Of a stretch of DNA of 25,694 nt, positions 1 through 25,694 are shown piece by piece. A model generated the notes under the pieces. It saw only the letters and a program-made list of their open reading frames with translations. It was not told the origin of the DNA and made no database searches. Numbering within the stretch: position 1 is the stretch's first letter; each line of letters opens with the position of its first letter. This DNA is from a virus. The position numbers and the translations under genes were made by a program. The DNA lies in IMG/VR virus record IMGVR_UViG_3300037540_000014, positions 1-25,694 of that record, one strand, 5' to 3'.

Positions 1-47
1 CAGACTGTATCGAGCTGGGCACGTGAAGCGTCTCCGAATGATGGCAT
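1..47 (-). CDS. Probable endolysin (peptidase M15-like), N-terminal 15 codons only
   Basis: An ATG at position 47 overlaps the TAA stop of the giant gene (TAATG). It is preceded by a strong GGAGG (plus-strand 54-58) with a 6-nt spacer. The readable product is MPSFGDASRAQLDTV, then the window ends. From memory, the pattern 'MP-x-F-G-x-x-S-x-x-x-L-x-T-V' matches the N-terminus of phage M15-family peptidases (D-Ala-D-Ala carboxypeptidase or L-Ala-D-Glu endopeptidase endolysins), which usually continue 'HPDLQ' and cut the peptide crosslinks of peptidoglycan. The catalytic Zn ligands lie outside the window, so activity cannot be judged. A lysis gene directly after an internal virion protein gene fits late-gene order in podoviruses. 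The start codon is secure; the family call rests on 15 residues. Confidence 0.6.
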   Translation of the reverse strand, partial: MPSFGDASRAQLDTV

Positions 48-3000
48 TAGGTGCCTCCAGTTTTTGCGAGCGTCTGCAACGCAGTGCCACTCAGGTCTTC
101 GTCAATCATCCTCAGAAGCTCTGCTGTTACTGGTGACTCTTCCTTCAGGCGCATCTGGTATGCCACCGAGTCATCAACGCCAAAGTTGTCGATCAGGTCA
201 ATGACATCTTCCATAGTCACATCAGCTTCACCATCTGGGTTCAGCTTTCCACCGGGGCGCAGCTCGTAGGCTTTCCTGAAGATCGTGTTGCGGCGCTTTT
301 CCAGCTCATCGATTCTTTGTTGCTTTTGCTCTGGCGTGTATCGCACTTCACCCCTCGCATCTTCGTCGGGTGTCGGCTGATAGATGCTGATCTGCATGAT
401 CGCTTTATTCAGGTCTTGAATCGCCTCTCGTGCCTTCTCCAGCGGCTTACCTATCTTGATGTACGGCAGCTCTTCGGCCTTTGTCTCCACATAGCGTTCA
501 CGCTGCTTCGTCGTTTCCAAAAACCTCAGCGAACCCTGAACCGCAGTCACCTTATCCAGCAGCCTGTACACCTCGCGCTCGTACTTGGTGCGGCGAGGTG
601 GGTTGTCGCCACGATCAAAGCTGCCACGAACAGGCCAGTCCTGAGCCTCCCACTTCGGTGGCAGCGGGTAGTCCATCATGGAGCGGGTCACTGCGTCCGC
701 AGCCATCAGCATGTACTTGCCGAACGTGCCAGTGTATCCGAGGTACAGGTGCTCAAGATGCTTGGGCGATCGCAGCTTGCCCAGACCAAAGGCATCCATG
801 CCCTGCGGCAATGCGCGAGCAAGCTCGATCATCGAAGGGCTAGTCGTATAGCTGTACTGCTCTGGCGGCATCCTCTGCTCTTGATAGAAGCTGGTGATTG
901 GGCGCTGCCTGAACGTGTCGTAATTGAACCCCATCTCAACAATAGGCATAACAGCGTGTGGCACGATGTTCATTGCGAACGTCTGCCCCATCATGTGAGC
1001 AAAGCCTCTCAGCAATTCGATGTCTGCATCACTTGCATCACTCAGGTATGCCTCAGTAAACATCTCAGGGATCGTGTTGAAGATTGCACCAACCTCAAAC
1101 GCCTTCGGCATTCTGTAGTGCTCTTCGCCAATCCAGAAGTGGTGATAGGAGTGCCTGTCCCACATCTCCAAATCTTTATAGCGCTCGTCATCACGGAACT
1201 GCATGTATAGGACCCACCCAGCAAGACCAAGTATTGCGCCCTTGATAGCAAACGCCTTCGGGTTCTCGTGAGCTGCCTTACCGAGTCGGTACAGGCCCTG
1301 CATCCGTGCGTTCATGAACGGCACGGTCGCCACAATAAATCTGATGTGTCCGTAGTCGCCGCCCATGGAAAAGTCCATCGAGTCCTTTGCCTCGAACACT
1401 GCCTGCTTCTTCGACTTACCAGCACGAATTGCTGCGTGGTAAATCGCGATTCTGTTGGCATTCTCAGAGGCGCTGGTGACGTGCCTCCATGCACGATACA
1501 GTTTGAACGGACTATCGAGAACGGTATTCGATATGTTCTGATCCTTGGTCACCCTGCGCAACAAACGCTTGGTTGCATTTGGGTCGTGCTGGGTCAGGTA
1601 GCCGTTCTCAAAAGCAGCACCAGCCCCAGTCAGAATCTGCATAGTCTCGCTTTCTACGAGTGCCTCGGCAAAACCACTCAGCGCACCACCAATCGGAACC
1701 ACCATGTCGCGACTGATGACAAATGCGTTGGCAGTATCACGAACAAGGTTACGAGCCACGAAGCCCGGATCAATTGTGATCCAGTCGGTGAACAACCGTT
1801 TCGGCCCGGTAAGCACCCCGATCCATGGGAAGAGATTATCCAGCCGCTCGATATTGATAGCCGTCATTGATCGATACAGAAGATTATTATCGGTGTAGTA
1901 GTACTCTGGCTTACCGTTCCGCAAGATCGACATGTAGCCCTTGCCGCTCGGTGCCTGCGGAGCAAACATCTTGCGCATTCCCTCGAACGTCTCAGGAGGA
2001 ATGTTATTGAGAGGGATGCCAGCTTTCTCCAGCAGGGCCTTCAGCTGACTGGCTGGAATCATGTGAGCTTTCCAGTCGTAACCAACCTTGACTATGGTGC
2101 CGGTGCCAAGCAGTGCATCAACGGCATTTGTTGCCGCATAGTTCTTCACGGCAGAGTCCATCATGTTGGTCGTTGCCATAAAGATGTTGGTGAGCACGTC
2201 ACCGATAGGACCTTCCTTGCCGCTCAGCCTGCGAATCGGTGAGCGCTGGTTAGCAATACCCACCTCTTTGTTCGACGGACCAATAAGCCTGTCATCAACT
2301 ACGCGCAGGAATGGAACCCAGTCAGCGTTCTCCCAGAGCGGCCTTGTCTCGGAGTTGATGGTCCCGGCCTCTTCACAGAAGTCCAGCATGTGCTTGTTGA
2401 AGACAGCCCAGTTTTCAGCAACCGTCTTCAGGTGCGGGAACTTATCTCCAAGACGGATAGCCGCCTCGATGCCAGCTGGCTTGAACGTCTTCTCTCGACC
2501 GGCCTCTTTGACCGTGAGACCGAACTTATGAACGATAGAGTTTACCTTGCCGCCCTTATTGATGATGACTTTGGTCGCCTTATCGTGTTGCTCCTGCTTC
2601 TTCAGAGCTATTTCAGTCAATTTGTTTGCTGACGCTCTCGCCTCTGCTTCGTTCTTGAAGTCAAAGCGTTCGACCATCTCATCGATCGTGTACTGCCACT
2701 TCGAGGCAACACCAGCTTCCCGCTGACCCTCATAGCCTGTCTCCTTCCTTCGCTTTGACTGCTGCCTGTTTGCAACACGCCAGTCAAAGATGCGCCACCG
2801 GTGACCGAACTCAAGATCAGGCTTGCCGCCTTTCTTCTTCTTGCGCCAGTGCGTGGTGCCGAGAATGTGCATCAGGTATTGACGCTCCTTCTGCGACAAG
2901 CCATCAAGCTCGGCCTCAGTAAACGAGTCATAGCGTACAGCACCAATCGTCTGCCCAACCTCGCCACGATCCCACTTGACCAGCATGTCCCACACCTGCT

Positions 3001-6000
3001 CGGCCTCAGTCTCCCCAGAGAAGATCGGCAGCAACTCACGAATCTCCCTGACCACGTGCGTAGTGCCAACGTCGCCATCAGCGTTGACGACCATCGCGTC
3101 CCAGCCTTCCAGCATCAAGCGCTTGGCACGATTGCCCACCATGAAGTCACTCCATACGTCTGGGTCGTTCATGACCGACGCAAAGACCTCTTTCATCGAC
3201 ATGCCTTCGTTCTGAACGATGCCCTCTTTCCAGACAGGCCATCCATACTCGATCACCCCCTTCATGAGCGAGTCAAGGGATGTGCTCAGTCGAGCATCAA
3301 TGTACGGGTCTTCACTAAGCTCGGCATCAATTAACGCCTTCCTCAGCCCGTAGAACTTATCGAGGTTTCCTTGCGTCTCTCTGTCCTTCCAGCCAACTCG
3401 CCATTCACTGAAGCGGTGCCACAGGCTCTTCTTGCCCCTGCGCCCAATGTTTGACCTGAACTCCTTGAGAGCCGGGTCACGATCAGGATCATAAGCAAAC
3501 GGAGCTACAGGACCAGAGAACTCTTCACGCATCTGGTCATTGATCGGAATGAAGAATGTTTTTACGCCCCTCTTGTCGAGCGGGTAGTTTCTCTCAAGGA
3601 ACTCAGCAAGAATTTGATCGGCCTCCTTCCTGCTGTCGTAGACCGTATCGGTGACAGGACCCTGCTTCTCGCTGATGATCGCCCAGCCGTGATTGCCGCC
3701 AGTCAGTTCCTTGACCTCGATGACACCATGCTGGTCTTCGATCCGAGTGTTACGAATATCCGCATCAACGAGCGCTGGCTGACCCTCTCTCCTGTAGGCT
3801 TCCTGCGAGTTGTCGATCTTGACGTACGTCTCTTGGATATACGTGCCGTACTTCTTCAGCTCCTTGTTCCAGAAGCGAACCAGCATTTCCTCGTAGGACT
3901 GCCTTGCACCTGCCAGCTTCGGCACAGCGAATGTATCCGAATACCGATTGGAGCCACGACCAACAATGATGAACAGGTTTCCACCAGTGTCTTCCTTCCG
4001 CACCAATCCCTGTGACAGAATGGCATCACCAATAGGCGCAACCCCTGTTCCAACTGGGTCTGTGCTGGCCTGCTGATTTGTACCGAGGCTGTCCTGATCA
4101 TTATTGATCAGCCATGCAAGCTCTTCATCTGATCTGGCGAAACCAACCCACCGGTTGTCTGCCCTGCGATGCACTGCCTGCGTGGTGCCCTCTTCCGTTG
4201 TGCTGATCACATACTGCGAGGTAGGATCGACATCAACATTGTCACTTGGTCGTTCTGGCAGCGCCGGTATTGGAATCTTGCCCTTGTCCTGAAGATTGAT
4301 CTGCTGCGTAGCATCAATGCCGAGCACAGGGATCATCTTGTCGCGAGCAACAACCATTGGCCTCTTCAGCTCTGGACTGCGAATGACGAAGACTTCCTGC
4401 ACCTTCCCGCGAATCGACATTTGCTCCTTGGTCCACGTGAACCGCTCTACCGAGGTAATGTCTGACTGGTCGGCAATGGCCTCACCCTCGTAGACGATAC
4501 CTCCACGAGAGGCTGATGCGAGTCCCTGATTCCAAACAATGCCACCCATGCCGCGACGTACGGCATCAGAGATCAGGTACTTGAGAGCAATGGGTCGCCA
4601 CAACTCATCCTTGGACAGTGGGTGGTCAGGCATAACCTCGTAAGACTGCATCTTCTTCTGGAGGATCACCAACTCATTGAATAAAGCGGTCGTCTGGAGC
4701 GGCTTGCCACTGATCATGGACATTGCGTCAACGATGGTGTTCGTCACCATGTCCCAGTTCACTGGAGCAGCGTCCTTCAGGCGAGCGGCTTCTTCTACCG
4801 TAGCTTGAGCAGCGTCATTGGTGTCAGAGTCAGGTCCGTATGGCTGGCCAAACGGTGGTGTTTCGTCACCGCCACGACCCCTTGAGATGTACCAGTCTGA
4901 GATCAGCTTATCGAGCCTGTTCTTTGCGTCAGTCAGTTCGGTGAAGTAGTCAACCTCTTCATCATCAATGAAGACATCGTAGGCATCGCCAGATTCCTTC
5001 GCCATGATCCTGACTTCTACATGACCGGACGCATCACCGTCTTCATCCCACTCGCTGGGCAGGCTACCAATGACGAGCGCAGATGGCCCCTCAGCATCCC
5101 ACCTTCTGCTGATTTCGTTGTAGACATCATCCATGACCTGCTCGGTCAGAACTTCGTATTTGTATTCGTTACGAGCCTCTTGCAGCCATCGTTCGGCAGC
5201 ATCGGTGTTGGCCTCGCCGTCCTCATCTATGACAACGTGGCTGAGATATTCCTCTCCTTCTCGACTGTACTCACCATCAGCTTCTTCATCCCAGTTGACG
5301 TTGTTGAACGCCTCTTCGAGTTTCTCGCTCTCAACTTCTGGGCGAGTGTCTTCCTCGAATGAGTAGTAAGTCTGAATATCCCAGTCTCTGGTGAGGTTGT
5401 CCCCCTCGCCACTTACGTCTGCCTCTTCAAGGTTGAGATAGTCTTCCAAGAAATCATAGTCGTAGCCGCTGGTGGCGTTGCCCTCCTGATCCCTACGAGC
5501 GCGAGACAACATCTTCTCGACGTTCGCGTCTCGCTGACGCTGGCCGAAGCGTGTCACAAAGTTACCAACAAGGTCCTGAGCCTTGTCTTTCATCTTGCTG
5601 ATGTCTGCCTTTCCACCAACAATATCGATGTCGATGTACTCGCCGTTGACACTGATGTTGAACGACATCGCGGACCCCTCGATGCCAACATCAACGAGGT
5701 TCGTGGAAGCAAAGATCGCCTCAGCAACCGTGGCCGCAGCTTCGTCGTTTACTTCGCTTGCACGAGCCTGTAGGTAATTGTGTATGACGGCCTTCGGCAG
5801 GCGTATGGTCGCAGTCTCCCTGCTCTCCGTGGCACCGAGTACATCAGTAACCCCACCAGTATCACCAGTGAAAAGGTCGTATATGTCGTTCAGCGGCCTC
5901 TGGAGCATGTAGCCAGCCTGCGACAATCGGAAGTGCGTTATCCTGTCTCGCGAGAACTCATTAACGATGTGGCTCATCGCTGGCTTGTGGTTTATGGCAT

Positions 6001-9000
6001 GAACAATCCCCGGCTGATTGGTGGCATCGACAAGCCCACGAACGAACTCGGTAGCTATGTGAACGTCACTTATAGCAGCAGACACAAAGCTCGCCCCAGC
6101 CCACGTATCAAGCCGCTGGAAGCCGCGAGCATCCAGCGTGCCGCCAACAACCTTCAGCTCTTCAAGCCTGTCCGCATGGTCCCTGAGCTTTTTAGTCAAG
6201 CCCTCTAGCCGCTCCAGAACATCAGTTAGCTGCACACGCTTTTCTGCATCCCAAACTTGGTACTTTTCTTCCTGACTGAGTTGATCCCATGAGCGCTGAA
6301 ATTGTTCTTGCGACCGTCGTTGCATGTTTCCTTTCAGCGAGCCTTGTAGCTCCATACCAGCAGAGCCATCGGACAGGTTAGCAATAGGCAGGAGCAGCTC
6401 TTCAATACCCTTGCTCATGTCCTCTCCAACCTTGGTTCCAAACTTTCTTGCGACAGAGTGCATGACCCCTTGCAGCTCACGCTGTCTCCGCTCTGCACGA
6501 TCTTTTTCAATCTGCGAGGTGAACGCCTTGCGTAGCTTTTGGAAGTGGTCACTCTGTAGCTCGATCAGCGACAGGAACCTGTTTGCCATTGCCGGGTTCG
6601 GGAACGTGACACCTGATATGTCGATCCCCTCCAGCAGCTCAGAGACACCAGTGCGGATGTGCATGATGTTCGGACCATAGTGCTGATTCTGTCCGGTCAT
6701 GCCACCCTGTCTGCCCTTAGTCTTAATCAGGACAACGCGAAAATCACCGCCCTTACGACTTCCCTGTGGCGAGAACTCCGAGTACTGCCTGCTGCCATTA
6801 TAGTAGTCGAACCAACGATCCTGCTTCTCATCGTAGCCAATGTCATAGCCCAGTCGCGCTGTGCGAACCTGCTCCTGCTTAATCTGCTCCATTTCCTCAT
6901 CAGTCAGCGCATCAACCTCTTCAGGTGTCAGCTTGCCGAACACCCGCTCCTGAGCTTCTGTCAAGGAGATGCCTTGGTTGGAGCCAGTCTCTTCAACGTA
7001 AACATCGAATGAGCTATCCGAGGCAAGGTGCGCCCTCATCAGGTCCTTGCTGATGTTCGTCTTCTTCGGGTTAATCTTCTGCTGCATAATCTCGGCTATG
7101 CGAGCACGCATCAGCTCAACCGAAACCTTATTGCGAACTGGTCTGGCGTTTTCGTTTCCGTATCTCGGCAACGGACCAGCCATGTACATGTCGTCCATGG
7201 CCTTGTAGATGCCGTCAAGTTCCTGCGCGACAGGAGCAGGCACCACACCTCGATACCAGTTAGTGTCGATCACGCCATTGTTGATGTGGTCAGCCCATAG
7301 GGATTGGAGGTCTCCGTAAGTAACGTCACGAAGGAACTGCCATTCACCAGTGCGTGACAGCCCTGTCAGCTCCAACTCAAGTTTCGACAGGCCCAGCCCA
7401 CCATCAGCGATAGGTTTAGCTGCCCGGTCGAATGCAGCCTGCCACTGCCCCGGAGTGCCACGCTCTGGGAACAGCGGCATCTCTTCTGGAATGGACTCCA
7501 CGCTGACGTTCTGGTCTTTGGCCCGACGCTTACGCTCACCCTTGGACAGCTTCTGCTTGCCGCTATCAACAGCAACACGCACGTTGCTGGTGAAGATATT
7601 GGCGTTGCGCATGAACGGATGAACTGTGCTGCCACCGGCTGCTCGCCACTTAAAGTCCTTCTCGCTCTTGAGGAAGTCTTGTGACCTTTGAAGCATTTGC
7701 TGCACGCGACTGTCGTTCCAGAACTTAGCTTTTTCTTCACTGATAGGAATGTAGTTGCGCCGCCTCAGAAGACCTCTGATGTAATCAATGAATCGCCGCC
7801 AAACACTCTTCTGCTTCTTGTTCATCACCAGCTGACCGGACTCAAGCTCGCCAGCGATGTAAGCGAACATCTCTTCACCAATGAGCTGCTTGTGCTCTGG
7901 GATGCTCTTGTCGAGGCCGATACCTGCTGCTGATGTCAGACGGTTGGCGTAGTAGTCAGCAAGGCGAGGGAACGCATCAACGAGTTCTGACACGTGCTCG
8001 CGCAGCGCAAGCTCATCACCAAACGCGCCACGCACACCGTAGTGACCGACCATCTCATGGACCATGACTTCAGTGAGTTCCTGATCGAAGTTGGTCTTGT
8101 CGAGATTCTGAACGAACACATAGATGCCGTTCTCAGGATTGACATGATCCATGTAACCGCGAACACCGCGCATGGTGCCGCCGCCAAGCTCTGCCCTGAT
8201 CTGATCAATGATGTGCGGGGCCTCAGCCTTGAGCTGCTGCATATCCCGAACGACATTGATCTTCGGATGGTTCGGGAACTGGAGAGCGAGACGAGATGCC
8301 TCAACGAGGGCGCGAATGTAGTCCTGCGTTGACGCTGGCTCAAGGTTCGGAACAAACTCAACCGGTCTGGCAGGCTGCTTGTAAATCTGGCTCTCGTCCA
8401 TGTACCACGGCAGTGGCGCAGAATAGTCCACATAGTCTTGATCAAGATCGGCATACCAGTCGCCATCACTATTACCAATGTGACCAATGCCAACATCAGA
8501 GAGAGTCTGCGGGAACGACTCTCGACCCGGCTGTGCGTATTCGGCATCACCAGTGATCCATGCGAGGTCAGCAGGCTTCGTGAACTTATCAACGATCAGC
8601 CAGTTCTTGTCTGGGTTGAACTTGAAGATTTTGCCCTGCACTGAAACGTACATGCGAGGTCTACCACGGTTCCGCGACATAGCCCTGACCAATCCAAAGG
8701 TCGCACCGTCAGGCGTTAGGACCTCAACGATGTCGCCCTTCTTGACTTTGTTCCTAATCTGGTTCCACGATCCGGGCAGCTTCGCATCAGGGTCCAGCTC
8801 AGCGTCAAACGCAAACATGCCAAGCCTGTATGCCTTCTGCACCCTTCCAACATTGCCACGATCAAGGTTGAGCTTCTCTGCTATTTGCCTTTGAGTGAAG
8901 CCGCGATTGGTCATCGAGACCACTTGCTGGCGAACCTCAGACGGAGTGCTCACGCCTGTTCTGACGTTCTTATCCAAAAGACCGCGACTCTTCGCCTTCT

Positions 9001-12000
9001 TCCGAAGTTTAGCCACAGCATCTTTCGTTTTGCCAAGCGCTGTCGCTATTTCCTGTCGAGTCTTACCCTGATTAAATAGGTTCGCGTACTCAGCAACAGA
9101 TGCAGCCTCCCTTAGCTTCCTGATATTTGGAAGCCCAGCGACTTTGACCTCTCGCTCAACAGTGCCTACAGAGACATCAAGCTCATTTGCTATCTCCGTA
9201 TTGGTCGCGCCATCAATGCGCATGTTAGCAATCTTCTTGAGCCTTGCCTTGCGAGAGCCTGCTACCTTTTTCAGGGAGTCGATTTTGCGAGCTGACTCAG
9301 TACGAGCAAGCTCAACAACTTGGTCAGCAAGGGATGTCGATGCTGGGAAGTCTCCAGCCTGACTATATTCTCCAGACTCCTTCACCTCGCTCGTTCCACG
9401 CACTGCATCAGGTCGCCTCCGACCTAGCGCCTCACTCAGAACATCAGCCGCATCGTAGAACTCAGCAGTAGCGCTCCTTGACCCGCTAAAGAGCGCGTCA
9501 TCAGCAATCATCTGGTCAAGCTGAGCCTCTACATCTGGGCTAACGACTTCGCCCCGCTGGAACAGCCCCTTCTGTGACTTCACCCGGTACGTGGCAGGCT
9601 CACCCTTACGCTTCGCCGTCACACCGCGCTGTATGCGCTCGCGCTTCATATCGACACCCTGAGCATCGGCCTGCTCATAGTTGTCGCCCTTGCCCCACGT
9701 GATCTGCGGAGTGATCTCATCATTGCCAGCAGCGATTGGTGTTTTCGCCAGCTTCTTGGCTGCGGCTTGCAATGCCTTCTCAACTGCCTCCTGACTCTGA
9801 CCGGCAACAGCAAACTCATCGCCACCCATGCGGTAAACCTCAACACCATCCTGCTCATTGAGCACGTCTGAGACAGCCGTCAGCAGACGATCGCCAGCAG
9901 CATGTGTCATGTTGTCATTGACCCACTTCATGGAGTCCACGTCCACAGCAGCGACCGCTGGCAGGGCATTGTCGATCTGATTCGGGGTATCGCCTTCCTT
10001 AACGTCAATATGTTCTTGTCGCTCATTGAACGCACGACGGTTCTGCACCTCGGTAAGCGGATCAGTGTACAGCAGCTGTTCACGCTGCTGAGGACCACCA
10101 GCATCCACGGCCTCTCGTACAACAGCGCCTTCCCTACCACGTCGTTCTGGTCCGGTGTAGCCACCCTCGATGCGGCTACGCAGGCCACGAGCCTGACGGT
10201 TCAGCTCCTTGGTGGCACGCTTACCCTTTGGCAGGATAATGATGGAGCCATCTTTCTTGAGCTTCGCGTAGCCCTCCTTGATCAGCTCTGCTTCCTGCTC
10301 GGCACCTATAGCCTCCATGTTCTGGACTGACTCGATAGACGAACTCAGGCGCTCGATGTCTTCGAGCTTGATGACGCTTTCGTTGACCCTGCGCTGAAGG
10401 TCGGCGCGATCAGATAGGACACGACGCTCTTCTTCCTGAAGTTCAGCTGCCGTTGTTCTCTTTGACTCGGCAACCGCTATATCAGACTTCATTGCGTTGG
10501 CACGCATGACCAGACGGTTGAGCATTTTTATCTCAGTCTCTGCCGTCTTCGTTGGTCCCTGCTTCAGGAGAAAGGCTCGCATAGGAGCCTCGGCATCAAG
10601 GATTGCCTGAGACTCTTTGCGCTGTAGCGTCTCCAGTTGTCGCAGGTCATGCAGCCTATCCTTCGGTGTCGAGTTGGCAACATACTCAGGATCAGTGATG
10701 TGCGCCTCGAACCTGAAACGCTCGTTCGTCGCCTTCTTGAACTTCACTGCTGCGCGAGCGGCATCGACATGTTCCTTGTCAACGCCAACCGGCGTGCTTG
10801 GAGACATGGACCCATACATGCCAATAGGCCCCATTGTGATAGCCGCAGTCAGGCCGGTTTCCCAGTACCTGTTCGGATCATCATAGATTGGGTTGTCAGG
10901 ATCGATAGGACGAACCGCTGCCTCTGTGTACATCAACTCCATGATTTCCTGACCAGACTCCTGAACCATCTCGCCGCCAGCACCAACGGACAGTCGTGTT
11001 GCAGCGCTCTTGTCTATCAGCCTGCCAGCAGCGCTCTTCGCGAACCTGCTGCTCATGGGCGCACCAGTAATCATGGTAACTACAGCAGCAGAGGTCGCTG
11101 CCTTGGTGGAGGCATCCTGAATGATGATCTGCTTGGACGCTTCAGGGGTAAGCCCACCCTCGCGCAGCGCCTGATACATGGCGTGCTTGTCCCATGCCTC
11201 CTGCGGTATTTGGTTCATGATCTCGCGGGTCTCATTCTCAAGATGAGTCGCTACCAGCAAGCCTTCAGAACCACCACCAAACAACATACCCGCTCTGGAT
11301 GCCGCCTTCTCGCGAGCCGTGTTCATTGCTGATGCTGTCAGTCCATACGACCCCTGCGCAGCTTTACGCGAGAAGTATCGACCAACATTACGGGTAAGCC
11401 CTATCGTCGCCCCCATTTCTGGCAACTGCTCGATGCCTTGCAAGATCAGAGACTCTGGATTGGCAACCTTTGACTCAGGGTGCGTCCACATCTCTTTTTC
11501 TGTGAGCAGCTTACGAAGCGTTATCTCTTCACCCGGCTTGAACAGCGAGTACTCGCGCTCCGCTTCCTGCTCTTCGTCGCTGAACTTCTTGCGAACATTC
11601 TCAGTAAACTCTGACGCAATCTGCGCAGGGGTCTTGCCTGTCTTCTTGCCAACCATTGGCAAAATGAAATGCTCGTACAGACTTGGCGATTTTTCAGCAT
11701 CCGACTTCCAGTTGCGAAGGTCCATTGATGCGCCGGGGTAGGCAGGTGCAACCTCACCCTCGTCATACTGGATGCCCGGAACCACGACCTCACCAGTTTC
11801 TGGATTACGAACCTCTGGCTGGAATGCCTCACGCCCACCAAGCGCACCACGCGGATCGTCAGCGCCGAAGCCAACGAGCGGAGCGCCATGAGTCCATGCG
11901 CTGCCAGCCCTTGCCAGCAACCGAGAGCCAAACTCCTTGCGTTCCTCCCACCACTCATCACCCTTGATACGATCGAACTCTTGCTCGTAATCAGGGTTCT

Positions 12001-12835
12001 GTTTGATGAGGGCCATGACTTCGTTTGCTGGCGCAAGTCCGGGGTTCTTCACGAACCTGTGGTCTTTGCCGTACCGCTCAGTAAGCGAATCGGTGATGCG
12101 CTTCTGCTCTTGCTCTGGCAGACCATTGTCAGATGTCAGCAGGAACTGCTGGAAATTGTTCCGCTTCATTATCTCGGCTTCTTTGTTCTGCAAAGAAGCC
12201 GCAGTGCCTCTGGTCGAGCCACCAGCAAGAACACCGAGCACACCACCAGTGGTGCTGCCCTGTTTGTCAATTCGATCCATGGTCTCAGGCGACATGGCCG
12301 TCCAGCGAACCTTTCCGGTCTCAGGGTCAACGATCATCTGCTGACCCATTGAGTTCACCATGCTTGCGCCATACCGGGTATTGGTGTTGCTGCTGATGAA
12401 CTCATTCTGCTGCTGACGGTTCGGTCGGTTGGCCGGGTCTCGCGTCAGCTCCATGTCAGCATCGTACTGGGACTGCGCCAGCTCGCGCTCACGCTTCTGC
12501 TGCTGTTCACCAGCCTGCGCGTACTCTTCCTTAGTCCAAGGCTGCTCTTGAGTTGGCTTGCGCAGTGCCGGACCATCTTGACGAACACCAAGCTGCTGGC
12601 TTATTTGCTCTTCACTGGCAGGTGGAGTGAGCGCAGAAGAGTCCCAGTTAAGTGGATCAGACTCGGCACTGATCTCAGCTGATCTTTCTCCGGGCGTGTA
12701 GCCTTCAGGCAGAGCGCCAGCCGTCTTGCCCTGCTGTGCAAGCATGTCTTGAAGCTGCTGAACAGCTGTAGGGTTATTGTCAGCACGCGCACTCTCAATC
12801 GCTTGCTCCAGCTGTTCACGGGTGTAGTCTGCCAC
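47..12835 (-). CDS. Giant large polyvalent protein (4262 aa), probable ejected internal virion protein with GGDEF, HTH, zincin and LPD38-like domains
   Basis: Start GTG at 12835 with AGGA 6 nt upstream, 16 nt after the preceding gene. Domain order by residue: 1-36 helical segment; about 470-690 Gly/Ala-rich hydrophobic helices; 690-890 coiled coil; 918-1085 GGDEF domain; 1198-1341 three helix-turn-helix units; 1363-1415 SH3/KOW-like strands; 1500-1690 zincin-type peptidase with HEMVGH at 1593-1598; 1793-1850 short helical domain seen in other polyvalent proteins; 1995-2112, 2690-2790 and 2930-3116 pieces of the 'QSD' polyvalent domain; 2455-2640 very acidic; 3685-4060 LPD38-like with a hydrophobic helix at 3861-3880. 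Large polyvalent proteins are known from phages and conjugative elements and are thought to enter the host with the DNA. Position after three small structural genes and before a lysis gene fits an internal virion protein. No virion RNA polymerase or methyltransferase motifs were recognised. The reading frame is open throughout. Confidence 0.9.
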   Translation of the reverse strand: MADYTREQLEQAIESARADNNPTAVQQLQDMLAQQGKTAGALPEGYTPGERSAEISAESDPLNWDSSALTPPASEEQISQQLGVRQDGPALRKPTQEQPWTKEEYAQAGEQQQKRERELAQSQYDADMELTRDPANRPNRQQQNEFISSNTNTRYGASMVNSMGQQMIVDPETGKVRWTAMSPETMDRIDKQGSTTGGVLGVLAGGSTRGTAASLQNKEAEIMKRNNFQQFLLTSDNGLPEQEQKRITDSLTERYGKDHRFVKNPGLAPANEVMALIKQNPDYEQEFDRIKGDEWWEERKEFGSRLLARAGSAWTHGAPLVGFGADDPRGALGGREAFQPEVRNPETGEVVVPGIQYDEGEVAPAYPGASMDLRNWKSDAEKSPSLYEHFILPMVGKKTGKTPAQIASEFTENVRKKFSDEEQEAEREYSLFKPGEEITLRKLLTEKEMWTHPESKVANPESLILQGIEQLPEMGATIGLTRNVGRYFSRKAAQGSYGLTASAMNTAREKAASRAGMLFGGGSEGLLVATHLENETREIMNQIPQEAWDKHAMYQALREGGLTPEASKQIIIQDASTKAATSAAVVTMITGAPMSSRFAKSAAGRLIDKSAATRLSVGAGGEMVQESGQEIMELMYTEAAVRPIDPDNPIYDDPNRYWETGLTAAITMGPIGMYGSMSPSTPVGVDKEHVDAARAAVKFKKATNERFRFEAHITDPEYVANSTPKDRLHDLRQLETLQRKESQAILDAEAPMRAFLLKQGPTKTAETEIKMLNRLVMRANAMKSDIAVAESKRTTAAELQEEERRVLSDRADLQRRVNESVIKLEDIERLSSSIESVQNMEAIGAEQEAELIKEGYAKLKKDGSIIILPKGKRATKELNRQARGLRSRIEGGYTGPERRGREGAVVREAVDAGGPQQREQLLYTDPLTEVQNRRAFNERQEHIDVKEGDTPNQIDNALPAVAAVDVDSMKWVNDNMTHAAGDRLLTAVSDVLNEQDGVEVYRMGGDEFAVAGQSQEAVEKALQAAAKKLAKTPIAAGNDEITPQITWGKGDNYEQADAQGVDMKRERIQRGVTAKRKGEPATYRVKSQKGLFQRGEVVSPDVEAQLDQMIADDALFSGSRSATAEFYDAADVLSEALGRRRPDAVRGTSEVKESGEYSQAGDFPASTSLADQVVELARTESARKIDSLKKVAGSRKARLKKIANMRIDGATNTEIANELDVSVGTVEREVKVAGLPNIRKLREAASVAEYANLFNQGKTRQEIATALGKTKDAVAKLRKKAKSRGLLDKNVRTGVSTPSEVRQQVVSMTNRGFTQRQIAEKLNLDRGNVGRVQKAYRLGMFAFDAELDPDAKLPGSWNQIRNKVKKGDIVEVLTPDGATFGLVRAMSRNRGRPRMYVSVQGKIFKFNPDKNWLIVDKFTKPADLAWITGDAEYAQPGRESFPQTLSDVGIGHIGNSDGDWYADLDQDYVDYSAPLPWYMDESQIYKQPARPVEFVPNLEPASTQDYIRALVEASRLALQFPNHPKINVVRDMQQLKAEAPHIIDQIRAELGGGTMRGVRGYMDHVNPENGIYVFVQNLDKTNFDQELTEVMVHEMVGHYGVRGAFGDELALREHVSELVDAFPRLADYYANRLTSAAGIGLDKSIPEHKQLIGEEMFAYIAGELESGQLVMNKKQKSVWRRFIDYIRGLLRRRNYIPISEEKAKFWNDSRVQQMLQRSQDFLKSEKDFKWRAAGGSTVHPFMRNANIFTSNVRVAVDSGKQKLSKGERKRRAKDQNVSVESIPEEMPLFPERGTPGQWQAAFDRAAKPIADGGLGLSKLELELTGLSRTGEWQFLRDVTYGDLQSLWADHINNGVIDTNWYRGVVPAPVAQELDGIYKAMDDMYMAGPLPRYGNENARPVRNKVSVELMRARIAEIMQQKINPKKTNISKDLMRAHLASDSSFDVYVEETGSNQGISLTEAQERVFGKLTPEEVDALTDEEMEQIKQEQVRTARLGYDIGYDEKQDRWFDYYNGSRQYSEFSPQGSRKGGDFRVVLIKTKGRQGGMTGQNQHYGPNIMHIRTGVSELLEGIDISGVTFPNPAMANRFLSLIELQSDHFQKLRKAFTSQIEKDRAERRQRELQGVMHSVARKFGTKVGEDMSKGIEELLLPIANLSDGSAGMELQGSLKGNMQRRSQEQFQRSWDQLSQEEKYQVWDAEKRVQLTDVLERLEGLTKKLRDHADRLEELKVVGGTLDARGFQRLDTWAGASFVSAAISDVHIATEFVRGLVDATNQPGIVHAINHKPAMSHIVNEFSRDRITHFRLSQAGYMLQRPLNDIYDLFTGDTGGVTDVLGATESRETATIRLPKAVIHNYLQARASEVNDEAAATVAEAIFASTNLVDVGIEGSAMSFNISVNGEYIDIDIVGGKADISKMKDKAQDLVGNFVTRFGQRQRDANVEKMLSRARRDQEGNATSGYDYDFLEDYLNLEEADVSGEGDNLTRDWDIQTYYSFEEDTRPEVESEKLEEAFNNVNWDEEADGEYSREGEEYLSHVVIDEDGEANTDAAERWLQEARNEYKYEVLTEQVMDDVYNEISRRWDAEGPSALVIGSLPSEWDEDGDASGHVEVRIMAKESGDAYDVFIDDEEVDYFTELTDAKNRLDKLISDWYISRGRGGDETPPFGQPYGPDSDTNDAAQATVEEAARLKDAAPVNWDMVTNTIVDAMSMISGKPLQTTALFNELVILQKKMQSYEVMPDHPLSKDELWRPIALKYLISDAVRRGMGGIVWNQGLASASRGGIVYEGEAIADQSDITSVERFTWTKEQMSIRGKVQEVFVIRSPELKRPMVVARDKMIPVLGIDATQQINLQDKGKIPIPALPERPSDNVDVDPTSQYVISTTEEGTTQAVHRRADNRWVGFARSDEELAWLINNDQDSLGTNQQASTDPVGTGVAPIGDAILSQGLVRKEDTGGNLFIIVGRGSNRYSDTFAVPKLAGARQSYEEMLVRFWNKELKKYGTYIQETYVKIDNSQEAYRREGQPALVDADIRNTRIEDQHGVIEVKELTGGNHGWAIISEKQGPVTDTVYDSRKEADQILAEFLERNYPLDKRGVKTFFIPINDQMREEFSGPVAPFAYDPDRDPALKEFRSNIGRRGKKSLWHRFSEWRVGWKDRETQGNLDKFYGLRKALIDAELSEDPYIDARLSTSLDSLMKGVIEYGWPVWKEGIVQNEGMSMKEVFASVMNDPDVWSDFMVGNRAKRLMLEGWDAMVVNADGDVGTTHVVREIRELLPIFSGETEAEQVWDMLVKWDRGEVGQTIGAVRYDSFTEAELDGLSQKERQYLMHILGTTHWRKKKKGGKPDLEFGHRWRIFDWRVANRQQSKRRKETGYEGQREAGVASKWQYTIDEMVERFDFKNEAEARASANKLTEIALKKQEQHDKATKVIINKGGKVNSIVHKFGLTVKEAGREKTFKPAGIEAAIRLGDKFPHLKTVAENWAVFNKHMLDFCEEAGTINSETRPLWENADWVPFLRVVDDRLIGPSNKEVGIANQRSPIRRLSGKEGPIGDVLTNIFMATTNMMDSAVKNYAATNAVDALLGTGTIVKVGYDWKAHMIPASQLKALLEKAGIPLNNIPPETFEGMRKMFAPQAPSGKGYMSILRNGKPEYYYTDNNLLYRSMTAINIERLDNLFPWIGVLTGPKRLFTDWITIDPGFVARNLVRDTANAFVISRDMVVPIGGALSGFAEALVESETMQILTGAGAAFENGYLTQHDPNATKRLLRRVTKDQNISNTVLDSPFKLYRAWRHVTSASENANRIAIYHAAIRAGKSKKQAVFEAKDSMDFSMGGDYGHIRFIVATVPFMNARMQGLYRLGKAAHENPKAFAIKGAILGLAGWVLYMQFRDDERYKDLEMWDRHSYHHFWIGEEHYRMPKAFEVGAIFNTIPEMFTEAYLSDASDADIELLRGFAHMMGQTFAMNIVPHAVMPIVEMGFNYDTFRQRPITSFYQEQRMPPEQYSYTTSPSMIELARALPQGMDAFGLGKLRSPKHLEHLYLGYTGTFGKYMLMAADAVTRSMMDYPLPPKWEAQDWPVRGSFDRGDNPPRRTKYEREVYRLLDKVTAVQGSLRFLETTKQRERYVETKAEELPYIKIGKPLEKAREAIQDLNKAIMQISIYQPTPDEDARGEVRYTPEQKQQRIDELEKRRNTIFRKAYELRPGGKLNPDGEADVTMEDVIDLIDNFGVDDSVAYQMRLKEESPVTAELLRMIDEDLSGTALQTLAKTGGT
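54..58 (-). promoter_or_regulatory. Shine-Dalgarno site of the putative endolysin
   Basis: GGAGG on the minus strand, 6 nt upstream of the ATG at 47 and inside the last codons of the giant gene. This near-ideal ribosome binding site, together with the TAATG overlap, is the main reason to call a new gene at the window edge. Confidence 0.8.
656..1783 (-). other. LPD38-like C-terminal domain of the giant protein (residues ~3685-4060)
   Basis: ITIDPGFVARNLVRDTANAF (3686-3705), SENANRIAIYHAAIRAGKSK (3790-3809) and MDFSMGGDYGHIRFIVATVP (3820-3839) match, from memory, the 'DP.F..RN..RD', 'E...R.A.Y..A...G.S...A' and 'DFS..G......PF.N' pattern of large polyvalent protein-associated domain 38. A hydrophobic helix, AFAIKGAILGLAGWVLYMQF, covers 3861-3880. 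The domain is common at the C-terminus of giant phage internal proteins; its biochemical role is unknown. Confidence 0.65.
3488..4768 (-). other. Second and third parts of the split 'QSD' polyvalent domain (residues 2690-3116)
   Basis: PDHPLSKDELWRPIALKYLI (2736-2755) and GMGGIVWNQG (2762-2771) correspond to the 'PF...W..L.LKR....A...G.D.IAWT.G' block that normally follows the QSD motif in polyvalent proteins. KTFFIPINDQMREEFSGPVA (3092-3111) followed by PFAYD matches the usual closing block 'I.ITPEMR..V..G.P.FAY'. Two small strand-strand-helix modules, each with a 'Y/F-x-S-x-x-E' turn (about 2873-2911 and 3038-3081), sit between or inside these blocks. Confidence 0.6.
4916..5473 (-). other. 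Strongly acidic segment of the giant protein (residues ~2455-2640)
   Basis: This stretch is very rich in Asp and Glu, with runs such as DYDFLEDYLNLEEADVSGEG and NVNWDEEADGEYSREGEEYL, and has few Lys or Arg. It lies at the end of the insertion that splits the QSD domain. Similar charge patterns occur in DNA-mimic anti-restriction proteins and in flexible acidic linkers; composition alone cannot separate these. Confidence 0.6.
6500..6853 (-). other. First part of the 'QSD' polyvalent domain of the giant protein (residues 1995-2112)
   Basis: YSEFSPQGSRKGGDFRVVLI (2018-2037), then HYGPNIMHIRTG (2052-2063), then LIELQSDHFQ (2090-2099). In other phage polyvalent proteins I recall the matching order 'Y.E...GG..YRE.LL', 'H...NI.AH.R' and 'IEEIQSDWHQ'. 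The function of that domain is not settled. Here the expected continuation does not follow directly but reappears after an insertion of about 580 residues. Confidence 0.65.
7766..8338 (-). other. Zincin-type metallopeptidase domain in the giant protein (residues ~1500-1690)
   Basis: VMVHEMVGHYGVRGAFGDEL surrounds an HExxH motif (His1593, Glu1594, His1598). About 55 residues later, GEEMFAYIAGEL (1653-1664) offers Glu1654 or Glu1655 as the third zinc ligand. This layout resembles the metallopeptidase domain described in polyvalent proteins. A basic helix (RRFIDYIRGLLRRR, 1680-1693) closes the domain. Possible substrates are the giant protein itself, other ejected proteins or host targets; nothing in the sequence chooses among them. 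Confidence 0.75.
8813..9244 (-). other. Three tandem helix-turn-helix units in the giant protein (residues 1198-1341)
   Basis: Three similar segments each read as helix, turn, recognition helix: around TNTEIANELDVSVGTVEREV (1211-1230), TRQEIATALGKTKDAVAKLR (1259-1278) and TQRQIAEKLNLDRGNVGRVQ (1314-1333). Each has the 'T-x-x-E/Q-I-A-x-x-L' core typical of resolvase, sigma-4 or LuxR-like HTH folds. They are spaced roughly 50 residues apart, which suggests internal duplication. DNA binding is the likely role. Whether the target is phage DNA (packaging or ejection) or host DNA is not shown. Confidence 0.75.
9581..10084 (-). other. GGDEF (diguanylate cyclase-type) domain within the giant protein (residues 918-1085)
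   Basis: The signature blocks of GGDEF domains appear in the right order and spacing. TDPLTEVQNRRAF (924-936) matches the entry motif. DVDSMKWVND (965-974) supplies the metal-ligand Asp965 and guanine-contact Asn973. HAAGD (978-982) supplies Asp982. RMGGDEF (1002-1008) is an intact active-site loop. The C-terminal part (about 1040-1085) is shortened and less typical. There is no RxxD inhibitory site just before GGDEF. By known family chemistry this domain would condense two GTP into c-di-GMP. The residues permit activity, but the degenerate C-terminus could mean a nucleotide-binding role only. Confidence 0.85.
10766..11428 (-). other. Gly/Ala-rich hydrophobic helical region of the giant protein (residues ~470-690)
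   Basis: Several hydrophobic, Gly/Ala-rich stretches occur here, for example around residues 513-530, 577-593 and 660-678, separated by charged amphipathic segments. Such regions are common in phage internal proteins that contact membranes during DNA ejection. Membrane contact is inferred from composition only; no single stretch is a textbook transmembrane helix. Confidence 0.45.
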
Positions 12836-12851
12836 CGATCATCCTCACTTA

Positions 12852-13751
12852 TTACGGGAGATAGTCTTCTGCCGGTCTGGTGCTTTCCAGAGCGCCAGAG
12901 CCAAGACTTCCACGTGCCTTTAGCCGCTCATTGGTTATGACTTTCGCATACGCCGCCTCCTGACTTGGAGTCATCTTGTGAAGCGCAACGTCAGGCGTTT
13001 GCGGGTTGTCATCATGATCAATCATGACCGCTTCGTCATCAGTGAATGGTGGGTCGGCCTTAGCCTTGGCTACCATCTGTCCAACATCCTCTGACACTAT
13101 GTCGAACACCTGACCCTCAGACTTAGCCCCTGAGATTCTCTCAGTGATCCACTTGTCGGTCTTGCCCTGACTGCGATAGAAGTCGATAAGGAAAGCGTCT
13201 TTGAGATTGCCCCCACCAGAAGCAGCGTGCTTCACGTAAGCGTCGGCCCTTTGCTTCGCGGCCTCTGCCGTCATCGTGCCTGCATCAGCCTTCTGCTTCG
13301 CGAGCTGGTTCTCGATGATCTGCTGCGCCTTGGCCTCTTCCTTCTCCTGCGCTGCCGTCTGACGGCCCTGATGCCCTGCCAACGCACCAAGTCCAGCCTC
13401 ACCTGCGGCGGCACCAAGCCCCTTGTCGGAATTCGCCATCATCATGCCGCCCCATTGAAACACGAACATGCCAAGCTCCTGCCGGGTCATGCCGCCCATA
13501 AAGCTGGTGACTTGCTCTGTCTTGTCTTCACGAGCCTTGGTTGCAGGATCGTCCTTACCACGCTCCCAGAACTCTTTGCCCTTGCTGACCATCCTGCCAA
13601 TGAAGTTCTTCTTGTCTTCAGGTGAATCCGCAACAGGCTCTGGCTTCGTAACGACCTCTGGCTCTGGATTCGCCTCTACCGCTTGCTGTTGTGGCCCAGT
13701 AAGTGCGCCTGTCTGGTTGTTGTCGTCCTGCTGAAGTGCGCCTGTGGTCAT
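12852..13751 (-). CDS. Putative internal or structural virion protein, 299 aa
   Basis: Unrecognised by function. The ATG overlaps the stop of the upstream gene (ATGA) and has a strong GGAGG 9 nt upstream (13761-13765). The first ~80 residues are polar and Pro/Glu-rich (likely disordered). Residues 84-126 are hydrophobic and Gly/Met/Ala-rich (for example FMGGMTRQELGMFVFQWGGM). Residues 130-175 form a charged Ala/Gln/Lys-rich helix, probably coiled coil. No signal peptide or catalytic motif is visible. A Gly/Ala-rich hydrophobic core flanked by helices resembles small internal or ejection proteins of podoviruses. Its place directly before the giant gene suggests co-packaging or co-ejection; this is inference. 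Confidence 0.85.
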   Translation of the reverse strand: MTTGALQQDDNNQTGALTGPQQQAVEANPEPEVVTKPEPVADSPEDKKNFIGRMVSKGKEFWERGKDDPATKAREDKTEQVTSFMGGMTRQELGMFVFQWGGMMMANSDKGLGAAAGEAGLGALAGHQGRQTAAQEKEEAKAQQIIENQLAKQKADAGTMTAEAAKQRADAYVKHAASGGGNLKDAFLIDFYRSQGKTDKWITERISGAKSEGQVFDIVSEDVGQMVAKAKADPPFTDDEAVMIDHDDNPQTPDVALHKMTPSQEAAYAKVITNERLKARGSLGSGALESTRPAEDYLP

Positions 13752-14407
13752 TTCTTTTTTCCTCCGAAGAGCCTGTCATAAACACTACCGGCTATTGCCT
13801 CGATGTCGGCCTCACTCTCAACGCCCTGCACATTCATCATCATTTGCATCATGCGAGTTGCGCCATCCTCATCGGAAATCGTGCCATTATTGATTTCCTT
13901 CCTTGTGAGGTTGGCGAACGGCGATACAATGGCCTGTTCTATTAACTCATCCTGATCGGCCTTGCTTTTAATCCCCATCGCTTCATTAAGCTGGTTGCCA
14001 GCACGCCTTACCTCTTCCGGGTCCATCTTGGCAAACTCACCAGTCTTGCCGCTGGCAGCATTCAATGCCCTACCCATAAATTGCATGGCCTTCTTCGATC
14101 CCAGTTTTTCCATGCTGCTATTCCAATACTCCATGGGGGTGCCACGGTCCTGTACTAGATCAAGATTGGCACCCGCACCGCCCTGCCGTTCGTTTGCTCC
14201 GTCTTGGGACAGGGGTGCGCCCTCAACTTGTGCGTTGCCACCGGGAGGTGGTGCGGGTGCCAAAGCTGGTCCACCTGATTGCATTGGTGGTATCGCGCCA
14301 GTGCCAACACCACCCGTTACTGATGGTGGGGCACCTGTAAGAGCTGGTGATGCTGCGTTCGTTTGTGTCGGCATGGCATTTATCAGTTCGTCCTGTTTGC
14401 CAATCAT
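13748..14407 (-). CDS. Putative structural protein with Pro/Gly-rich N-terminus, 219 aa
   Basis: Unrecognised. The ATG at 14407 overlaps the previous stop (ATGA); GGAGA lies 7 nt upstream. Residues 16-80 are rich in Pro, Gly and Ala (for example PALAPAPPPGGNAQVEG) and probably disordered. Residues 90-215 are mostly helical, with a Met-rich patch RMMQMMMNVQG (185-195), and the protein ends GGKKK. There are no transmembrane segments and no enzyme motif. It is tightly coupled on both sides to other structural-looking genes, so it is likely a minor virion or internal core protein, possibly an assembly partner of the 299-aa and giant proteins. Confidence 0.85.
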   Translation of the reverse strand: MIGKQDELINAMPTQTNAASPALTGAPPSVTGGVGTGAIPPMQSGGPALAPAPPPGGNAQVEGAPLSQDGANERQGGAGANLDLVQDRGTPMEYWNSSMEKLGSKKAMQFMGRALNAASGKTGEFAKMDPEEVRRAGNQLNEAMGIKSKADQDELIEQAIVSPFANLTRKEINNGTISDEDGATRMMQMMMNVQGVESEADIEAIAGSVYDRLFGGKKK

Positions 14408-15552
14408 GATTGGTCTCCAAAGAGCTTGCCGTAATCAACGAGCAAGAATCCGTCTGGACCCATCGCACTAATATCTGGGTTCTCTTGAGCAATAACGCCG
14501 AAGCTATTTCCAGCCTCACCCAAAGCTACCGCAACCGAGTTCCATGTCCACGTGTAAAACCTGCGGCCCATGAGCGTGAAAAGGTAAATGATGTTTTCTT
14601 TTAGCCTTTGGTCGCTTGGGGTGCTTCCTTCCCTGAACCAGTCAGGCGCTTCGTCTCCGCCGCCTCCGCTGTCGGCAACTGCTTTAGCTCCTTGAGTGAG
14701 AGCAAGGGATGCACCGCCCGTGTATGCCGCTGCTACCACCTGTGCGATGCCGCCAATAACTGCGGCAGCATTACCACCGCTCGTTTTGCTTTCGCCGGTC
14801 TGGGTAGTTGAGTACGACCCCTTGGTGCCCTCCAGTGCGGAGACCACGCCCATCAGCTGCTTCCAATCCCAGTCACGCTCTTCAACGAACTGCTGCCAAT
14901 CGAAGTCCAGCATTGCCTGCTGCACGTTACGGTCAGTAGCGCCAGTAGTCATGAGTGTGGAGATGTCCATCCGAGATGAGTCTTGCACCTGCCCGCCAAG
15001 CTGCTGGAACCGTCCTGCCGCTTGTAAGTCGCGTGCTCGCTCATCACCGAATATCTGAGCACCGAAGTTGTATGCGTCAGCATAGCCCTTACCGTACAGG
15101 TCTTCGATTCCTTGCAGAGTCTTCTCACGGTTCTCAGAGCGCAAGAGAGCCGCTCTGCTGCCACCGAAGGCATCCATGGATGCAGCTCTGGAGTCGAGTG
15201 CGTTCGCGCCTCTCGCGCCTTCCTCGCGTATCTCACGAGCTGCTGGGTCCAATGCGCCCTTGATATACGGGTTTATGAACCGAGACTGGTCAGCATCAGC
15301 CCATGATGTAGCGCCTCGATCAGCATACGTCTCGGCCTTGTCGTAATAAGGCTGAGCAATGCCAACATTCTCACGGGCCATCTCAACGCCCATCCGCTCA
15401 TTCTCAGACAAACCAGCAACACGATCGCCGGTATAGGCTTCGTATTGCTTCCTACCTATCCTCTGACCTATGCCTATAGCTTGCTGAGATGCGCCCTCAA
15501 CCCAGCTTGGCGGCGTGTAGGTTTGTTTCGATTTGGTTTTCTTGCTTCCCAC
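14404..15552 (-). CDS. Virion-associated protein with C-terminal S74-like module, ~382 aa
   Basis: The longest frame opens with GTG at 15579. The GTG at 15552 is preferred because AGGAG lies 8 nt upstream of it. From that start the product is 382 aa, beginning MGSKKTKSKQTYTPPSWVEG. Residues below are counted from the 15579 start. Residues 100-190 hold a pattern I know from a widespread phage family: 'NPY', then 'AFGGSRAALLRSE', then 'G..DAYNFGAQIFGDERARD'. Residues 268-305 are Gly/Ala-rich and hydrophobic. The C-terminus has PSDQRLKENI (321-330), then YTWTW, GVIAQE and VDYGKL, the core of the Peptidase_S74 or endosialidase chaperone fold in short form. S74 modules usually release themselves from trimeric tail spikes; here the host protein looks like an internal or core protein. 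Confidence 0.85.
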   Translation of the reverse strand: MGSKKTKSKQTYTPPSWVEGASQQAIGIGQRIGRKQYEAYTGDRVAGLSENERMGVEMARENVGIAQPYYDKAETYADRGATSWADADQSRFINPYIKGALDPAAREIREEGARGANALDSRAASMDAFGGSRAALLRSENREKTLQGIEDLYGKGYADAYNFGAQIFGDERARDLQAAGRFQQLGGQVQDSSRMDISTLMTTGATDRNVQQAMLDFDWQQFVEERDWDWKQLMGVVSALEGTKGSYSTTQTGESKTSGGNAAAVIGGIAQVVAAAYTGGASLALTQGAKAVADSGGGGDEAPDWFREGSTPSDQRLKENIIYLFTLMGRRFYTWTWNSVAVALGEAGNSFGVIAQENPDISAMGPDGFLLVDYGKLFGDQS

Positions 15553-16003
15553 TGGCTTCACTCCTGATGAAGTCACCACCGAGATACTGATAACCGTGAT
15601 GCTGGAATAGCTTGTCCTTCAACAAGACCTTCGCATCAGCAGCCGACACCCCGGCAACTATTGGTGCATCGTGCTCGTCAGCGTAAGCATGGGTGGCTGT
15701 CAACAGCGCCTCAAATGCCCCACCTTTCCGAAACTTCTTCTGCACATAGAGCCACTCCAAATACATGTACCACTTAGGTGACCACGGAAATTGATAGTTG
15801 GTGAGAGCCAGTGTCCCCACCAGTCTGCCGGACACGTCAGCTACTAGAACGTAGCCGTCTTCTAGGGTCCGTGTTATCCATCGAATGCCGATGGTGTGAT
15901 CGACTGGTGGGTAAGCGCTTCCTTCGTCGTGACACTCGATCAGAAGTCGAGCGATATTTGAAGTGTCTAAGGGCTTAGCCGGTCTGATCTTAATCGTGGT
16001 CAT
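15497..16003 (-). CDS. GNAT-family N-acetyltransferase, 168 aa
   Basis: The ATG at 16003 follows the stop of the small membrane protein gene by 1 nt; AGGGGG sits 4 nt upstream. The fold pattern is GNAT: IKIRPAKPLDTSNIARLL at the N-terminus, then VLVADVSGRLVGTLALTNY (strands 2-3), then YLEWLYVQKKFRKGGAFEAL, which is motif A with the acetyl-CoA-binding R/Q-x-x-G-x-G/A loop as RKGGA (92-96), and a final HHGYQYLGG strand. The family transfers acetyl from acetyl-CoA to an amine. The substrate cannot be read from the sequence. GNAT genes occur in the structural clusters of several podoviruses, where their role is unclear. The last ~20 residues extend beyond the usual fold and overlap the next gene. 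Confidence 0.85.
   Translation of the reverse strand: MTTIKIRPAKPLDTSNIARLLIECHDEGSAYPPVDHTIGIRWITRTLEDGYVLVADVSGRLVGTLALTNYQFPWSPKWYMYLEWLYVQKKFRKGGAFEALLTATHAYADEHDAPIVAGVSAADAKVLLKDKLFQHHGYQYLGGDFIRSEASGKQENQIETNLHAAKLG
15561..15565 (-). promoter_or_regulatory. Shine-Dalgarno site deciding the start of the S74-like protein gene
   Basis: AGGAG on the minus strand, 8 nt upstream of the GTG at 15552. No comparable site precedes the in-frame GTG codons at 15579 and 15576. This shortens the overlap with the acetyltransferase gene from 83 to 56 nt. Confidence 0.6.
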
Positions 16004-16004
16004 T

Positions 16005-16130
16005 CTACCCCCTTTTGGTAAGATTTTGCCACTGTGTGATAATGAACTGGCGAAGCCAGTCCTCGTACTTCGGCGGGATCAGGGCGACGATCACCCCTCC
16101 AGCCACCATTCCAATAATAAGGTTCATCAT
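16005..16130 (-). CDS. Small single-span membrane protein, 41 aa (possible holin)
   Basis: The start is the ATG at 16130 because AGGAGAG lies 5 nt upstream, next to the stop of the fibre gene; a longer in-frame reading from 16256 would run 116 nt into the fibre gene without support. The product begins MMNLIIGMVAGGVIVALIPP, one hydrophobic helix, followed by a positively charged amphipathic tail with Trp (YEDWLRQFIITQWQNLTKRG). It is short for a holin but compatible with class III-like or accessory lysis proteins, or with a small virion membrane peptide. It is separated from the putative endolysin by the whole ejection-protein block, which weakens the lysis reading. Confidence 0.75.
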   Translation of the reverse strand: MMNLIIGMVAGGVIVALIPPKYEDWLRQFIITQWQNLTKRG

Positions 16131-16135
16131 CTTGT

Positions 16136-16142
16136 CTCTCCT
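16136..16142 (-). promoter_or_regulatory. Shine-Dalgarno site of the 41-aa membrane protein
   Basis: AGGAGAG on the minus strand, overlapping the TAG stop of the 1907-aa gene and 5 nt upstream of ATG 16130. It fixes the start of the small gene. Confidence 0.75.
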
Positions 16143-19100
16143 ATGTGACTGACACTGTGATGCCGCCATCTGCCTTACTGAAGGCTGTGCAGTACCAGTT
16201 TGTGCCGTCTGATTCAACGGTAAGACTGTCTCCAACCAGAGATGTGCTGGCGACAAAATTCAAGGTGTCCTGTGCTGATATTGCCTGCAACTCTCCAACA
16301 ATGTCGAGGAACGTACCTTCAAGGACATTATCTCCTGAATCGGTGGTGATGATGTACGCCGTTGTTGGTGCGGTCGCCACAATGAACTTGTAGTGCAGGC
16401 CAAGGGCTGGCACTGGCAGCGTGGATGTAAAGCCACCCACTGCGTTTAGATAAAACGTCTTGCCGGACTCAGCTGCCGTGATCACGTTGGTAGCTGTGAC
16501 CGACTCACTCTCCCTTATACCAAGCTGAACAACGTGATCGTCGCCAGCGTCGTCGGTAAACATCGGGATATTGGGTGCGTCATCGCGAACCCAGAGCCTA
16601 CCGAAGCCAGCAGCGGGATCAGCCATTGTTGCTGTTTCTTCGATCTCAAAGATAGAGCCTGCGGAGAAGGTCTGGGTTGAACCGCTACTGAATCCAGCAG
16701 ACGAGCCACTCGAATAAGTAGACCCACCGCTTGGTCCCCATGTAATAACTTGCCCACCAACCGAATCACCAAGAAACGAACCCTTGAAGACGGAGAAGTT
16801 AATATGGAATCCATTGGTAAATACAGCAGTACCACCCCATTGTCTGGGCGTGACACCAAGCGTCCACCAACCTGTGTTATCGACAATTGAAGTAACTTCA
16901 AATGAAACCCAATGGGCTTCGTCGTAACTTTCCTTTAGCGTTAGGATGTCACCTGCATTCAGATCAGTTAGCCATTGGTGAGCGGGGGCTGAAATACCTG
17001 TGACATCCTCGTCATCCATATAGATTTCGGTGACTGTAGACAGATTTGCTGTATCAAGCCGGAACAGCGTTGAACCCGGATCAGCCGCACCAGTAGCGGT
17101 TGTGAACACCCATAGCTTCTCGCGAAGATTTGCAACTGGGTAATTCTTATCCGTCCCTGTCTGTACCATTGCTGGCACATCCCAACTGATTGTGTTAGCT
17201 CTATAAACCCCCCAATAAACACTATGTGCGCCAACACGTGACGGTGGGTTCTGTGCCGAAACAGCCTTCACCGCAACCGGGTAAGCGAAGTTAGCACCAT
17301 ACGGTGAACTTGAGTCATAGTGGAATTGAAGATACCCACTCGAATCCACATACTGCTCCGCACGGGTACCGATAGTCTCGCCTACAAAGGTGATCTTATG
17401 GCTATCTTGGAACCATGTTACCAATGCTTCGACAACGATTTCCTCAGTTGCCGCGAAAGACAGAAGCGGGTTGTCGCTAGGCGCAAAGAAAGTGAATGCG
17501 GTACCATCTTGACCCATGTAAAAGCCAGAACTACCAATGGTCATCTGTTCAGCAGACTCGCTCCATGACAGGTTTGTTGCGACCTCCCATGCTTGGCTTG
17601 TGGTCTGGTCCCAGACGAGCATCTGCCCATCAGTTGAACCAGCGGTTATACCGCCACTGGCTACCAGCTCGGTCCACACACTGTCAGCCGTAGTTGCAAT
17701 AAATGTGTAGCTCTCACCCACAGCCACAGAAATCGCAACATCCACACCTGCACCAGCATCATCACCAGCAGCAGGAAACACATCCATGGGGTTTGCGCCG
17801 TCATTCTTCACATAGATCGTAGTGCCTACTGCGAACGTCGCCGGTAGTGTTGCCGCATCACCAGCATTGGCAACCGTCGAGTAGACGTTGTAAGTTGAAA
17901 CAATAACGCCATCGCCCTGACTTGACCCGACATCAGCGGTAAGGCCAACGCTCGTAGTTAGCAACAGGGTGTCACTGACGGTTAGGTTTTCCTGTACCGT
18001 TAGCGACCCATCGAGGTTCATCTCCCCACCAACAAGACCGGTTACCAACCAGTCACCTGTGTTGGTGAACGCAGAAAGAAAGTCTGTAGCGTCATGGCTA
18101 AAATCAACCCAATCAGTCAGGCCACTATCAGAAATTCTAACCGTCTGTGGAAACTCGATCCTATCTATTACAGTGCCAGTGCGTTCAACTATCAGCGCCT
18201 GTTCCACAGGTGTATCAGGTGCCGCATCGGTTGCTGTTTCGAGACGTAGCTGATCGTCTGTATTAGCAAAAATCCAGTTACCTTCATCAGCGGTGGCATC
18301 GGTATCCCGCAAGAACATTTTTGGCGCTGTGTTGGTAACGGTAAGATTATCAAGGAAGGTAGCAAAACCACCAACACTCAGCGTGCTATTGAAGTCAACA
18401 GCACCGACCGTGTTTAGCGTGCCGTCGATGTCAGTAGCTGCTGACGTGATATTGGTTGTCAGCCCATCAATCTGTGTGGCGTAAGCAGGGTCACCAACGG
18501 TGAAGGTTTCGGTTATGGATGGTTCAGCTACTTCTGGCGGCGTGAAGTTTTCCGTCCAGAGCGCATGGCCTTTCACCAAAAATACGTTATCAATGTACTC
18601 GGTATGGAACCGACCAAAGTGCAGTTCATCTGGAGCCGCAGCCCATGATTCTGAGCTTGCGTCAAACGTATCAACAACAATCCCATCTATGAACAAGCGC
18701 ATAGTGTCGCCCGACTTGGTGACGGCAACGTGGTAGAACGTGGAGTTGGCAAGAGTGCCACTCGTCATCAAGTCGGTGCCAGCGTTGTTCTCAAAACGGA
18801 TGGTAAAGCCTATCCACTGGAACGCCCACTGACGCACGAAACTCGTAGATGAATAGCACTCCATAGGGTACGCATCACCGGAGTTCTCCAATGACGAGTA
18901 TCTAAACGAAATGGTGTAGTCGCCACCTGACAAGTCGTATGGACCAGTCACCCCACCAGTGTCAGTGATCTCCATCGGTGGGTCAGATGTGCCACCACCA
19001 ACTATATTTGCACCGAACGAACCCGAATAAGCTGATGCCGCTGTTGTGCTGCCATTGGCAGTAAATACTGGGTCACCAGTCGCTCCTTGGTTGACGGTTG

Positions 19101-21864
19101 TGGTGCCACCCTCAGTACCATCCTCGAAGTCCAGCTGGACCATAACATCGGCTGTTGGCACTGATTGAATCGCATCAAAAACAAGCATCTCGACATCACT
19201 ATCAACACTGTTCTTCCAGTCGATACCAATGCCATTCTCAAGCTCAACCAATGTGCCGTCGATGTGAGTCTTGTAGGATGGGTCACCGAGAATGAACGAC
19301 TCTTCAAAAGAAGGTGATGGGTCAATGCGATCAAACCTAACAACCGCTCCATCACCGGAGTTTTCATAAGCAAACAGGTGCAGAGCATCAGCCGACATAG
19401 CACCGGCATCCCATATTGCTCCATAAGCGTCATTATCTATGCTAAGCGGAGAACCAGAATGTGATCCTGTTGAAATATCAAACGGCGTTGACATCTGAAA
19501 TAGGTGGAATTGGTCATCTGATGTAGTAGCCATAACCAGAACGCTAAGACCGTCATCAGCCATCCTCACAAACTCCACACCTGAGCTGTTTGAAATAATT
19601 GACTCAATATCCAGTTCGTTCTGGAACGTCATGCCAGCCAGTGCATACGGGCTGGCTGTTGTGTACATGCGTATGAATACGGTTGATGTACCGTCCTTCT
19701 CACCAACCAGAACAAAGTTATTACCGTCTTCCGACATGTAACCGGCTGACGTTGTGGATGAACTCAGTCCAAGCGCTGTGTCGGTGATCGTATCGCTTTG
19801 TGTCAACCCTGACGTAACCTGATACGGAGTTAGAAGGTTGACCTTGTAATAATCTCTTGTCGTAATACTGTATGTCAGGAGCGAGTTGCCACTATCCATG
19901 AATTGTAGGGCGTTGTCTCTGTTCGTATTTGAAAGCCCGGTAGCATCATGCACGGTTGCGTTCTCAACGTCATACGGAGCGTCAAGATCGTACGACCATA
20001 TTTTATCGTTCGATGTATCACAGTGAACACAAATCATGCCGTCATCAGTGAAAGAGAAGGCAGACAACTTATCGAAGGTGCCGTGCTGAAAGATGCCAGT
20101 TGCAGCCATGTTCGCTTCGGTGCCAATCACACCAAAATAAGTCCAGTCAGCCGATGGATCATTACCCCAATCGTTTGAGTCCGTTCCGCTTGGAACGGGT
20201 GAGAGGATTGCAAGCTCAACATCATCACCAGAAGCATTCTCCCAGTCGATGCCAATCTCATAGCGCAGCCCTACAAGAGTGCCGTCAATCTTGGTAGGGT
20301 GAGCCGGATCACCAACAGTGAAGATGTCCTCAATTTCTGTCGTTATATCTGTTGGCGCAAAGGTCGATTTTTCAATAACAGCGGTGTTAAGAGAGCCGGG
20401 GTTAGATACACAGTAAAGCTCACCACGTGTTGGCTCTAGCCAGCCACCAGTGATGCCCGGTGAGCTGACGTTGTATGTCAGTTGAAACGTGAGGCTGTCG
20501 TACGTTGCGGTACTTGCGTCCCATGCCGTACCAAGCGACCACTGGTAAAGCGTCCTAGCTACACCACCACCACCGGACCTCATCAGCAGCCACATCACGG
20601 TGCCGTCATCAGACAGGACTATGCCGTTTGCATGACCGGGAGTGGTATTGCCTGTCGTAAACTCACCGATAAGAGTAGCTGAGCTAAGCAGCCATGGTGT
20701 AGATAGTGAATATGTTTTTATTTGCTCTTGGTCAGAACATACTGCGAGACGGGTGCCAGCCTTATTGAAAGTGAGACCAGTTACGTTGTATGTCCCTGAC
20801 CACACGGTCAGGGTTTCACCAGAGTCGCCGGTCCCGCTCATGGTGGACAAATCGTATGCGACTGACAGTGTGTGGGTCTGCACGGTTTTATTTCCATACA
20901 GGCCAATGAACACCTTGGTGCCGTCATCATTCAGAGCCAACCCAGCCGGATAATAATTGGAACCAGTGGGGAGGTCTGCTGATGTTTGCAAACGCGCCCC
21001 TATTGTTGTGATGTCCCATGCCGTACCAAGCGGATACTTTTGGATGTTGTTGGCAGGGATTAAGCTGCCGACATAAAAGGTCAGGCCATCAGACGCGAAC
21101 CATAGAGGAAACGGCTCATCATTAAGGTCTGCTGTTGAGCTAACGCTGTCATAGGAAAGGGTGTCGAGATCAGGCAGTCCTTGTGCGATTTGACTGCCCT
21201 CAATCTCGACAGACTCAAAGGACAGCATCTCGGTGTTAGTGAAGTCCGTGGTCTCCCAGAAGACACCCATCTCGTGAGTGAACTGCATTCCAAAGAATGG
21301 GTTCCACCTAAGATCGCCAGCGGTGTTCTTCCACTCAGTGCCGTCAGCGTTGTACAGCATGTCGTACACAGTCTGACTGCTGAGGTCGGTATCATTCAGC
21401 TCGAAAAAAGTATCAATGTCAGCGCCAGCTGGTGCATCCACTGCTTCCCATACGGATGTACCATCGTTGTAGGCAATTATCTGACCGTCTTCTGGTGCGG
21501 GTATGGTGACATCAGTCAGCTCACCGAGCGAAAGAGATACACCAGATGTTCCCGGCACAAAATCATTGCCATCCCAGATAAGAAGATCGCCAATATCAGG
21601 TGAGCCAGAAACGTCCTCAAGGTCGAAGATGCTTGTCGGTACGTTCGCATCGAAGTCAACAATCTCTTCGACAAAGTGATTGTGAATTATCGGCGCATAG
21701 ATGTTGTCGAGATTGTCATCGAACGACGTGTCAGGGATGGTGGATTCTTGTTCGTCCAGAGACTGGAAACGATATTCGAGCGCAGCCACAAGCTGCCGCA
21801 TATCGTACGGCTTGATCGGTTCCTCGACGCGAAACGACGGAAATGCAACTCGTTGCCTTGTCAT
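16141..21864 (-). CDS. Modular tail fibre or appendage protein, 1907 aa, with beta-propeller-like blades and LamG domain
   Basis: The ATG overlaps the upstream stop (ATGA). Residues 1-75: N-terminal helix, then IYAPIIHNHFVEEIVDFD, a typical fibre 'Y.P..H.H...I.DF' motif. Residues 78-180: three to four 'L-x-D-V ... G-x-L-x-W/Y-x-x' tail repeats. Residues 247-502 and 597-847: two sets of about five blades with the 'DDGT-x-hhh ... Y-x-L-x-T-P/A-W/Y-D' signature. Linker repeats at 511, 853 and 1117. Residues 900-1110: LamG-like, with YHVAVTKSGDTMRLFIDGIV (1044-1063). Residues 1585-1700: 'TTATGAADPGSTLFRL' type domain. Residues 1795-1890: terminal domain TAAESGKTFYLNAVGGFTST, common at the end of phage tail proteins. 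No enzyme motif is seen. Role: probably host recognition. No S74 domain is present at its own C-terminus. Confidence 0.85.
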   Translation of the reverse strand: MTRQRVAFPSFRVEEPIKPYDMRQLVAALEYRFQSLDEQESTIPDTSFDDNLDNIYAPIIHNHFVEEIVDFDANVPTSIFDLEDVSGSPDIGDLLIWDGNDFVPGTSGVSLSLGELTDVTIPAPEDGQIIAYNDGTSVWEAVDAPAGADIDTFFELNDTDLSSQTVYDMLYNADGTEWKNTAGDLRWNPFFGMQFTHEMGVFWETTDFTNTEMLSFESVEIEGSQIAQGLPDLDTLSYDSVSSTADLNDEPFPLWFASDGLTFYVGSLIPANNIQKYPLGTAWDITTIGARLQTSADLPTGSNYYPAGLALNDDGTKVFIGLYGNKTVQTHTLSVAYDLSTMSGTGDSGETLTVWSGTYNVTGLTFNKAGTRLAVCSDQEQIKTYSLSTPWLLSSATLIGEFTTGNTTPGHANGIVLSDDGTVMWLLMRSGGGGVARTLYQWSLGTAWDASTATYDSLTFQLTYNVSSPGITGGWLEPTRGELYCVSNPGSLNTAVIEKSTFAPTDITTEIEDIFTVGDPAHPTKIDGTLVGLRYEIGIDWENASGDDVELAILSPVPSGTDSNDWGNDPSADWTYFGVIGTEANMAATGIFQHGTFDKLSAFSFTDDGMICVHCDTSNDKIWSYDLDAPYDVENATVHDATGLSNTNRDNALQFMDSGNSLLTYSITTRDYYKVNLLTPYQVTSGLTQSDTITDTALGLSSSTTSAGYMSEDGNNFVLVGEKDGTSTVFIRMYTTASPYALAGMTFQNELDIESIISNSSGVEFVRMADDGLSVLVMATTSDDQFHLFQMSTPFDISTGSHSGSPLSIDNDAYGAIWDAGAMSADALHLFAYENSGDGAVVRFDRIDPSPSFEESFILGDPSYKTHIDGTLVELENGIGIDWKNSVDSDVEMLVFDAIQSVPTADVMVQLDFEDGTEGGTTTVNQGATGDPVFTANGSTTAASAYSGSFGANIVGGGTSDPPMEITDTGGVTGPYDLSGGDYTISFRYSSLENSGDAYPMECYSSTSFVRQWAFQWIGFTIRFENNAGTDLMTSGTLANSTFYHVAVTKSGDTMRLFIDGIVVDTFDASSESWAAAPDELHFGRFHTEYIDNVFLVKGHALWTENFTPPEVAEPSITETFTVGDPAYATQIDGLTTNITSAATDIDGTLNTVGAVDFNSTLSVGGFATFLDNLTVTNTAPKMFLRDTDATADEGNWIFANTDDQLRLETATDAAPDTPVEQALIVERTGTVIDRIEFPQTVRISDSGLTDWVDFSHDATDFLSAFTNTGDWLVTGLVGGEMNLDGSLTVQENLTVSDTLLLTTSVGLTADVGSSQGDGVIVSTYNVYSTVANAGDAATLPATFAVGTTIYVKNDGANPMDVFPAAGDDAGAGVDVAISVAVGESYTFIATTADSVWTELVASGGITAGSTDGQMLVWDQTTSQAWEVATNLSWSESAEQMTIGSSGFYMGQDGTAFTFFAPSDNPLLSFAATEEIVVEALVTWFQDSHKITFVGETIGTRAEQYVDSSGYLQFHYDSSSPYGANFAYPVAVKAVSAQNPPSRVGAHSVYWGVYRANTISWDVPAMVQTGTDKNYPVANLREKLWVFTTATGAADPGSTLFRLDTANLSTVTEIYMDDEDVTGISAPAHQWLTDLNAGDILTLKESYDEAHWVSFEVTSIVDNTGWWTLGVTPRQWGGTAVFTNGFHINFSVFKGSFLGDSVGGQVITWGPSGGSTYSSGSSAGFSSGSTQTFSAGSIFEIEETATMADPAAGFGRLWVRDDAPNIPMFTDDAGDDHVVQLGIRESESVTATNVITAAESGKTFYLNAVGGFTSTLPVPALGLHYKFIVATAPTTAYIITTDSGDNVLEGTFLDIVGELQAISAQDTLNFVASTSLVGDSLTVESDGTNWYCTAFSKADGGITVSVT
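18442..18516 (-). repeat. Linker repeat copy 3, partial (residues 1117-1141)
   Basis: Contains FTVGDPAYATQIDGL and then diverges. It follows the LamG domain just as copies 1 and 2 follow the blade blocks. Confidence 0.7.
18535..19167 (-). other. Laminin-G/concanavalin-like domain of the 1907-aa protein (residues ~900-1110)
   Basis: VQLDFEDGTEGG opens the domain; YTISFRYSS, FYHVAVTKSGDTMRLFIDG and LHFGRFHTEYIDNVFLVKGH follow in the order expected of LamG type 3 beta-sandwiches. These bind carbohydrate or protein ligands in other systems. Confidence 0.75.
19168..19308 (-). repeat. Linker repeat copy 2 (residues 853-899)
   Basis: Contains FILGDPSYKTHIDGTL then IGIDWKNSVDSDVEMLV; it aligns with copy 1 over about 47 residues without gaps. 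Confidence 0.8.
19324..20076 (-). repeat. Second block of about five beta-propeller-like blades (residues 597-847)
   Basis: Same blade signature as the first block, for example FSFTDDGMICVHCDTSNDKI, YDLDAPYDVENAT and FQMSTPFDIST. Five units can be counted. Each block is followed by a copy of the linker repeat, consistent with duplication of a larger unit. Confidence 0.65.
20194..20334 (-). repeat. Linker repeat copy 1 in the 1907-aa protein (residues 511-557)
   Basis: Contains FTVGDPAHPTKIDGTL then IGIDWENASGDDVELAI. It shares the F-x-x-GDP-x-x-x-x-x-IDG-T-L and GIDW-x-N patterns with copy 2. Confidence 0.8.
20359..21126 (-). repeat. First block of about five beta-propeller-like blades (residues 247-502 of the 1907-aa protein)
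   Basis: Repeating units carry a 'DDGTKVFI' type strand followed by 'Y-x-L-x-x-A/P-W/Y-D' about 25 residues later, for example LNDDGTKVFIGLYGNKTVQT and KYPLGTAWDI. The units are diverged at the DNA level. This pattern resembles YVTN/NHL-like propeller repeats. Confidence 0.65.
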
Positions 21865-24362
21865 CCGCGCTTACCGTGTGGTCCCGCTCTTCCCCTCCAG
21901 TTGCCCATACGCCACTTGTCACCGGTATCACTGGACGAAATCTTAATCGCAACCTGTCGCGCCCGCATTCTGGTTGACACTTTCCTTGTTTCAGAATCAA
22001 CTGTGTACGGTCCTTTCGTTATCCGGTCAGCAGATGGATATTTTCGCCCCGTCAGGCTCACTGCAACGTCACCTTCTAGTGTCAGGAAGTCAGGGATAAG
22101 CTGGTCTACGTGCATCAACTCTTCACCAGCGTTCGGTATCTCCATATCGAATGACTCGATATAGGTCTCCATCGCTACACCATCGGCATCGGTGCCAGTC
22201 TCATGCTCATACAGGTAACCGTCAGCACGAGCTGCATAGGCTTTCTCGAACTGTGGTGAGCGATCAGCCCACGCTGTACGACCCAACATGCCGGTCGCCC
22301 ATGTACCTTCTTCGTAGTTGAACATCACGTAGCGATTCACTTCAATCGGGCTGATGTCAAAGTCCTGTGCGGTCAGTACGCCAACCGGACCAGCCGCGAA
22401 GTTATAGAAGCGGATTGAGTTTTCAGCTGTCACTGCTGGCTCCATGTGAAGTCCAGCAGAGCCACCTGTGTATAGCAGCAGCTCAGCAGCAGATAGGTCA
22501 ATCTGCCATACCTGAACACTATCGAGCCACAAGGTGAGTGTTGGTGTGTCAAACTGCGCCGTTAAATTGTATTTCGTTTCCGCTACCGCAGCCGATCCAG
22601 ATACCGCAGTGAATGTGTACGTACCCGGATCATTATCCAAGACGCTCTTCACACCGCTTGCATTCTTCTTCCTGACGCGAATTGTGTCAGTGAAAATGTC
22701 AGCCTCAATATAGATGCCCTGAGCATCGTCAGCGGTGGTGTTCTGCGTGCCAGTGATCTCGGTGCGTAGGAACACCATGCCAGACCACCGAGAAGCAGCC
22801 TGTCCTGCCTCAAATGCTAACTCGACAGCCCACTCACACTCTGTCGGAGTCAGGATCGGCTCGTCATTGGTCAGGATATAGTCGTACTCGTAACCATTAT
22901 CTGCTGAGTTTGTCAGCGTCGTGAAACCAGATGAGTTGAACTCGTACTCATAGCCGATGATGCCCTCACCAGAGGCCACTGCCAGCGAGTAACCCACCGG
23001 CAGTCGCAGATCGAACGGCTGCTGCACATAAGCAAGTGGATCGAATGACGGATAGAAGAACCAGACCTCGTTGAACTCACGATTCAGACCACCGTACACC
23101 TTGTCACGCTGATCGACGTTGATGTTGTCGTACACCCAGTTACGCACGTCGCATGGCAGCACCTTGACGATGCCGTCATACAGGTAGAAGTCGGACTCAG
23201 CCATGAAAATCACGCGAGCATCAATCGGCACCGCTGCGTTCGGACCCAGTATGGAGACATTCTCACCGACCGTATTCAGGCCGAAAACGTCGAAACCACC
23301 GAAAAACGGCATTGTGTGAACGCTGACATCCGTGAAAACGACCGTCTCAAGCCGTGAGCGTACGCCTGTGACGATTTTGGAGCCTGAGTATAGTCTGAGG
23401 TCTCCTGACGTATTGGTGCTGGTAGGCACCCAATCATTCAGGTCTTCGGTCGAACACCACCTGATCAGCAGTGGGTCGAACTTCTCGTTGAAAAAGTCGT
23501 ATGCACCCAGAGCGATCACATGCCGATCACGCTGCGAGACGATCATTGCCTCGTTCTTGGGTGGGGCATCACCACCGAACGGGGTTGCTCGTGTGCCAGT
23601 ACCTTTGGAGCGATCCCACCAGTACATCTGACCACCACGAGGATTACACAGCAAGTCCTCGCCCCACGTGTCCAGAGACCACGTACGAATCGGCAGGACG
23701 AGCGTTGAGCCTGTCCGAGCGTTACCGTAACCCTCGCGCCCGTACGGACCTGTGCCGTAGCCTGTAGCTGTGATAGCCGTCTCTGCACCTATGCTGATCT
23801 GGTACTCAGCCCTGACCGCTGTGCCACCCTCATTTGCACCACCAGTTGCCGCTGTGCCAGCGTTCGTTATCTCGTAGTGGCTTGGGTCGATAATCGTATC
23901 AACCGTGTACTCACCATTGAAGCTAAGACCGCTGGCTGCACCGACGATAGCGTTTGTGAATTCCATGTAGTCGCCAAGCTGCACCCCATGGTTCGCATCA
24001 GTAACGCGCACACGTGTCTCACCAGTGAAGGTCTCGAAAGGACCGAGACCACCGTTGACAGGCTCTATAACGCGCCTTAGTGGAGTGATGTCGAAGAGGG
24101 TGCCGTCCTGCCATAGATACAGCTTGGTATCAGTAGCAACAGCAGTCCAGCGCTTAGCGTCCAGCGAGGACCAGTCCAGCAGGCGACGACAGATGCCAAC
24201 GAATTGCGGCTCAACCTTCGCCCAGCCACCTATCTTCTCAGCCAGACCCTTACGGAAGCGAACCTTGTCCATCGAGTACCAGCGACCTACAGCACCGCGC
24301 TCAGACTGCTCAGTATACTGACCAGCACCAATTGGTAGATTAAAGATCGCTTTCTGTGTCAT
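21861..24362 (-). CDS. Phage tail-cluster structural protein with inserted LamG-like domain, 833 aa
   Basis: The ATG overlaps the previous stop (TAATG). The N-terminus has GAVGRWYSMDKVRFRKGLAE then KIGGW, the signature of a structural family widespread in tailed phages. Strand-rich repeats with 'L-Y-L-W-x-D-G' and 'F-T-D-x-S-V-H-x-M' suggest a beta-propeller core up to ~440 (REFNEVWFFYPS at 428-439). The family pattern resumes at NRYVMFNYEEGTWATGML (676-693) and runs to the end (PDF, R-x-Y-P, GPY-x-V, T-R-M-R-A-R-Q, WRMG-x-W-R). Residues 505-660 between these blocks look LamG-like (SGMVFLRTE, IRVRKKN, LTAQFDTPTLTLWLDSVQVW). The exact virion role is not established; a tail or DNA-stabilising component like P22 gp10 is possible. 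Confidence 0.85.
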   Translation of the reverse strand: MTQKAIFNLPIGAGQYTEQSERGAVGRWYSMDKVRFRKGLAEKIGGWAKVEPQFVGICRRLLDWSSLDAKRWTAVATDTKLYLWQDGTLFDITPLRRVIEPVNGGLGPFETFTGETRVRVTDANHGVQLGDYMEFTNAIVGAASGLSFNGEYTVDTIIDPSHYEITNAGTAATGGANEGGTAVRAEYQISIGAETAITATGYGTGPYGREGYGNARTGSTLVLPIRTWSLDTWGEDLLCNPRGGQMYWWDRSKGTGTRATPFGGDAPPKNEAMIVSQRDRHVIALGAYDFFNEKFDPLLIRWCSTEDLNDWVPTSTNTSGDLRLYSGSKIVTGVRSRLETVVFTDVSVHTMPFFGGFDVFGLNTVGENVSILGPNAAVPIDARVIFMAESDFYLYDGIVKVLPCDVRNWVYDNINVDQRDKVYGGLNREFNEVWFFYPSFDPLAYVQQPFDLRLPVGYSLAVASGEGIIGYEYEFNSSGFTTLTNSADNGYEYDYILTNDEPILTPTECEWAVELAFEAGQAASRWSGMVFLRTEITGTQNTTADDAQGIYIEADIFTDTIRVRKKNASGVKSVLDNDPGTYTFTAVSGSAAVAETKYNLTAQFDTPTLTLWLDSVQVWQIDLSAAELLLYTGGSAGLHMEPAVTAENSIRFYNFAAGPVGVLTAQDFDISPIEVNRYVMFNYEEGTWATGMLGRTAWADRSPQFEKAYAARADGYLYEHETGTDADGVAMETYIESFDMEIPNAGEELMHVDQLIPDFLTLEGDVAVSLTGRKYPSADRITKGPYTVDSETRKVSTRMRARQVAIKISSSDTGDKWRMGNWRGRAGPHGKRG

Positions 24363-25555
24363 TACGGTTCGTACTCAACCTGTGCAGTAAGATGCCCAGA
24401 CGCTGCTGCCAGCGTTTCGTCTGTTCGCCTTATCTCAAAAATGGAGCCAGCGAATGCCGGGGATGCGGCTGTGGTTAGATACCACAGCCTTCCTGCGCTC
24501 AATGGAAACCAAGTGCCAGCAGCTCCGGGGTTGGTGTCCCAAGTTCCACCATGAGTATCCGCAACGATCCTGACCTCGTACTCGCTTGCCGTTATGTCGT
24601 TACCGACATACCACGAATCAGTGTAATGAGTGTCGCCAGATGGGTGTATCTTGGTGAGAATGCCATCTGCCGTAATGTTAAAATCCCAACCGTAGGAATA
24701 GGACGGATGTCCAACACCTAAGTGGAAGCCCCAAACAGTACGGTCAGGAATGATAATTCTGCCGTCTGTCTCGCCCTTGATTCGACCCTCAGTGCGCAGG
24801 GTTGCTTCGCTGCTCGAACCGTTGAATGTCGCGACCGCTCCATTGGTCGGGTAGAAAGCTGGTCCAGCATCTCCACCAGCACCACCAGCCCCTTGATTAT
24901 TGCCAAAAACCGTTTGCTGTGGATTGGCAAACTGACCGTTCACCCCAGCCAGACCCCAGCCGCCGCCGTCGCCGCCATCATTAGTTCCAATGGTGCCGCC
25001 TAAGCCACCACTACCAGCCGTTACCTGACTACCAGCCGCGCCAGCCGCCGCTATCGGAGAGCCTGTCGGACTACCGGCTGCGCCACCATCGGCATCGCCC
25101 CAACCGACACCGCCGCCACCACCTCCACCCGGAGTGCCGGTAGCGCCAAGGTCATTGAAGCTGCCACCACCTGCACCGCCGCCGCCGCCGAACAGAAACC
25201 CATCATCAATGTCAATGTCAATGTCGAAGGTCGAGGAAATCGCAGGACCGCCAGAGCCACCGGAATCACCCTTTGTGCCAGTCGCGCCGTTGTCATCACC
25301 ACCATCTCCACCAGAACCACCGACACCGATAAAACGCCCATTGCTGGTAGCAACAAATGAGAAGGTACTGCCCGCAGCGAAATCATTCGTGATGCTAATT
25401 GCCGCAACATCGGCGCTGGTTGCCGTGATCGTTACTTCAACCGGGTCAGACGGAGAGTCTAGATACGCGAACAGGTCGCCAATGTAAGTGTCAATAGTAA
25501 AATTAAGACTGACAACGCCACCACCACCGAAGAGAGAGATTGGGATGCGCCACAT
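24362..25555 (-). CDS. Glycine-rich adhesin or fibre-tip-like protein, 397 aa
   Basis: The ATG overlaps the stop of the upstream partial gene (TAATG), with GGGGG 8-9 nt upstream. Residues 38-80 form a strand-rich segment leading into 'NGRFIGVGGSGGDGG'. Residues 77-240 are dominated by Gly runs (for example LFGGGGGAGGGSFN and TPGGGGGGGVGWG). The layout recalls glycine-rich tail-fibre tips such as T4-like gp38 adhesins that fold as polyglycine helices, and the family of phage proteins with 'NG-x-I-x-G-x-GG-x-GG' repeats. Residues 315-396 hold WYVGND...SEYEVRI, GTWFPLSAGRLW and IFEIRR, an Ig-like module seen in phage tail fibres. Likely a receptor-binding or capping protein for the downstream fibre. 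Confidence 0.8.
   Translation of the reverse strand: MWRIPISLFGGGGVVSLNFTIDTYIGDLFAYLDSPSDPVEVTITATSADVAAISITNDFAAGSTFSFVATSNGRFIGVGGSGGDGGDDNGATGTKGDSGGSGGPAISSTFDIDIDIDDGFLFGGGGGAGGGSFNDLGATGTPGGGGGGGVGWGDADGGAAGSPTGSPIAAAGAAGSQVTAGSGGLGGTIGTNDGGDGGGWGLAGVNGQFANPQQTVFGNNQGAGGAGGDAGPAFYPTNGAVATFNGSSSEATLRTEGRIKGETDGRIIIPDRTVWGFHLGVGHPSYSYGWDFNITADGILTKIHPSGDTHYTDSWYVGNDITASEYEVRIVADTHGGTWDTNPGAAGTWFPLSAGRLWYLTTAASPAFAGSIFEIRRTDETLAAASGHLTAQVEYEP
24836..25327 (-). repeat. Glycine-rich repeat region (residues 77-240 of the 397-aa protein)
   Basis: Clusters of 3-7 Gly separated by short loops with Asp, Asn, Ala and Thr; the plus strand shows the matching runs of 'ccgccgccaccacc' type. The spacing of Gly clusters suits a packed polyglycine-II bundle with exposed variable loops. 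Confidence 0.75.
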
Positions 25556-25694
25556 TAAATAGCCCCCAAGTTCTTGATCATCGACACGACCCAGCGTGCG
25601 CCGCCAATATCATTTAACCCAGTGACGTACTCGAAACCAAGGTAGTCAAGGCTACCAAATGCGGTTGACAAGACAGGTGCGCCACCTGCCGCGA
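25555..25694 (-). CDS. C-terminal end of an unrecognised gene (about 45 residues visible)
   Basis: An open frame enters from the right edge and ends at a TAA that overlaps the next ATG (TAATG). The visible end reads LDYLGFEYVTGLNDIGGARW followed by VVSMIKNLGAI. I do not recognise the family. Context places it in the tail-protein cluster, and the coupling to the glycine-rich gene suggests a structural role. Too little is visible to say more. Confidence 0.7.
   Translation of the reverse strand, partial: AAGGAPVLSTAFGSLDYLGFEYVTGLNDIGGARWVVSMIKNLGAI

Follow-up and report, generated by a model that had tools for sequence, protein, structure and literature searches.

The window analysed here is an entire IMG/VR virus record of 25,694 bp, which carries on its minus strand a virion operon ending in one giant gene (Table 1). 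The giant gene is a single open frame running from a GTG at position 12835 down to a stop at 49-47, and the GTG start is credible because TGAGGA, a ribosome-binding site, lies 6 nt 5′ of it and the preceding gene ends 17 bases before it. Scans of the window with Rfam, for tRNAs, and for repeats yielded nothing relevant. A sequence-only reading had described one 12.8-kb gene for a multi-domain protein combining GGDEF, tandem helix-turn-helix (HTH), zincin, split QSD, and LPD38 domains, and this description holds: the single 4262-aa frame contains all the named domains, as seen by Pfam, motif alignment, and a QSD profile. Its placement of the gene between small structural genes and a lysis gene is likewise confirmed by the cassette genes upstream and by the next gene, an M15 endolysin in relatives.

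Table 1. Genes of the window and features of the giant protein, in order of position (residues are those of the giant).
Feature	Positions	Strand	Remarks
Start of M15 endolysin gene, 15 codons (MPSFGDASRAQLDTVC)	1..47	-	overlaps the giant's stop as TAATG
Giant polyvalent protein gene	47..12835	-	4262 aa, GTG start; full-length relatives
Conserved C-terminal core, residues 3440-4190	266..2518	-	in at least 590 IMG/VR stretches and about 50 named phage records
LPD38 (PF18857), residues 3883-4069	629..1189	-	Pfam E 1.4e-30
Hydrophobic segment, residues 3862-3880	1196..1252	-	conserved in relatives' core
QSD piece 3, residues 2960-3115	3491..3958	-	GARQSYEEM..NKELKKYG..FFIPINDQMREEF
QSD piece 2, residues 2691-2800	4436..4765	-	W..IALKYLI..A...GIVWNQG
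Insertion inside QSD, ~575 aa	4766..6490	-	fastest-evolving; very acidic second half (residues 2401-2700)
QSD piece 1, residues 2005-2115	6491..6823	-	YSEF..DFRVVLI, H..NIMHIR, ELQSD
Zincin-like metallopeptidase, residues 1490-1700	7736..8368	-	HExxxH at 1593
Tandem HTH block, residues 1094-1338	8822..9556	-	three HTH units; no counterpart in three relative lineages
GGDEF (putative diguanylate cyclase) domain, residues 915-1090	9566..10093	-	Pfam, residues 923-1048, E 2.8e-11
Small-residue/hydrophobic region, residues 451-700	10736..11485	-	common to other LPD38 giants L095, L140, L142
N-terminal region, residues 1-450	11486..12835	-	44-49% identity in relatives
299-aa cassette protein	12852..13751	-	homologue in all relatives
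219-aa cassette protein	13748..14407	-	
391-aa DNA ejection protein family	14404..15579	-	phrog_4287, E 8e-23; Peptidase_S74 C-terminus
GNAT acetyltransferase gene	15497..16003	-	acetyltransferase in same slot in CRP-901, HTVC028P, BcepIL02, JC1
1907-aa fibre-like protein	16141..21864	-	Laminin_G_3
833-aa virion structural protein	21861..24362	-	phrog_3287; "stabilization protein" in relatives

Relatives and gene neighbourhood

The same protein is encoded in three independent lineages, i.e., L094/L184 (3918 aa), L183 (3945 aa), and L174 (3998 aa), which were obtained by alignment-based scans of IMG/VR and bacterial genomes, whereas the whole giant as a single-sequence query against viral contigs retrieved nothing. 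Identity to the window giant is 50–52% over the first ~1090 residues and 42–43% over the remainder in these lineages, and the operon order (fibre, GNAT, ejection protein of 359 or 391 aa, two small proteins, giant, and endolysin) is kept. Since the architecture, HTH block apart, and the neighbours recur in three independent lineages, an assembly or fusion artefact, or a chance arrangement, is ruled out. The N-terminal 895 residues of the giant have no match in named phages. The HTH block is missing from all three lineages and is skipped by the alignment, which marks it, on sequence comparison, as a movable cassette that was gained or lost, and the domain set first described would thus be partly phage-specific.

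Four small cassette genes precede the giant gene, and the gene downstream in relatives encodes an M15 L-alanyl-D-glutamate endolysin (PDB 2mxz, E 1.4e-4 in L094; phrog_465, E 7e-29 in L174). In the window and in L174, the giant gene is the last of the virion operon, following a gene of the DNA-ejection family and preceding the endolysin gene. Several details of the cassette were observed additionally. No other cassette gene seen is as conserved as the GNAT gene, which is 84–87% identical to its relatives, compared with 42–52% for the giant; strong constraint or a recent transfer may lie behind this. In the window (12852-14407) and in L174, the 219- and 299-aa proteins are encoded by two genes, which are seemingly fused into one frame in L183:3418-4833 and L184:8576-9982. 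As annotated, the 391-aa ejection gene starts at a GTG that gives it an 83-bp overlap with the GNAT gene, and a later start is possible.

The contig of the L174 lineage (65 kb) was binned with a genome of Desulfuromonadales, a host link that comes from binning alone and may be wrong. This contig carries a terminase, a portal, and two SU10-adaptor-like proteins, which together point to a short tail, as in podoviruses; the portal came via PHROGs, the P22_portal profile having no match in the relatives. The giant of this contig (L174:9989-21994) also has, at about residue 3051, an internal RRDFLK followed by a hydrophobic stretch, a twin-arginine-like feature not seen in the other giants. A hidden twin-arginine signal peptide was rejected as chance, as such a pattern occurred in 1 of 100 giants and in 9 of 500 shuffles.

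The GGDEF, HTH, zincin, and QSD domains

The GGDEF domain scores 43.9 bits against a Pfam cut-off of 23.8 and contains MGGDEF (residues 1003–1008), DxD (965–967), ND (973–974), and GD (981–982), the roles of the catalytic residues being known from PleD-type cyclases. The window giant and its three relative lineages, four sequences in all, do not differ at the DxD, ND, GD, and GGDEF residues, and a lysine and an arginine are conserved at positions where phosphate contacts are expected. Furthermore, the domain is among the best-conserved blocks of the chain, with 63–64% identity and a dN of about 0.31, compared with 0.39–0.40 for the C-terminal core. Given this strong constraint and the intact catalytic residues, the sequence is most simply read as that of an active diguanylate cyclase. 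No inhibitory RxxD I-site is present upstream of GGDEF in the window sequence; this site is optional, occurring in many but not all cyclases, and does not define the family. A GGDEF domain (30% identical) is also found in the LPD38 giant L164:5120-12373, which is unlike the window giant outside the core; thus, GGDEF recurs among LPD38 giants. In the block that follows GGDEF in the window giant, the HTH units span residues 1194–1338, and several Pfam HTH families match at residues 1200–1338.

The zincin motif, HEMVGH, conforms to HExxxH and lines up with HExxxH motifs of 17 further proteins. The resulting alignment comprises 18 non-redundant segments, taken from the window giant, environmental giants, and named phages; in it, HExxxH(Y/F/W/V)G is followed by a helix with a conserved Glu or EE pair in nearly all sequences, and the Glu in the downstream GEEMFAY of the window giant is a candidate for the third zinc ligand. 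The protein L136 is devoid of this downstream helix, and its HExxxH may be a chance motif match. No Pfam metallopeptidase matches the giant at E 0.1. The HExxxH variant of zincin has been reported in polyvalent proteins, for which self-processing by the zincin was also proposed (Iyer et al., 2017; PMC5512222); release of the cargo by the zincin of the window giant is speculative.

The QSD family was built from an initial consensus motif, which led to real members in three phages, to their alignment, and to a scan of IMG/VR; this consensus served as a lead only, and all statements on QSD rest on real sequences. A profile of 82 domains matches the window giant in three colinear pieces (residues 2084–2123, 2709–2777, and 2976–3029) at E 1.1e-5, compared with 0.77 for the best of 500 shuffled copies, and matches the three relative lineages at 8e-13 to 2e-15; the QSD domain of the window is a divergent one. 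At least 520 relatives were confirmed in IMG/VR. Proteins of ~720–800 aa contain the domain, Pelagibacter phage HTVC028P encodes it by a gene of its own within the ejection cassette, and roughly 8 of 80 sampled LPD38 giants carry it. No meaningful match in Pfam or NCBIfam was obtained among the members tested, none of the LPD families of Pfam is matched, the profile has no match among PDB sequences, and the sole matching PHROG is a giant of 2564 residues. One Dolichospermum phage protein (L010:11118-18281) carries four ART-PolyVal domains, two QSD copies, and an HExxxH in one chain.

The QSD domain is split at the same place, with a similar insertion length, in L094, L095, L174, and L183, and in L151 by about 300 residues. 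In the predicted model of a compact member (pLDDT 86), the split site corresponds to a long helical hairpin, and the distance between the flanking motifs is 19–112 residues in ordinary members. The insertion is the fastest-evolving part of the giant (30–31% identity with relatives), and its acidic stretch (4766-5635, residues 2401–2690) has a net charge of about -49 over residues 2401–2700, for which a role as a DNA mimic could be considered. With VIA-align, the domain-spanning matches of the compact model are mostly GNATs (Z 7–9.3 over 110–135 residues), including the KacT, AtaT, TacT, and GmvT toxins, NatD, and Naa10, and additionally the C-terminal domain of isocitrate lyase 2; the remaining rows cover the helical hairpin only. 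The best of these matches, to the acyltransferases KacT, AtaT, TacT, and NatD, reach Z 8–9 over about 126 residues. Compared with these enzymes, QSD has an inserted long helical hairpin and no sequence match, and no acetyltransferase family is among the Pfam matches listed for 47 members. We lean towards a GNAT-like fold on the strength of the model but leave QSD outside the GNAT family, since Foldseek gives no strong match (best E 0.017) and the top Z is barely above that of models without relatives. Two RimI-like GNAT families, one of them usually beside ART domains, have been described in polyvalent proteins (Iyer et al., PMC5512222).

The C-terminal core and known giant proteins

LPD38 scores 107.3 bits against a curated cut-off of 27, and it is only part of a larger conserved module, the C-terminal core, which aligns over its full length with named phages (31% identity with PTXU04 and Vibrio phage 1.232.O). 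The hydrophobic segment before LPD38 resembles a transmembrane segment in a hydropathy scan, which is weak evidence. The predicted model of the core (pLDDT 80) has 56 viral structural matches in BFVD at E ≤ 0.001 and, with Foldseek and VIA-align, no significant match among solved structures, solved ejection proteins included. In other phages, the cargo before the core differs (SNF2/MTase, InPase, ParB/MTase, or SLT), while the core and LPD38 stay. An apparent stand-alone LPD38 core of 802 aa (L147) was also observed and was not used as evidence.

The giant belongs to the phage-type polyvalent proteins, as it comprises several unrelated domains including enzymes and its gene lies among late virion genes; carriage in the virion is probable by analogy. 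Phage polyvalent proteins with GGDEF, zincin, and LPD38 were described previously (Iyer et al., 2017; PMC5512222), and the statement in the sequence-only reading that the combination could not be placed in a described protein was too strong, since these authors include a prophage giant with GGDEF plus zincin. This Acetonema longum giant carries GGDEF, SNF2, MTase, zincin, and ART in one chain. The window giant shares with such proteins its size, its many unrelated domains, the pairing of GGDEF with zincin, the phage-type-restricted LPD38, and the late-gene context; it differs from the A. longum giant in having tandem HTH units and an interrupted QSD and in lacking SNF2, MTase, and ART. The polyvalent class, the GGDEF-zincin-LPD38 theme, and the idea of self-processing are therefore already published. 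What the present analysis adds is how the domains are arranged in this giant, that its QSD is interrupted, how abundant QSD is and that its fold may be GNAT-like, and how strongly GGDEF is conserved.

Among named phages, the Bcep22-like "DarB-like" giants JC1 gp69 and BcepIL02 gp70 (4.5–4.7 kaa; LPD38 match of the latter, E 6e-36) resemble the window giant in their LPD38 C-terminus and in their slot after GNAT and virion genes. Their cargo consists of transglycosylase, methyltransferase, helicase, and LPD3 modules with no GGDEF found, and Pfam detects none of the DarB-like methyltransferase and helicase modules of BcepIL02 in the window giant. Only the C-terminus aligns with these giants (21%, E 3e-4), and it is there alone that sequence homology is clear. 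PTXU04_00025 of the Escherichia coli phage PTXU04 (2197 aa) shares the core (31% over 745 aa), an HExxxH, and the position at the end of the virion cassette, whereas it is half as long and has no GGDEF, HTH, or QSD. The virion RNA polymerase of phage N4, gp50, resembles the role proposed below, being a giant last ejection protein delivered with DNA; no T7-like RNA polymerase domain was matched in the window giant in searches of Pfam, PHROGs, and PDB sequences, and no sequence relation between the two proteins was found.

Proposed delivery with DNA and alternative readings

The order of GNAT, ejection or virion proteins, and the largest protein recurs in CRP-901, BcepIL02, and JC1, and the structural operon of MinM2 likewise ends with an LPD38 giant. 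The 4515-aa LPD38 giant gp69 of JC1 is prominent among the proteins of virions purified with CsCl, where it yielded 51 unique peptides (PMC9144972). Knockdown of PTXU04_00025 causes a large loss of plaquing, i.e., the gene is essential, and expression of this gene, among others, was reported to be toxic or to interfere (PMC11879866). Against packaging, fingerprinting of the PTXU04 virion band by band named gp7, gp10, gp11, and gp12 only, not the giant, although just four bands were assigned (PMC6563267). As a precedent, N4 gp50 is an ejected protein of ~3,500 residues for which a beads-on-a-string passage through the tail has been proposed (PMC12633501). From the cassette position, the virion presence of JC1 gp69, the essentiality of PTXU04_00025, and the N4 precedent, we infer an ejection protein with attached effectors: the giant is likely the largest of the ejection proteins, and the last, in a phage of the short-tailed podovirus type, with cargo attached at its N-terminal side; by analogy, it is probably carried in the virus head and driven into the cell before the DNA. 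The earlier suggestion of co-ejection with DNA is accordingly plausible and well supported by analogy, through the ejection-cassette position and the LPD38 giants found in virions.

The virion presence of JC1 gp69 and the essentiality of PTXU04_00025 also suggest that the C-terminal ~750 residues be read as an ejection or structural core and the rest as exchangeable cargo. The core, LPD38, and the hydrophobic segment would form a packaging, ejection, and membrane module, analogous in role to P22 gp16, T7 gp16, or N4 gp50, and the N-terminal three quarters would be carried into the cytoplasm. There, the delivered diguanylate cyclase would raise c-di-GMP at once, and the QSD, if GNAT-like in fold, may modify a host molecule; the cargo would further include a zincin and, in the window phage only, a DNA-binding HTH block. 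These putative enzyme activities are read from motifs.

The proposal that the protein is a set of early host-takeover tools tells half the story, as a conserved core occupies the slot of the largest ejection protein and plaquing depends on the relative in the E. coli phage, whereas an optional toolkit would not have to be essential. A rival reading would make the giant an accessory anti-defence or takeover toolkit packaged like DarB of phage P1, dispensable on permissive hosts and using its C-terminus for packaging only. The literature on polyvalent proteins favours conflict roles (PMC5512222), P1 DarB is packaged via a short N-terminal signal (PMC9024508), and the cargo domains differ between phages; however, the conserved part here comprises about 750 residues rather than a short tag, PTXU04_00025 is essential under standard conditions, and the giant holds the cassette position of the largest ejection protein, so that we regard a dispensable toolkit as unlikely.

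A second rival, a purely structural ejection or channel protein whose GGDEF, zincin, and QSD domains are retained as folded beads with a scaffold role and no activity, is very unlikely: the catalytic residues of GGDEF are intact in all lineages with a dN below that of the core, and the zinc-ligand residues are kept across the 18-sequence alignment, although the zincin has no Pfam match, GGDEF has no feedback I-site, and the QSD of the window is divergent. It is highly improbable that the giant is a late protein that is not ejected and acts in the producing cell, in assembly or in lysis timing. The adjoining endolysin gene overlaps it and virion presence in the window phage is argued by analogy, but the LPD38 giant that JC1 encodes in this slot is found in its virions, and one of the upstream cassette genes belongs to the DNA-ejection family.

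It is rather doubtful, if conceivable, that QSD represents a very common undescribed family of phage-injected acyltransferases with a GNAT fold, delivered here with an active diguanylate cyclase; if true, entry alone would cause a c-di-GMP pulse and acylation of host targets before any phage gene expression. In any case, QSD is an abundant phage domain unnamed in the curated libraries checked, and a diguanylate cyclase that is strongly conserved and, by its residues, catalytically intact is likely to enter the cell with the DNA. As the conserved ejection core would be separable from exchangeable cargo, the question of whether such giants are structural or effector proteins becomes testable by domain deletions.

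What the first reader, a model, noticed from the sequence alone, without database searches (positions are those of the whole stretch)
9581..10084. Diguanylate cyclase-type GGDEF domain inside a phage virion-type protein
Asp965, Asn973, Asp982 and the GGDEF loop (1004-1008) are all intact, so the residues needed for metal and guanine binding are present, and the RxxD feedback site is absent. A phage that injects an unrestrained cyclase could raise c-di-GMP at the start of infection, altering motility, biofilm or c-di-GMP/CBASS-type signalling. Alternatively the domain may bind host nucleotides as a sensor or sponge. The shortened C-terminal part is a caution.
Basis: partly seen in the sequence, partly recalled or inferred. 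Interest (0 to 1): 0.85.

Follow-up and report, generated by a model that had tools for sequence, protein, structure and literature searches.

The report
Phage-specific compact GGDEF domain family
A giant phage protein that is probably injected into the host carries an intact-looking enzyme domain for making the bacterial signal c-di-GMP; it belongs to a compact, phage-only branch of that enzyme family found in many uncultured phages and, as a free small protein, in well-studied Pseudomonas phages where it can be tested.

Summary
The 4262-aa minus-strand ORF (47-12835) contains a GGDEF domain at residues ~918-1082, with the stated residues and numbering intact and no RxxD I-site. A GGDEF domain in an injected 'polyvalent' protein is not new as an idea: Iyer et al. 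2017 proposed it.

The 'shortened C-terminus' is not decay. It marks a phage-specific clade of compact GGDEF domains. In 78 aligned members the metal Asp and base-binding Asn are invariant and the triphosphate Lys is kept in 77; the I-site is missing in 77. A loop 9-10 residues shorter than in 64 canonical domains separates them, and trees split the two sets cleanly. Most members sit in giant proteins (69 of 79 ORFs exceed 1000 aa). One clade is free-standing (YuA gp44 type). The family is nearly absent from bacterial genomes. AlphaFold gives a confident diguanylate-cyclase fold, and the domain evolves under strong purifying selection.

In 8 of 14 InPase-bearing relatives an inorganic-pyrophosphatase domain lies within 60 residues of the GGDEF domain (0.7 expected), as fits a PPi-releasing cyclase.

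Best reading: a catalytically competent, feedback-free cyclase, most likely making c-di-GMP early in infection. Product and benefit are untested. New variant of a known kind.

The parts
47..12835 (-). Giant 'polyvalent' virion/ejection-type protein, 4262 aa, GTG start
   Evidence: LPD38 and two PHROG families of >1600-aa phage proteins at the C-terminus
9590..10084 (-). Compact GGDEF domain, residues 918-1082
   Evidence: Pfam PF00990 E 2.8e-11; alignments A1/A2; AF2 + Foldseek
9812..9826 (-). GGDEF signature loop, residues 1004-1008
   Evidence: GDEF in 78/78 aligned relatives (partly selected by one search pattern, see report)
9941..9943 (-). Asp965, metal ligand (PleD D327 equivalent)
   Evidence: invariant 78/78
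9917..9919 (-). Asn973, guanine contact (PleD N335 equivalent)
   Evidence: invariant 78/78
9890..9892 (-). Asp982, guanine contact (PleD D344 equivalent)
   Evidence: D in 67/78, N 6, T 5
9644..9646 (-). Lys1064, triphosphate contact (PleD K442 equivalent by the ADxxxxxxK spacing)
   Evidence: K in 77/78
9581..9718 (-). Remodelled short C-terminus (residues 1040-1085): last strand joined by a 7-residue loop to the last helix, then the phage-specific G-x-R-A-x-R-G-x-x-P region (diverged in this protein: RGVTAKRKGEP)
   Evidence: spacing G1048..A1056 is 7 in 74/78 phage domains against 11-21 in 64 canonical domains
10322..10549 (-). Predicted 76-residue helix (residues 763-838), possible dimerising coiled coil upstream of the cyclase
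   Evidence: AF2 model of residues 700-1100, low pTM 0.46
10163..10303 (-). Winged-helix-like element (residues ~845-891) between helix and GGDEF domain
   Evidence: AF2 secondary structure H-E-E-H and conserved 'EGYA..ILPKGRRA.KEL'; fold not searched
8822..9280 (-). Helix-turn-helix repeats (residues 1186-1338) in an insertion absent from the closest relatives
   Evidence: HTH_23, Sigma70_r4_2, HTH_28; absent in L002
8042..8059 (-). Zincin-type HEMVGH motif (residues 1593-1598), possible processing protease
   Evidence: HExxGH in 23 of 66 giants; family assignment by motif only
629..1189 (-). LPD38 domain (residues 3883-4069)
   Evidence: Pfam E 1.4e-30
14404..15579 (-). DNA ejection protein homologue in the same module
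   Evidence: phrog_4287 E 8e-23; same order in relative L002

Best explanation
The domain is a catalytically competent nucleotide cyclase of a phage-specific compact GGDEF clade. It rides inside a giant protein that is packaged in the virion and delivered with the DNA, and as a dimer it converts GTP to c-di-GMP (2 GTP -> c-di-GMP + 2 PPi) in the newly infected cell. It lacks the I-site, so it is not shut off by its product; in several relatives a neighbouring pyrophosphatase domain removes the PPi. A zincin protease in the same protein may cut the domain free. The c-di-GMP pulse would push the host away from motility and/or interfere with nucleotide-signalling defences during takeover. Shown by sequence and structure prediction: the domain, its fold, the intact active site, the clade, the selection, the pyrophosphatase adjacency. 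Inferred: packaging and injection, dimerisation, c-di-GMP as product, benefit to the phage.
For: Profile matches above curated cut-offs. D965 and N973 invariant in 78/78, K1064 in 77/78, D982 in 67/78. Among 41 loci found through the separate DSLKW motif with the region covered, 40 keep [SGA]GDEF and one has SGDEY. I-site absent in 77/78. AF2 pLDDT 89.5, pTM 0.84; leading PDB hits are diguanylate cyclases or GGDEF domains, best SiaD 7e6g E 6.6e-10. dN/dS of the domain 0.09-0.12, the lowest of four regions of the protein in two comparisons and of those computable in the third. InPase domain within 60 aa of the GGDEF domain in 8 of 14 relatives against 0.69 expected, none of 20,000 random placements as high, on either side and with at least 10 changes of InPase presence on the GGDEF tree. 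A free-standing clade shows that the domain works as an independent unit. SGDEF and AGDEF variants, common in the clade, include known active cyclases (PMC3974145). Bordetella phage LK3, which carries the free-standing form, made lysogens with hyperbiofilm (PMC8471281).
Against: No biochemistry exists for any member. Product specificity cannot be read from sequence. The same LK3 lysogens had elevated motility, which is not what high c-di-GMP predicts. The C-terminal R446-equivalent is not certain. Packaging is inferred; no virion proteomics covers a GGDEF-bearing giant, and mass fingerprinting of the LPD38 relative PTXU04 assigned four bands that did not include its giant protein. This protein itself has no InPase match. 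Few copies per virion would limit the amount of product.
Confidence: 0.58

Rival explanations
1. The domain is an active nucleotidyltransferase of GGDEF fold, but the product is not c-di-GMP: 3',3'-cGAMP, another cyclic or linear dinucleotide used as a decoy or competitor against cyclic-nucleotide defences (CBASS, type III CRISPR, Panoptes), or a nucleotide added to a protein.
For: The position that reads the base (D982) is N or T in 11 of 78 relatives; Hypr GGDEF enzymes with Ser there make cGAMP (PMC6456294). The remodelled C-terminus is unique to phages. Panoptes shows that cyclic dinucleotides can act as decoys in phage defence (PMC12657218). Polyvalent proteins carry other anti-defence domains (PMC5512222).
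Against: In this protein both guanine-reading residues (N973, D982) are the canonical ones, which predicts GTP. In the 11 variants N or T was seen, not Ser. No phage member has been tested.
Confidence: 0.2
2. Non-catalytic: the domain binds GTP or c-di-GMP as a sensor, a sponge, or a structural or dimerisation module of the ejection protein.
For: About a quarter of known DGCs have degenerate sites and some act as receptors (PMC3974145). The domain is one module among many in a structural protein.
Against: The I-site, the usual c-di-GMP binding site of degenerate GGDEF receptors, is missing in 77/78, while metal ligand, motif Glu and triphosphate Lys are invariant or nearly so, and InPase sits next to it repeatedly. 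Receptors normally lose the motif and keep the I-site; this family shows the reverse.
Confidence: 0.15
3. A recently captured host diguanylate cyclase that is decaying (the short C-terminus being damage).
For: The Pfam match is truncated (2-128 of 161).
Against: The shortening is shared by 74 of 78 phage domains from many phages, the clade is cleanly separated from canonical domains (SH support 0.993 on the full domain, 80 on the core alone), and the domain is under strong purifying selection.
Confidence: 0.03

Closest known systems
GGDEF domains of phage polyvalent proteins (Iyer et al. 2017, PMC5512222)
   Same: GGDEF inside giant multidomain phage proteins thought to be packaged and injected; the authors proposed cyclic-nucleotide signalling or interference with host responses, and for InPase domains the clearing of PPi.
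   Different: They called GGDEF 'not very widespread' and discussed GGDEF and InPase separately. In the passages read they do not describe a compact phage clade, its deletion, its link to YuA gp44 or the GGDEF-InPase adjacency; their figures and supplements were not examined.
YuA-like phage gp44 (Yuavirus, Vojvodinavirus; MP1412, PaSz-4, CN2, LK3)
   Same: Same compact clade: 34-36% identity over the whole domain including the short C-terminus; annotated as diguanylate-cyclase GGDEF protein, 'putative role in host cell conversion'.
   Different: Free-standing 152-156-aa proteins encoded outside the structural genes of siphophages; motif SGDEF or AGDEF; not fused to an ejection protein.
Canonical diguanylate cyclases (PleD, WspR, DosC, SiaD, SadC)
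   Same: Fold, metal and base-binding residues, GG(D/E)EF loop, triphosphate Lys.
   Different: Loop before the last helix is 9-10 residues shorter; no I-site; phage-specific RAxRGxxPP tail in place of the usual GRN end; no sensory input domain recognised.
Bacillus phage G gp350 and other phage-borne canonical GGDEF proteins
   Same: GGDEF encoded by a phage.
   Different: They fall on the canonical side of the tree with the long loop.

Membership tests
GGDEF domain (Pfam PF00990) | Score above the curated cut-off | tested here: met
   43.9 bits against 23.8
GGDEF domain (Pfam PF00990) | GGDEF/diguanylate cyclase fold | tested here: met
   AF2 model pLDDT 89.5; leading PDB matches are GGDEF domains or diguanylate cyclases, E from 6.6e-10
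Active diguanylate cyclase | Metal ligands, base-binding Asn/Asp, (G/S/A)G(D/E)EF loop, triphosphate Lys | tested here: met
   D965, N973, D982, GGDEF, K1064 present; near-invariant in the clade. The Arg equivalent to PleD R446 is not securely aligned.
Active diguanylate cyclase | Forms c-di-GMP from GTP as a dimer | not testable with these tools
   Needs an enzyme assay; a predicted long helix upstream is only suggestive
Active diguanylate cyclase | Product inhibition through an RxxD I-site (common, not universal) | tested here: not met
   absent here and in 77/78 relatives
Phage polyvalent protein (Iyer et al. 2017) | Very long multidomain phage protein with LPD-type domains and unrelated catalytic domains | tested here: met
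   LPD38, GGDEF, HTH repeats, zincin motif in one 4262-aa chain
Phage polyvalent protein (Iyer et al. 2017) | Packaged in the virion and injected | not testable with these tools
   Supported only by gene position behind ejection-protein homologues
Compact phage GGDEF clade (defined here) | 7-residue spacing G1048-A1056, (S/A)-L/M-K-W motif, monophyly | tested here: met
   spacing 7 in the window; groups with five relatives at 100 and with 18 at 97 SH-aLRT; whole clade split from 64 canonical domains

The most novel reading that the evidence does not exclude
A large phage-only clade of minimal GGDEF enzymes is a general phage weapon or control device: delivered in the virion by giant ejection proteins and made as a free protein by YuA-like phages, it floods the cell with a cyclic dinucleotide from the first minutes, free of feedback control and pulled forward by a fused pyrophosphatase, to override host signalling or to blind cyclic-nucleotide immunity.
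Probability: 0.3. Interest if true: 0.85.

Novelty: new variant of a known kind. Interest (0 to 1): 0.58.

Why it matters
Phages are known to destroy or soak up cyclic nucleotides; a widespread family that makes one, carried in the particle itself, would be the opposite strategy. The link to YuA gp44, a small free protein in cultured Pseudomonas phages, turns an untestable metagenomic observation into a simple experiment on a 156-aa protein. The adjacent pyrophosphatase domain gives a concrete mechanistic prediction. It also corrects annotation: the 'shortened' C-terminus is a family trait, not damage.

Tried and rejected
Decay of a captured host cyclase: rejected, because the deletion is clade-wide with intact catalytic residues and purifying selection. 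Chance motif match: rejected. Orthology of the GGDEF-bearing part with cultured LPD38 podophages (Vibrio 1.232, PTXU04, phiARM81mr, CF418P1): these match only the C-terminal ~750 residues and a short 87-residue stretch, and not the GGDEF part. Search for a bacterial source: the first genome-contig scan gave no relatives; the second gave about eight, mostly in short MAG contigs that look like phage, the remaining matches checked being canonical GGDEF proteins. A plasmid search gave ordinary GGDEF/EAL proteins. InPase in this window's own protein: looked for, not found. The model of residues 700-1100 has low pTM (0.46), so the arrangement of helix, winged helix and GGDEF is not relied on. GDEF conservation of 78/78 is partly circular because one search pattern contains GDEF; the independent figure is 40 of 41 from the DSLKW pattern. 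The InPase adjacency set contains some related pairs (L026/L030), so its P value is only indicative. Near-identical contigs (six pairs) inflate the 78 to about 72 distinct domains.

Full report
What is there. The minus-strand ORF 47-12835 encodes one uninterrupted 4262-residue protein. Its GGDEF domain lies at residues 918-1082 (window 9590-10084). Pfam GGDEF gives E 2.8e-11 and 43.9 bits against a cut-off of 23.8, and TIGR00254 also passes its cut-off.

Context. The window is a 25.7-kb virus record. The C-terminus of the protein carries LPD38 (residues 3883-4069) and matches the C-terminal ends of two PHROG families of phage proteins more than 1600 residues long. The gene follows a module with a virion structural protein, a large tail-fibre-like protein and a DNA-ejection-protein homologue; the close relative L002 (IMG/VR, 70.4 kb) has the same ejection-protein homologue upstream and an endolysin just downstream of its giant gene. 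This is the 'polyvalent protein' arrangement of Iyer et al. 2017. That paper explicitly reports GGDEF domains in such proteins and proposes cyclic-nucleotide signalling or interference, so the basic idea of the finding is already published.

The short C-terminus is a clade marker. tblastn with the domain first hit YuA-like siphophages, whose gp44-type proteins of 152-156 aa align over the whole domain including the short end. Two viral-contig scans gave a large family: 201 relatives by E-value in the second scan, 80 kept. Of 79 ORFs examined, 69 exceed 1000 aa (up to more than 4400 aa) and six are free-standing, 154-260 aa. Seventy-eight domains were aligned with 64 canonical GGDEF domains taken from bacterial genomes and phage-borne canonical proteins. 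The spacing between G1048 and A1056 is 7 in 74 of 78 phage domains but 11-21 (mostly 16-18) in the canonical ones. A tree of the full domain separates the two sets completely (SH support 0.993, branch length 0.81), and so does a tree made only from the core, which leaves out the deletion (SH-aLRT 80). The free-standing proteins form one clade within the family (support 99).

The family is phage-specific. The first scan of 84,980 bacterial and archaeal species genomes found no relative. The second found about eight, mostly in short metagenome-assembled contigs; at least two come from ORFs longer than 2700 codons. Among 50,697 phage records the strong, nearly full-length hits are the YuA-like group; no record with a GGDEF-bearing giant protein was seen among the rows listed.

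The active site is kept. In the 78 domains D965 and N973 are invariant, K1064 is K in 77, D982 is D in 67 (N in 6, T in 5), and the first residue of the motif is S in 57, G in 20 and A in 1. Because one search pattern contained GDEF, the unbiased figure comes from the other motif: of 41 loci carrying DSLKW[VI]N with the region covered, 40 keep the motif and one has SGDEY. SGDEF and AGDEF enzymes are known to be active (ECA3270, VCA0965; PMC3974145; MbaA, PMC8079147). The I-site is absent in 77 of 78. The equivalences to PleD numbering rest on established knowledge of that enzyme.

Fold. AlphaFold2 on 16 family members gave pLDDT 89.5 and pTM 0.84. Foldseek against the PDB returned diguanylate cyclases or GGDEF domains at the top: SiaD 7e6g E 6.6e-10, then DosC, T. 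maritima GGDEF and others. Among viral models the matches include Bordetella phage CN1's free-standing protein (TM-score 0.67/0.81). Upstream of the domain a second model suggests a 76-residue helix and a winged-helix-like element, but with low overall confidence.

Selection. Against L002 (77% identical in the domain) dN/dS is 0.094 in the GGDEF domain compared with 0.13-0.20 in three other regions. Against L041 the domain is again lowest (0.124 against 0.14-0.23); against L040 it is 0.103 compared with 0.154 for the one other region that was not saturated. The domain is under constraint and is the best preserved of the regions compared.

A mechanistic clue. Pfam scans of 32 giant relatives found the polyvalent-protein inorganic pyrophosphatase (InPase, PF18823) in 8, and an iterated profile search found it in 15 of the 80 proteins searched. 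In 8 of 14 measurable cases it lies within 60 residues of the GGDEF domain, on either side; random placement predicts 0.69 and never reached 8 in 20,000 trials. On the GGDEF tree the presence of InPase needs at least 10 changes, so the association arose or was kept repeatedly. GGDEF cyclases release two PPi per c-di-GMP, and Iyer et al. already suggested that InPase could clear PPi from nucleotidyltransferase reactions. This supports a PPi-releasing reaction, though this window's own protein has no InPase match.

Interpretation. The best-supported reading is a competent, product-insensitive cyclase delivered with the virion. GTP specificity is predicted by N973 and D982, hence c-di-GMP as the likely product. 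What is inferred and not shown: packaging, dimerisation, product, timing, benefit. The only related phenotype in the literature read is ambiguous: Bordetella phage LK3 lysogens, which carry the free-standing form, produced more biofilm but also more motility (PMC8471281).

Novelty and score. GGDEF in polyvalent proteins and in YuA-like phages is known. That these are one phage-only clade with a defining deletion, a remodelled tail, lost I-site and strictly kept catalytic residues, repeatedly joined to a pyrophosphatase, was not found in the literature searched here, which covers open-licence papers only. New variant of a known kind; interest 0.58.

Noticed in passing
window 8822-9280 (-), residues 1186-1338: About 270 residues inserted right after the GGDEF domain carry several helix-turn-helix repeats (HTH_23, HTH_28, Sigma70_r4; weak match to CRISPR-repeat-binding protein Cbp1, NCBIfam E 5.6e-6) and are absent from the closest relatives L002 and L040.
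   Followed up: partly
window 15500-16003 (-): A GNAT-type acetyltransferase gene (phrog_1249, Pfam Acetyltransf_1) sits inside the tail/ejection module.
   Followed up: no
window 16141-21864 (-): A 1907-aa protein with a laminin-G/concanavalin-like domain, probably a tail fibre, upstream of an S74 endosialidase-chaperone-type protein (14404-15579).
   Followed up: no
L060, L069, L070, L071, L101 (T); L023, L091, L094, L098 and others (N): In 11 of 78 relatives the guanine-reading Asp (D982 here) is Thr or Asn; Ser at this place makes Hypr enzymes produce cGAMP, so some phages may make a different dinucleotide.
   Followed up: partly
L110, L112 (Oxalobacteraceae MAG contigs): Copies of the compact domain with a broken motif (SGAEF in L110) or a divergent tail (L112) in short reading frames, probably decaying prophage remnants.
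   Followed up: no
L058, L065, L089, L097, L099, L100: Diverged family members without the DSLKW signature (e.g. DGLKY, DGMKT, NSFKH), suggesting the clade is wider than the patterns used here.
   Followed up: no
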